Source of the DNA: Entoloma clypeatum
Lineage: Eukaryota > Basidiomycota > Agaricomycetes > Agaricales > Entolomataceae
Reading direction: 5' to 3'
Assembly (NCBI GenBank): GCA_963565915.1
Contig: OY751496.1
Coordinates: forward strand, 186,001 to 250,000
Length of the DNA: 64,000 bases
Below, piece by piece: positions 1 through 64,000 of the stretch. Both the position numbers and the translations under genes were made by a program. Positions within the stretch are counted from its first letter, which is position 1, and each line of letters begins with the position of its first letter. The notes below the pieces were generated by a model. The model searched no databases. It saw nothing but the letters and a program-made list of their open reading frames with translations, and had not been told where the DNA came from.

Positions 1-56
1 TCTGCTGCTGCACGAGCAGTCCTAGTTGTTCAAACTGTATTACGGGTTTGAGACAT
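1..56 (-). pseudogene. Start of gag of gypsy element A (continues off the left edge)
   Basis: Reading leftwards, an ATG at 56 opens a frame beginning MSQTRNTV. It is followed by a TGA at 30-32 and then an Ala/Arg-rich stretch. The gag of element D starts in a similar way (an N-terminus rich in Thr, Asn, Arg and Ala). The ATG lies about 50 bp inside the LTR at 108-659, where a gypsy gag is expected. The early stop suggests this copy is dead, but only 56 bases are visible. Confidence 0.5.
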
Positions 57-107
57 GTGGGTAGAGGTTGTTGGGTAAATCAAAGAATGGTGGTAGTTCA
101 AATATAC

Positions 108-659
108 TGTCACGTAGCGTGTTTCTCAACGTCGGAAAACGTCGGACGAGTCGGAGCGGAGTAGCGGAGGAGCGGAATGCGGTAAGTGCGACGTTGGCAG
201 AAAGGACCTGGCTTCAACTTGTGCGTTGCGCCCCACTCTTTGACGTGGTCCTCGATTTCGGATTGGCAGATGTCGGATGAGCGGATGAGCGGATGAGCGG
301 ATGAGCGGAGGTGACGGAGAGAATGCTCAAAGGCAAGTAGAGACGGATGTGAATGAGGTATAACGTATGATATTTGAACTGAGGTTCTACGACAGGTTTG
401 TACACTATTTATAGTAGACTAGAATGATCAGCATTACTATAAGTGATGTCCAGATATCGGAGTTGACCATTGGAACATTCGGAGTACGGAGAGTAGCAAA
501 TGAAAAGTGAACAACATATGTCTACTTGTGAGTATGGTTGAGATGTTACGTAGTAGAAGTATATTCAATATAAATAGAATGTTTGTTGGAGCGGATGTTG
601 GAGCGGATGAAATGTTGGAGTCGTCGGATAAGTCGGATGTGAATTGTATGGTTATGACA
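108..659 (-). repeat. 5' LTR of gypsy element A, subfamily A1
   Basis: On the minus strand this runs from TGTCATAACC to CTACGTGACA (TG...CA ends). It closely matches the LTR at 35351-35884 in the other orientation. The next bases inward, GTATATTTGAACTACCA, resemble the leader that follows the 5' LTR of element D (GTATATTCAAACTGCCA). This copy is therefore a 5' LTR whose element body lies to the left of the window, not a solo LTR. The flanks do not match (TATAC and CGACT), which also fits. It is rich in TCGGA and GCGGA. Confidence 0.85.
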
Positions 660-988
660 CGACTACAAGATTGACAGGAAAACGGGCAAGGTTTCCGGCT
701 GCCCTGCGCATGCGCTGCCAATCCTCGCTCTCCTCAAAGCAGTGAAGTTGCGTGACAAGTCCCACGATGGTGCACCACGTCAGCATGCAGAGGCGATGAT
801 GGCGGAAGAGCTTATCCAGCTCATGAGGTCGTCAGTGAGTATTTGCCCCGATGCAGCTGTTGAGACAGCAGGGGCAGGGCTTGCTGTTGCTGAAAGGCTG
901 CTACTGTGGGACCATGCCAGTTTCTGAGCAATCGTGACTGTTGGATGGACCCTCTGGGCTTGGTGAGCATTGTCCCCAATGCAGGAAC

Positions 989-1577
989 TGTCACGTAGCG
1001 TGTTTTTCAATGTCGGAAAACGTCGGATGCGTCGGAGCAGTCAGAGCGAAGTAGCGGATGAACGGATGCGACAAGTCCAATGTCTTGCAGAAAGGACCTG
1101 GCTTCAACTTATGTGTTGCGCCCCATTCTTTGACGTGGTCCTAGATTTCAGATTGGCAGATGTCGGAGGGTGAGAGGAGCGGATGTGCGGAGCGGATGTG
1201 CGGAGATGGAGACGTGAGAAGGAGGATGAGGACAAAAGGCAAAGGAATAGATTGGTGGAACATATGGCAAGGGATAGTGACGTATAAGACGTTAATATTT
1301 GAACTGAGGAACTACAATGGAATTTGTACTACTTATAGTAAACCAGAAGTGGGTCAGTAACTACTATAGGTAAGGTGCGGATGTCGGAGTTAGTCATCGG
1401 AGCAATCGGAGTATGGAGAGGAGCAAATGCGAAATCAACATCAAGATGTCTACTTGTCAGCATAATTAGAATGTTAACTAGTAGAGATGTCAATAAGTAC
1501 TATTATGAGAATCGTCGGATGTCAGATCGGATAAATCGTCGGAGTCGTTGGATGTGCTGAATTGCATGGTTATGACA
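989..1577 (-). repeat. Solo LTR, gypsy A subfamily A2
   Basis: Ends are TGTCATAACC and TACGTGACA on the minus strand. The copy is flanked by a perfect 5-bp target-site duplication, GGAAC, at 984-988 and 1578-1582. No internal retroelement sequence lies beside it, so it is a solo LTR left by recombination. It is diverged from the A1 LTR at 108-659 and closer to the copy at 17431-18015. It splits the recombinase-like pseudogene. Confidence 0.93.
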
Positions 1578-2564
1578 GGAACCCAGAGCTGACATTGCCG
1601 CTCAGCGGAAACAAGATTTGTGCGCTTCGGGTTGGAGACTTGACGCTCAGATGCAACGGACCAGCACCGCTCCATGCGCAGTACATGGGCATGCATCTCA
1701 CCAACAGGAAGGGATGGCAGCAGGTGGAGAGCAACGAGAACTGGCAAAGTATGTCAGTTTGTTGAACATATGTTGGTGGAGCTGATAAACCTGTTCAATC
1801 AGGCAATTTCTATGAGATATATGAGCAAGATGTCATCGAGATGGACATGTACACTCACCTTCTGCGTTGGCTGGGCTTTCTTGAAGCTCAGCTTGGGCGA
1901 AAGCTTTTGCCGACTGATCGTGTCTTCCCGCACATCTCATGCAATGGTACAATCGATCCGAACCGCGAGATGTCATATGATGCATACTGCGACCTCCTCT
2001 CAAACATGACGAAAGCTACAGGGCTAGACAACCACTTTACAACCCATTCGTTCCGCTGCAGCGGCACCCAGTGGCGCTTCATGTGGGCTCCCATCCATCT
2101 TCGTTGGTTGCTCAAGGTGATAAGGTGGTGGGGCGGATGGGCCGTTGGAGAAAATGTACGCCCCTCATGAGATGCCTGTAATAAAAAAGAAATCTCACCG
2201 TTAGCTTTTTTTTCAGGTTGACACAATCATGAAATACCTTCTTGATGAGCTCCAGGCCTATGAGAACTATTACGGTGACCAGCTTGCCCCCCGTTCAACA
2301 TTGAAGGACATCAGCTTCATGTTGAACCACACCAAAGTTGAGCCCGCCACGGGAAAGGACGTACTTGACCTTGCGAGGTCGATGAACAGTATCGAACAGC
2401 GGCTGGATGAGAAGCTTGGACACTTGATGCAGCTTGTTGACACCATCTCGCTCAGTACCGAACCTCATAGCCTCATTGGACAGGGCTGTGCTGCAGCCGT
2501 CACAAGCCCCAGTGTGGCAGCGGCATCTACGTTGCCACATGCGCCAGCACCGGCCACGGTGGAG

Positions 2565-2942
2565 CCATCACTGCCTTTTCTCTCGCACTCCCAGTCTATT
2601 GAAAGCAGCTCAGGCCGGAGCATGCGCTCCTTCTCCCCCAGGTCAAGTCCCGTGCCCATTCCCAATGTGGTGATCCCCGACGTGCCACCAAGGGCGTGGA
2701 AAGAGGCTGTACATCAATGGGAGGAGGGCGACCCAGAGAAGAACCTCGTGCCCCCATCACTGCCCTTTCTCTCGCACTCCCAGTCTATTGAAAGCAGCTC
2801 AGGCCGGAGCATGTGCTCCTTCTCCCCCAGGTCAAGTCCCATGCCCATTCCCAATGTGGTGATCCCCGACGTGCCACCAAGGGTGTGGAAAGAGGCTGTA
2901 CGTAAATGGGAGGAGGGCGACCCAGAGAAGAACCTCGTGCCC
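2565..2942 (+). repeat. In-frame 189-bp tandem duplication
   Basis: Two adjacent 189-bp units (2565-2753 and 2754-2942) differ at only a few positions. They encode a duplicated 63-residue segment beginning PSLPFLSHSQSIESSSGR and ending EEGDPEKNLVP. The length is a multiple of three, so the last large exon of the recombinase-like gene stays open. Confidence 0.9.
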
Positions 2943-3232
2943 CTCCGGGACTGGCCATCCAAGTGGTACACGGGTCAAATGAGGCTTGTGTGGGGTACAA
3001 AGCGACGGGAGCAGGAGCTCGTCACCCTAGCCTACAACAGGTGAGTTTTTTGTTGAGGAAGAGACCAGCGAGCTGATACACTGTGTTAGCATGGAATGTG
3101 ATGATGAGAAATTCACAGAGGCTTACCCTGAAGCATGCAGGGGCGTTCACGCCCTCATCCGGGCCATCCAGGCGAGGAACCCTCAGTGGTGCAAGCGTCG
3201 TGGTCCACGCCGTGGGGACTGATTGAGGCAGG

Positions 3233-3666
3233 TGTAAGGGCAACCTTACGATCCAAGACTCAAACTCAAGATACTTGCAAGGGAGATCCGAAGTTTAGAT
3301 TGAGCAGTCTGATAAGTAATACAACACACACCTTGCAAGGGAGATCCGAAGAGAAAGTTCTAAGGATTCCCCTGCAAGCTAGTGAGATAAATAGTAAAAT
3401 GAGATATGAAATAAGAGATAAAACGAGACACATGAATGATGAGCAATGATCGGGAGTAGCGATGAAGAATGAATGGAAACAAGATGAATGATAGTACCTG
3501 CGATCCGACGTGCGGAGTAGCGGATGGGGGCGGAGTCGTCGGATGCGGAGAGGCGGATAAGATGTCGGAGACAGCGGATACGATCGGAGGACATCGCAGA
3601 TGGTGGAATAGAAAAGAAAGGAAGAAAGGAAAGGAAAAGTAAAAAGTGAAAGTGGTTGCCCTTACA
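3233..3666 (-). repeat. 3' LTR of gypsy element B
   Basis: This 434-bp LTR has 13-bp near-perfect inverted ends (TGTAAGGGCAACC and GGTTGCCCTTACA). It pairs with 14962-15394, from which it differs at scattered positions. On the minus strand it is preceded by a polypurine tract (GAAGGGGGGGTGA) at 3667-3680. Confidence 0.93.
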
Positions 3667-3699
3667 TCACCCCCCCTTCAAGGCACGGCGTCTCAACGT

Positions 3700-6600
3700 G
3701 TCAGGCGAAACGAGTCAAATATTGCGGAGCTCCCGGATGGCGTCGGTAGAAGTTGCGGAGCGTGGACATTGTCTTCTGCTTCCCAGAAATTCTCTTCGTA
3801 GCCATATTCCTTCCATTTGACCAAGAATTGAAGCTTGCCTCAATGCAGTCAGCTGTCCAAGAGGTTTTCAACATCATACTCCAATTCTTCTCCGACTACC
3901 GTCGGAGGCGGAGGAGAGCGGACTTGGCATCGGAAAGGGTCGTCGGGAACTAGTGAAAGTTTGACGATATGGAATACTGGATGAATGCGGGACATGGAAG
4001 GGGGAAGGCGAAGTTCGTAGGCATGTGTTCTGACAGGTCGGACCACTGGGAAAGGGCCTACGTATCGATGTGCAAGCTTTTTTGTGGGTCGGGTGGTTTT
4101 GAGGTCTGATGATTCTAAAAAGACCTTGTCCCCCGGGCGGAATGTCGGAGTGGTGCTCCAATGCTGGTTGTAGTATCGCGCCATGTCGTCTTTTGCCTTT
4201 GTCAGTGCTGCGCGAGCCTCCTCTAGAGCGGACTTCATCTGCTGGCTGAAATCTGCTACCGCCTCGATCTCCATCCGCTTCTCGCGAGATTCAAATCCCA
4301 TGCGCGGATGGCGGCCGGTGTCAATGTAGAATGGAGTTTGATGTGTCAATACGTGAACATGGTTGTTGTATGCAAATTCCGCCATCGGAAGCCATTTGTC
4401 CCAATCGTCTTGACGTTCATTGACGAATAGGCGAAGGTATTGTTCCAATCCTTGATTGACCTGCTCCGTCTGTCCATCCGACTGCGGATGGTAGGCTGTT
4501 GAGGCAGCAACCTTAATGTTAAGCAGCCTGTATAGTTCACGTGTGAATTTGGCGACAAACTGTGGTCCTCGGTCGGAGACAATGGCCTCCAGTAGTCCGT
4601 GGAGTTTCCAGACATTTTGAACATAGGAGCGTGCAGTCCCGAGTGCGGAGATGTTGGAGTGCATCGGGATGAAGTGTCCCCGCTTCCCTACTGAGTCCAC
4701 TACGACCATGATAGCGTCGTGGGCTTGGCTTCTGGTAGTTCAGTAATGAAGTCAACACTGGTTACTTGCCATCGCTCTGTGGGGACCGGTAGCGGATTGA
4801 GCTCTCCGGAGGGCGGAGTGTGTCGGACCTTGGTGCGGAGGCATGGGTCGCATGTCTTGCAATATTGACCTATTAAATGAGACATGTGTGGCCACCAGTA
4901 ATTGCGCGACACCAGTTCCAAGGTTTTCCACCGTCCAGGATGTCCGGCCACCAGAGTGTCATGGTGTTGTGTGAGGATCCGATGACGCAGTTGGGGATTG
5001 TTAGGAACATAGATATGATCCCTGAAGTAGAGCAAACCTTCCGCTTGCCTCCACTCCGCACTACGGACGGATCCCGCTCCGACGGTCGGAAGGGATTTGA
5101 CGACCTCCGCCACACTATCCTCCAGTAACCCCTCTCGGATTCCCTGTCGGACCTGGCGGAGGACGTTGTGTTCTTCCCCTTGAACAGTTACCCCACGCAT
5201 TGCTCGCACTGCAAACAATTCTGGTCGAAGAAGGATGATGTTTTCGTTGTCCCGCGATCCGTCTCTGTGGTCCGCTCATCAGGACAAAGCGTCGGACTTG
5301 CCCATTGACTTGCCAGGTCAATGGTGCATTTTGAAATCGAAACGAGCGAGGTATAAGGACCATCTAGCCTGTTGTCGATTTAGTTTTTGAGCTGTCATGA
5401 AATACTCAAGATTTTTGTGGTCCGTCCAAATCTCCACTGTCTTCTCCGCTCCTTCAAGGAAGTGCCTCCACTCCTCCAATGCGCGGACCACCGCCAACAT
5501 CTCCTTGTCGTAGATCTCGTAGTTGCGTTCCACCGGACTAAGGCTTTCGGAATAGAATGCGACAGGGTGCCACTTACCATCCTCTGTTGGTTGGGACAGT
5601 ACTGCTCCGGTTGCAAAGTCTGAGCTATCCGCTTCTATCCGCCACTCCTTTCCATGATCAGCTAAGACCAGGATTGGAGCGGATGTAATCCTCTGCTTCA
5701 ACTCCGCAAATGCGGACACTTCTCCCTCCCTCCAAGACCAGAGGTGCCCTTTCTTCATGAGCTCGAAAAGAGGGCGCGCGATGTCCGAAAACCCTTCAAT
5801 AAAACGGCGATAGAAGTTAGTGAATCCCAGAAAGGACTGTACTTCTTGGACCTTTGTCGGAGCAGGCCACTCCGCGACCCCCGCTACCTTCACCGGATCC
5901 ATCTCTATGTGTCCTTGTTCAATAATAAGGCCTAGGTATTCAATGCGCGTCTGTTCAAACTCACATTTCTCTGGTTTTAGATAGAGTTTGTGTTCGCAAA
6001 GTCATTCCAGTACGATCCGTGTGACTCTCCGATGCTCCGCAAGGGTCTCCGTGAAGATGAGTATGTCGTCGAGGTAAACACAGACTACACCTTCAGTGAT
6101 AAGGTCCTGAAAGATCTTGTTCATCATAGTCTGGAATGTGGATGGACTATTAGTGAGGCCAAAGAACATCACCAACGGTTCATAGAGTCCATGATTGGTC
6201 CGAAAAGTGGCCTTCCACTTGTCTCTGGGTTTTATCCGCACATTGTTGTAGCCCCAGCGGATGTCAAGCTTGGTGAAGTATTGAGCGCGTTGAAGTTTAT
6301 TGATCAGTTCGGATATGAGCGGAAGCAGATACTTGTTTTTGATAGTTTTGGAATTGAGTGACCGGTAGTCTTGTACAAGATGAAGCGAGCCATCCTTCTT
6401 CTTGATGTAGAATACCGGAGATGCCATTGGAGACTTGGAAGGGCGGATTCGACCAGTTGCAAGGTTTTCCTCCAAAAACGCGTCGAGTTCCTTCTGTTCG
6501 TTCGGAGCAAGCAGATATACCTTACACCCCGCCGGAGAGGCGTCCGGAACAAGTTCAATGGCGTGGTCCCAAGTCCGCTCTTCCAGTAAGGTGTCGAAAG

Positions 6601-7417
6601 AGGTCTTTGAGAATACATCTTCGAAGTCAAACAAGTGGTCTGGTACAGAGTCGCGGAAAGATTTAGGTTTTTTGTTACTGAGGAAGGCCTCCGATAGACG
6701 TTGCGAGATATTGGATGAAGCGCAGATGAACTCCGCCTCCGCGGGTACTGTTCCGACACAAAGGCGGTCTCCCTCCTCAAACTTCCTCCACCCATGGGCC
6801 GCGTGGAGCCTCCTCCTCTAGACCAGACGTCGGAGTGGAACCCACCTGACAGGCTCGGATGCAGACTTGTTCAAACTTCCGCTTCTTCCGCTCTTGGGCT
6901 GCCTCTTGGTGGCATGTCCGGCATCGTGCAGGACACCAGCTTATCTTCACTTCCCCTGACGTCCAATCTACCTCGGGGTTGTGTTCTTTGAGCCAAGTGA
7001 AGCCTAGCACAATTTCTTGTTTTCCCAAACTTGTGACTGCAAGCTGGGTCCGTTCCGAGTGATCCCGATAGCGGAGCACTACATCCAACACCTCCATTAT
7101 TGCTCCGGCCTCGTTTGGAGTTCCGTCGATGTTGTATACCAGAATTGCGCGTTGTAGTTTTCGAGTAGAGAATCAATGTTTCTCGACCAGAGTGCGTTCA
7201 ATAAACGACCCTGTTGCCCTGCTGTTGAGTAAGGCCTTTTGTGATAGTGTGTCTTTGGTGTCAGTAGTTTCAAGAACTATGTCTAGTTCAATAGAATTGT
7301 CGGAGTGAGCGGAGGCGAGGACATATTGTTTTGGAAGCTGATGCTCCCATTTAGAGGGGTGAAGGCAGATGGGATTTGCGGAGTTGGGTCCGACTATGGG
7401 ATCGTTTGCAGGCTTAG
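3700..7417 (-). pseudogene. pol of gypsy element B (protease-RT-RNase H-integrase-chromodomain), degenerate
   Basis: Minus-strand fragments in several frames give a complete but broken pol. A retropepsin region near 7230 reads ALLNSRATGSFIE where ALLDSGATG is expected, so the catalytic Asp is lost. RT covers about 6634-6002 with a CVYLDDILIF active site. An RNase H region (about 5900-5318) has EADSSDFATGAVLS. The integrase has a zinc-binding part (about 4990-4830) and the core motifs SDRGPQF and STAYHPQSDGQTEQ. A chromodomain follows that is frameshifted near 3850. Frame changes or stops occur near 7170, 6780, 6000, 5320 and 4700. The protein resembles that of element C at the family level. 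Confidence 0.88.
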
Positions 7418-7705
7418 TGTTGAGGCGACGCTAAGTCAAACGACGTCGCGAGCCCAAACTTAAGAACGAAGTGGAAAATGTGAAGTGAACTGAATTGCCC
7501 AGAGACCCAGCGGGAATCTCAAGAGAACAAGCTATCGAATACAAGTGAAAGTACTCTACTTATATATGTAAATTCCATGAGGCTGCGTTGTGGCAGCGTC
7601 ATGCTGCGAGATAATGATAAGATGTCCTCATGTGCGATATGATGTAGATAAGATAAGATCGAGATAAGATAAGATAAAGTGAAAAGTGAAAATACGATCA
7701 TAACA
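7418..7705 (-). repeat. 3' LTR of element C
   Basis: A 288-bp LTR, TGTTATGATCG to CGTCGCCTCAACA on the minus strand. It appears identical to 13280-13567. It is preceded on the minus strand by a polypurine tract (AGAAAGGGGGTAA). Confidence 0.95.
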
Positions 7706-7718
7706 TTACCCCCTTTCT
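7706..7718 (-). promoter_or_regulatory. Polypurine tract of element C
   Basis: AGAAAGGGGGTAA lies directly 5' of the 3' LTR on the minus strand. This is the expected site for plus-strand DNA priming during reverse transcription. It overlaps the last codons of pol. Confidence 0.75.
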
Positions 7719-10700
7719 AGATCTCGACTTCCAGGCGAGATATGATGTCGTCCGGGGTGTTCGTGAAATTTTCATATGGTTTAAATTCCAATCCTTCAAA
7801 GATGTTTGCGCGTAAGCGCCGAGGTGCATTCGGGTTTAATTTAAAGAAGTCCTCCACCGCTTCCTTGGCATGTTCTAGGTGATCCTCGGGTTCCCACGTG
7901 TTGTGGTCCTGAGTCAGACCCTCCCATTGCACTAAATATTCCAGTTTTCCTCTCTTCAACCTTGAGTCAATAACTTTTGCGACATCGTACTCCTCTTCGC
8001 CATTGATAACTATCGGGTTTGGTGCCTGCACCCTTTGTGACATAAATAGTGGTTCCTTAAATAATCGGACTCGTGATACATTGATGACCGGGTGGATTTT
8101 CCAGGTTTTCGGTAATTTAAGTTCTACGGCGTGTGACGAAATGATTTTGGTTATGGTATAGGGTCCAATCCATCGTTCGGCAAGTTTCTTTAAGGGTCGG
8201 TTCAACTTCAGGTCTTTAGTCGATAACCAAACTTTGTCGCCAACTTGGTAAACTGGTGCATCACCCCGTTTCAGGTTCGCATACCGTTCCATCTCTTCTC
8301 GTGCTTTTACTAGCGCCGCTTCCGCCTCCTCATGAATCTTCTTCATTCGCTCTGCGAATTCTTTTGCCGGTTCTGACTTTTCTGCCCTCCGAGGTTCTAC
8401 GCCCATCCTAGGGTTAAACCCATAATTTACATAGAACGGCGAAAACTGAGTTGCCGTGTGAATTTTATTATTATAGGCGAACTCCGCGGTTGCCATCCAT
8501 TCGGGCCAATCTGTTTGCCGATGGGAAATAAATGATCTTAGATATTGTTCCAACTCCTGGTTGATGCGTTCCGTCTGTCCGTCTGTTTGCGGATGATACG
8601 CCGTTGATAATTTAGTTGTGATCCCCAATATTTTATTTAGTTCCTTCATAAATATTGCCGCAAATTGTGGTCCTCGATCTGACGTTAATGATTCTGGCAA
8701 TCCATGAAGTTTCCAGACTTTGTCCCGATATAGTTTAGCTAATCCTTCTGCTGAGACTTCATCGCGTGTTTTGATAAAGTGTGATTGCTTTGTTGATCTG
8801 CAAGCCACGACTAATACTGCGTTGTACCCCTGAGCTTCTGGGAGTCCTACGATAAAATCTGCTGTAACATGTTTCCATGGTCCTGCATGTTCCGTGTTTG
8901 CTTTTAATTTACCGGCTAGCGGTTGAGGCACGTTTTTTGATCGTTGACATCTGTCGCAGCCCTCGACGTATGCTTTGACCATGTTTGTAATACTAGGCCA
9001 CCAATAATTTCGTGTAACCAATTCCAGGGTCTTCCACTGCCCTGGGTGTCCTGCAACTGGGTTGTCGTGGTGTAATTTAATTATTTCCTCCCTGAGTTCC
9101 TGACTTTTCGGAACATAAACCTTTCCTCTATGTAACCAGAGTCCCTGCTCTTCATGCCATTCATCTGCGCGCAATGTTTTGGTATTTGTTTTCTTTAACT
9201 CTTCCACTGCTTTCAACACTTGTTCGTCAAACTCTTTGGCATCCCTGATGCGTTTTAATAGTTTACTTTCTTCTCCATCAATAAGTATGTGACCTCGATC
9301 CATTGCTCGCAAGTGGAAGTATTCCGGTTTTAATAATGTTACGTCTTCGTTGTCATTTTCCACCCCCTTTCTATGATCGACCCTTCTCGAAAGAGCGTCC
9401 GCCTTTCCCATTGAGGTGCCAGCTTTGTGTATTAATTTAAAGTTGAAGCGTGTTAGATACAACGCCCAGCGTGCTTGTCTGCGATTAAGCTTTCGTCCCT
9501 GCATGAAGTACTCGAGGTTTTTATGATCGGTCCAGATCTCGACCTCATGTTTGGCTCCTTCAAGGTGGTGTCTCCATGCTTCCAGCGCTCGAATTATGCC
9601 CAGCATTTCTTTATCGTGTACGTCATAATTTCGTTCCACATCATTTAATCCTTTAGATAGAAAGGCACATGGCCTCCATTTCTCATCCTCGCATTCCATA
9701 GATAGAATTGCTCCTGTAGCAAAGTCCGATGCGTCTGATTCTACTCTCAACTTCCGATCCGGATCGGGAGATACTAATATAGGTGCCTCCGTAAATAATT
9801 TCTTTAGCATATCAAATGCTTCCTCCTGTTCCTCTTTCCAATTCCAGATTGTTTCTTTCCTTGTTAATTTATGTAGTGGCCCTGCCACTTTAGAGAAGTC
9901 CTTGACAAATCTTCGATAGAAATTGGCCAATCCTAGAAACGACTGGACTTCTTTGACTTTTGTTGGTTTCGGCCATTGTTTGATGGCGTCTACTTTTGAA
10001 GGATCCATTCGAATTCCGTCTTTCCCAATAATTAACCCTAAGAACTCTATTTCGTCTCGGTCAAAGAAACATTTTCCTGGTTTTAAGAATAAGTCGTTTT
10101 CTCGTAATCTTTTTAGAATTTCCTCCACGATTTCACTGTGTCCTTTTTCTCCTTCAGTTGCTACCAATATATCATCGATATAGATAACTACGTCTCCTTG
10201 ATCAATCAAGTCTCTAAATATGTCGTTCATCATAGTTTGAAACGTGCTTGGGGAATTATTTAATCCGAAGAACATAACTGTTGGTTCGAAAGCTCCATCT
10301 GGGGTTGTGAATGCCGCTTTCCACTCGTCTCCTTCTTTGATGCGTACATTGTTATACCCCCATCTGAGGTCCATTTTGGTAAACCTTTTCTTTCCCTTTA
10401 ATTTATCGATCAATTCCGGAATCAACGGGAGTGGATAATTATTGCGAACGGTCCAGCTGTTAATGTGTCGGTAATCCTGTACCATTCGTTTCTTTCCGTC
10501 TTTTTTGGGTATAAAGAATACTGGCGAAGTTTGTGGTGACTTGGTAGGTCGAATATATCCTTTGCGTAATTGATCGTTTACAAATTCGGATACTTCTTTC
10601 CTTTCATCCGGTGACAGGGGATAGACTTTGGCCTTCTTTGGTACGAAATCCGGTTTTAAGTCTATAGCGTGGTCCCATGGTTTCCTGACTGGTAATCTCT

Positions 10701-11652
10701 CCGATGCTTTCTTTTCAAAGACTGATAGATATTTGTGATATTTCCGGGGGACAACCTGTTCTGCCGGTACTTCATCTGAGGGTTCTCCTTTAGCTGCCCT
10801 GAGCGTGTGGATTACTTCCTCCTCCATTTCTTCCTCATTTCCTTCTACTACTTCTTCCATTCTTCCGCCCCATCTGGTTCTTGCAGTTTTATTTAAATAA
10901 CGTGTTCGACGCATGCCACATTCTTCTGGACATCTTGATAGTTTAATTTCCGCCTTTTCCCAATCGATTTCTGGATTATGGCGTTTCAGCCAGGTATGTC
11001 CAACAATAATTTTAGCTTTCCCTAGGTTGCATGCCTCAAACACGGCTATCTCCACATGTCCTTTATACCGCATAGCCATGACTGCTTCATGCGTGATCGA
11101 ACCTCCTTGGTTAAGCGTGCCATCAACGTTGTAGACCCGAATGGGGAAAGGTAGTTCCCTTAATTTAATGTTGTTCCTTTTGGCGAAGTCCAGATCTATG
11201 AACATCCCTGTCGCCCCTGAGTCTAATAATGCTTCAACATCAAATGTGCGTTTGTCCTGCAACGTTTCCAGCGTGATTTTCATCATAAGCTCCTTTTCCA
11301 AAGAAGCGGATCGAATAAAAGATGGTTCCCCCATAGAGTCCGTTTGCCTAGTTAAATTATCTGATTCTTTGTCACAGGGAATTAAGCATTCATCCGTAGG
11401 GGACGAACCAAGCCTCGTTTCTGAGGGCTCCCCAATGATATAGTTTACAAGTGTATCTAAGTCCGATTCATCTTTTTTTGGTTTTTCTTTCCTACTAGGT
11501 TTATCTAATAGTATTTTATTGTACGTAACTGCAGCATCCGTAAGTTTCTGAAACCAAGATTTTACAATGTCCTTATGTACGTAAGAGTCTATAGGCAAAC
11601 ATTCATATCGATTTGTCAGAGCCAGCGGGGGATTTACTGGTTGACGTTCACA
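7717..11652 (-). CDS. Pol polyprotein of chromovirus C
   Basis: An open frame of about 1300 codons entered from gag by a -1 frameshift at 11652-11658. It has no ATG near its start, which fits synthesis only as a Gag-Pol fusion. Domains in order: retropepsin with ALLDSGATGMFID; RT with the active site VVIYIDDILVA; RNase H with DASDFATGAILS; the integrase HHCC zinc domain (HHDNPVAGHPGQW ... CDRCQRSK); the integrase core with TADFIVGLPE, SDRGPQF and STAYHPQTDGQTER; a GPY/F module (RWIGPYTITKI); and a C-terminal chromodomain (EEEYDVAKVIDSRLKRGKLE ... NTWEPEDHL). All catalytic residues I looked for are present. The role is reverse transcription of the element RNA and its integration; the chromodomain probably directs integration to particular chromatin. 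Confidence 0.94.
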   Translation of the reverse strand, partial: CERQPVNPPLALTNRYECLPIDSYVHKDIVKSWFQKLTDAAVTYNKILLDKPSRKEKPKKDESDLDTLVNYIIGEPSETRLGSSPTDECLIPCDKESDNLTRQTDSMGEPSFIRSASLEKELMMKITLETLQDKRTFDVEALLDSGATGMFIDLDFAKRNNIKLRELPFPIRVYNVDGTLNQGGSITHEAVMAMRYKGHVEIAVFEACNLGKAKIIVGHTWLKRHNPEIDWEKAEIKLSRCPEECGMRRTRYLNKTARTRWGGRMEEVVEGNEEEMEEEVIHTLRAAKGEPSDEVPAEQVVPRKYHKYLSVFEKKASERLPVRKPWDHAIDLKPDFVPKKAKVYPLSPDERKEVSEFVNDQLRKGYIRPTKSPQTSPVFFIPKKDGKKRMVQDYRHINSWTVRNNYPLPLIPELIDKLKGKKRFTKMDLRWGYNNVRIKEGDEWKAAFTTPDGAFEPTVMFFGLNNSPSTFQTMMNDIFRDLIDQGDVVIYIDDILVATEGEKGHSEIVEEILKRLRENDLFLKPGKCFFDRDEIEFLGLIIGKDGIRMDPSKVDAIKQWPKPTKVKEVQSFLGLANFYRRFVKDFSKVAGPLHKLTRKETIWNWKEEQEEAFDMLKKLFTEAPILVSPDPDRKLRVESDASDFATGAILSMECEDEKWRPCAFLSKGLNDVERNYDVHDKEMLGIIRALEAWRHHLEGAKHEVEIWTDHKNLEYFMQGRKLNRRQARWALYLTRFNFKLIHKAGTSMGKADALSRRVDHRKGVENDNEDVTLLKPEYFHLRAMDRGHILIDGEESKLLKRIRDAKEFDEQVLKAVEELKKTNTKTLRADEWHEEQGLWLHRGKVYVPKSQELREEIIKLHHDNPVAGHPGQWKTLELVTRNYWWPSITNMVKAYVEGCDRCQRSKNVPQPLAGKLKANTEHAGPWKHVTADFIVGLPEAQGYNAVLVVACRSTKQSHFIKTRDEVSAEGLAKLYRDKVWKLHGLPESLTSDRGPQFAAIFMKELNKILGITTKLSTAYHPQTDGQTERINQELEQYLRSFISHRQTDWPEWMATAEFAYNNKIHTATQFSPFYVNYGFNPRMGVEPRRAEKSEPAKEFAERMKKIHEEAEAALVKAREEMERYANLKRGDAPVYQVGDKVWLSTKDLKLNRPLKKLAERWIGPYTITKIISSHAVELKLPKTWKIHPVINVSRVRLFKEPLFMSQRVQAPNPIVINGEEEYDVAKVIDSRLKRGKLEYLVQWEGLTQDHNTWEPEDHLEHAKEAVEDFFKLNPNAPRRLRANIFEGLEFKPYENFTNTPDDIISRLEVEI

Positions 11653-11658
11653 AAACCC
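11615..11658 (-). promoter_or_regulatory. -1 ribosomal frameshift site between gag and pol of element C
   Basis: In the gag frame the minus strand reads CAG GGT TTT, giving the slippery heptamer G-GGT-TTT (11652-11658). A -1 slip enters TGT GAA CGT CAA, which is open into pol with no stop. Gag itself ends at TAA 11634-11636. Six bases after the heptamer, GTCA-a-CCAG can pair with CTGG-ctc-TGAC (11615-11645), a plausible stimulatory hairpin. The heptamer and frames are read directly; the frameshift function is inferred. Confidence 0.75.
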
Positions 11659-12722
11659 TGCTGCCCAGCAGCTTGTCCATTGTTCTGACCATTGGGATTC
11701 GGCGCAGGCGCGCCAATCACACCCCTTGGTCCATTTGCAGCTTGTCGTGCTTGACGCCTTGCCGTGATTTGTCGTAAGATTTCTTCTTCCTCATGTTCGT
11801 CGATTTGTTCAATCACAGCCGCTCGCACCTTGCGTTGTGGCTGTCTGCATTCCCGGGCGAAATGCCCCTGTCCTCCGCAATTGTAACAATTACCAGGCGC
11901 TCGGCGCTGGTTTCTATCAACCTCCATAGCATTGGGATCTCGGCGTCCCTGACCTTGCTGTCCGTTTTGCTGCAGGGCTCGGTACCCCCCGTTCTGTTGT
12001 TGTCCAAATGGTCGCTGCTGATTCTGTTGGTTTGCGGGCCGATTGCCCCAACCGGTTCTCTGCTGTCCAAAATTGTTGCCGGTCCTCATGCCCGGTCTTG
12101 CCGCGTAAGTTTCCTCTGCTCTTCCGATTGCTAAAATTTCCTCACACGTGTCTTGCACGGTGGTCTGTCGTCTTCCCTGCTGGAACATTTGTTGTATGAT
12201 CGAATCCTTGGTGTTCCTTTCTAGCAGAGATATCCCATGCATTTCCTCAATTTGGCCTTTGATGACCAACGTTCCAAATTGTGTAATAAAATCGTCCACC
12301 CGCATGTTTCCTTGTTTAAAGGTTTCGATTTTGGCACGTGCCCATTCTATTTCTGTTGCTGATTGGAATCTTGATGTCACCTCTCTCATTAATTGCTGGA
12401 ACGTGGGCCATTGTTCTGATTCCATGCACTGCCTCAAGCGTGTTTCCCCATAGGTGCCGGCTGTAGCGCCTTCCAGGCGAGACCATACTGCAATGCAAAT
12501 TTCTTCCTGTCCTTGGAACAGGTCCCGATTGACCCTGATCCATGCCAGCATCTTTGTCCACCATACTCCGAACGTTGCCTTGGCCCCATTGTACTTGCCG
12601 GGGTCTGCAGCGATTTCTAGTCGTCTTCCATTGGGACGCGGGGCGGCGGGATTATGAGCGGGAGGAGGGAGAGGGGGATTGGGAAGGGGATTGTCGAACT
12701 CGTCGTCGTTGTTGTCGGCCAT
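11634..12722 (-). CDS. Gag of chromovirus C
   Basis: A 362-residue structural protein starting MADNNDDEFDNP at 12722. It has an acidic, proline-rich N-terminus and a retrotransposon gag domain (about residues 40-190, with WARAKIETFKQG). A Gln/Asn/Gly-rich linker is followed by one CCHC zinc knuckle, CYNCGGQGHFAREC, near residue 285. The ATG is the first in the frame, about 560 bp inside the 5' LTR. Gag should form the virus-like particle and bind element RNA. No stops or shifts were seen. Confidence 0.93.
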   Translation of the reverse strand: MADNNDDEFDNPLPNPPLPPPAHNPAAPRPNGRRLEIAADPGKYNGAKATFGVWWTKMLAWIRVNRDLFQGQEEICIAVWSRLEGATAGTYGETRLRQCMESEQWPTFQQLMREVTSRFQSATEIEWARAKIETFKQGNMRVDDFITQFGTLVIKGQIEEMHGISLLERNTKDSIIQQMFQQGRRQTTVQDTCEEILAIGRAEETYAARPGMRTGNNFGQQRTGWGNRPANQQNQQRPFGQQQNGGYRALQQNGQQGQGRRDPNAMEVDRNQRRAPGNCYNCGGQGHFARECRQPQRKVRAAVIEQIDEHEEEEILRQITARRQARQAANGPRGVIGAPAPNPNGQNNGQAAGQQGFVNVNQ

Positions 12723-13279
12723 GTTGTGTGAGCAATAGTGCTTTGTAGCGGGCGCGCGACCCTGTTCTGCTACTTAAGCGAAAAAGAAAACCTAAAAAAA
12801 AGAAAACCCAAAGAACGATCTGTTTACCCAGGCAGCCGAAATGCCCGAATAAAGGAAGATCTGGGAAAAATGAAAACCACGCGGTCAACACCCCTACGCG
12901 CGCTGGTTCTGTCGAATCCGGGAAAAGATCGGGGTTTGGAACACCTTTTGAGAACTAAACGTGCGCGACCTTCTTTTCCAAGTCGCCACACGCGCCAGCA
13001 GCTTTCCCGAAGGTCAGTTGCGTCGGCCTTTGGTCACCTCGACACGGGACGGGCTCAACGTTTCCCTGTGTGTCTCGAACGGCAACGCTAGTTATAGTGG
13101 GTGCACCAAGCGTTTCTCTTCTTATCCCTGAAGTCCGGGAGGTCCCCCTTAACGCTAGGGTCCGCGTGTAATGGCGAGGTGTGACTTTTAACGCAAAAGC
13201 ACGAAACGGCGGGGATAGTGATGGTGATGTGGGAAGTGTGTGTGTTTGGGCGGGCGATGATGATAAGAGCTTGTTCTTC
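12723..13279 (-). other. 5' leader of element C
   Basis: The 557 bp between the 5' LTR and the gag ATG show no convincing reading frame on the element strand. It should hold the primer-binding site and packaging sequences. The first bases after the LTR (GAAGAACAAGCTC) do not match any tRNA 3' end that I recognise. Confidence 0.5.
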
Positions 13280-13567
13280 TGTTGAGGCGACGCTAAGTCA
13301 AACGACGTCGCGAGCCCAAACTTAAGAACGAAGTGGAAAATGTGAAGTGAACTGAATTGCCCAGAGACCCAGCGGGAATCTCAAGAGAACAAGCTATCGA
13401 ATACAAGTGAAAGTACTCTACTTATATATGTAAATTCCATGAGGCTGCGTTGTGGCAGCGTCATGCTGCGAGATAATGATAAGATGTCCTCATGTGCGAT
13501 ATGATGTAGATAAGATAAGATCGAGATAAGATAAGATAAAGTGAAAAGTGAAAATACGATCATAACA
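13280..13567 (-). repeat. 5' LTR of element C
   Basis: A 288-bp LTR, by eye identical to 7418-7705, with the TSD CTTAG directly outside at 13568-13572. The U3-like part holds short AAGAT/GATAAG-type repeats (around 13495-13540 on the plus strand). Confidence 0.95.
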
Positions 13568-13650
13568 CTTAGAGATGGAGGGTATAGGATCATATTGTTC
13601 CATAAATAAGGCAGCATAACAATTTTTAGCAGACAACGAGGGCGCACTGT

Positions 13651-14800
13651 TCACTCGCTGTGGGGAGGAAAATCCTTCTGTCCTTCCTCCGACTCCACAG
13701 ACTCCATGGGCAGAACGGAGTTGCCTTCCGCTGCGTCCTTGACCACGAGTTGTTCCATAACAAACTCATCCTGCTCCTCTGTTGTCATGAAGCGAACATC
13801 GAAGTGAAGGGGGCATTCATGACTAAAGTGACCCATTTTGTTACATCTGAAGCATGCATTGGCATTCTTGCCTTTGACGCGTGAAGTATCAATGTCCATT
13901 GCATTGGGGGCCCTTGTCAGCGGAGCGGATGCGGATGCGAGCGGAGCTGTATGCGGAGTGAATGGAATGTAGGGTTGAGGGAATACTGAGGTGCCAGGTA
14001 CTCTTGGTCCGACAACATTGCAGAAGGCAGAGGTGCGGGTCGGAGCAGTGGCTTTGAAGGCTTTGTTGGCAATCCTATTGTTGTCATTGACTCGTGCTGC
14101 AGAGTACCACTCATCGGGGTTGTCATCCACAGGTCGTCCGTGGGTCAGGGTGGCAATCTCGTTCTGAATGTCGGAACGGAGACCATGGCGGAATTTCAGT
14201 ATGATGTTGGTATCCTCCTGATAGCCCACTTTGTCAATGTAGTCTTTGAACTCGTCAATATAGGTCTCGACGTTGACCTTGATAATAGGATTCTCCTTCG
14301 AGGATCAGTCTCGCATCCTGTTCCTCATTCTTCGGAGTGAACTCCACTGTAAAGACTGCACAGAAGTCCACCCAAGTCCAATAAGGCAGAGCACCAGTCC
14401 TCCGCTCCTGTCGGATAATGTGATCCGCAAAGTGTGCTGCACATCCACTCTTCATGAAAGATAAAGCCCAATAAATTTTAGTGTGGTTGTCTGCAAACTG
14501 TTCCGGAGCCAGCCTCATAAACAATTCACAGGAGTTTAGAAAGGTCCAGCCATTTGCGCGTGATCCATCGAAGTCCGACGGATTGGCAGGTTTTGCTCGA
14601 TGCACACCTGGATTGGCCGGAGCGAGCGGAGTGGGTATAATAGCAGGTGCGGGAGCAGGTGGGATAGGTGGCAGAGCTGGGGCAGGAATTGCGTTGAAGG
14701 CGAGGAGGAGTTGGTCAAGTTGAGTCGAGATATCAGCGAGAGTTTGACATTGTTCCTGGAACTCATGCTTGAGCGTTTCAAGGCGATTGGGGTTGTCCAT
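13651..14800 (-). pseudogene. gag of gypsy element B, frameshifted
   Basis: Starts MDNPNRLETLKHEF at 14800. It contains a gag domain (WTFLNSCELFMRLAPEQF; WTWVDFCAVFTVEF) and is broken by a single frameshift near 14272. The next frame continues with ETYIDEFKDYIDKVGYQED and ends in a CCHC knuckle, CFRCNKMGHFSHEC, before a stop at 13651. One base gained or lost explains the break. It faces the pol fragments at 3700-7417, now separated from them by element C. Confidence 0.88.
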
Positions 14801-14961
14801 TACTATGCGCGGAGCAGAATCACCAGTTACGGAGAGGTAATTAGAAGAACTGGAAGGGGTGTGAGATGTATCGGAGTCGGACGCGGACGAAGCTGCTCCG
14901 AAGCGCAGAATCGTGACAACGATGCAATCGGACCTGGTCCAATTAGAAGAGAACTTTCTAC

Positions 14962-15394
14962 TGTAAGGGCGACCTTACAATCCAAGACTCAAACTCAGAT
15001 ACTTGCAAGGGAGATCCGAAGTTTAGATTGAGCAGTCTAATAAGTAATACAACACATACCTTGCAAGGGAGATCCGAAGAGAAAGTTCTAAGGATTCCCC
15101 TGCAAGCTAGCAAGATAAATAGTAAAATGAGATATGAAATAAGAGATAAAACGAGACACATGAATGATGAGCAATGATCCAGAGTAGCGATGAAGAATGA
15201 ATGGAAACAAGATGAATGATAGTACCTGCGATCCGACGTGCGGAGTAGCGGATGGGGGCGGAGTCGTCGGATGCGGAGAGGCGGATAAGATGTCGGAGAC
15301 AGCAGATACGATCGGAGGACGTCGCAGATGGTGGAATAGAAAAGAAAGGAAGAAAGGAAAGGAAAAGTAAAAAGTGAAAGTGGTTGCCCTTACA
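14962..15394 (-). repeat. 5' LTR of gypsy element B
   Basis: A 433-bp LTR pairing with 3233-3666, with the TSD GCAGG just outside at 15395-15399. It carries several GCGGA, TCGGA and TCCGA motifs, mostly in its second half. Confidence 0.93.
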
Positions 15395-17430
15395 GCAGGA
15401 AGCTGTTGGTTATGTTTCTTCATCCCTCACTGTACAGGTGAGTAGCTCAGTAGATAGGTAGCCTAGAAGACTTGGACATTGTTAGTCTACTATGTGGGAA
15501 CCAATGAGAATAATTCACCGAGAGGAAGCGAAATGAGGCACTGTGGCTGTCAATCTGCGACAACAGTCAGCGAATGGAGGGAGCCACGAATGAGGAAGCG
15601 ATGGATGCGAAGGGCTGCAAATGAACGAGGAAGTGACAGATGTGGAGAACGGCGAACAACGATAGGAATGGGTGTTGCACGGCGTTCACAGTCTACATGT
15701 TGTTTTTGTTCAGCCTGTTTGGTCATTTGAGCATCTTGGTGTGGATACAATTGAGGGGTAGTGTAGAGCCATGATTGGGGCCACAAACCTGAAGGCATCG
15801 TCTGGTTCTGTTGAGCGACGACAGCCTTGGAAATCCTCGACTCGACGTGCTTGTGCTTTGCACAGCATTCACCATCTACGTGTTGTTTCGTTCAGCATGT
15901 TTGGTCATTCGAGCACCTGGGCATGGATACGATTGAGGGGTAATATAAAGAGCCATGATTGAGACGTTCGGCAACATCTGATGTTGCTGTTCTGTTGTTG
16001 CAGAGGATGTATCGTCCGGGTCTAACAAGTTGTTGAAACTGCCATCGCCCCTGGATCGCACTCATCCATTATTTGGTGGGTATCATCAAGACTGAAAAAG
16101 TTATGCCAGCGACGCAAATGAGTGATGGTCAGCGAAGAACGTGGAGAGTGGTGAACGAACGAGGAAGCGAATGAATGAGGAAGCAACTAATGTGGAAAGC
16201 CATGAACATGGAAAGCAACGAACGTGGAGTGGTGAACGTGTGAACGAACAGGGCGAACACAACAAGTGTGGAGACTCAGTGGTAGATGAAGCAGAAGGCC
16301 GTGAACGAGCGAGAGGAGAACGAGGAGAGCTGGCGAGGAGGTAAGAGCCAAGACGGCCAGCCACTGTGGCCCACAAACGCGAGGGAAAATGAACGACAAA
16401 GGAGGAACGAGGCCCACAATCATCACACGCCCATCAATCAATGAACCCGCGATCATGGGTCACGTTGGTCCAGGGCCGACTGCCGGCACTGCCCCCGCTG
16501 ATGCAACATGATCATGCTGCACCCAAGCCCTGGGGTCCCCTCAGGGTCAATCGGTGATCGCTTGGCGGCTTACAGCTCAGACTTTCCCACCCAGCCAAAA
16601 CATTGTAAGCCATTCAGGATAAGTTGAGTTATATGCTATGATTTATACCGATCATGTAATGCACCGTAAGTCAGATCGGGGGAGATGGGCGTGGATCTGG
16701 TGGATCGGGGGATAAAAATCCACTGAAAAAAATGTGGGAGGAATGCGACATTTGATGGCTGGGCACATGTTATAGTAGTATATACCTATAAACAACAGAA
16801 TAGCGGATGTGAAAAATAGTGTGTGATAACAGTGACAGCGGACTGAGCCCAGCATGATGTCTATACCTTACAGCTGGGCTGATGAGTGGGTGAACATTGT
16901 AAATAATAGCTGGGCTGATGAGACATTAAGTCAATATGCTCTGATGTTATAAGGGTGAAATGGCAATAGCCTTATGTACGGCTTTTGAATGCTACCCAAA
17001 GAATAATACCTTTGTTCACAGTGGCCATTTGAGTGTGGGAACCTGGGTTGAGGGAGACATTGACTTCCTTGCTGATATTGTAAATGGGGGATACATGGGT
17101 TTGCAAAACAGGGAAAGATAAGACCTTTATCTAGAAGAAAGGAATGCTTCATGCAGAGAAAAAATGGAGAGAGGAGTCAATGGCGAGTCTTGCTCCGTAG
17201 GGGAAGAATTTCATCCCGTCAGGGCCAGGTGAGGGTCGGAGGCGGGAACGGGTCTCATATGCTGGGCAGAGGAAACGTGACGAAGAAATCCTTGAGGTTT
17301 TGTTATGTGGAAGGCAATTGTGTTGCCCCTGGGAGAGGAGGTTGAAGGGAAGTCTCATGGCTCGTTGAAGTCACCCTGGTGGATGATTTTCATTTGCTAG
17401 ACGATGGTGGATTTACCTGATTCCCCTGTA
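15395..17430 (+). other. Non-coding stretch, no gene recognised
   Basis: The first bases continue the flank of the recombinase-like pseudogene beyond element B. Open frames here are short, low in complexity (repeats of the GAACGAGGAAGCGAATG type at 16140-16330) and resemble no family I know. Imperfect direct repeats occur at about 15698-15779 and 15880-15963 (GTTTGGTCATT ... GGATAC.ATTGAGGGGTA) and near 16865 and 16907 (AGCTGGGCTGATGAG). Confidence 0.5.
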
Positions 17431-18015
17431 TGTCATAACCATGCAATTCATACATCCAACACATCTGACGACTCCGATGTTTTATCTGACATCCGACGAT
17501 TTTCATAATAGTACTTATTGACATCTCTACTAGTTAACATTCTAATTATGCTGACAAGTAGACATCTTGATGTTGATTTTGCATTTGCTCCTCTCTGTAC
17601 TCCGATTGCTCCGATGAGTAACTCCAACATCCACACCTTACCTATAGTAGTTACTGACCCACTTCTGGTTTACTATAAGTAGTATGAATTCTGTCGTAGT
17701 TCCTCAGTTCAAATATTATACGCCACTATATGTTGCCATACGTCTCACCAATCGACTCCTTTGCCTTTTGTCCTCATCCTCATTCTCATGTCTCCACCTC
17801 CGCACATCCACTCCGCACATCCACTCCTCTCACCCTCCGACATCTGCCAATCCGAAATCTAGGACCACGTCAAAGAATGGGGCACAACACATAAGTTGAA
17901 GCCAGGTCCTTTCTGCAAGACGTCGGACTTGTCACATCCGCTCTTCCACTACTCCGCTCCGACTCATCCGATGTCATCCGACATTTTCCGACATTGAGAA
18001 ACATGCTACGTGACA
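17431..18015 (+). repeat. Solo LTR, gypsy A subfamily A2
   Basis: 585 bp from TGTCATAACC to CTACGTGACA with a perfect TSD, CTGTA, at 17426-17430 and 18016-18020. It is closest to the solo LTR at 989-1577, in the opposite orientation. Confidence 0.94.
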
Positions 18016-18704
18016 CTGTACCTATATCAAGGGAACCATGGGTCAGTTTCTATAAGAATTTGGACACAGACGAATTATAGGATGAAGTTGAAAGGCCACC
18101 AAGAACACATGTCACCTCTGCAGTTGTCGTCTCACCAACAATATGGCAACCATTATAAATGTAGATCATATTAAACAAAAGATTGCAGCCTTTCGCTATG
18201 TAAAAAGCCCCATACATGAATATATATGTAGAATAAAAATACTTGCTATCTTCAGGCATCAAACTCACAACTGCAATGGGTCGAGTATCGAAATCTATCC
18301 TGATAGTAACCAGATCCCAACCAGAGTGGTGTTGGCAACCCATCAGGCCCGGGATGCTCCCAGATCCCTGTTATCAATATTGCCATTTTTGGCCATCTTG
18401 ATTTCCGACGTCCCCCCACTTTTGTGTATAGTTCTGGTCGCCTTTATTTTCCCCTGTTGGGCTCATGTCGGAGTCCCAAACATGTCCCGAACTAATCATT
18501 CCCATCTTTGGGTGGCGACAGTATTGATGATTGGAAAACTTCCATGTTATTCTTTGTATGAAATGACCTGAAGCATGAGAGCATGATTGAGGATCAGGCC
18601 AAGAGCCCCTGCATGCATGTTGTGAGGGTTCATTGTCTCCATCAAGGTGTTCACTCTATTACTCTGGCTTTTACACGCCTGATAAACACACATATCCCCC
18701 TTAT

Positions 18705-18739
18705 TTAGAGGTGCATCAGGTGTTCTGATGCACCTCTAA
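18705..18739. repeat. Perfect 15-bp hairpin
   Basis: TTAGAGGTGCATCAG, loop GTGTT, CTGATGCACCTCTAA. It lies in the left-only insertion of the large inverted repeat. No run of T follows and no function is assigned. Confidence 0.7.
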
Positions 18740-20189
18740 CAAGAACCATTAGTGTTAGATAGGCTAGTTTACTGAATTGTTGAATAAATCCCAGGGATTC
18801 AAAGCATGTGACATGCACCATCAATCAAGGGGGCTTCCATCAACAATGTCCAGGTCCCATTCCCACCACCTCCCACAGCCTCAGATTGAGTCCCGACGAT
18901 GCTGAACGATGTCTCAGTAGACTTCCATGCCCCTCCCTGCCACCTCCCCTCATCCCCACACCTTCTCTTGATCCCCCTACTCTTATAAATAGTATAATAT
19001 ACTATTACCAATCCCCGACCAACCCCCTGAGGTATAGGTGATTAATATGGCTAACAAAGCGGTCAGAGACAGAGGAGTGAGGAGGAGCACATACCTCTTC
19101 TTGAGATACTGGCCTCCCCAGCCAATGTGTTACATGTCGGTTGATTATAGAGTATGTATATGTGTGGGGGAAGGTACATAGGCACCCCAGCATGGGTAGA
19201 ACAAGGGGAAAGGAATGAAGATGTATGTACTTACCTTGGGTGCAGATCATCATCTTGACCCCTCAATATGGTCAGGACACCTATTTAGGCCTATTCTATA
19301 GTATAAATAGGTCTCCAAGCGTTGGTAGTACAAGGTATGCAATGGCTCAATTAGGTAGAAAAGTGTATAGAATGAGATGCACATCAAAAATACATATTCC
19401 TCAGCTGGCATTAGTATCTTATGGTAGATAAATATATAGAGGGCTACAGAGAGTGTCATGGATGTATATATACACACTGAAAAAGACCCCAAATGAATCC
19501 AAGCAGTGTGGAAGGCAGGGGGTACCGTTTTGTCTGGAATGCACTTCAGGATGGCATGTTTATAATAAGTCTTGTTCTCTAGTTGTGTTTTCGGTACTGA
19601 ATCATGTCTCCCACCTTTCACACTCCTTGGATTCCTTTGGGGTCTTTTTCAGTGTGTATATATACATCCATGACACCCTCTGTAGCCCTCTATATATTTA
19701 TCTATCATAAGATACTAATGCTAGCTGAGGAATATGTATTTTTGATGTACATCTCATTCTATACACTTTTCTACCTAATCTAGCCATTGCACACATTGTA
19801 CTACCAATGCTTGGAGACCTATTTATACTATAGAATAGGCCTAAATAGGTGCCCTGACCATATTGAGGGGTCAAGATGATGATCTGCACCCAAGGTAAGT
19901 ACATATATCTTCACTCTTTTCACCTTGTTCTACCCATGCTGGCATGCCCATGTACCTTCCCCCACACACATATATACTCTATAACCAACCTACATGTAAC
20001 ATCTTGGCTGGGGAGGCCAGTATCTCAAGAAGAGGTATGTGCCCGTCCTCACTCCTCCATCCCTGACCGCGTTTTTAGCCATATTAATCACCTATACCTC
20101 AGGGGATTGGTTGGATATTGGTAATAGTATATTATACTATGTATAAGAGTAGGCATCTAGGTGACAGTATAAAGGACATGTTGGGAACT

Positions 20190-20400
20190 CCGACACAGGC
20201 CAGATGGATGGAAATAAAGGCGACCGGAACTATACAAAAAAGTGGAGGGAATTTGGAAATCAAGATGGCCAAAAATGCCAATATTGATAACAGGGATGTA
20301 GGAGCGTCCTGGGCCCGACGGGTTGCCAACACCACTGTGGTCGGCATCTGGTTACCATCGGGATGGATTTCGATACTCGACCCGTTGCAGTTGCAAGTCT
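20190..20400 (+). repeat. Interspersed repeat R copy (GGGCCCGACGGG family)
   Basis: Contains AAATCAAGATGGCCAAAAATG followed about 45 bp later by GGGCCCGACGGGTTGCCAAC. Related copies occur on the other strand at about 18305-18490, and on this strand at about 20680-20800, 22385-22585 and 29765-29940, with weaker ones near 29400-29560. No open frame is conserved, so this is a non-autonomous dispersed repeat of unknown class. Confidence 0.6.
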
Positions 20401-20950
20401 GATGCCCGAAGATAGTGAGTATTTTTATTCTACATTCATATTCATGTATGGGGCAGTGAAAGGCCACAATCTTTTGTCTAATATGATCTACATTGATAAT
20501 GGTTGCTATCTGTGGCCCCATCGCAGCTCAGTTTGCTATCGCACAACTGAGGTTATATAAGATAGTTTTTGTGTATCTAATTCCACACCAAGCATACATC
20601 CAACAGTGCCATATATCAAGATATACTATGATGCCTTTTTAACATCTTTAGCACTTCAAATCTGCTGAACATGAATTTTGGAAATCAAGCAGGCCAAAAC
20701 CAGCAATTTCACCAGCAGGGATGCGAGTGCCCCCCAGCCCCGACGGGGTGGAAACACTGCCGCTGTCAGGATTGGGTTATGATCAGGATTCATCGAACCA
20801 AACCCATACCTGTCGGAGGTTAAATCAGCATGCACCCAAAAGACAGGGCAATGGAGTGAACACCCTTATGGGTGCAATGACCCCGAACAAAATGCATGAA
20901 GAGCCTCTTTGGGTGATCCTCAATCAAGCTCTCTTGTCCCTCGTCATGTC

Positions 20951-22277
20951 ATATAGATATAAGGCATAGCATGAGTGCACTCGTGAGTTACCCGGATCTG
21001 TACTCACTGGTATTTTACATGTTTGAACCCATACTCGGATCTGCAAAGATCCGTTCCCACGGATGACTCGGATCTGCGTGTTCGAAACCCGTGAGTTCTT
21101 TGGGTACTCGCAGGTCATCGAGTTCTTTGGGTACTCACAGGTTTACCTTGAGTACCCATATGAAGGATCGATAAATCCCAGTCTGAGATGTCCAGGCTCG
21201 GGCTTGGCCTGAAGCCCAGGGTTTGGGCCAGGCTTAGGCCTGGATTCTCAGAAAAGCGCACCTTAATATAAATTCAACCATTGCACCTATTCTTCTCACC
21301 TTCTAGACTATTAATATATACATATAATAGAGTATTTATACCAGAGGAACAGTCTGAATGGTGCCTGTATCAGTAGGTAGGTTCAATTTCCATCAAAACT
21401 CTGAGCATGCCACAAAAGCACTTCTAGTAGCACATCCACTCAATGGATTCCTATTGTCTCTATTGCCCCTTCTTTAGTACATATAGGAGTAGGCTTCTGC
21501 CTCAGTGATAAGGTGGGTGATATTTAGATTAGTAGATAGGCTCCAATATTGTCAAACCCCCAAACACACAACAAAATCACCAATATTATAACAAGCCCTT
21601 ACCATATTCTTATTATCTCTTTTGCCCCTTCTTTAGCATGTATGTATGTATATTTCTACAGAATAAATAAGGTGGACAATCTCTGGTTGTGATCCTACCT
21701 CATAATCCTCTCAAAACCTCGAAACACACCAAGATCAATTTCGTTTGGCACAACCGTGGGACGTATGCCTCTCGTCTCCTTTGTATATTATACAGGACAT
21801 ATATAGGTAGCCTTTGACAGCAGGGATAAGCCTGGGGACCCCCAGTTCCATCTGGGCAAATGCCAGCTCACACCTGCATTTTCAGCAGAATACACTTTCC
21901 ATACCCACAAAGCAGTCATTGTCAGGGGTTTCAACTCATTCTAGTGCATTAATATAATCCTCTAAGATGTATTCACAGTCCCAACTTCATTTCAAAACAC
22001 CATTCTATCAATTTCTATATGCTAAACCCATATTCTACAACTTAGTCTACTCTTATACTATTAATGCCCTATGTTATGATGAGTGGATTGGTTTCAGGGG
22101 TTGCTCACAGGTGCCCGCGTGGGTACCTGTGCACTCCACAATGTGAACTCGGATCCGTGTGGGTTTCGTCCCACGGATGATTCGGATCCGCAAGTGAGGT
22201 GACCTGCGAGTATTCCCACAGGTCTACTCATGGTGACCTGTGGGTAACCCGGACTCGTGCTATGCCTTATATAGATA
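20951..22277. repeat. Putative non-autonomous element with about 200-bp inverted ends
   Basis: The left end (20951-21160) and the reverse complement of the right end (22090-22277) share ATATAAGGCATAGCAYGAGT. This is followed by GGGTTACCC-, CCGTGGGA- and GGATCCG-type blocks. The interior is AT-rich, with CA-rich text and no open frame that I recognise. The ends are imperfect and I could not fix a target-site duplication. Confidence 0.5.
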
Positions 22278-22384
22278 ATACCATGGCACTTGTCACTGGA
22301 TAACCACACAAGAGTTCCAGCAAGGGCATGATGACTTTGGGAAGTGTTTGGGACTCTGAAACAGGTCTGACAGGGAAAAACATA

Positions 22385-22585
22385 GGCGACCGGACCTATC
22401 AAAAAACACATCGGGCTGTCGGAAATCAAGATGGCCAAAAATGGTCATACTGATAGCGGCATGCAGGCATGCCCCGGGCCCGACGGGGGGGCAACTTCAC
22501 CGCTGTCGGAGCCTGCTTGCAATCGGTGTAGATACACCCAGGTCTTATCTTGAGCACCCTGGACCAGCAGTGTTGTAGTTCCCAA
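22385..22585 (+). repeat. Interspersed repeat R copy at the 3' side of the KDZ gene
   Basis: Carries AAATCAAGATGGCCAAAAATG, CGGGCCCGACGGGGGGGCAAC and, further on, GATACACCCAGGTCTTATC. The copy at 29765-29940 is in the same orientation, so the two flank the KDZ transposase and its divergent neighbour as direct repeats. Confidence 0.6.
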
Positions 22586-22689
22586 AACCAGGTCAGAGAT
22601 GAGGAACAATCTAGCACATGGTGGACTTTGGTTTCAGGATGGCTAAATGTCATCAATCCAGATCAGGAAACAATTATTTACAGTCATTC

Positions 22690-25600
22690 TATACATGAAT
22701 ATGTTCAAAACCAAATACTTTTGTGATATCTGGATTGAGCCTCTGGAATGAACCCAGGGCCACCATTTTCAATCTTTCCCAGTTTCCAGCCTGTCGAAAG
22801 GCATAAGCAGCCAGGCCCTCATATGAAGCGAAACCAATTTGTGCCATAGCTCGATTCCGCCACTCCAGAGCACGGTGTTGAAACCAGAGGACAACCCAAA
22901 CCATTTCATGTTTGGTGATCACCAGCTCTTCATGCCAGCGATCGCGCCGGGACTTTGCCCTGAGCCAATTTACCCTATATACTGGAGGAAATTGAGTGGG
23001 AAGGAGTACCTCACCGAGAATAGCTCACATTCATGAAGGACAGTCCGTTCATCAGTGAAGTTCAGTCCAGGCATTTTCCAAATCCAGGACAGCTCCTGAT
23101 TTCTTTGACCCTGAGCATTGGGCTCCTGTATGGCAGTATTCGTGCGGAGATCTCCCGGTTTGAGCTCCAGGTATCGATTGAGGATGTCCTTGCCCCCTCC
23201 CAGTTGTATCATGGCATGCCGAGCCTGTCTGTAGACGAGCCGATGGTGTTGCAACTGTTTGTCGGCTGTGTGGATGGCATCCCAGGATCGTGTCTTCTTT
23301 ACCTTGCTTTTTGCATGCCGGAGTTGATTTCGGAACCTGAAGGACTTCTCTCCAATTCCCAGTCTTATGGCCTGCAAAGCATCATTTGCCTGGCCTTGTC
23401 GGAGCCAGAGCTCATTGCGAACGAGGTGTTGGAGGCCCATTTCATTACACCTCTCGTAGCCAATTGTGGAAGGGAGATAGATGGACTTCTTGTCAGCGAG
23501 AACGGCCAGCTGAGAAGGTAGGGCTGCAGAGAAGGTGAACAGAATATTGGCTGCAGCTGCTGGCTGATCATCATCAGCTTCACTCTCATCATCAGTTGCC
23601 CAATCCTCATCAGACCCATTGTCAGTGGGATAGAGAATCTTGTCAACTGCCCTTCCTGGTAGATATTTCTCAGCCTGGTCCTGGTGTCGATCGATCCGCT
23701 CATCAAGAGCTTGACGCTTTCTTGCCAATGTAAGCTCTTGATCGGAGTGACCTTGGTTCGTAGCTTTTGAGCATCGGAGTGTAGTACTAGTCTGCCTAGT
23801 ATGTCAGAAGTGCGACTCCAGTTTGGGCCAAAGATCGGCATACTGTAATTGCTGAATCTCCAAGCCCTCAACAATCCAAGATGTACAACCCCGTAGATGT
23901 GATGACTGGGCCTCCTCCACAATGAGTTCCAGCTGTTTTTCAGCACATGTTGGTGCTATGAACACCTGGCGGTTAGTATACAGTGGGCATAGAGAAATGG
24001 ATTCATCACCATTTTCCAGCTGAGTATCGAAAATGTCCATGGCCCCTATGTCAGACGTTCGGTTGGCCTGTGCCTCCGACATTTGTTTCTCCCACTTTTT
24101 CAGAGACCGGGGATCGATATTCTCCGACAGTTCTTCCAGATATCTTGCACTCTGCTCTGCGCCGAGTATGGCTTTCCGATATTTTTTGGAAATTGTGGGA
24201 ACTGTCAAAAAGAGGGTGATTGACTAGAGGGGCAATATTGGGTGCTTGCATACCTATGTTTATGATCTTTTTCCAGTTTGAATCAAGGATGTGGTGATCC
24301 AGGAGTTCTGTTTGAGCTGCAAGAGTGGCAGTCTGTGTACTGGGGGATACTTGATTGAGCACAGCCCAAAGGGTCTCCAGAATCTCGCCATCAATGACTC
24401 CAGCACCAGGGATAAATTGAGGTGAGAATTGGGGGAAACATCAGGGGATATGGCCGGAAATGTGGAAGGCGCCAATGCCATAGTAAATTGTTCCTTCCAA
24501 GGGGTTAGGGAGGAACATCTTTCCCTCTCTTACCCTTCTCAACAGATAGACACAATACTGGCAGATGACATCATAATACAGTATCAGTCTGTCAATGTCC
24601 CCGATGTTGCTATTAGTACTTCCATGGCACAAGGAGTAATCCATGTTCTTTTGTCTGTTTTCACCACACAAACACATTACAGAATGAATAGGAGTGATTG
24701 ATAGGTGATGAATACCTTCCTCCAAGTTGAAAATTAACAACGCCAGTCGGGCAAAATGCACCATGCCGGGTGCATGCTGTGGCGCCAATCCCAGTGACGT
24801 CCTGGCCCTTGTGCTTGACAAACTTATCAGTGATAGCATGGTGCTCGTTACATGTTGATGGCTACAGATGTTGAATCACAGGACAGAAGTGAGCAAAAAG
24901 ACCATTACCTCCTTGTATTCCTTTGCAGAAGCAAGATGACATTGATATTTGGTTTTGCTGACCATGTAGAGATGGCCATCAGTTAGACATTTCTTGGGAA
25001 CAGCGTTGTTTCTCCTCTGGTGGGATGCAGTGAAATTTCCGTCCATGACAAAGCTTCAGGTGTAGGCAAAGGCATCTGGATCAGATTGCCAGTTGTCAGG
25101 GATGTTGATCCCTGAGGACAAGAGGCACAAAACAATGCAAGAGACCCGGGCCCGACAGGAGAGCCCTCCTGATGATAGATGATCCCGCTCCATTTCCACT
25201 CCTTGAGGTTCCTCCATTGTCGGAGGATTCTATAGAGTTCTTGATATCGGTTCTAAAGCTGGACAATGAGTAAGGGGCGCCAATTAATGGCAGGGGTACG
25301 TACAGGAACAGCATGGGGAAACATTGCTGAGGTCAAACAATGGAGCTTCATGTAAAGATGATATACCAATGTATGACATTTGAGGTTCTCCAAATGACAA
25401 CCATCCAATAGATCAAATGTGAAGGCAGATTCAATCCTCTGATAACTGAGAGGGTACAGCCCGAGCTGTAATAGCTGAAACTCTTGACCACCCTCTTGAC
25501 ATCCACAATGTTTTACCCAGCACTTGTGAATCCCATTGATGTGACCAATTGTGAATGGGATACAGTCCAATGGTCTGTCCTGAGTTCCAGAAGGCGATTC

Positions 25601-26297
25601 ATAAATATCATGCCGAAACTCTTCGGAGTGGACAGCTCCGATTGTCACTTCGCTGGCAATCTTGACAGGATTGTTCACAGGACAGGGCTGGCTCCAGTGA
25701 CCTAGATGAATAACAACACCAAGATTTGAAAGCCAATCCCGTTCATAGTGAGTACCTGTCCAGTAATGGATTTGATGGAATGGTAGGTTACTGTGCGTGG
25801 TCCGGCAGCATTCCCGGCACAAGACATTTTGTCCTCACAATGCCAGAATGCTGCAGTAGTGGAGCACTGATCACATTGAGTAGATGCTTGATGATCTCGC
25901 AATGCAAGTGCCCTAAGGTACGAAAGACGACGGGGCATTCATCCATGAAATCATGCTGGGACTGTGAGATACAAGGAGACTCAGCTATCACTGGAGATGA
26001 CATAGGGCAGAGTCTGACCTTGGTATGGGTTTTGCTAGTAAATGTTGACTCAAGCTCTGGTTCAAATACTAAGAGTGGGGGATCTTCAGGACCAAAGTCA
26101 TAGTTCCAGGTTTCGGCCTGTTCTGCCTTCTCCACAGGGTTTTCAGAGGTGCGGTTTACTTTGATATTAGCTCGGACTGGTTTTTTAGATGCTTTGTAGG
26201 TTATTTGCTTTACGTGTAGACCCTTGGATGTTGAATGTACATTCCCTGCAACATGGATAATCTTGTGCTTGTCAACAACCGTGAACCTATTTGGCAT
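22690..26297 (-). pseudogene. KDZ transposase (CxC domain plus KDZ core), degenerate
   Basis: The likely start is MPNRFTVVDKHKII at 26297. Further blocks in order: a cysteine-rich part around 25950-25800 (CDQCSTTAAFWHCEDKMSC), then LPFHQIHYWTGTHYERDWLS and LGVVIHLGH (about 25790-25690), typical of CxC2-type domains; HINGIHKCWVKHCGC near 25540; a core piece NMDYSLCHG ... LILYYDVICQYCVYLLRRVR (about 24660-24530); and a C-terminal part ATRGYERC-like near 23460 with LRQGQANDALQAIRLGIGEK and RHAMIQLGGGKDILNRYLEL, ending WVVLWFQHRALEW near 22860. These match, from memory, the KDZ (Kyakuja-Dileera-Zisupton) family of fungal DNA transposons. Some frame changes are introns; others are probably decay, so this copy is unlikely to work. 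The 5' end is head-to-head with the gene at 26454, 156 bp away. Confidence 0.82.
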
Positions 26298-26453
26298 CTT
26301 GAGAGGGGTGGAGATCTGAGTGATTGACAGGATGGAAAAATAAATATATTGGCTAGCAAATTGGGTCTGATCTTTGGTAAACAACTGTATAAGAAGGGTG
26401 AGCCAGGCAACCAGACAAGCCCCTTCCCCTGACAAGGATAAACCCCCCCACAA

Positions 26454-28060
26454 ATGGCCCAGTTGAACGACCCGATCATTGATGAGGAGAGTGATTCCAG
26501 TGACATTGATCATGACGGGACTGACAGCTCGATTGCTGATAAATCGGAGGACAGTGATCAACAGAGCGATGGAGAGGTGGAGCCTGAGGGTCAGGATGTG
26601 ACAAATGTCCCCCAAGGTGCCCCAGTCTTGACTGGAGAAGAGTTAGAGGTGGTGGCAGAGCTGAAAGACCAATGGTTCGAAAGTGATTCCAATGGCAGAA
26701 AGGGAATTCTTGAGGAAGGTGTCAGAAGACTGATAGAGCTAGAACCTCAGGATAAAGAAGGCCTCCAGAAGAAGCTTGCAAAATGGCTGAAGCGAAGGGT
26801 GGGAAAAAGGCTTCAATATGAACCTGGAAATCGACCCAGTCTTCAGACGGTGGTCGCATATTACAAGGAGGCTGAGATAACCAGAACGGTTGTGGGGTGA
26901 GACCTGGAGGGCAAAAGCGATTCCTTGGATTGTGGAAGAAAGAGTTGAGTGCGCTTCAAAGCCAGCTGCAATCGGAAGCGACCTTGAAGGATGAACGGGA
27001 AAAGTTGGAGATTGCTCGGGATGAGTGGACTTCAAAGGGCCCTCCAAGGCAGAGGAGAAAGCAGTATGTCACCGAGATTTTCTCTTATGTTTTCCAGCTG
27101 AGTTGGGGGGACAAGGATGGCAGAGAAGAAGGCTGCAAAAATGGTCATGGAATTTACAAGCCGGATGTATTTCGAACTTGGCGCAAGATGTACGGTTATG
27201 GTGGGTTATCAGAACACGAATGATGAAGCTTGTGCCAGACAGTGAGTAAACCAGATTTGGTAAAGGACAATCTAACAATGCATATATTATAGTTTTGACT
27301 ACAATGCCAGTCTGGGACATGGCAAGAAAGTGTTCTTGCCAGAATACAAGGATGCTGTCAAGGAATGTGAAGTAGCATGGAACCAGTACATCAGCAACAA
27401 CCTCACAGATGATGAAACAGCTGCCAATGCCAATGGGGAGAAGAACATCATTCCAATGCGGGGTGGTAAACTGTCGACACACAAGGCTGATATTGTGTTT
27501 GACCAGGATGCTCACGGAGAGCCTCAGATTCCCGCTGACTGTTTGCAGGCAAAATTGGATGATAAGAAACAGATTGTCAGATGCTTCGTGAAGGCACATT
27601 ATGGTGAGAGCCCGATTGACTTATAGTGGCCTTTGGAAATGAAGCACTGACATCAGGACAAAGCGATTGCAAAAGGCATCAGATATCCAGGCTCTGGATG
27701 CACTCCACCCTGGGCAAAGCTGATGAACAGCCCAAGATCATTCTTTGATTCAGAATTTCTTCCAGATGGAGTGGAGCTGAAGGAACCAAGTCGAATGACG
27801 GTTGAGCCTATTAACAGCTGTCTGCAATTGTGGCGGGAGTCACAGATTGTGGGATGACAAGCATTCCGATTCCACCATACCTGGAGAGAGGCCACGGCCG
27901 ACTATGTTGAGGCAATTGCAGGTGATCAGAATATTCGGGATGACACAGCCAAAAGGTCAGAAAAAAAAGGGCAGAGAAAAAAGGGCAAGCAAGGGAGGCC
28001 GGTCATGGGGCAAGCAAGGAGACAATGGGCAGGAGATGGGGATTCCAAGAACGACAGCTG
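26454..28060 (+). pseudogene. Gene of unknown function divergent from the KDZ transposase
   Basis: Opens MAQLNDPIIDEESDSSDIDH at 26454 with an acidic N-terminus. A basic helical segment follows (GLQKKLAKWLKRRVGKR), then DEWTSKGPP (about 27025) and, in another frame, MAEKKAAKMVMEF and RCTVMVGYQNTNDEACAR (about 27120-27235). An intron (donor near 27240, acceptor about 27292) leads to FDYNASLGHGKKVFLPEYKD (from about 27298) and an exon near 27770-27840 with EFLPDGVELKEPSRM. Its end is basic. I recall similar unnamed proteins beside KDZ transposases in mushrooms, but I can assign no function. At least one frame change has no clear intron and one stop (near 27856) interrupts the last exon, so it is probably decayed. 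The 156-bp spacer would serve as a shared promoter. Confidence 0.5.
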
Positions 28061-28267
28061 CTGATATGAGCAGAAGCAGGGAGGATGATATAGACAGGGA
28101 CAAGAAGAAAAGCAGGTCTACAATGGGTGACATGAGGACTGGAGGGATTATGATGCAGGGGGGGCTGGCTGAGGTGAGGGCTGTTGAGGTGCACAATCAC
28201 AGCAAACGTGACAGGGAGCGGGGAGAAGAGGATGAACCAACACACATGGATGTGGGCTTCGGGAGCT

Positions 28268-28531
28268 CGTCCGATGAGATGGTCCTCCTGAAGGGACATA
28301 TGAGGCCACATTTCCACGCTGTTGGGCCCGGCGTTGGGTCTCCAGGCTTCCATTTCTGATCTGACTTTTTGGGTGCATCTTTGTCGCACACCTCAACCAT
28401 GCAAACCCGGTGTTTGCGACCATCAAGGTTAACCCTGAAATCTGAGTGTTTGGTTCGACATGTTGTCCGATGAGATGGTCCTCCTGAAGGGACATATGAG
28501 GCCGCATTTCCACGCCGTCGGGCCCGGCGTT
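28268..28531 (+). repeat. Direct repeat pair of about 66 bp
   Basis: GTCCGATGAGATGGTCCTCC to GGGCCCGGCGTTGG occurs at 28268-28333 and again at 28463-28528 with a few changes, 195 bp apart. It may be a tandem duplication of a repeat-R-like segment. Confidence 0.8.
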
Positions 28532-28710
28532 GGATTGCCAGCTTGTCCTTTGGATCCTGCGCTGCAGCCCAAACATGGGGAGTCCAGTCATGGTTCTATA
28601 CCGTCACCCATTGATGTCACAGTGCAAATGCATCATCACAGTGCAGGACATCACAGGCCCAGAATCCAATTCTCGACAAATTTAAAAGACTCCGACAATG
28701 ACTTGAAGAG

Positions 28711-29127
28711 ATGGAAAATGCTATGGATATTGGTATCATCAACGGTCAGATTAGTGAAGGACAAGACAAGCCATTCACAGAATACCCAATAGGCCAACCC
28801 ACGAACAAGAAGAATAGGCCGGATGTCAGAGAATCACTGCAAACCAGAAGACAGGCAAAGCAGAAAGGTATCATAGTTGCAGAAATTGTTGAACAGGTCA
28901 AGAAACAGGACGAGATAGCGGACACTGGGCCTGGTATCACCCGTAAAGGCCAACCTGATGGAGCGGGGTGGAAACGGAAGGACAACAGCAATCACTCAGG
29001 AGATATCCCATGTCCCAGGAAGAAGTCCAGGATTCAAGGAGAGGAAGTGACTGCAGAAAGGATGGACAGCAAGAATGGTGCTGATCCTTTCGATCTGAGC
29101 GCAAGACAAAAACAGCACCGCAAGTAG
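28711..29127 (+). CDS. Hydrophilic open frame, unknown function
   Basis: An open frame of 138 codons, starting MENAMDIGIINGQIS and rich in Lys, Arg, Gln and Glu, with basic runs (KRKDN, PRKKSR). It lies downstream of the KDZ-adjacent gene on the same strand and could be its last exon; the repeats at 28268-28531 lie between. Composition and strand favour coding, but I recognise no domain and no splice link is proven. Confidence 0.3.
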   Translation: MENAMDIGIINGQISEGQDKPFTEYPIGQPTNKKNRPDVRESLQTRRQAKQKGIIVAEIVEQVKKQDEIADTGPGITRKGQPDGAGWKRKDNSNHSGDIPCPRKKSRIQGEEVTAERMDSKNGADPFDLSARQKQHRK

Positions 29128-29764
29128 AAACCTCAGGGGGCAGAGGGGAGGCCTGTAGTATTGCAAAAAAGGGTAGACAAAAACATGTCTCTGCTGGATC
29201 TCTTGTACATAGAAGGGAATGATTGAATCTTTACAGACATTCTTCCATCCTTCCTTCCCAAGCATGAGAGGGGGGCAACACCGGTGACAAAGCCCAACAC
29301 AAGTCTAGCACAGACATGTGGGAGATGATCATGGAAAACACATGGGCCTGATGGCACCGACAGGCTATCCAATGGTCAAATTGGGTTCCTGAGGGGAACC
29401 CCGGGGCCGACGGGGGGGAAAGCATTCCGGCCTCAGGATCTGATTACAATTGGGGTGATACAAAGCATTCATGGGAATAGTGATATGTAGGCAGGTTTGG
29501 GAATTTGCTGAGGGCCCGATGGGGGGAAGCTTTCATCCTGGCCTGATGGGGCCAATGGACCCTGACAACATGCATGGAGGGCCGCTTGGGCTGAGCCTTG
29601 ATTGAGGTCTCATGCTTCTTGACATCCCATCCACAGAATCTCATTGCATTGGTCCATCTGTGAATATGTAGACACTAACAGTACAAAGATGGATGGGCAT
29701 GATAACTTGGAGACAATATCAGGGGATCTGACGGCTACTGGTTCTATATGACCAAACGGGGTGA

Positions 29765-29940
29765 CATTCGACATCGAGACAGGCAAAAATAGAAATATTG
29801 ACCCAAGGAATGCGGGGGCTTATGGGCCCGACAGGTTGCCAACAATGCCGCCCACGGAGGCCGGTGGCAATTGGGATTGATACACCCAAGTATTATCCTG
29901 AGCACCAAGGACCATCAGTGTTGTATTCTCAGAATGAATA
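29765..29940 (+). repeat. Interspersed repeat R copy beyond the KDZ-adjacent gene
   Basis: Shares GGGCCCGACAGGTTGCCAAC and GATACACCCAAGTATTATCC with the copy at 22385-22585 in the same orientation. Further partial copies at 29403 and 29514 carry GGCCGACGGGGGGGAAAGC and GGCCCGATGGGGGGAAGCTT. Confidence 0.6.
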
Positions 29941-30239
29941 GATCACATACCACAGAACGGATGCACTCCACGGTTTGGAACAAGAGGCGCAGCCTATTCC
30001 TCACAGCTTCATCCTCACAGTCACCAGTGAGGAGGGGGTATTTGTCAGGAGCGAGATGATGTGCAATCATGTTGCAGGCAAAGTCGGTGCAACTCCACTC
30101 ACCAGCCTGCAGGTTGCAAGACAGCTCCTGGACTGCGAATGAGCACCCGAATGCTGGTTCCAACCAGCAGTTCAGCATCGCAAGGACCTTTGTGCTGGGA
30201 GGGTCCCCCATAGAATCCCCATACAAGATCTGATCATTC
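29930..30239 (-). pseudogene. Ulp1-like (C48) cysteine protease C-terminal fragment
   Basis: The minus strand reads ILYGDSMGDPPSTKVLAMLN, then CWLEPAFG and LQAGEWSCTDFACNMIAHHL. The pattern D-S, then Q about 45 residues later, then S-C-x-D-F-A-x-N, fits the Asp-Gln-Cys end of Ulp1/SENP SUMO-protease domains (usual motif Q-x5-S-C-G-x-F). The histidine half is missing because the fragment stops at the Tc1 sequence at about 30240. Such proteases are often carried by DNA transposons, so it may be transposon cargo. The class is inferred from motif order only. Confidence 0.5.
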
Positions 30240-30830
30240 ATGACATTGATGACAGATGAGACCAAAATCAACAGGTTTGGGTCAGATGGCAAGGAATGGG
30301 TCTGGAAAAAGAAGGGTGAGGGGCTTATTGAAAGAGAGGTTCAGGGCACAGTCAAGTTTGGGGGAGGAAATATTATGGTTTGGGGTTGTATGGGTTGGGA
30401 AGGTGTGGGGAGACTTGCAGAGGTTGAGGGGAGGATGGATGCTGATCAGTATGTGTCCATTTTGGAGGACAATTTGCTGCCCAGCATGGAGGAGAGTGGA
30501 ATCTCTGAAGAGGAGATCATTTTTCAGCAGGACAATGACCCCAAGCACACCTCCAAGAAGGCCAAAAAATGGATGGACAGCAAGAATATTGCTCTGCTGG
30601 ATTGGCCTGCACAGTCCCCAGACCTCAATCCTATTGAACACCTCTGGGTTCATATTAAAAGGAAGTTGAATGAATATCCAACACCACCCAAGGGAGTCTG
30701 GGAGATTTGGGACAGAGCAGCAGAGGTGTGGAATAATATAGAGCCAGAAGTGTGTCAAAATCTGATAGAAAGTATGCCAAGAAGGGTAGAGGCAGTAATC
30801 AAAGCTAAGGGGGGTAATACCAAGTACTAA
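30240..30830 (+). pseudogene. Tc1 (DD34E) transposase, C-terminal catalytic part
   Basis: The frame starts within the catalytic core, MTDETKINRFGSDGKEWVWK. It continues through GNIMVWGCMGWEGVG, FQQDNDPKHTS and LDWPAQSPDLNPIEHLW and ends at 30830. The first Asp (TDE), second Asp (QQD) and Glu (PIE) are present; 34 residues separate the last two, as in Tc1. The N-terminal paired-type DNA-binding region of about 130 residues is absent; upstream sequence is the Ulp1-like fragment on the other strand. The remaining part is unbroken, so the truncation may be recent. The ATG at its start is probably fortuitous. Confidence 0.85.
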
Positions 30831-31041
30831 AGTATAAAATACTGTATTTATTGTACATACTCACAAAACTGATTCAATGAGTCCCTGGAGTAATTTGATC
30901 ACCGCTTCTTGACTTGTTACCACGACATGCACAGCCACATCCTGGTCGCAATCTCTCTCGTTGTTGAGCCCCCCCGCTCCATCGTACCTCCCAATCCTCT
31001 TGCTATCGCTCTCTTAGGCGAAACACTCGACTCACTGCAAC

Positions 31042-31462
31042 ATGGGACCAAAGCCGATCCCCAAATCGGCTGCGATCCCCTCCGACAACCCGAGACCCCC
31101 TCCTCAAACGAGGTCGTCCACATCTCAGAAATCCGACTGGTCCGCAGCCCCCACTGTCCCTGTGGGTGCCTCCGCCACGACTGGTCCATACTCCACCGCA
31201 TCCACAGTAGCCGCCATGGCCGCTGCGGCACCACCATCCGCCCTTGCTCCTGTCGGCCCCCCTGGTGGCCGATACAAGAAAAAGATGCCCTCTGCCCGTC
31301 CTTCCTCTCCCCAGGACAGCAACATCTCCATGGGATATGCTGGGTCTGTCACCCCTTGCCCTCCATCTCCTTCCTCAGACGACTCTATCAGGCCCCCCTC
31401 GCCTTCTGCTTCCCAAGCCCGCCGAAAGAAGCAGAAGCGGTTCACCATGTCAGGACGGTCCC
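31042..31462 (+). pseudogene. First exon of an unrecognised gene, cut by a retroelement junction
   Basis: ATG at 31042 (context CAACATGG) opens a 140-codon Pro/Ser/Ala-rich frame starting MGPKPIPKSAAIPSDN. It ends at a good donor, GTAAGT, at 31463. From about 31485 the sequence is gypsy RT, so the rest of the gene is missing. A basic patch (RYKKKM; RRKKQKR) is visible. It does not resemble the gag of element D, so I do not assign it to the retroelement. Confidence 0.4.
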
Positions 31463-31493
31463 GTAAGTCCATCTCCATTTACACCTCCCCCCC

Positions 31494-34156
31494 CTTCTTC
31501 CGCTCATATCCGACCTTCTCCAGACCGCTGGAAAAGCCAGTGTTTATACGGCTCTCGACCTCCGACACGCCTATCACCTCGTCCGCATAGCGGAAGGAGA
31601 TGAATGGAAAACCGCCTTCCGCACGCGCTACGGGTCCTTTGAATGGCTTGTCATGCCATTTGGACTCACCAACTCCCCAGCCGTTTTTCAACGCTTCATG
31701 AACGACATCTTCCACGACCTGCTTGATAAGTATGTTACCATATATCTCGACGACATCCTCATCTACTCCGACTCTCCCTCCGAGCATCGGAAGCATGTCC
31801 GCGAAGTCCTCCGACGTCTCCGACAACACGGCTTATACGCACGCGCAGACAAATGCGAGTTTTCTACGGATACTGTTGAATACCTTGGCTTTATCCTCTC
31901 TCCGACAGGCCTCCGCATGTCGGATAAGAAAGTCAAAATTATTCAAGATTGGCCTGAACCAAGGAAGGTCAAAGACATTCAGTCTTTCTTAGGTTTTGCC
32001 AATTTTTATCGACGATTCATTCCTTACTACTCCGAAATCACCGTTCCGCTCACTCGACTCACCCGCAAAAACACACAATGGCACTTCTCCGACTCCGCTC
32101 GCGAATCTTTCAAAACTTTGAAGAAAGCCTTTACCACGGCACCTGTTCTTATGCATTGGATTCCCGACAGCCCTATTATCGTCGAAACCGATGCCTCCGA
32201 CTACGCTTTGGGTGCGATCCTCTCCATCCGCACCTCCGACGACGAAATCCATCCGGTCGCTTTCCACTCCCGCACCTTTACACCTCCCGAGTTAAACTAT
32301 GACACCCACGACAAAGAACTATTAGCGATCCATGATGCATTCAAGGTTTGGCGTCACTACCTTGAAGGCTCCGCTGCTCCGATCGATGTCATAACGGACC
32401 ACAAAAATCTTGAGTACTTTTCTACTACCAAGATTTTATCACGTCGACAAGCTCGTTGGTCCGAATACCTCTGCCAGTTCAATCTCATCATCCGCTTCCG
32501 CCCTGGCCGTTTAGGTACGAAGCCCGATCTTTTAAGTAGACGATGGGACATCTACCCTAAAGAGGGAAATAGCGACTATTCGTCCATCAACCCAAGCAAC
32601 TTCAAACCCATCTTCACACAAGAACAGCTCACCACTTCACTTCGCGCAACAGAGTTATATACACCCGTCCTCCGTGCCACAATCATCATGGATACAGATC
32701 AGCTCCGCTCCGACATCCTCTCCGCTCTTCCGACTGATCCCATTTATACCTCTTTCCTCGACAATCCTAATCCACGCTGGATCGTGAATGAAGCAGGTTA
32801 TCTACTCCACAATGGACGTATCTATGTTCCCGACTCATCCGACCTCCGTCTCCGCATCCTCCGCAATAAGCATGACCATATCCTCGCTGGACACCCTGGT
32901 CAAAATAAGACTATTAGTCTTATCCAACGAGAATACACTTGGCCTGGAATGCGCGACTTCGTCAAAAAGTATTGCAAGTCATGTACCACTTGTATGCGCG
33001 CCAAACCCCAACGTCATAAACCCTACGGTCTGCTTAAACAACTCCCTATTCCTGAACGTCCCTGGCATTCTATTTCCATGGACTTCATTGAACCCCTTCC
33101 GACATCCGCTGGCTCCGATGCGATTCTGGTCATTGTAGACCGCCTCACTAAACAAGGCATCTTCATCCCTACCACCATTAATTGCACATCCGAAGACCTA
33201 GCAAACCTTTTCGTGCTTCACGTCTTTTCCAAGCACGGAGTTCCGCAAAACGTCACATCCGATCGCGGACCTGAATTCGTCTCCCGTTTTTTCCGCTCTC
33301 TTGCAAAAGCCCTCGATATGAGACTTCACTTCACTTCTGGATATCACCCTGAAGGCGATGGTCAAACCGAACGCACCAACCAGACACTCGAACAATACCT
33401 CCGCATTTTCTGCAACTACCAGCAAGACAACTGGTCCGCTTTGCTTCCGCTTGCGGAGTTCGCTTACAACAACACTCCGAGTGCCACCACAGGTGTATCA
33501 CCATTCTTCGCCAACAAAGGTTATCACCCCGACATTACACTCCATCCGGAACGTGATCTAGCATCCGATAAAGCTCGACAATACATCGTCGACTTAGATG
33601 AATTACATCAAGAACTAAAGACTGCTGTCGCAGAGGCACAACAACGTTATCAAGGCCCTGCGGACGTCCGACGTTCTCCGCCTCCCCCGCTCCGCGTCGG
33701 ACAAGAAGTCTTTGTTAAAGCTAAGTTCTTCCGCACCACACGACCCACCCAAAAGTTATCCGACAATATGCTGGCCCATTTGAAATCATAGCCCAACCCG
33801 GCACGCACTCCTTTACACTACGTCTACCCGACACTATGCGTGCTATACACCCCGTCTTCCACATATCCATGCTCGAACCAGCAACTCCTAACGAGATTCC
33901 AAATCGGATACAATCTCCTCCGCCTCCGCTCGAGATGGACGGAGAAACCGAATACGAAATTGCGGAAATCATCGACTCAAAGATCGATAAAAGACGACGC
34001 TGCAAACTCCTTTACCTCGTCCGCTGGTTAGGTTATGAAGACACCAGTGAAGAGTTTTCTTGGTTACCCGCATCCGAGCTTGAACACGCAGCGGATACGG
34101 TAGCGGACTTCCACTCCGCTCAACCAACTAAGCCAGGCCCCTTATCGCGCTTGTAA
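31494..34156 (+). pseudogene. pol of gypsy element A1, truncated and frameshifted
   Basis: The frame enters at ISDLLQTAGKASVYTALDLR (RT fingers) and has the active site VTIYLDDILIYSD. Further on are RNase H (ETDASDYALGAILS), the integrase zinc domain (HKHDHILAGHPGQN ... CTTCMRAKP) and the integrase core (SMDFIEPLPTS, SDRGPEF, GYHPEGDGQTER). A one-base loss near 33766 ends this frame at 33791. The following frame (from YAGPFEIIAQPG) holds the GPY/F module and a chromodomain (EYEIAEIIDSK ... LVRWLGYEDTSEEFSWLP) to 34156. The protein is close to the pol of element D throughout. TCCGAC and CTCCGA recur in two different reading frames. Confidence 0.92.
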
Positions 34157-34200
34157 CAAAAAGAAAAGAAAATCTATTAAAATTTTGTACTAACAAAAAA

Positions 34201-35219
34201 CTACTTTCGCTGTTTTTTGTTAGATACCCCCTCCGTCTCCTCGTTCCACTCCGATCCGGATTCCTCTTCCGCTTCCTCCATCCGCTTCCGCTTCTTCGTT
34301 TCTTCTTCTTTTTCTGCTTCTTCTTCTACCTCCCTTCCCAACTCCTCCAATACCCTATCATACTCCTCCGCATCCTCGTCCTCGTCGGATCCCTCCTCCG
34401 AAGCCTCCGAATCCTCCCTCCACGCGATAACCGTCAAAAGCTCCTTGATCTCCCGCAATTCCTTCAACTCCGCCTTTATCAGCCGCATCTCCCTTATCAT
34501 GCTCCTAAGCCCTCTCACCACCTCCGTGCCTATGACCACCTCCGGCGGACCAAACCCCTCCGGCATGAACTCCGGCTCCTCCGACGCTGCGGCTATCCGC
34601 GATCCCTCCGCGGTCCCCTCTCCCTTGGACGATCCCGCCTTCGCGTTCTTTGTCGCACCACCTGCCACCTTAGCCTTTCCGACCCTCACCGCCTTGGTCA
34701 TCCTCCGCTTCACCTCCGACTCCGCTTCCGCTCCCGTTCTGCAGCTTCGTTTTAAACGCTGGCACCGCCAGCACGACGAAGCATTGTCATTCCTAAAGAA
34801 CAAGTTAATAACGAAGCGTATAAAGAAATAGGAAAAACTCACTCCGATGGCCAAAAACACAAGTCCCCCGCTTTCAAGCAGGAGGTGCAATCCTCCTTCC
34901 CCTGCTCGTAACTCGCAGGCATATTCTTGAAAACCCCCTGCAGCCGGACCTTCTTCACCTCCGCACTCGCCGCATCCGCATCCGCATCCGCCTCCGCATC
35001 CGCACCTGCACCCGCGACCGGTTCCTTCGCCTTCGCCTTCTCTGCCTTCCTCTCTGCTCGTCTCCGCTCTTTCGCCGCCCTCTTCGCCTCCGCGCGCTCT
35101 GCATCTTCCTTCGCGCGCTCCTCTGCCTCCTGCAGTTTCCTCTCCAACTCTTCGGTGACCTTCTTCTGGCGCTCCCTTTCAGCACGAAGAGCGGCGAGGG
35201 GTGAGTTTTCAGCGGACAT
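34201..35219 (-). CDS. Antisense Zn(II)2Cys6-type gene of gypsy element A1
   Basis: Exon 1 is 35219-34843 and exon 2 is 34792-34201, with a 50-bp intron (GTGAGT ... TTTAG). The spliced frame is 969 nt (322 residues) with no stop. The N-terminus (MSAENSPLAALRAERE) forms a long Glu/Arg/Lys coiled coil to about residue 70. Cysteines at 111, 114, 121, 133, 136 and 143 give C-x2-C-x6-C-x11-C-x2-C-x6-C, within the Zn2Cys6 range; the intron falls between the two halves. The C-terminal half is acidic and ends NKKQRK. It runs tail-to-tail with pol, 44 bp apart, and starts 131 bp from the 3' LTR. Element D has the same gene with the same intron position and end. In Gal4 the basic residues lie in the first half; here they lie in the second (QRLKRS). 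Nuclear DNA binding is inferred. Confidence 0.8.
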
Positions 35220-35350
35220 GACGGATAGGCGTCGGGATAGATGTTGTGGTTGGGTGACAAGAGAGAAAGATCACGCACAAAGCTTTTCAACCAACGGTCA
35301 CGTGGATTACCTCATCTGGGCCTCAGGGTTCGGCCCTAAGAGGGAAATAC

Positions 35351-35884
35351 TGTCATAACCATACGATTCACATCCGACTTATCCGACGACTCCAACATTT
35401 CATCCGCTCCAACATCCGCTCCAACAAACATTCTATTTATATTGAATATACTTCTACTACGTAACATCTCAACCATACTCACAAGTAGACATATGTTGTT
35501 CACTTTTCATTTGCTACTCTCCGTACTCCGAATGTTCCGATGGTCAACTCCGATATCTGGACATCACTTATAGTAATGCTGATCATTCTAGTCTACTATA
35601 AATAGTGTACAAACCTGTCGTAGAACCTCAGTTCAAATATCATACGTTACACCTCATTCGCATCCGTCTCTACTTGCCTTTGAGCATTCCCTCCGTCACC
35701 TCCGCTCATCCGCTCATCCGCTCATCCGACATCCGCCAATCCGAAATCGAGGACCACATCAAAGAGTGGGGCGCAACGCACAAGTTGAAGCCAGGTCCTT
35801 TCTGCCAACGTTGCACTTACCGCATTCCGCTCCTCCGCTACTCTGCTCCGACTCGTCCGACGTTGAGAAACACGCTACGTGACA
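35351..35884 (+). repeat. 3' LTR of gypsy element A1
   Basis: 534 bp, TGTCATAACC to CTACGTGACA. It is nearly the reverse complement of 108-659. It shares with the LTR of element D the block GGCTTCAACTTGTGCGTTGCG (here on the minus strand), so A and D are related families. Rich in TCCGA and TCCGC. Confidence 0.93.
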
Positions 35885-37893
35885 ATCCTGAGACTAATAC
35901 AATTTTCATGGGTGGGAAAGCTATCTTTGATGAAAGCAAGTACCCTAGATGCCACATCGACCCTTTGTCAGAGAACCATCCAGAAATGGAAAACCCAGAA
36001 CCAGCTGATGAGTTTGAGGACCTCATCCCCGGAAACGATGACAATGACAGTCATTACGAAAAACCACACGACCCTGTTCCCACTGGACAGGATCACCCTG
36101 AATCAGACGATGATTTGCCGCGTAGCGAGCCCGATGACGAGCCACGAGTACCCACTCCAGAGCCCGAGCAAGTACCAGATCGACCGATCAGGGAACGACG
36201 AGTTCGGAGAATGCCAGACAGCATCTATGGGGAAGACACCCCTGCTTCTGATCTTGAAAAAATGGATCGAAGACGTAGATTGGGCAGTCAAACGGCATGG
36301 ATGAACGATCTCCTGATGGAGGCAATCTCCATCCGAGTAGGCATCATCGAAATGTCACACAAAGACATATACTCTCTTCCGAACAAAGAAGATTGGTATG
36401 CGGCAGAATGAAAAGAGCTAGACATGCTCAAAAGCCGCGGGGTGATCACGGAGTTAGTACCCCTACCTACAGGGAGGAAAGCACTAAGGAACAAATGGGT
36501 TTACAACAAAAAATCCGACGGGCGTTTGAAAGCGCGCCTTGTCGCAAAAGGTTTCTCACAGGTAGAAGGGATTGACTTCGATCAGATCTTCTCACCAGTA
36601 GTGAGATACGAGACCGTCCGATTAATTCTGGCATTGACAGCCCTTGAAGGGTGGTTCATGACACTCTTGGACGTCTCAGCAGCCTTCCTCTATGGAACAC
36701 TCCGTGAGGTAATTTACATGCGACAGCCTGAGGGCTACATAGTAAAAGGGAAAGAAAACCTCGTGTACCGACTATACAAAGCCCTATACGGACTCAAGCA
36801 GGCCGCATTAGCCTGGTGGAGGGAACTCGATTCCTCCATGACAAAGCTCGGCTTTGTCCGGCTTCACTCCGATGCGGGAGTTTTCATTCACACAAGTACC
36901 AAAGGGGAAACTGTGATCGCCGTCATTTATGTCGATGACTCTGCTTTTCTCGGCACAAACCGGGAATACACGCTGGAAAAGAAGAAGGCCTTCATGACAA
37001 CATGGGAATGTAGGGACCTAGGTCACCTAGTCCCTGATGGGGAACCAAAAGAATTTCTCTCTATCCAAATAAGGCAACGTGGGAAGAGGATCTTCATTGA
37101 TCAAGTACCCTACCTTGAGAAAATTCTCGCACGCATGGGGATGAGCGAATCTAATGCCACCCATACCCCACTCCCAACGGGCTACAAACCCATGAAATCT
37201 GAAGATGAACCCAATGCGGAACTCAGATCCAAGTACCAATCCGTCATCGGATCATTATTGTACTTAATGATCGGGACAAGACCCGACATTTGTTTCGCCA
37301 TAATCAAAATGTCCCAATTTTCCGCAAACCCTACCAAACGCCATTTAGAAGTGGCAAGGGATATTTGCAGGTATTTGAAGGCAACAAAAAATTACGCGAT
37401 CATGTACGATGGTGATTCTGGGAAAGGCATCTACGCATTCACAGACTCCGATTGGGCGTCAGACGAAAACACCAGGAAGTCCACCACTGGTTACTTCGTA
37501 TCGCTGGCATCTGGAGCAGTAACCTGGGTTTCATCGGCGCAAAAAACCATTGCCCTCTCTTCCACAGAAGCAGAATACATGGCGCTATCAGATTGCAGTC
37601 GCGCAGTGACATGGCTTAGAAGCATGCTTGCCGAGCTTGGAATGCAGATCGGATCAGTACCGATCTACGGAGATAACAACGGCTCCGTCTTTATCGCATC
37701 CAACCCTGTAACTGAGAAGCGATCCAAGCACATTGACGTGCGATTTCATTTCGTCAGAGAAAAAGTTTCCGAAGGGATAATTACGGTCGAATTCATTGAA
37801 GGAGTGAACAACCCTGCAGACCTTTTAAGTAAGAATCTGGGAAAAATCCTCTTTTCCAAGTTTATCCCGTACTTCGGATTGATAAAAAACTAG
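35885..37893 (+). pseudogene. Ty1/copia pol, 3' half (linker, RT, RNase H)
   Basis: The sequence resumes in the copia linker with IFMGGKAIFDESKYPRC, then an acidic region (DDDLPRSEPDDEPRVP) and DWYAAE. A TGA at 36409-36411 follows. The same frame continues with KELDMLKSRGVI into RT (NKWVYNKKSDGRLKARLVAK; active site VIYVDDSAFLG) and RNase H (YAFTDSDWASDENTRKST, SSTEAEYMALSDC, VRFHFVREKVSEG), ending at 37893. The stop looks like Trp TGG changed to TGA. Protease, integrase core, gag and the 5' LTR are missing because gypsy A1 inserted at 35885 and the left side was later deleted. Confidence 0.92.
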
Positions 37894-37968
37894 TCGAAAC
37901 AGAGTACCTATACATATATGTGGGAAAAAGTAAGATGTATTTAGAAGTATGTACTAAATATGGGGGGG

Positions 37969-38278
37969 TGTTGAAACTTTTCCCATCACATAGATTAGAT
38001 TAGATTAGATTACATCACGTGACCTTTACATATCTTCATTACATACTTGTTTGGTTGGTACAAACAGTAGTATGGTATATAAGACCAGGAAACTGTCAAT
38101 ATCAACAAGTTGTCTCTTGACTCTTAACCAGCTCCATCGCTCTCACCAGCCTCAACCGCTCTCACTAGCCTTACCCCCTCCAAACCATGTAAGTGACCAT
38201 AGCGGTATCGTAGAGTACTTCCACTGTAGCTATGTTGCTCAGTACACCTGTGGCTAGCGCCCAGGTGGAACTTCAACA
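37969..38278 (+). repeat. 3' LTR of the copia element
   Basis: 310 bp, TGTTGAAACTTTTCCC to GGTGGAACTTCAACA. It is preceded by the polypurine tract TATGGGGGGG (37961-37968). A GATTAGATTAGATTAGATTA tandem repeat lies near 38000. It is inserted in the RT of element E; the bases after it (CCACC) would be the target-site duplication, but the partner copy is lost. Confidence 0.88.
38076..38083 (+). promoter_or_regulatory. TATA box of the copia LTR
   Basis: TATATAAG in the middle of the LTR, with a pyrimidine-rich start-like region about 30 bp downstream. This is the standard place for the U3/R border. Confidence 0.55.
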
Positions 38279-39380
38279 CCACCAAGTGCTCCCACACAAA
38301 CCTCCTCACTTCCGGATTCTCCTTCATCACCTCGTACCCTCCGTCCTCTGTCTCATACCTCGTTCGTGGTCCCAGCACCGTTATATCATCTGAAAAGCTC
38401 AGCGCTTTCTCGACCTCGTTCTGTAGGATGAAGGCGACGTCGGTGTGAAAGATGGCCAGGCTTCCTGTCCATCCTTGTGGTAGAACCGTAAGGCGATGTG
38501 TACCGAGTGGCGTGTCAAATGCAGTAAGGTCACGGGACCCTTCATCGAGTCTGTGGTGGTCAAATCCCGACTTGAGGTCGATTCCCGTGTAGATTCCCCG
38601 TCCGGCTGTCTGGTCAGTGTAGTGTTCGACAAGTGGTGGCTGGGCGGCGTCCTTGACTGTGACTCCGTTAAGTGGCCCGAGGTTGTGTACGATTCGGATG
38701 GTATCGGTACCCGTCTCATCCTTGGGCTTCCCGACGCAGAACCATTGATGTTGGTAGGAACTGCTTGACAGTTCGTACGTCCCCGCATCGATCTGGGCTT
38801 TGATTCGTTTGACAACTCGGTCACGTATACCTGATGGAATCGGTAAGCTCTTCTTTGCCCATGGTACATGCTCGACGATGGGGATGACGGCTGGCAAGAA
38901 ATACTTCTTCTTGAACCTTCCCACCTCTGCTTGTGTCCACGCCAACACCATTTCATTGTTCTTCAACATTGTTGCCGCAATCTTCCTCTCTTCCGGCCAC
39001 AAAAACTTGTTCTTCCACACCCCTAGCCATTCTATCCTTTCCTCCATCAAGCGCGTTCCAGGCGTGAATTCTGGTGGGTGTAACAACAGTTCTGGAAGCG
39101 TCTTCAATGGGTCCTCAGGGAATTGGTGTCGAACCTTGGCGTACTCGGGCATTGTCGTGGATACTGGATAGATCCTTCTTGCGGCCTTTTTGTACGCGAG
39201 GATGTGTTGTTCGGTATCGTAAACGAGGGTCGACGCCAGGAGAAAATCCGTGAGCGGTGAGTTTCCCGGAAGTGTGCCATCTTTCGTGATCGATAGCAGC
39301 GGTGGTGCATCGTGGCTTTCGCTGTATATCGTCGTCAACACTGTCTCTGCTTTCCATGCCTTCGCGACATCCTCCACCAT
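38279..39380 (-). pseudogene. Reverse transcriptase part of gypsy-like element E, 3' truncated
   Basis: Starts MVEDVAKAWKAE directly after the TGA of the upstream frame (the stop and ATG are adjacent at 39378-39383). RT motifs are visible: TIRIVHNLGPLNGVTVKDA, GIYTGIDLKSGFDHHRLDEG, LTVLPQGWTGSLAIFHTDV and the active site ALSFSDDITVLGP (F-S-D-D in place of Y-x-D-D). It ends at RRFVWEHL where the copia 3' LTR begins, so RNase H and integrase are gone. From memory this is an RT lineage common in mushrooms (usual text FIDDI). Confidence 0.83.
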
Positions 39381-42061
39381 TCAATAAAACATCACCCCCT
39401 TCCCTTCACTTCCTCTTTTCCACTCTTTCATCTCTATCACTCTGAGCTTCTCACTCCCGCACTTCTGGTCATGTATTGTCACTTGCACCCTCTCTCCTGT
39501 CTCTTCCTTCCCCATCCTTACACTCTTCTGCCACGGTCGTCCGAGTAGCAATTGGAATGGCGCGTTTGGCACGACGTACGCATGTGCCCACGTTGGCATG
39601 CCGTCCACGGTGATCTTCAGGTATTCTGCGCATCCCTCCATCGCTTCTTTCCCTCTGTTCGCCATCTCCATAATCATTAGCCGCTCCTTATTCACCTTAA
39701 ACCCCAATTCCTCCCACAGATCCTTCCTCACCACAACGATTTCTGATCCGTCGTCGAGCACCACTATCTCCTTCTTTCCTTCCACTTCAACTGTAAGCTC
39801 GCGGAGTGGGACAACATGCCGAAGGTCGATGCCCTCGGGTACCGTTGTGAGGAGCGTTGTCGTCGTCGGTTTTTCCACGGTGTTGGGTACCCGATGAGTG
39901 CGTACATTGGTGACGATTTTCTTCCTCAGCTCTGGGCTGACCGCTAGTAGGTCGTGGAGTGTGAGGTTTGGTATGACGGTGTCCACAATCTGGTTGTAGA
40001 CATGGTTCATAGCTCCTGGGTTTAAATTAGCTATCTGGGATTCGTAAGTAAAAGCTGGTGGTGGTGGTAGTGGTCTTTCTGGAACGTAGTCAATACTAAT
40101 ACCATCCGTCGCAACACTCGCCTCGACCCTCTGCAATTTTCCCATGACGGTATTATTTTCCTCTTCTCTCGCATCAAGATCGCTCGTTTCTTCCCTCATC
40201 TCCGTCTCGCCCTTTTGTCTGTTGTTCTTCTTCGTCTTCTTCGTCGTTGTCTTCCTTTCTTTTCCCTTCTCCGTTTCCTCTTTCTCCTCGCTCACATCTT
40301 CTTCGTTCTTTTTTTTCCTCGACCTCGTCACGTACACCAGCCCTTCCACCGACAGTGTTTCCAGTTCCTCGAACGCGCTCCATATCACGATCTCCTCGTC
40401 CTCGTCTTCGTTCTCGTCATCTGCCTCACTAACTTCCTCGTCATCCGCTCCGTTCGCTCCCTTCTCTTCCTCATGGATCACGGCGTGGGTTTTGGCTTGT
40501 TCGGGTGTGACACATCTGATGTAGGCTCCGGTTGCCGTGGTTGGCGGTGGTGGTATGCGCGTGTTTTGCTTGATCTCCTGAATTCGTAGGTCGATAGATG
40601 CCCTGATACCACCGTCATGACGCCTGGCGTAGTCCCCTGCGCCTTGGTAACTGTCATTTGGGAAATAGTAGCATCGTGTTTGGCTGTCAAAACACGCTTT
40701 TCCTGTTTGTTCGTACACCCGTGCGATGGGGCACTCACACATGTAATGATCTTGTGCGTTGCAGAAGTGGCAGCCGAGGAACACTGACCTCTCATCGGTG
40801 AACGTCCTCTGCGGACCTTCTCGTCCTGTTCCGCTGCCTCGTTGTTGCCAGGTGGTGCCACACGTGTTTTGGTAACCCTATCCGTAACCTCTGCGAAATT
40901 GATACGTTGTTTGTTGAGGTGGTCCTGACTGATGGGCATAGTTCGATGGTGCCAGCCGATAAGTATTGCTGGGGTTTGTGTATGCGTTCATGTAAGCGTG
41001 TTGTTGCAGTTGTTGGGCCGCCTGAAGGTATGCGGGCCCAGGGCTGATGCCAATATCGCAAGTGAGTTGTCGAGGCACGTCATCATGGTTTCCAGGGCGA
41101 TGCTGGCCATTCGCATGTAACAGACGTGGAATGCCTGTGAGTTTGGTTCTGTGACGCGCAGCTCTTGTAGTTTCTTCATCAGCGACTCAATCTCGTCTTC
41201 GCGTTTGGTCCTTCCCTCGTCCTCCTTTAACGCCACCCTCATCGTCTTCACCTCTTGCTTCACCTTCACCTTCTCCTTCCGCTTTACAACCTGCTTGTCC
41301 TCGTTGTCGTCCTCCTCCTCATTATCGTCTTCCTCCTCCATTGAGCTGTACACCTTCGCTTTCATCTTGCCTTTCTTCCTCTTGGCCACCCTTTCGTCCA
41401 TGTCACCATTGTCATTGCTGTCGCTGTACACGTTGTCCTCCGTGAAGACCTTCATACCCTCTTCATAGACCATCTCTTCCCGAAAATGTCGGTAGTTGTT
41501 TGAGGCGTTTTTTGATCTTGGTGCATAGTGTCTCCGGGATGCTCCCATAGAATAGTCGATCGCGTTCGTTCTCGCTGAGTTGATTCTTCTTGATGAGGTA
41601 CTTGGTGATTGGTTTGAAATCCTGGTAGAATTAAGAACAGGCGCCCTCGGTGGGGTCGTTATCAATCTTCTGATAACGGTTGTCTGGACACCGATAAACT
41701 CTCTGATCTCTGTGATCCGACCTGTCTGAGGTCCTTCTTGAACGCGAAAGCTTTCGAGTTCGTCCTGTTGGGCGTTGTAACGCGCAATCTGGTGTTGCCG
41801 AGCAAGATGGATGCTCTCTGCTATCTCGCCGTGGGGGCGATGCTCGTCGTTGTCTAGTTCTTCGTCAAGCACCTGCTGTAGGATGCGACGGATCTCCGAT
41901 TTGATGTACTGCTGGATGAGTGTAAAATCGATACTGTCTCGAGGACTTAGCTCCTCCTGTCGGGCTTCTGGCGTGCTGAATGGGTTACTGGTGAAGTCTT
42001 CAAAGAAGCGCGACGTCTTGACTCGTCTGGTAGTTGCTCTCTTCGCTTCTGGGCGAACCTA
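39381..42061 (-). pseudogene. gag and protease of gypsy-like element E
   Basis: From a splice-acceptor-like TTAG at about 42062 the frame reads TSRFFEDFTSNPFSTPEARQ. It continues in an acidic and basic gag (41872-40988), shifts frame near 41050, has an in-frame TAG near 40880 (RGYG-stop-GYQN), and continues into a CCHC knuckle CHFCNAQDHYMCEC (about 40775). An acidic linker and a retropepsin-like fold with VLDDGSEIVVV and APFQLLLGRPW (39750-39550) follow. The usual D-T/S-G is D-D-G here. The frame closes with TGA at 39381, directly before the RT frame. The long plus-strand open frames here are shadows of this low-complexity coding. Confidence 0.75.
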
Positions 42062-42440
42062 ACGAGATTTAGCAACTTGTTATGCTTAACAAACCGTTCC
42101 AAGGTTCGGGCAGAGTATGCAGGAAGTGGAAAGGCGAAGAGCAAAGTGATTGCTAAATCTAAGGAATCTACTATAGTACAAGAGGTTTATATAGGTACTG
42201 ACTATAGGCGGTAGCAGATGAGTCAGTACTGCGGAAGGCAGTGCACATGAGTAAGGCGACTGTGGAAGGCTATGTACAGTGAGTAAGCTGACTGCAGAAA
42301 GCGAGTCAGTGTGGGAGCGAAGTATACTAAAGGGGATGACAAAGTAATGTAATGAGTCAGACTGGGAAACGAAGGTTGCGAAAGTAGACGTTAGACATAG
42401 TGAGTTCGTAAGAGGGCGCCGAGTCGGGCCGATAGGTAAA
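42062..42440 (-). other. Leader and possible LTR of element E
   Basis: About 380 bp with no coding signal between the gag of E and the Plavaka 1 gene. It has a minus-strand TATATAAACC near 42190 and repeated GAGTAAG.GACTG and GAGTCAG units. I could not find a second copy, so LTR status is a guess from position. Confidence 0.4.
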
Positions 42441-42444
42441 AGAT

Positions 42445-45400
42445 ATGACGTGGTCCTCATACCGTAGAGTCTGTAACATACTGCATCCAGAATTCAAAGT
42501 GGAGAAGCTCAAAAACTTCAATGCTGCTCGTGAACACCGGCGCACAGATTTGGAGGGCCAAAAATCATCTCTACATGATGACTTTGTAGAGACTGCAATT
42601 GAGGTCGAGGTTCCTTCAGGTGTTGCGAACGTTCCCTCACAAAACTTCGCCATCCCCGGCCTGTTTTACCGGAAGATTACATCAGTCATTTGCACTGCCT
42701 TTATGGAGCCCCTCACATCCAAATTTCATCTCACTCCCTACAAACTATTTCATCGAGATCCAACAACCAACGCAGAGGAGCGTGTCTACAGTGAACTTTA
42801 TGACTCAGATGCCTTCATTGACGAACATGACAAGGTACAACGAGCTCCCTTGCCACCAGATGATCCAGATTGCAAGCGTGAAAAAGTCGTTGCTGCTTTG
42901 ATGTTCTGGTCTGACTCGACACACCTTGCCAACTTTGGGACAGCAAAGATGTGGCCGGTATACATGATGTTTGGGAATCTGTCGAAGTACATCTGTGCAC
43001 AGCCAAACTCTGGAGCATGCCACCATATCGCATACATACCATCCCTCTCAGATTCTATCTTAGGTGATGGCATTGCCAAATTCTATGCCAAGTGGAGTGT
43101 TAAGTCACAACAAAGAGATCTCATCAAGCATTTGCGCCGCGAACTGATGCAAGCAGTGTGGGCATTTCTTCTCGACAACGACTTCATCCATGCATACAAG
43201 TATGGAATTGTCATCAAATGCCATGATGGGATCAAGTGTCGCGTCTATCCTCGAATTTTTACATACTCAGCTGATTATCCAGAAAAGTATGTCATTACTG
43301 GCACCTGTTTTACTTTTCGGCATCATGACTATGGTATTATAGGGTTCTACTTGCCACAATACGGGACAAGGGCATTTGCCTATGTCCACACTATCTGATT
43401 CACAAAACCCAACTGGATCACATGGGGCTTGTACACGATCTCAAATTGTGTATTGACAAGGCTCGCCGCTATCTTGCACATGAGGTTGCTAGGGCCCGTG
43501 ATTTTATTTACCGGTTAGCATATGGAATTGGGAGCTCTGCAGTGGAGAATATCTTGAAATCAACATCCTCTGTTCCGACTCTAGTATGTTATACTTCAGC
43601 TATCAATGCTTCAATTGTAGGCCAAGATGCTCATGAATCTATATAGAATGCTTTTATTCTGAAGCTTGGAGATGATTTTGATGTCTCCCGGATGCTGGTA
43701 GTTGATATGTTGCATGAATTTGAGCTCAGCGTCTGGAAAGCTCTGTTTGTACAACTCATCCGTCTGCTATATGCTGCCGCACATGATGGAAGGCTTGTCG
43801 ATGAACTGGACCGCAGGTTGTCTTGTTCATTCATCATTCGGATGATGAGAACAGACCACTTATTGTATATCACAGGTTCCGTCAAATCCCAACATTCGGC
43901 AGTGACACTATTCGACATTTTGCCACAAATGCATCTGAGATGAAGAAGCTCACAGCACGGGATTATGAAGACCTTCTTCAGGTTTGTGGAGTGTTTTTGT
44001 GCTTGGAGAATTTATATCTGAAACTATCAACAGTGCTGTATCCCAGCCTTCGAGGGACTGCTAGACGAGCCACACAACTCCTGTCTCATGAAACTTCTGT
44101 TCCGTACTGCGGAATGGCATGCCTTTGCAAAACTACGGCTTCATACAGACTCCACGTTATCACATATGGAAAAACTGACGAAGCAGTTTGGTCAGCTCAT
44201 GCGGGAGTTTCGGGATCTCACTCTGTCAGCATTCAATACAGTGGAATTACCATGTGAAGTAGAGGCTAGAAATCGTCGCATGGATGGGGCCAGAACACGG
44301 CCAAATGAACCATCTGGCTCCCGCTTGGCAGAGCCATCAGAACAAACGGCATCTACCTCTCAACAAACAGCACGAAGTGGTCCAAGAAAGAGGACATTGA
44401 ATCTGTTCACTTATAAATGGCATTCACTTGGCAATTATGTTCGTACAATCAGAATGTTTGGTGGAACAGATTCCTACTTGACACAGATTGTGTGTCTCTC
44501 TCTTGTTTTGTTTCAAGATATGAACAACACTCCCTAGGGAGAACTTGCCCACCATCTTGTCAAACGCCTGTATGGGCTAACAAATAAGCGTGCCCATGAG
44601 AAACAAATTGCAAAGAGGTATCGTCGCATTCAAAAAGCACGTCTAGCAAAGGAGAGACGTGATCTAGAAGCATGCCGGACTACAGGGGGAGCAGACTTAC
44701 ATGACTCCAATAACGCCAAGGACATGGACGTGCACCATCATATAACAAAATCACGCAACCACTCCATCAATATCTACACCCTTCTCCAAAACAATATTGA
44801 TGATCCAGCCTATCATGTGTGTGGTAGACTCTGGCCCCTTGTCACATCTAACTTGAATGTGTCGTTGTTCAGAAATTTGTACCAAAGTTACAAGACCATC
44901 TCCTCGGCCATCTTTTAGGCCGTCAGTTCGATGGCGATACACATGATGAGTTTTCCAACAGTGATCGCAACAGTATATGCATAGGTGGAGGCAAAATCTT
45001 TGCTGGAGCTACCTGCCATGTCAATTACACAACATATGATGTTCGACAAGATCAAGACTGTATAAATCCATGATCTCATGCAGACGTTATGGTTTGGTCA
45101 CCCGAGTCTGGAAATGATGCAGCTCCTTATTGGTATGCTCGTGTCTTAGGAGTTTACCATGCTATGGTTTCGACAACCCACTCTGTGGTCGAGCCACAAC
45201 AACGTGCCCTGCAGCGAATGGAATTCCTCTGGGTTCGCTGGTTTGGTACCGAGCCTGGTTATCGTGCAGGCTTCCGTTATGCTCACTTGCCAAAACTTGG
45301 TTTTGTGGAGTCTTCCGATGACTATGCATTTGGATTTGTGGACCCATCTCATGTCATTCGGGGCTGCCATCTCATTCCTGCATTTCATGCTGGGCGGACA

Positions 45401-45666
45401 TCTGATTTGCTCTCTGCAGGACATTCGGCAGCTCGCATTCTGGACCCATCCAAGTCTGATGATTGGGCAAATTACTATGTCTCAATGTATGTGACCGATA
45501 TTGTTATCTTACAGTTACTTTGTCTCAATGTATTATAACACCAGATTTGTTGATCGGGATATGTTCATGTGACATTTCGGAGGAGGGATTGGGCATTTGA
45601 CGAACGTCCAAGCTGTGAAGGACCCCAATTCTTTAATGGATGCTGGACAGGATGATGAGGGAGAAA
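42445..45666 (+). pseudogene. Plavaka transposase 1, decayed (tail continues at 60781)
   Basis: The first long frame (42445-43398) carries FHLTPYKLFHRDP, ERVYSELYDSDAFIDEHDK, VVAALMFWSDSTHLANFGTA and CRVYPRIFTYSADYPEKYVI, all typical of Plavaka transposases. Later blocks in other frames are LVVDMLHEFELSVWKALFVQ (about 43690), FRQIPTFGSDTIRHFATNAS (about 43880), FRTAEWHAFAKLRLHTDSTL (about 44100) and GTDSYLTQIV-like text near 44465. A C-terminal part from 45089 includes WVRWFGTEPGYRAGFRYAHL, and HFGGGIGHLTNVQAVKDPNS near 45580 is followed by an acidic tail. Several in-frame stops and shifts make it non-functional; one (near 45575) is TGA where Arg is expected. The acidic tail is interrupted at 45667 by the second Plavaka element. 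Confidence 0.85.
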
Positions 45667-45716
45667 CATCAGGAAAAACGCAAAATGGCAATTTGGCACA
45701 ATGTACCTAAATTATG
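45667..45716 (+). repeat. Left terminal inverted repeat of Plavaka element 2
   Basis: Pairs ungapped with 60731-60780 inverted: 19 of the first 21 positions match, the middle is weakly conserved, and CTAAATTAT is shared at positions 41-49. Confidence 0.72.
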
Positions 45717-45819
45717 CAAATATTGCACAATCGACAACTTTATCCACAGTAATGCTATATTTATGAGGCCAGGGATAATGTAGCATAATCATATCTATTC
45801 CGAGACTACAAAACCTAAA

Positions 45820-45990
45820 TTATCCTTGTTCTCCAGCGTCATACATAATCCGATACAGGTGGCGGTCAGTAAAGTTATTGACGAAGAATGTCTGGCAAGT
45901 GTCAAGGACATTGCTACTCATCCATTCGGGTGGTGCAACAGCTCCAAATTTTGGCAATAGGTGTACCGAGCGTTGTAGGTTCCCAATCGG
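45820..45990 (-). pseudogene. C-terminal end of Plavaka transposase 2, cut off by gypsy D
   Basis: Joined across the ATCGG duplication of element D, the minus-strand frame continues from QICSIVPI with GNLQRSVHLLPKFGAVAPPE and DTCQTFFVNNFTDRHLYRIM to a stop at 45820. It is open and in frame, which confirms that D inserted into this gene. Confidence 0.87.
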
Positions 45991-46466
45991 TGTTAAGAAC
46001 TGATCGACAAAACGTCGGAGCTACGTCGGACGCGTCGGAAGGTCGGAAGGTCGGAGCGCGTGCAACGTAGGGGCAAGGACTTGGCTTCAACTTGTGTGTT
46101 GCGCCCTCGCTAATACGTTGGTGTCCTTATTTCGGAGGATCGGAGGTCGGAGGTCGGACTCAAGTTAAGAGTCGGAAAGAGGACGGGAGGTATGATGTCG
46201 AATCTAAGTTGATATTCAAACTGAAGCTAATACACGATTCTACATAAGTTTAAATACTATGTCGGAGGACGTGTGGCTTCGTCGGAGTCGGATAACGAGT
46301 GGCTGTCGGAGATTCTTAACATAAGTAAAATGGTCGGATGTAAGTAATGTACGTAGTAACGAGATTCATAACAGTAAGTATGCATAATAAGTATTAGTCA
46401 AAATGTCGGAGGTGTCGGAGGTGTCGGGATTGGTCGGAAATCGTCGGAATGGATCGGAATGTAACA
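45991..46466 (-). repeat. 3' LTR of element D
   Basis: 476 bp, TGTTACATTCC to AGTTCTTAACA on the minus strand. No difference from 52612-53087 was seen by eye. The polypurine tract TAAGGGGGAAATAC adjoins it (46467-46480, minus strand). It contains 20 TCGGA sites on the plus strand. Confidence 0.95.
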
Positions 46467-46624
46467 GTATTTCCCCCTTAGGGCCGAACCCATGAGGCCT
46501 AGGTGGTCGGTGCGCGTGAACTGTGTCATGTGATGCGTTGGTTGAAAATACCGTCTGAGTGGTTTTTTCTTCCTGTTCCCCCATTCTTTTTTCGTTTTAA
46601 ACTCTTCCGAAAATAAACCTCAAT

Positions 46625-47610
46625 ATGTCGGCATCCGATTTTCAAAAGGAGATGGAGGCGCTGCAGGCTAAGCTCGCGGAGGTGGAGGCGAAAAAGCGAG
46701 CAGCGGAGGAGGAGGCTGCGAGGAAGGCTGAGGAGGAGCGGAGAGCGGAGGAAGAGAGGGCTGCGGAGGCGGCGCGGTTAGCGGAGGAGATGCGGGTAGC
46801 GGAGGAGATGCGTCGGGCGTCGGAGCTGGCGGCTCAGAAAAGGGCCGATGAAGTGGCCGCTGCGCAAGGCGCATCGAGCAAGGGGTCGGGGGAGCCGCAG
46901 GCGGAGAAGAAGAAGAAGACGACGAAGAAGAGGAAGGTGGAGGAAGTGTCGGCGATGGTTGGAGAGGGGTCGGGAGTCGGGGTCGGGGTCGGCACCTGTG
47001 ATAGGTGCATTGTGAAGGGCGTCGAATGCGAACGCGATGAGTAAGTCCCTCTTTGGTTCGTCTCTTCTGTTTTAACCTTGTTTTTTTTTTTTTTAGGAAT
47101 AAGTCGTCCTGCAAAGGATGTATCAAAGACAAGAAGAAGTGCGAGGTCGGAGCGTCGGAGGGGAAGTCGGAGGTGAAGGAGGTGAAGAGAACGGTGAAGG
47201 TGGTTAAGGGGAAGAAAAAGGCGTCGGAGATGCCGTCGGAGAGTGGGTCGGAGGACACCGTCTTGGGTGTCCTCAAGATGATACTGGCGGAGACGAGGCA
47301 GGTGAGGCGACTGCTAACAGCAGTCGAAGGCTCGGTGAACACCGAGTACCAACCCAAGTCGCCGGAGGTGTCGGAGGAAGGGTCGGAGTCGGAGATGGAT
47401 ACGGCGGAGGAGACGCACGAGTTGAGACTGGAGAAGAGGATTGCGAGAAGGATTAGGAAGGACCTGGTGAATAGGAAAAGGTTGGAGTTGCCGGAGCTGT
47501 CGGACGATTCCGACATGTCGATTTCGGAGCCGTCGGAGAAGGCGGAGTCGGGTAAGGAGGAGTCGGACAAGGAGGAGGGTCCGTCGAACAAGAAACAACG
47601 TACTAAGTAG
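46625..47610 (+). CDS. Antisense Zn(II)2Cys6-type gene of gypsy element D
   Basis: Exon 1 is 46625-47040 and exon 2 is 47097-47610, with a 56-bp intron (GTAAGT, then a T-rich tract and TTTTAG). The spliced frame is 930 nt (309 residues). An N-terminal Glu/Ala/Lys coiled coil (about residues 5-80) is followed by a basic nuclear-localisation-like run (KKKKTTKKRKVEE). Cysteines at 125, 128, 135, 144, 147 and 154 form C-x2-C-x6-C-x8-C-x2-C-x6-C, the Gal4-type spacing. An acidic Ser/Glu-rich C-terminal half ends NKKQRTK. The stop lies 27 bp from the pol stop, tail-to-tail. The start is 158 bp from the LTR, so an LTR or polypurine-side promoter may drive it. Intron position, cysteine spacing and C-terminus match the gene in element A1, so it is a conserved element gene. 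The function is inferred: probably nuclear DNA binding. Confidence 0.85.
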
Positions 47611-47637
47611 ATAGAATAGTACTTGTTTTTTCTTGTT

Positions 47638-50600
47638 TCAGAGCGATGTGAGCGGACCCGGTTTGTCGGGATAAGCGGAGTGAAAGTCGGAGACAAGCTC
47701 GGGTGCGTTTTCCAATTCATTGGCTGGTAGCCAAGAGAATTCTTCATCAGTGTTTTCATATCCTAACCAACGGACGAAATATAGTAGCTTGCAGCTACGT
47801 CGTCGGTCGATCTTTGAGTCGACTATTTCAGCGATCTCGTACTCAAGTTCTCCGTCAATGTCAATCGGAGGAGGCGGAGGTTGGGTCCGATTCGGAATGG
47901 TGTTCGGAGTTGCGGGTTCAAGCATGGAGACGTGGTAGACGGGGTGAACACCGCGGAATGTGTCGGGGAGTCGGAGGGTAAAGGAGTGTGTGCCGGGTTG
48001 TGCAATGATCTCGTATGGTCCCAAGTACTTTTCTGAGAGTTTCTTGGATGGGCGTGTTGTGCGGAAGAACTGTGCTTTGACGAAAACCTGTTGTCCGACA
48101 GAAAATGTCGGAGGTGCGATCCGATTATTGTCGGAGGACTTCTGGTAACGTCGTTGAGCGTCGGAGATGGTGGCTTTCAGTTCTTGGTGAAGTTCGTCTA
48201 AGTCGGTCATGAAGGATCGGGCTCGGGAAGAGGCGAGGTCTCGTTCCGGGTGAACAGTAATGTTCGGATGGTAACCCTTGTTAGCAAAGAAGGGAGATAT
48301 GCCAGTGGTAGCACTAGGTGCGTTGTTGTACGCGAACTCCGCAATCGGAAGGAGAGCGGACCAGTTGTCCTGTTGGTAGTTGCAGAATATCCGCAAGTAC
48401 TGTTCGAGGGTCTGGTTAGTGCGTTCGGTTTGGCCATCGCCTTCGGGGTGGTAACCGGAGGTGAAGTGGAGGGTCATGTTTAGAGCCTTTCCGAGAGATT
48501 GGAAGAATCGGGAGACGAATTCGGGGCCGCGGTCGGAGGTGATATGTTCGGGGACGCCGTGTTTAGAGAAGACATGCAATACGAAGAGTACGGCAAGGTC
48601 TTCGGAGGTGCAGTGAATTGTTGTCGGAATGAAAATACTTTGTTTCGTTAATCGGTCAACGATAACGAGGATTGAATCAAAGTTGTCGGAGGTCGGAAGG
48701 GTCTCGATGAAATCCATTGAGATAGAATTCCAAGGACGTTCGGGGATCGGAAGCTGTTTGAGTAGGCCGTAAGGCTTGTGTCTTTGTGGCTTCGATCGCA
48801 TGCAAGTGGTACATGACTTGCAATAGTGTTTAACGAAATCTCGTATTCCGGGCCAGGTATAATCACGCTGAATGAGACTGAGTGTCTTGTTCTGACCTGG
48901 GTGTCCAGCAAGCATATGATCGTGCTTGTGCTGTAGGACTCGGAGTCGGAGGTCGTCGGAGTCGGGAACGTATATCCGATCGTCATGTCGGAGGAAACCA
49001 TCGGGGTCGAGAGACCAGCGGGGTTTAGGATCTTTAGAAAGAGTGTCGTAAAGAGTGTCGGAAGGGAGTGCTGTGAGTATGTCGTGGTGAAGCTTTTCTG
49101 TGTCCATGATAATGGTTGCACGGAGGACGGGCTCAAGGAGTTGAGTCGCGCGAACTGAAGCGGAGAGCTGTTCTTGCGAAAAGACTGGTCGGAGGTTGGT
49201 CGGATTGATGTCGACGTAGTCGCTATTTCCCCCTTTAGGATAGACATCCCAACGTCTAGTTAGAGAGTCAGGTTTAGTTCCCAATCGGCCGGGGCGGAAT
49301 CGGATGATGAGGTTGAACTGAGAAAGGTATTCCGACCATCGGACTTGTCGGCGTGAAAGAACTTTGGTGGTGGCAAAATACTCGAGATTTTTGTGGTCGG
49401 TAACGACGTCAATCGGAGTACCGGAGCCTTCGAGGTAATGGCGCCAAATTTTAAACGCTTCGTAGATGGCAAGAAGTTCCTTATCGTGGGTGTCATAGTT
49501 TACTTCGGGGGCCGTGAAGGTGCGGGAATGGAATGCGACGGGGTGGACTTCATTGTCGGAGGTGACTATCGACAGAATAGCCGCTAGGGCATAGTCGGAT
49601 GCGTCGGTTTCGACAATTATCGGAGAGTTGGGAATCCAGTGTGTCAGGATCGGAGCGGTGGTAAATGCCTTTTTCAGGTCATTAAAAGCGGTTCGAGCGT
49701 CGTCGGAGAACAGCCAAGTGGCATGTTTCCTGGTTAAACGAGTGAGTGGAATAGTGATGTTGGAATAGAATGGAATGAAACGTCGGTAAAAGTTTGCAAA
49801 ACCTAAAAAGGACTGGACGTCCTTCACTCTGCGCGGTTCAGGCCAATCCTGAATAATCTTGACTTTCGCTTCCGACATTTTGAGTCCGTTGGGAGAAAGG
49901 ATAAATCCAAGATATTCTACAGTTTCGGCAGAGAAGTCGCACTTGTCGGCGCGGGCGTAAAGACCATGTTGTCGGAGTCGTCGGAGGACTTCTCGGACAT
50001 GTTTTTTGTGTTCCTCGGGGTTGTCGGAGTAGATCAGGATGTCGTCGAGGTAAACGGTAACGCAGTTGTCCAGAAGGTCGGAGAAGATGTCGTTCATAAA
50101 ACGTTGAAAGGCTGCAGGTGCGTTAGACAATCCGAATGGCATGACTAACCATTCAAATGATCCATAGCGAGTGCGGAATGCAGTTTTCCATTCGTCACCT
50201 TCAGCGATGCGGACTAGGTGGTATGCGTGTCGGAGGTCTATGGTGGTATAAACGCGTGCTTTTCCGGCAGTGGCTAAGAGGTCGGAGATGAGCGGAAGTG
50301 GGTATCGGTCCTTCTTCGTGATTTTGTTCAGGCCTCGGTAGTCGACGCATAGTCGGAGTGATCCATCTTTCTTTCGGACGAAGAGGATCGGAGCGCCGTG
50401 AGGTGAACTAGAAGGTTTGATGAAACCGATATTGAGGTGCTCATCGATGAAGTCTCGGAGGGATCCAAGTTCGGATTGCGAGAGTGAGTACATCGGACCA
50501 ATCGGAGGGGAAGTACCTTCCTCCAAATTGATTTTGAGGTCGTACGGTCGGTGGGGTGCAAGGGTGTCGGCTTTTTTCTTACTGAATACATCAGCAAAAT

Positions 50601-51347
50601 CGTGGTATTCCTCGGGTATGCCAGAGAGGTCGGGAGCGTCGTCGGAGACAGACGCGGAATTGGCGGAGATGTCGGAGAGGTGAACACGGAAAGCGTATGC
50701 CCCAGGAGCTTTACATGCATGGAGATATGCGGCTGCATTGACCATGGTAATCTGTGGCGGGTCGGAGGTGTTCGGAGTGAGCGGATCGGAGGTGCCCATC
50801 GGAGAGGGCGGACACTGCAGAGGTGGCGGAGCTGCCTCAGCAGTCGACGTCGGAGTCGGACTCGGAGTGTCGGGTAACGTAGAACGGAATAAGATACTGC
50901 CCAATACCCAGTCAATCAACGGATTGTAGCGGGTGAGCCAGTTGTGTCCTAGAACCAAATTACAAGACGAATCGAGGGTTGTCACGTAAAACGCGACGGT
51001 CAGAAGTTCACCGGAAGGAAATCGGAGAGGAAGATCGATAGATTGTGTGATATAAGTATTTGAAGAACCGTCAAAAAGTTTCAAAACCATAGGTGAAGGA
51101 ATCGGAGTCGGAGATAAGTTTAAAGAAGAAATAAATCTGGTATCTGCGAAGCAATGTGTAGAACCAGAATCAATAAGAGTCTTTATCGGAAGAGAATCGG
51201 AAAAGGTCGGAGATATCAAATCAATACATAGAGAGTTCGGATTTGAGAGAGCGGACGCATTGAGTCGGAGGGTTTCCAAAGGTGCACGAAAGGAGTCAAC
51301 GCAATCCCCAGTACGTGCTGGAATCTGAGGACTGCTTACTATTTTTT
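47638..51347 (-). CDS. Pol polyprotein of gypsy element D
   Basis: An open frame of about 1230 codons, entered by -1 frameshift at 51342-51348. Retropepsin has TLIDSGSTHCFAD and a second strand LVLGHNWLTRYNP. RT has the active site VTVYLDDILIYSD; RNase H has ETDASDYALAAILS. The integrase has an HHCC domain (HKHDHMLAGHPGQN ... CTTCMRSKP) and the core motifs SMDFIETLPTS, SDRGPEF and GYHPEGDGQTER. A GPY/F module (YLGPYEIIAQPG) and a chromodomain (EYEIAEIVDSKIDRRRSCK ... YFVRWLGYENTDEEFSWLP) close the protein. No stops or lost catalytic residues were seen. There is no suitable ATG near the start, consistent with a Gag-Pol fusion. Confidence 0.95.
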
Positions 51348-51348
51348 T
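51312..51348 (-). promoter_or_regulatory. -1 ribosomal frameshift site between gag and pol of element D
   Basis: The gag frame ends TCA AAA AAA TAG, giving the heptamer A-AAA-AAA (51342-51348) directly before the stop. A -1 slip gives ATA GTA AGC AGT, which is open into pol. About ten bases downstream, TCCTCA can pair with TGGGGA (one G-U pair) to form a hairpin. The heptamer and frames are seen directly; the function is inferred. Confidence 0.75.
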
Positions 51349-52565
51349 GACTCGGTCGTCTTCTCCGATTTGTCCTCAGCTTGGGCCGCGCGGGCTTTTG
51401 CTTTGGCGTTAGAAGACGATTTCTTCGAGCAGTCGGAAGCCCGATGACCAACGTTGCCGCAAAACATGCATAAATTATTGTCAAATCGTCGTTGGCGTTC
51501 TTGGGGAGTTAATTTCCCATCTTTGCCAAGTTTGTCGGAGAGGGCGGATTTCGGAGAGGTGGATGACGATTTTTGTTGTTGTTGCGAGTTGGGTTTAGAC
51601 GATGAGGAGTTGTTGTTGGAGGATGATGAAGCGGGGGTCTGTTTTTTGTCGGATTTGTCGGATTTGTCGGATTTTGGAGTAGATTTGTCGGAGGAGCGCG
51701 ATTTCTCGCGTTGACGTTCCCAGTAGCGAGCATCAATGTTATGGGCCATTACTTTCAACTCGGCGAGAGTCTTTGGTTTGGGAAAAGTCCCCAAAACGTC
51801 CTTGATGCGTTCCGCTAAACCGGTATAGTACCGATATCGGAGCGCGCCATCATCCCACTGCGTGCGAGTGGAAAGACGTTTGAAGTCCACGTTGTAACGT
51901 AGGATCTTCTGATTGTCGCGCATCCGAAGGTGATCCAGGCTATCCTCTGCTTCTCCGGTCGGATCGATAGGTCCGAATTCGGATCGGAGGATGTGCACAA
52001 AGGCGGACCAGTCGTCCAACCAGACAGAGTCATCGTCGGACTCTCCCAAGAGGGTGGGCTCAAACCATTCGAGCGCGGTTCCTCGGAGGTACGACAGAGC
52101 GAAACTGACTTTGTTATCATCATCGTCAAAGGCGGGGTTGTTTCGGAAATATAGTGTGCATTGTGCGAGGAAACTGGTGAGTTTCCGAGAGTCGGAACCG
52201 TCAAAAGTGTCGGGTTCCTTCGATTTCTTTTTCGGAGTTTTCGGAGTCTCTCTACGTCGGAGCTCCTGCGTCATAAGCATAATTGCTTCGGCGAGGTTTG
52301 GAGTTTGCTCGCGACGGAAAGGATTGTTATCGTCAAAAGGAGAGGTCGGCGATTTAAAAGGACGGAATTCTTCAGGAATCGGAGGTCCTTGTGTCTGAGG
52401 TGTTCGGAGACGAGGTGTCGGAGATATGGGGTCAGGTTTGGGTGCAGATTCTTCTGCGGGAATATCTTGGAACGTATGTAGAAATGTCGCCCTGGTGTCC
52501 TGCAGGTTTGAAGCTTCCGCTGCGGCTGCTGCTGCGCGGGAGTTCTGTGTGTTGCGGGCTGCCAT
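51339..52565 (-). CDS. Gag of gypsy element D
   Basis: 408 residues from MAARNTQNSRAAAAAAEAS at 52565. A proline-rich N-terminus is followed by a gag domain (SDSRKLTSFLAQCTLYFRNN, ALSYLRGTALEWFEP, WDDGALRYRYYTGLAERIKD). A Ser/Asn/Lys-rich linker leads to a CCHC knuckle, CMFCGNVGHRASDC, near residue 375. It ends KTTESKK at the slippery site. The start ATG lies 47 bp inside the 5' LTR, so the leader is very short. Intact. Confidence 0.94.
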   Translation of the reverse strand: MAARNTQNSRAAAAAAEASNLQDTRATFLHTFQDIPAEESAPKPDPISPTPRLRTPQTQGPPIPEEFRPFKSPTSPFDDNNPFRREQTPNLAEAIMLMTQELRRRETPKTPKKKSKEPDTFDGSDSRKLTSFLAQCTLYFRNNPAFDDDDNKVSFALSYLRGTALEWFEPTLLGESDDDSVWLDDWSAFVHILRSEFGPIDPTGEAEDSLDHLRMRDNQKILRYNVDFKRLSTRTQWDDGALRYRYYTGLAERIKDVLGTFPKPKTLAELKVMAHNIDARYWERQREKSRSSDKSTPKSDKSDKSDKKQTPASSSSNNNSSSSKPNSQQQQKSSSTSPKSALSDKLGKDGKLTPQERQRRFDNNLCMFCGNVGHRASDCSKKSSSNAKAKARAAQAEDKSEKTTESKK

Positions 52566-52611
52566 AACTGGAATTTGAAATACGGATAAGCGAGTGGCAG
52601 TTTGAATATAC

Positions 52612-53087
52612 TGTTAAGAACTGATCGACAAAACGTCGGAGCTACGTCGGACGCGTCGGAAGGTCGGAAGGTCGGAGCGCGTGCAACGTAGGGGCAAGGA
52701 CTTGGCTTCAACTTGTGTGTTGCGCCCTCGCTAATACGTTGGTGTCCTTATTTCGGAGGATCGGAGGTCGGAGGTCGGACTCAAGTTAAGAGTCGGAAAG
52801 AGGACGGGAGGTATGATGTCGAATCTAAGTTGATATTCAAACTGAAGCTAATACACGATTCTACATAAGTTTAAATACTATGTCGGAGGACGTGTGGCTT
52901 CGTCGGAGTCGGATAACGAGTGGCTGTCGGAGATTCTTAACATAAGTAAAATGGTCGGATGTAAGTAATGTACGTAGTAACGAGATTCATAACAGTAAGT
53001 ATGCATAATAAGTATTAGTCAAAATGTCGGAGGTGTCGGAGGTGTCGGGATTGGTCGGAAATCGTCGGAATGGATCGGAATGTAACA
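52612..53087 (-). repeat. 5' LTR of element D
   Basis: 476 bp, apparently identical to 45991-46466. The TSD ATCGG follows at 53088-53092. It shares GGCTTCAACTTGTGTGTTGCG with the family A LTRs (there GTGCGTTGCG). Confidence 0.95.
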
Positions 53088-56000
53088 ATCGGAACAATAC
53101 TACAAATCTGATCACCCTGCCTATCCTTCTTAGGCAATATTTTGAACATTCCATTGTTGGGATCCATCCGGGTGAGGGCCATATACCATTCGACATAGGC
53201 TAGATGAAGTGGAACCAATACATGGGGTTGAAACATGATAGGGTGGTGTTTCTCCGGGATCGAAAAAATGATGCGGACACATACAACATGGTAGCCTGTA
53301 GTAGGAAGCAACACACTCAACGGAACACCGAAACTGTCAATAGAAGAGCAGGAAACACACCTTTGACACCATGATGCTGTTCACCAGTACCATCATTGAT
53401 CAATGCAGTATCAAAGTGTCCCGGAATAAGATTACCATACTTATCACTTCTTGCAGGTTGACAGCAAATTGAGTCGGCTGTTGATTGGATGCCCGTTACA
53501 GGGTCAGGGTGAAGGAACTTGAGGACGTGCCATACAGGGAGTGCAGTGAAAGGGATTTGGACATTGTAGATAGATTGATCGAGCTGTGTTGAAGTTTGCT
53601 CTGGATTGTTTAAGAGAGAAACAAACCGATGCAAGGCAGGAAGAAAGAAAGACGCGCCATATGCGGTTTCGAGTCGCACACGAGATACAGTATAAACACT
53701 TGGGTGCTTCACAACCAACAGTTCCCGCTCTGTGTCCAACCCTGGCGGAATCCAATCAACATGTTTTGGAATGGAAGATCCTGCTAGACGCCATTTGATG
53801 TACTGAGCATGACGAAGAATCTTCTCCTTCCGACTCAGCCACATGGTCATTTGCGCAAATTCATCCTTGCGATTCATGGCTTTATAGGCATCTTTAACAA
53901 GGTCAATGTGCAAGCGTTCTGTATACTGTGTATTGAAGTTGTCGGTTGTGCCAAACAGCTTGATGAGCTCGATGTAGTGACTGGCGAAATGGAGTTTGGG
54001 AATGTTGAAGTTTTCACAGATGCCGAGGTCAATAAATATATCCTTGTTTGCATGAAAACGGGCCAATGCATCTTCGAGAAGTTTGAGAGTTGTCGTAGTA
54101 TGGACGGGATACTGTGATAGATAAAGAAAATCGAGAAGAGCGCGTACAGAACGGATGAGGCACGTGTTGGAAAGATGGTTGGGGAGATGAATATCGACAA
54201 CCAAGCCGAGGAGAAATCGGCACATCTGCTCATGTTCATGACCTGTAATGCGAGAAAGCGAGCTAATCCCCTTCATAAATACTTGGATGTTGTGATTTTG
54301 AGGTAAGCGCCGGCAGCATGCATCGATCTCAGCAGCGCCGCAGGCTTCAATGATCCATGCAATCAAATGCTTGAGGATTCCCTGGTAGAGTTGATGCAGA
54401 ACATCAGGTGTAATGGACCGATAGATGTTGATGTAAGGCAGATCTTTCCAGTAGGGATGAGGGACAGGCCTCATATGAATCTCGTGGCAAGCCTTAAGAT
54501 AGTTTTTGGAATAGTCGTCAAAAGAGTTGATTACTGCGAGAATAGCATCCAAGTTGCAGAAAGGCTGAGGGTTCTCAGGATCAAAGTCGCCCAAATTATT
54601 GTGAGTGCATCCGCAACTAGGGCAATCCCCTGTCAGCGTACAAGTTGTAAGAACCTGTTCAGGGTAGTTGCCAATTTCTCCGGCAAAGATTGGATGGTTT
54701 TGGTGAATCTTTCCTGTTGCAGTCGACATATTGACACCCTGTTCTCCTGCAATCTTCAGAGGTTTGGTAACGCGGGCCATGCAGGTGTGGTACAAATTTG
54801 AAAGAAGCCATCGTTTCTTGGCCTTGTTGGTTGACAAACTCGAGCTTTGTCGTCGGTAGGTAACCGAGCAAGACATAGGCGCCTGACGATGTCTTACATC
54901 GGATTTCCTTAGGGATGTTGCTGATTGTCATATAGATGGGATATGCACTTTTATTCCGAAACAATGTCAAGAGTGTTTTGTCAGTGGAGAGGAGAATGGG
55001 AACAATAGTAGCACCTGGCTTGTCCTTTTCGACAGCAGCCTGCAACATCAACATCAGCCAGGGTTGAACGTGGTTACACGTGCATGTGATCTTACCTGTG
55101 TCACCCACCACCACTTTCCAGTGTGCATGTCGTGGAACATGTGTTCTTCTTTCGTTTCGTCTGTGTAGTGCTTCTCTGGAGCAAATACGAGATATGGTGC
55201 GAAATCTGGGTTCCCAAAAAGTGCACGGATGCAGTCAAGAATATCGCGGAAGTAAATTTCGCAAACTTCATCATCCACCACAATCTCGTGGCGCCAGAAT
55301 GCTGGTCAGCCAGGAAGATGCCCATCAATGAGCATATTGAGTTCACATGCATTTTTGAAGGTGAGTCCTAACCGTTCTTGAACCTGAGAGGAATCAGACG
55401 ATGATTTGATCACAGGCAAAGTCAAACCAACACGACGCACCTCTTCAATTGCCATCAGCTCAGTAAAGGCCGTTGAGCTTGGCCCTCACAGTTTTGCCCA
55501 CTTTGCAACTTCCCACTCCAATTTTGATGCAAACGGTGCATACATATTTGTCTGTGATCTATCTCCAACCTTATTCTCATATTCCCGATGTCCAGCCAAG
55601 CCTGAGGATGAATGGATGGCGCCGGCCGTCTTCCCTGGATATTTGATGACATATGGGTGGTTCTCTAACACTCGTTCTGCTTTTCCGTGCATCGTTTATA
55701 TCGCCGAACCATCCACCGGCGTATCGTCTTCAGCAGCATCAACAGGTGGAAGATTGGTGTTGGAGTCCACTTCGGGAACAACTGGCGCACGCGTTGGTTC
55801 AAGAGAACGCTCTTTCTCAGCGATGCGAGTGGCCATCTCATCGAAGTCATCTCCCTCATCATCTTCTGAGTCCTGATGCACTTGACTCAGACTCGGACTC
55901 GTCTCTGCTCCATCGTCTACTGCCAGCGAAGCCAAACTGGTAGCATGGTCACTATTGCCGGGATTGTCATATACGGACTCGCCCATCCCTATAGCTAACA

Positions 56001-56258
56001 CTTTCTATGCATTATCAGCACTTGAACTACGATAGAAGAACACTTACTAGGACTCATCACCATAGGTTCAGCTTCTGGCTCTTCGTTGGTTGGTATGTTC
56101 TTCTTCACTTTCCTGCCCTTTGGCACTGTGCTTATGACTTGTTGTGCATCCAGAAGCAATTTCAAGTATGTTTTGCAACGAGGATCTTCTCTTCCATGCA
56201 GATGGGGGTAAAGGCCGCTTCGTTTTACATTCATCCCGCATCCTTTACAGATAGGCAT
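53088..56258 (-). pseudogene. Plavaka transposase 2, main part
   Basis: The N-terminal zinc motif MPICKGCGMNVKRSGLYPHL at 56258 is followed by an acidic region and YAPFASKLEWEVAKWAKL (about 55500). Then come YFRDILDCIRALFGNPDFAP, HDMHTGKWWWVTQ, an intron near 55090-55040, and EKDKPGATIVPILLSTDKT. A long frame (54876-53317) carries ITPDVLHQLYQGILKHLIAW, LSNTCLIRSVRALLDFLYLS, KLHFASHYIELIKLFGTTDN and YTERLHIDLVKDAYKAMNRK. TGA stops interrupt at WAKL-stop-GPSS (about 55488) and LPG-stop-PAFW (about 55300), where Arg is expected from memory of the family, suggesting CGA to TGA changes. The last exon lies beyond element D at 45820-45990. It is head-to-head with the DUF6532-like gene, 190 bp away. 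Confidence 0.87.
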
Positions 56259-56448
56259 GTTTGGAATTGGAGCTACCCATTGCCAAACATGGAATTTCGA
56301 ATTAGCAAGTCACGATCAGCAACTGTACAATTCCAATCATACTGTGGCGCTGCAGTCACTAGGCTGCCTTCACCACTCGCATCTACCTACCCGTTCTTCT
56401 ACTCTGCTGGCAGAGTAACGAAAGACCCTATCCACTCACTCTTCTATC
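56259..56448. promoter_or_regulatory. Shared promoter region of Plavaka transposase 2 and the DUF6532-like gene
   Basis: 190 bp between two divergent start codons. No clear TATA box was found. The short spacing implies a bidirectional promoter inside the transposon. Confidence 0.5.
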
Positions 56449-57723
56449 ATGGCACATCGTAACGCTATCGAGCAGGTCTCAGCTGCTATTTCTTCTCGAT
56501 GTAAGTGGGTTTTCTGATGGATGCATACACTTCTAACCAGATGACACTAGTCCCTCACACTTCAAAAACCAAGGCGCTCAACAATGCCGTGTGGCGAAGT
56601 CTCCAAACCAAGTCCACCCGACAAGGAGCAAGCTCACGTACAGACGAGAATGCAGGATCTAGTGCTGGTCCTGCACAGAAGAAACGTCGCATGCCTAGTG
56701 GGAAAGGTAATACAAGTCTGTTTCTTCTCCATGCTTTCTCTGACACAATGGCATGACAGCTCAAGTTATGAAGCGTCCTACGGCTCCCACCCTTCAGGAA
56801 GACGAAGATGAGGATGAAGAACCTGCGCCCTGCCATTGCCGGAAAGCTCCACCTATCCCTGATTCAGAGGATGAGGGTGAGGAACCTGTGCCCCGCCATC
56901 GCCGGAAAGCTCCATCTATCCAGAGGATGAGGTTGAGGACGAGCCTGAAAAGGACCTTGACTTCGAGGACGGGAGTGGTCATCGTTATCAAGCTGACGAT
57001 GACCCCACTGATTTGTTTCCCGACGACAATGATGTATTGGATGATGACGATGATGTGCTGGCCCCCCGGAAAAAGAATAGCAAGCGCGCTGCTGAGCGGC
57101 AAGCCGAGGTAAATGCTATCAACCACTCAAATCTACTATTAACTTTTCTTTTTGTTAGATTCCCCAATGGAGGGATAGGAATGGTAAAAATGTGCGTACA
57201 TACCCATCCAACTGTTTATTTTGTCATCTCATACTCGCTCAACAGGCTCCCACTGGCAGTGGTGAAGATGACAATGATGACAATGACGAGGATGGTGATC
57301 TCCCGGATGATGACGAGGATTCCGATGTTGATGGTGGACTTGATTGGGGATGGCCAGATGCCCCCTACCGCCGTCCCGCCCCTGGAAAACGTGGCATCAA
57401 GGTCAATGCACAGCCTGAAGATCTTCAACATATCATCAAGCACTCATTCTGCTCTGTCGAGGGCGATGCCATGTTTGTTTCGTTCTATATTGGTGTTGAT
57501 GAGTATGCGAACTACATCATCACCATGATTGTGAATTCGGCAAAGTTCTTCAAATGTCCCAACTACGTCCAGCGGTTATGTGGGGATATGACTCTTAAGC
57601 GAGAGTGCATCCGACTTGTAAGCTGTTACATCTCTCGTCTCATGCAAATAATAAGTTTTCCCGCAGATCAGTGTTCGTATCACTCTGTTCCGAAGCAAGA
57701 TCAAACGATGTGCGACTGAAATC

Positions 57724-59776
57724 CAAGGGGGTGGCGGAACGGGGGTTGGGGGAGGGGGGTCTGGCCGGAGGCCAGAAAAAAAGTTCCGACTTGGGTATTC
57801 AGGCGGCGGCGGGCCGCCATCAGACAGCACAATTACTCATGAGAAGCTTTCAAACGTCATAGAGAACCGTTGTAGACAGATAATATCTAATAAGAATTTT
57901 GTACCAACCCACACAACCGTTGAAAATGCCGAAGAAAAAAAAGTAAGCATCGGAATAAGTGCAGAATGTGATCTAACGCGTCCTTCAGAACAACTGGCGA
58001 ATTTACGGCAGAAAGCACGCTTCAGTGTCCAGACTGTGGGACCAACATCCGAGTTGGTACAGGCGGGCACAAAAACCTCGATATCCACCGCGCGTCAAAA
58101 CCCTGCCAAGCTGAGCATGACAGACAAAAAGCATGTACCTGGCCCAAACCAGAGGCAAAACCAAATCAGACGCTCCATTCGTTTTTCAAGGCGAGGGCTG
58201 CCCCTAACCCTCCTATGGTATCTGCACCGCCTCCAATCCATGCTCCCGACGTCGGCGATGAACAGAGAGTTGATGGAGACAATGATCGAATGCCGTTGGA
58301 TACCTCACCTGTGCCTGATTGGATGAGCCTGGGGAAGGATGAGACGGAGGCATGTGTGATAGCGTCTGAGCTGCTCACCCGATTTCACATGGCGATCGAG
58401 CGGATACCAAGTGATAACCCCCTCGCGACGGCAGAAAATCGGCTCAACGAGTTCTCGAAAGATCCCTCAACCATCCTGCAAGGCCCCAGGGAGGATGACT
58501 GGGAAGAGGTGCTGAATCCGATGATGAAGAGAGCATTTGGGTGGGGGGAGGATGCAACGCGTGCCGCAGCAAAGGAAATGATGCAACAGGGTCAATACGG
58601 ACTTGATGGCTTTTTAGCTTTCCTCGGGTACTGCGTAAAGTGGCATGGGTTGAAAGGTGGCATGTTTGAATCAAAGGTTAAGGCAATTCTAGAAGAACTA
58701 GAAACTTCGTGTGTGAGGCCTCGAATTCCCAAAATGTTATCAAACTTACAAGACGCCCGCAGATACCCACCCCGCCTAACGCCCGAGGTGATCAATGTGG
58801 ATCAAATCGACGAGCCTGCAAGCAAGCACGGCATAGACATGTCGCCAAATCCTGTCCGATCCAAGCTAGAGGTCTGCGGGGGAAATCTTATTTCATTTCC
58901 ACCTGGAAATAGCTCACAGTTGGCTCTGCGGTGAGGAATGTTATTCAGCGCGGGTTCGAAATATCTCACATCCACGTCACAGAATCGAAAATCCCTCAGA
59001 AAACGAAACACCAGAGTCATCCGATGCTGAGCACGATGCAACTGAGCCTTTGATCGACAAATCCGCTCTGCCCCCATCTGATGCCAGTGGAGATGAAACC
59101 CCCGACATCGACGACCTTGCTTCTGATCTGCCTGAGATCGTTGAACAAAGATCCCCACATCCCGAGCCCATGCAATCTCAGTGTCTGACACCCACTCGAG
59201 CCTCTGAAGGAACACACCTTGCAGCAGACCAGTCAAAGACACCAACAATCCAGCTTGGAGCCGAGATTTTGCCATCCCCTTCCCGCACTTCACAAGTCGA
59301 GCCTCGGATTCGGCGTGTCCGCAAAACCAGGAGGTTTGACCTTGGTGCATGTGAGTGTGGCTATGAGGTATCAAATTCAGAGATTGAAAAGGGTGACACT
59401 GTCATGCAATGCAAGGTTGCTGGGTGCGAGACCATCTGGGTGAGTCGTTATGAAAATGATTATCGGAGCTGCTGATGAGTTTGGGTCAGTACCATCGCGA
59501 GTGCATGAAATACGATATCGTACCTAAGAATTGGTCATGCCGAAGTTGCAAAGCAAGTACCACAAGCACAAAATGTCGTCGTACTTGATATATATCCCAC
59601 TATTATCATAGAAAGTACAATTTTTGCTTTGTTCATGTCGACAGAAGAAACATATGACCAAGCACGTGATGTGAAATTACCATATATGGCAGGTAGGGGG
59701 GGGGAGGGGGGCAAAACCGATGCTGAACCAAAAGTTCCGACTGTATATGCAAAAGTCCCGTTCCGCCACCCCCTTG
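57724..59776 (+). mobile_element. Non-autonomous hAT-like DNA element carrying a BED-PHD gene
   Basis: Perfect 20-bp terminal inverted repeats, CAAGGGGGTGGCGGAACGGG, flanked by a perfect 8-bp duplication, CTGAAATC (57716-57723 and 59777-59784). TIR start CA, short TIRs and an 8-bp TSD fit the hAT superfamily (KDZ/Zisupton elements also make 8-bp TSDs). No transposase is encoded; nearly the whole 2053 bp is one spliced gene. G-rich subterminal tracts lie near both ends. Confidence 0.9.
57926..59588 (+). CDS. BED-like zinc finger plus PHD finger protein inside the hAT-like element
   Basis: Four exons: 57926-57942, 57989-58930, 58983-59439 and 59490-59588. All introns (46-52 bp) have GT/AG ends, and the spliced frame of 1515 nt (504 residues) is open. 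Near the N-terminus, C19-x2-C22-x16-H39-x5-C45 (QCPDCGTNIRVGTGG ... HRASKPC) is a BED-like C2HC finger. Residues about 50-320 hold an unrecognised helical region, then an acidic linker. The C-terminus (about 442-500) is a PHD finger: CECGYE ... MQCKVAGCETIWYHRECMKY ... NWSCRSC (C4HC3). No transposase catalytic motif is visible. A BED finger usually binds DNA, often transposon ends; a PHD finger usually binds histone H3 tails. A role in element recognition or in targeting chromatin is inference. The open frame suggests recent selection or a recent insertion. Confidence 0.85.
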
Positions 59777-60455
59777 CTGAAATCGTCAAACACAAGTATG
59801 GTCTTGTAGAAGGACCTAGTCCCGAGCGCAAGGAGCAAATCAACACCCTCATGGACTATGATAGTTATATCTATGCTCGGCACGAGGTAAGTATCCTCGT
59901 TTCAACCATCTATGATGTATCTTACTCGATTTATCATAGGATGGTTCCATACATCCTGCAAAGCCCTTTCATCACCCTGCCATCCTTCGCGTACTTCGCA
60001 ATGTGTTTTTTTCTGGGGATAGACGTCAAAGCCTTGCCGAGAAACATCGTGACCGCTTCGAGGAGAAGATAGAATTTCAGCTTCCTACTGCCATGGTGGC
60101 GATAGCAGCCACTGCTGTACTATGTCTCAATTTCATCTTCACGTCCCATCTGACATTCTTGTTCAGGTCCATGCTGCCCTTGATGAGCTCGCTGATGGAC
60201 GCAAGTTCAGCGCTGACATCTATGAAGACACCTACCTTCAACATGTTGCCTTCTTGAATGAGATTGAGGAACACAAACCCCTGGCTTACACCCACCTCAT
60301 GGCTGATCTATACATGCTCGTGGCGTGAGTAATGAGTTGTGGTTTCAACCCCAAGCTTATAGTACTTTGTTTTTAGGTGCAAGCTTACCTCTCGTTCACG
60401 TAAACCTTCCAACAATGCAATGCAACTACTGGATCTGAATGCCATGCCTGTCTAA

Positions 60456-60730
60456 GCTTCGTCTATTACATAGATCTGTGTGTTATGTAGACGTGTCAAT
60501 CATAGTCATTTGCCTCCTTGAAACTGCATAGTCAGCTGAAAATGTTGTCGAAAAGCTATCAATCCTCACGTAAAGTGTGTTAACATTGAGCTTAGTGGCT
60601 AGATAAACATTCCTAAATCTTGCAAAATAGATACTATATTATGCAAGTATGTCTTGATTATCCGAACCCAAGAGTTAAATTGGCCGGTTTGACACAATTG
60701 GCCCAATTCGTCATATTATACCAAAGTTCA
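60456..60730 (+). other. 3' region of Plavaka element 2, no gene
   Basis: AT-rich sequence between the end of the DUF6532-like gene and the right inverted repeat. No open frame or known motif was seen. Confidence 0.5.
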
Positions 60731-60780
60731 GATAATTTAGTGCAATAAAGTTATATTTACATTTTGTGTTTTTCCCGATG
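60731..60780 (-). repeat. Right terminal inverted repeat of Plavaka element 2
   Basis: Reverse complement of the left end at 45667-45716 over the outer 21 bases with two mismatches (CATCGGGAAAAACACAAAAT here), with CTAAATTAT shared further in. Confidence 0.72.
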
Positions 60781-60937
60781 AATGGAAAACAAAGGTGGCG
60801 ATGAAAGCTCAGACAATGACAGGTCAGACTCGTAGGCTATTGATGATGAGGTGGACAGCGAACACTCTCCCCATGGTGAAGACGACTCGGAGTCCGGAGA
60901 TTCCGACATTGACAATGAAGGGTATGCCTCCCTGTGA
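60781..60937 (+). pseudogene. Acidic C-terminal tail of Plavaka transposase 1
   Basis: Short frame MENKGGDESSDNDRSDS, then a TAG, then AIDDEVDSEHSPHGEDDSES and a stop at 60937. It continues in phase the acidic tail that ends at 45666 (SLMDAGQDDEGE), so it is the other side of the insertion site and not a gene of its own. Confidence 0.6.
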
Positions 60938-61005
60938 AGACCACCCGGGAGTACTTGATGATCGAGGATAAACCCTATGCAAGGGAACGAGAAATTGGCT
61001 GAGGA

Positions 61006-61740
61006 TTACTGTGCAATACTGCTATTGACCAACTGCTTTCCTGTCGTGGACATTATATCTTGCAACCATGCAATACCCCTTCTAGTCTGTGCAAGCTCGC
61101 CTTTGGCTTGTAGTACCTCTTTCTTTGCAGCATTTGAGACCTCCTCCTCCTTCGAAAGCCTTTTCGTCAGGTCTAACACTTGCTCCTCAAGTACCATTAT
61201 TCTTGCCTCTAAATCTCGACAGCGTGTATAGGTTGTTTGATAATTGTCAAAAACACGATTCAACACCGCCTTGAGGCCAGAAAGTTCATGTAGATCTCCA
61301 GATGTGCTTGCAGATAATGGTTGATATTCTTGGTTATATTCGGGATCATCTACGGCGTGTCCATGATCATCATGGCTGTCGAAATCTTCACTGGCACTGG
61401 CAGCATCGGAAACGCCGTCACCAGCCGTTTTGGAGGTGCTAGCCAAAGTTCCATATGACGGCGAAGCAACCATTGGCCCTGGGCTGAAATTATGTTGGTG
61501 CCATTGAAGCGAGTTTATTTGGGAGTCAAGCATGCCCCCATCAGCACAGATCCTGTTGTGAACCAGGTGAGTGAACAACAACTCGATACAACCAGGTACA
61601 TACTCCTTGATCCTTTTGTTGGCATTGGTGACACTCAAACGCGCAGACCGAGAGCTCCTGTGTGCCCTATCAACGAGAGTAGGCCCGGGGGGAGGGCATG
61701 TTATGGGTGGACAATGGGTAAAGAGGAACCTCAATTTCAA
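61006..61740 (-). CDS. Unrecognised protein with a C-terminal coiled coil
   Basis: A minus-strand open frame ending at 61006. The first true ATG in frame is probably MLDSQINSLQWHQHNFSPG (about 61530), since no ATG opens the 61740 end, so the 5' part is likely another exon or non-coding. A Ser/Asp/His-rich middle (ASASEDFDSHDDHGH) is followed by heptad-like helices from TTYTRCRDLEARIMVLEEQV to SNAAKKEVLQAKGELAQTRR. It may be the last exon of the interrupted gene at 61746-63110. No family is assigned. Confidence 0.45.
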   Translation of the reverse strand: MKLRFLFTHCPPITCPPPGPTLVDRAHRSSRSARLSVTNANKRIKEYVPGCIELLFTHLVHNRICADGGMLDSQINSLQWHQHNFSPGPMVASPSYGTLASTSKTAGDGVSDAASASEDFDSHDDHGHAVDDPEYNQEYQPLSASTSGDLHELSGLKAVLNRVFDNYQTTYTRCRDLEARIMVLEEQVLDLTKRLSKEEEVSNAAKKEVLQAKGELAQTRRGIAWLQDIMSTTGKQLVNSSIAQ

Positions 61741-61966
61741 AAGGGTCAGATCCTGGAAGACTGGGAGATTGACTTAGAGATTTCTTCATGCCAGTCGATA
61801 GATAGTTGTTGAGAAATTTGAGTTTGAAGGAAGGAATCGAAGTCGGGCGAGAGCCTGAGATCGAACATTGTTGGCGAGGTTTCTACGCGATTGACAATGG
61901 CCCACGAGGATTTTAAGACATTGGGATTTATTGCGATGTGGATACGAGATTTCCTGAGATGGTGAA

Positions 61967-62983
61967 TAGTGCTCGGGGATTTTCACACGATGTCTAATTG
62001 ACCAGTAAATTAGCAAGGCGCTCAGAATTTTTCTAATTTACCCTCGTATTTTAAAGCTAATTAACAGAGATTAGGTATGGGCTAATTAGCGCTAATTAAC
62101 CAGTAAATTAGCCTTAAAGTACCAATTTTTATGTAAATTAGCCTCGAGGGCCGACTAACGATCACCGATCTGATATCACCAAACCGCCCAATCCTTATCC
62201 TTTGGAGCCGTCGGCATCGGCACTGAGGATGGTGGCGCCTTGGGACGATTACCAGGCTGATTCCGCACCACAGATGGTGTTGAAACAAGCAGATCGAGAA
62301 GGTACGATGAACCAACATCAACAGTGTCTGCGATGTTGAAGACGCGTCGCTCCACATTGTCGAGGTTTGGTGGGGGACTGTCAAGCCAAGTCAAACCATC
62401 ACCAGTTTCTTTTGATGAAGTTTCAGCATCAGACTTGTAGTCTTCGACCCCTCCCGGCTCAATGTCATCCAAGTCCTGTTCCAATGCAGGAGGCTTTTCT
62501 GTTGGAGATGATTTTGATGACATAGCTACATCATCCGCACCATGAATAGTCGTCTGCATGTCCCGCCACTTAACAATGGGCTTCTCCTTCCTTTTCTTTT
62601 TCTGAGCAAGATTGAGTATAGCAAAAGGCGAAGAGTTCAGGCACATACATCACTCTTCGCCATTGTCTTGAATAAAATCAACATCAGGGCTGAAGTGATT
62701 GAAGTTATATCGGGAGGTGTCGCGTGCAACTGGTAGGGACTTTGGTAGTCTGAGAAGATAGGAACGTAGGGTATTAACTCTGTCCGCAATCATTCTCGAC
62801 GTTCGAGAGTTGTACTTGGCATGTGTTTGCAAACTATCTATAATTTCAATTTTCAGCATATTTTTTTTTTTCAGTTCCCGACCTTGGGCTAATTTACTTT
62901 AAAATACATGGGGTTTTCGAGCAAAATGAAATTGACGCTAATTTACCGGGGCTAATTAGCCCTGTGAAAATCCCCGAGCACTA
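61967..62983 (-). mobile_element. Second non-autonomous hAT-like element carrying a small spliced gene
   Basis: The 21-bp terminal inverted repeats begin TAGTGCTCGGGGATTTTCAC and are flanked by a perfect 8-bp duplication, ATGGTGAA (61959-61966 and 62984-62991). Subterminal repeats of GCTAATTAGC and AATTTACC cluster at both ends, as hAT transposase binding sites often do. There is no transposase. The TIR differs from that of the element at 57724, so this is a different family. Confidence 0.9.
62176..62663 (-). CDS. Small two-exon gene inside the second hAT-like element
   Basis: Exon 1 is 62663-62649 (MAKSD). An intron of 47 bp (GTATGT ... CTCAG) is followed by exon 2, 62601-62176. The spliced frame of 441 nt gives 146 residues: a Lys-rich start (KKRKEKPIVKWRDMQTTIHG), an acidic Ser-rich middle (LEQDLDDIEPGGVEDYKSD), and NVERRVFNIADTVDVGSSYL before a Pro-rich end (KAPPSSVPMPTAPKDKDW). 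No domain is recognised. It fills the element interior and could be a captured host fragment or the 5' remnant of a larger element gene. Confidence 0.55.
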
Positions 62984-63162
62984 ATGGTGAACGCGAGATA
63001 ATATTTCGTGAAGTTGCAATACGGATACAATCTCGCAAGCGAGTGGCAACCCCTCACAATCAATTGCAATGTCTCCACAAGGTTGTGCGAACTCGTGAGA
63101 CTTAAAACCTCATTCCATATTTTCCACGATTTGGCGATGGTCCTCCGATTCAATGAACCCAA

Positions 63163-64000
63163 CTACAATCATTGATGCTCTGGTGCAAGTCACTGTGTAA
63201 TCAAGACGAGCACTGAAGTACATATCGTTCTCTCTGCTCTCACTACCGCAAATGCACTCAAAGCTCTCATCATCATTATTACAGCTCCTCTCGCTGATGC
63301 AGCTCCACCGCCCCTCTCCTTACCCCATAGTCCCTACCCGCGACGACCATACACGGCCCCACAGCGACAGAACATGAACGTCAATGAACCCCCGTTGCCC
63401 AATGAGATGTCTACTATGTCCGTGGCATCCTCGACGGTACCCTCAACAACTCAAAAAATGGTCAACCACGTCAGTCTGCCTACCCTGATTACTCAGGTAC
63501 ATATGCCGTGCGTTCCACAGTGACCCGTCAAGCATCGATATTCCGGTTCACTGATTTCGTGGTTCTTTACATCGCCAGATCTCATCTCTGAGACGGCATA
63601 TAAAGAAGGGTTGGTTCCCTTCCTCGTCCGATTCACAAAGCTAATCCCCACAACGTGCCAGTGCGTGATACGATTTTGGTGTTGTATCTGGGTCAACGTT
63701 ACGTGAGCAGTTTGGAAGGCTCTGACACGCTGAATGTGGACATGTACAGCCAGGGTTAACGATGCATCATGTATTCGCATTTCTCATGCAGCGCGTTCTG
63801 AATTCAAGACGTCCTGAGAAGCGAGATAACAACTTTAGCATTATCCGGACAACTCGGGCAGATGAAAAATAAGCTTCAAGTTAGCGTTGGGCTTCCGGAA
63901 GACAAGGGGCTTTGGCGTCCGAGATGATGCCAGCATTGTTCAGGGCATTTACCATGTACTGAACCTGCCAAAAGTTACGACATGGACACTACACTTGAAA
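63163..64000. other. Unassigned sequence at the right edge
   Basis: A Pro/Ser-rich plus-strand stretch near 63290-63500 may be coding (MSTMSVASSTVPSTTQ from about 63411), but no family, splice pattern or repeat is clear, and the window ends. Confidence 0.3.

Follow-up and report, generated by a model that had tools for sequence, protein, structure and literature searches.

The VANDAL transposons of Arabidopsis are among the closest known parallels to the elements described here. Their VANC proteins are described as binding a word that has accumulated in the element's own copies, and as removing methylation (PMC5735166, PMC10398659). For VANC21, the motif YAGTATTAY is reported from non-coding parts, often as tandem repeats (PMC5735166).

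Other elements carry related features. Plant gypsy elements of the Retand lineage have antisense TRP28 ORFs, described as coding for a probable DNA-binding protein (PMC11963269). In its description of these ORFs the source mentions the antisense proteins of HTLV, and makes no mention of word saturation (PMC11963269). Some fungal DNA transposons carry TET/JBP dioxygenase genes, for which an escape from methylation-based silencing has been proposed (PMC12730594).

The window analysed here is a stretch of 64,000 nucleotides from the fungus Entoloma clypeatum. It holds a complete Ty3/gypsy chromovirus on the minus strand, element D (45991..53087), recognised by its LTR pair, Pfam domains, word counts and target duplication. 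The LTRs (3' LTR 45991..46466, 5' LTR 52612..53087, both minus strand) are 100% identical, and the 5-bp duplication ATCGG flanks the element on both sides, with an A coming after. Between the LTRs lie gag (51339..52565, minus strand, from Pfam and word counts) and pol (47638..51279, minus strand), where Pfam finds protease, RT, RNase H, integrase and chromodomain. Viral contigs yielded no relatives of pol.

An additional gene runs antisense, on the plus strand. Exon 1 (46625..47040) holds the N-terminus and a first CX2CX6C half, and exon 2 (47097..47610) a second such half, acidic stretches and a basic tail. The 56-bp intron that separates the two halves (47041..47096, plus strand, boundaries GTAAGT...TTTTAG) is inferred from the sequence.

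D resembles a VANDAL in carrying an extra gene and in having built up a short word across its own copies. VANDALs however are Mutator-like DNA transposons, whereas D is a gypsy chromovirus retrotransposon. The gene here is antisense, its predicted protein is zinc-cluster-like, and the word is oriented and also found throughout gag and pol, not confined to non-coding DNA. The strict orientation in D and in another family, A, is left unexplained by the VANC analogy, and there is no VANC-like domain among the Pfam matches of the antisense proteins. The TET/JBP genes are similar in that a carried gene is proposed to free a fungal transposon from silencing, but they encode an enzyme, sit on DNA transposons and are described without a saturating word (PMC12730594).

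The Retand elements share the place of the antisense ORF, between pol and the 3' LTR, which is also where it lies in D (46625-47610), A and a third family, F. They differ in having a TRP28 domain and a non-chromovirus pol, and in being from plants; D pol has a chromodomain. With E allowed up to 10, none of the three antisense proteins (D, A, F) matches PF04195 (TRP28). The HBZ protein of HTLV-1 is the product of an antisense retroviral gene, nuclear, regulatory and of the bZIP type. Like the gene described here, the HBZ gene lies antisense at the 3' end of its element; unlike it, it codes for a bZIP-type protein and belongs to a human virus. We know of no saturation of the HTLV-1 genome with a target word. 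A search of titles and abstract openings, taking in few subscription journals and preprints, found no account of a system such as this one.

Spliced translation of the D antisense gene gives a protein of 309 aa, with a charged N-terminus from exon 1 that by its sequence is probably coiled-coil. In D, A and F the gene has the same position and the same inferred intron position. The window copy of A consists of a pol part (31497..34120, plus strand), an antisense gene with two exons and 322 aa (34201..35219, minus strand) and an LTR (35351..35884, plus strand). Its cluster is divergent, CX2CX6C-X11-CX2CX6C. The six cysteines, in two CX2CX6C halves, are invariant in all three families, while the linkers between the halves measure 8 residues in D, 11 in A and about 10 in F. 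The proteins are otherwise divergent, with the other two 37% and 24% identical to D.

The original prediction called this a Zn2Cys6-type protein. The six cysteines do follow the CX2CX6C-linker-CX2CX6C pattern of PF00172 (Zn_clus) factors, but the profile scores fall under its cutoff of 21 bits: cut-out pieces reach 14.6 (A), 12.3 (D) and 9.1 bits (F), and of the full-length proteins A reaches 9.5 bits while D and F have no match. Single cluster halves had zero matches to Zn_clus, and no PDB chain matched the cluster of A. The order of the halves, which in PF00172 puts the basic recognition half first, was scored with matrices built from 18 small host PF00172 loci that supplied 9 first and 14 second halves; the first/second log-odds are 0.7/0.3 in D, -12.8/3.5 in A and 6.5/-1.8 in F. 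We make no claim of a circularly permuted cluster, an idea prompted by the weak Pfam alignments, as only A fits it, with D ambiguous and F opposite.

Among 5.8 billion proteins no relatives were found of the D antisense protein (7989 candidates scored) or of residues 95-170 of A (9 candidates), in a search that spliced genes may escape. The same search gave 7755 matches for D pol, with Leucocoprinus, Pisolithus and Trametes named for a few of the 120 listed. Judged by sequence comparison, exon 2 in the D family is under purifying selection, with a dN/dS of 0.13-0.44 (9 of 32 sequences). Constraint on the F gene is weaker, at 0.66 in one comparison (five sequences of two types). One copy, L039, has an exon 2 at 69% identity yet the same word, which speaks against the antisense protein as reader, though its second cluster half is unchanged.

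The word itself is TCGGA, or TCCGA on the other strand. Recounting bears out the earlier numbers of 20 in the D LTR, 14 in 47101-47640 and 2 in 8041-8640, and also the claimed spread over LTRs, gag, pol and the antisense gene. All of D contains 152 copies versus 13.7 expected from the rest of the window (word backgrounds come from some 31 kb of the 64 kb). The word is strongly oriented: on the plus strand there are 137 TCGGA versus 15 TCCGA. Counted on the coding strand, TCCGA:TCGGA is 62:8 in pol, 21:4 in gag and 20:0 in the LTR, which is to say that the 3' LTR has 20 TCGGA on the plus strand and 0 opposite.

It had also been claimed that protein sequence does not explain the word, and this stands. 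The 62 sense-strand TCCGA of D pol occupy codon phases 20/16/26. In 500 synonymous-codon shuffles the count falls to 19.6 (z = 12.5, 0/500 as high), and for gag from 21 to 6.0 (z = 7.5, 0/500 as high). For TCCG in pol, z is 11.0 in D, 8.2 in A and 9.3 in F. Sense-strand CGGA in pol is near shuffle level in D (16 vs 17.8) and A (16 vs 12.5), and F has some excess there as well (z 3.5).

D, A and F are the three gypsy families found to have the antisense gene, and all carry oriented CGGA saturation. Per kb there are 24.2/3.9 CGGA on the antisense/sense strands of D, 22.5/4.6 in A (L054) and 26.3/8.2 in F (L057), versus a background of 2.3/2.5. The preceding base varies: T in 73% for D, G in 50% and T in 36% for A, T in 38% and G in 34% for F. 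The body of A (31497-35884) contains 46 GCGGA (1.5 expected), exceeding its 32 TCGGA (3.6 expected); in its pol part both lie on the minus strand. Some pol sites are common to families, above general tetramer conservation (D-A 32 vs 20.5, D-F 52 vs 24.2), and the remaining ones are private to one family. Between one and three copies of each family were examined in full; the counts of 224, 120 and 140 include fragments, and for the 224 the best 150 of 285 candidates were scored.

Element C (7418..13567, minus strand, duplication CTTAG) is motif-poor, and its near-background density had already been pointed out: saturation is absent from this one C element, as it is from two copia families, with one copy of each examined. 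It is also absent from 22 foreign gypsy elements, where no pentamer rises above z 5.0. These contigs are 3.2-7.5 kb long, so that many may miss the region in which an antisense gene would be expected, and in 4 of the 22 no pentamer was numerous enough to score.

Family B is different. The window copy, a gypsy element without antisense gene, is cut by C into a first part (3233..7417) and a second part (13568..15397), both on the minus strand; L051 and L052 are intact copies. CGGA is enriched on both strands, with a weaker strand bias than in D, and both excesses outlast codon shuffling (z 7.6 and 7.5). The original prediction had enrichment going with the antisense gene, and named equal enrichment in a family without it as evidence to the contrary. 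The association is seen in D, A and F. It fails in B, which has 178 CGGA over both strands in 5.7 kb versus 186 in 6.6 kb for D. The orientation in D, the enrichment of B without a gene, and the preference of A for GCGGA had no place in that prediction.

These data suggest that the elements label themselves for a protein of their own. At least D, A and F carry an oriented CGGA at intervals of some 40 bp, in LTR, gag, pol and antisense gene alike. The six-cysteine antisense protein would read this label by attaching to CGG-type sites throughout the element, and an element so coated would stay transcribable, by anti-silencing or activation, much as with VANC. Fungal Zn2Cys6 proteins usually bind CGG triplets. 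The CGG core of the word and the Zn2Cys6-like cysteines, taken by analogy, suggest reading by the element's own protein. The shared position of gene and intron, the invariant cysteines and the purifying selection on exon 2 in D point the same way. Against it stand the orientation, which would not follow from a monomer bound to DNA, the sub-cutoff Zn_clus scores, the weaker constraint in F and motif CpGs that decay nearly as often as others.

That B is equally enriched without the gene means either that B uses another family's protein, or that the word's reader is something else. In the self-label model, B would free-ride. From the sequences at hand, we lean towards the element's own antisense protein as reader. 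Anti-silencing or activation as the benefit of the word, suggested by analogy, would be plausible, if somewhat less likely than not. A selected self-label with an antisense reader, allowing somewhat for such a benefit, might equally well prove right or wrong. The most elaborate version is rather unlikely: an oriented four-base identity code with an antisense reader, escape from CpG-methylation silencing, co-divergence of code and reader, and a gene-less B that counterfeits it on either strand.

The reader of CGGA could instead be a DNA-binding protein of the host, such as a zinc-cluster factor, in which case elements including B gathered sites for activation or protection, and the antisense protein has another job or assists. 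The two-stranded word in the gene-less B fits this, and the genome has 29 host-type PF00172 matches, some within repeats. Yet the three strongly oriented families are precisely the three with the antisense gene, one common reader would not predict a preceding base that varies by family, and C and the two copia copies do without the word. We consider a host reader improbable.

A reader of RNA is about as improbable. Here UCCGA/UCCGC in genomic RNA, or UCGGA in antisense RNA, would be bound by Gag or the antisense protein and would serve packaging, export or evasion of RNA interference. The 137:15 orientation in D and the shuffle-level sense-strand CGGA in D and A pol are what this would give. 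In predicted sense RNA, UCCG is also less paired than same-composition words, with an unpaired measure of 0.45 vs 0.29 in D, 0.44 vs 0.34 in A and 0.38 vs 0.32 in F, but a scarce complementary word would by itself give such low pairing. B speaks against RNA, being enriched on both strands beyond shuffles, with a motif that is not less paired (0.21, 0.21). So do the sense-strand excess in F pol and the core of the word, a triplet known as a DNA target.

It is also conceivable that the word has no function and reflects mutational or replication bias, codon usage or the neutral spread of repeats. Codon shuffles, all codon phases, and sites in the non-coding LTRs argue against this, as do the 22 foreign elements and the fact that two distant pol lineages have the word while C does not. 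The copia copy L056, in which an unrelated word, AGTAC, exceeds its codon shuffles (z = 7.0), does show that a strong word excess is possible without this gene. In D pol the columns that hold motif codons are slightly more variable than the others (0.721 vs 0.775, p = 0.04), as neutral change would give.

In 20 LTR pairs, 106 of 124 differences are CpG transitions (the non-CpG control counts one direction, CpG both), so these elements undergo CpG-type decay, like methylated DNA. This main post-insertion mutation destroys CGGA, yet the word persists, so selection must hold it. Protection of the motif CpGs after insertion is not shown by the LTR pairs, where 44/505 motif and 62/552 other CpGs decayed (p = 0.18), nor by an old D copy, where decay is equal (62/143 vs 104/242, p = 1.0). 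The window copy of B compared with L051 gives 46/181 vs 96/265 (p = 0.017, uncorrected). With the shuffles, the LTR sites and this decay spectrum, a mutational or codon-usage origin was judged unlikely, absence of any function is very improbable, and that the word is selected is close to certain. Equally improbable is an integration platform, in which the word attracts new insertions into the same elements as a safe haven: nesting is seen, as with C inside B, and the duplication of D reads ATCGG with an A after it, but by manual reading 4 of 26 insertions have CGG on either strand in the 5 bp beside the element, versus about 2.4 by chance.

Should the antisense protein be the reader, sequence-specific self-recognition would have arisen separately in another kind of mobile element, this time a fungal retrotransposon whose coding sequence itself contains the word. 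Arms-race questions on the co-evolution of word and reader, cheating by gene-less families and the role of orientation would then be open to direct test. Even with another reader, there are more than 100 CpG-containing words per element that outlast CpG decay. That so many are kept means strong selection on the whole element, beyond its proteins.

Two smaller observations concern the arrangement of words. An excess of GATAAGA in C is confined to its LTRs, except for one site per strand. A fixed dimer spacing of CGGA sites was sought in D, A and F and not found; the commonest distance between sites is 9 bp (17 pairs in D, 14 in A, 19 in F), and multiples of 3 are favoured.

Element D (45991-53087, minus strand) is a Ty3/gypsy chromovirus with gag and pol, in an assembly of 60 Mb and 20 contigs. 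Its 476 bp LTRs are identical to each other, 5-bp duplications (ATCGG) flank it, and among the matches listed for its pol the named relatives are from Agaricomycetes. A further gene, on the strand opposite to gag-pol, lies in the interval that separates pol from the 3' LTR, with exon 1 at 46625-47040, a putative intron, and exon 2 at 47097-47610. The product has 309 amino acids, a charged N-terminus, a basic tail, and six cysteines forming two CX2CX6C halves. A Plavaka transposase frame (53317-54876) adjoins D; TET/JBP genes are described in some Plavaka elements (PMC12730594).

The word TCGGA/TCCGA is found 152 times in D against 13.7 expected, with 137 of the 152 sites on the antisense-gene strand. 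The ratio of that strand to the other is 20:0 in the LTR, 13:1 in exon 2, 62:8 in pol and 21:4 in gag. CGGA by itself is enriched 6-fold, and GTCGGAG is the most frequent extended form. Distance counts revealed no fixed spacing of sites, and a mild excess at 9 bp. Protein sequence does not account for the excess of the word: as originally noted, the pol sites use more than one reading frame, in fact all codon phases, and the enrichment survives comparison with 500 synonymous-codon shuffles, the null used here for coding sequences. For TCCGA this gives 62 vs 19.6 in pol (z = 12.5) and 21 vs 6.0 in gag (z = 7.5), and for TCCG in pol 87 vs 38.7 (z = 11.0). The opposite word, CGGA, is at shuffle level in D pol (16 vs 17.8).

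Exon 2 of D has at least 224 matches in the genome, fragments included, from 99% down to about 60% identity. Element A has an antisense protein with the same layout and a different sequence, and family F, located elsewhere in the genome through an LTR word probe, has a third divergent one. Identity to the D protein is 37% for A and 24% for F, with the six cysteines invariant in all three. Their clusters have at least 120 (A) and 140 (F) genome matches, again including fragments. Counted over complete copies, the density of CGGA per kb (antisense strand/sense strand) comes to 24.2/3.9 for D, 22.5/4.6 for A (copy L054) and 26.3/8.2 for F (copy L057), over a background of 2.3/2.5. The preceding base is T at 73% of the sites in D; in A it is G at 50% and T at 36%, in F T at 38% and G at 34%. 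In the body of A in the window, GCGGA occurs 46 times (1.5 expected) and TCGGA 32 times (3.6 expected). F has some word excess on the sense strand too, and 13 TCCGGA palindromes in L057 vs 4 in some 31 kb of background; an inverted version may be part of the F site. The word is a real, selected self-word, oriented in three families, and it goes with an antisense zinc-cluster-like gene.

A gene-less fourth family shares the self-word. B is a distinct gypsy lineage (38-40% pol identity), and its copies L051 and L052 have a gag frame of 442 and a pol frame of 1356 amino acids. CX2CX6C was sought on both strands of these copies, and none was found. In L051 pol stops 15 bp from the LTR, which means that there is no room for an antisense gene. 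This goes against the original link of word and gene: B has 17.8/13.6 CGGA per kb, beyond codon shuffles on both strands (z 7.6 and 7.5). Its preceding bases (G 48%/T 33%) are nearest to those of A.

Element C, which lacks the antisense gene, is indeed near background: it has 1.2/5.8 CGGA per kb, not above codon shuffles. Two copia families, with one copy taken from each, stand at 3.7/4.5 and 3.3/3.5, and their CGGA words likewise show no excess over shuffles. A wider comparison used 22 foreign gypsy elements (L109-L130) that share 33-54% identity with the pol of D. Their contigs are filed as prokaryotic or bacterial, which probably reflects contamination by eukaryote DNA. These elements have 0.6-5.8 CGGA or TCCG per kb. 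None has an opposite-strand CX2CX6C, on contigs of 3.2-7.5 kb where that stretch may often be missing. The top pentamer z among the 18 of 22 that could be scored is 5.0; the same score is 12.1 for D, 9.1 for F, 8.2 for A and 6.9 for B, always for a CGGA-type word. The copia copy L056 (contig C11:3214300-3220300) has AGTAC 18 times vs 4.8 in codon shuffles (z = 7.0), with a strand bias of 25 vs 6. This is possibly another element-specific word, which counts against the uniqueness of CGGA.

The label "zinc cluster" is suggested by the cysteine pattern. The Pfam Zn_clus score stays under the 21-bit cutoff: cut-out pieces reach 14.6 (A), 12.3 (D) and 9.1 bits (F), and the full-length D protein has no match to that family. 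Searches of 5.8 billion proteins, a set in which spliced genes may be missed, found no relatives of the D protein among 7989 scored candidates, and none of residues 95-170 of the A protein among 9; the A cluster matches no PDB chain. Scoring for a swapped order of the cluster halves fitted A alone, with D ambiguous and F opposite, and did not support it. A typical zinc-cluster frame (CAPCKGAKVRC..., PF00172 at about 22.5 bits) recurs with identical sequence at several places, including L047 and L048 (contigs C12 and C2), and apparently belongs to another repeat.

Of 124 differences in 20 LTR pairs (18 F, 2 D), 106 are CpG transitions: 106/1057 CpGs changed vs 3/4402 non-CpG C-to-T, the latter counted in one direction and CpG in both. 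An old C copy, changed at 19/47 CpG positions vs 12/253 others, has the same skew, so this is a general host process. A TE CpG signature has been reported in three basidiomycetes without RID/Masc1-like genes (PMC4352252). Because CGGA contains a CpG, such CpG decay destroys the word, and its density in intact copies must therefore be held by selection. CpG change in motif vs other positions, a proxy for protection of the word, is 44/505 vs 62/552 in LTR pairs (p = 0.18), 62/143 vs 104/242 in an old D copy (p = 1.0), and 46/181 vs 96/265 for window B against L051 (p = 0.017, uncorrected). Shared pol sites exceed the expectation from tetramer conservation (D-A 32 vs 20.5, D-F 52 vs 24.2, A-F 41 vs 20.9, D-B 12 vs 4.7), and many sites are private to a single family; retention and turnover go together. 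For antisense exon 2, dN/dS ranges from 0.13 to 0.44 across nine sequences of the D family; the single F comparison gives 0.66. The D-family locus L039 (contig C9:4901700-4909200) is 99% identical to window D in pol and nearly as close in exon 1, but just 69% identical in exon 2, which is close to that of L040 (dN 0.03). Its antisense gene looks like a mosaic, and TCGGA is still its word.

The best explanation, and a reasonably probable one judging from sequence, is that the element's own antisense protein would read the CGGA word on its element. Either B relies on another family's protein, or the antisense protein is not the reader. A host reader is a live rival, as is an RNA-level one. In predicted sense RNA, UCCG is less paired than words of the same composition in D, A and F, but not in B; scarcity of the complementary word suffices for this, so it does not help in choosing between DNA and RNA. 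CGG at insertion sites is near chance (4/26).

Returning to reading by the antisense protein, the nearest system by function is VANC of Arabidopsis VANDALs: VANC21 binds YAGTATTAY in non-coding parts and causes hypomethylation (PMC5735166). In gene position the closest counterpart is TRP28, encoded antisense in Retand elements of plants (PMC11963269). Defining features of both are absent here, so the present elements are not filed with either. By analogy they may work like VANC, and the benefit of the word could, tentatively, be anti-silencing or activation. For TET/JBP genes carried by fungal transposons, escape from methylation has been proposed (PMC12730594).

The window has some further features. 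An inverted repeat at 18976-20153 has arms of 540 nt, 93% complementary and 98 nt apart, and a tandem duplication at 2565-2942 has 189 bp units that are 97% identical. Each C LTR (7418-7705 and 13280-13567) carries GATAAGA five times on one strand, resembling GATA-factor sites.
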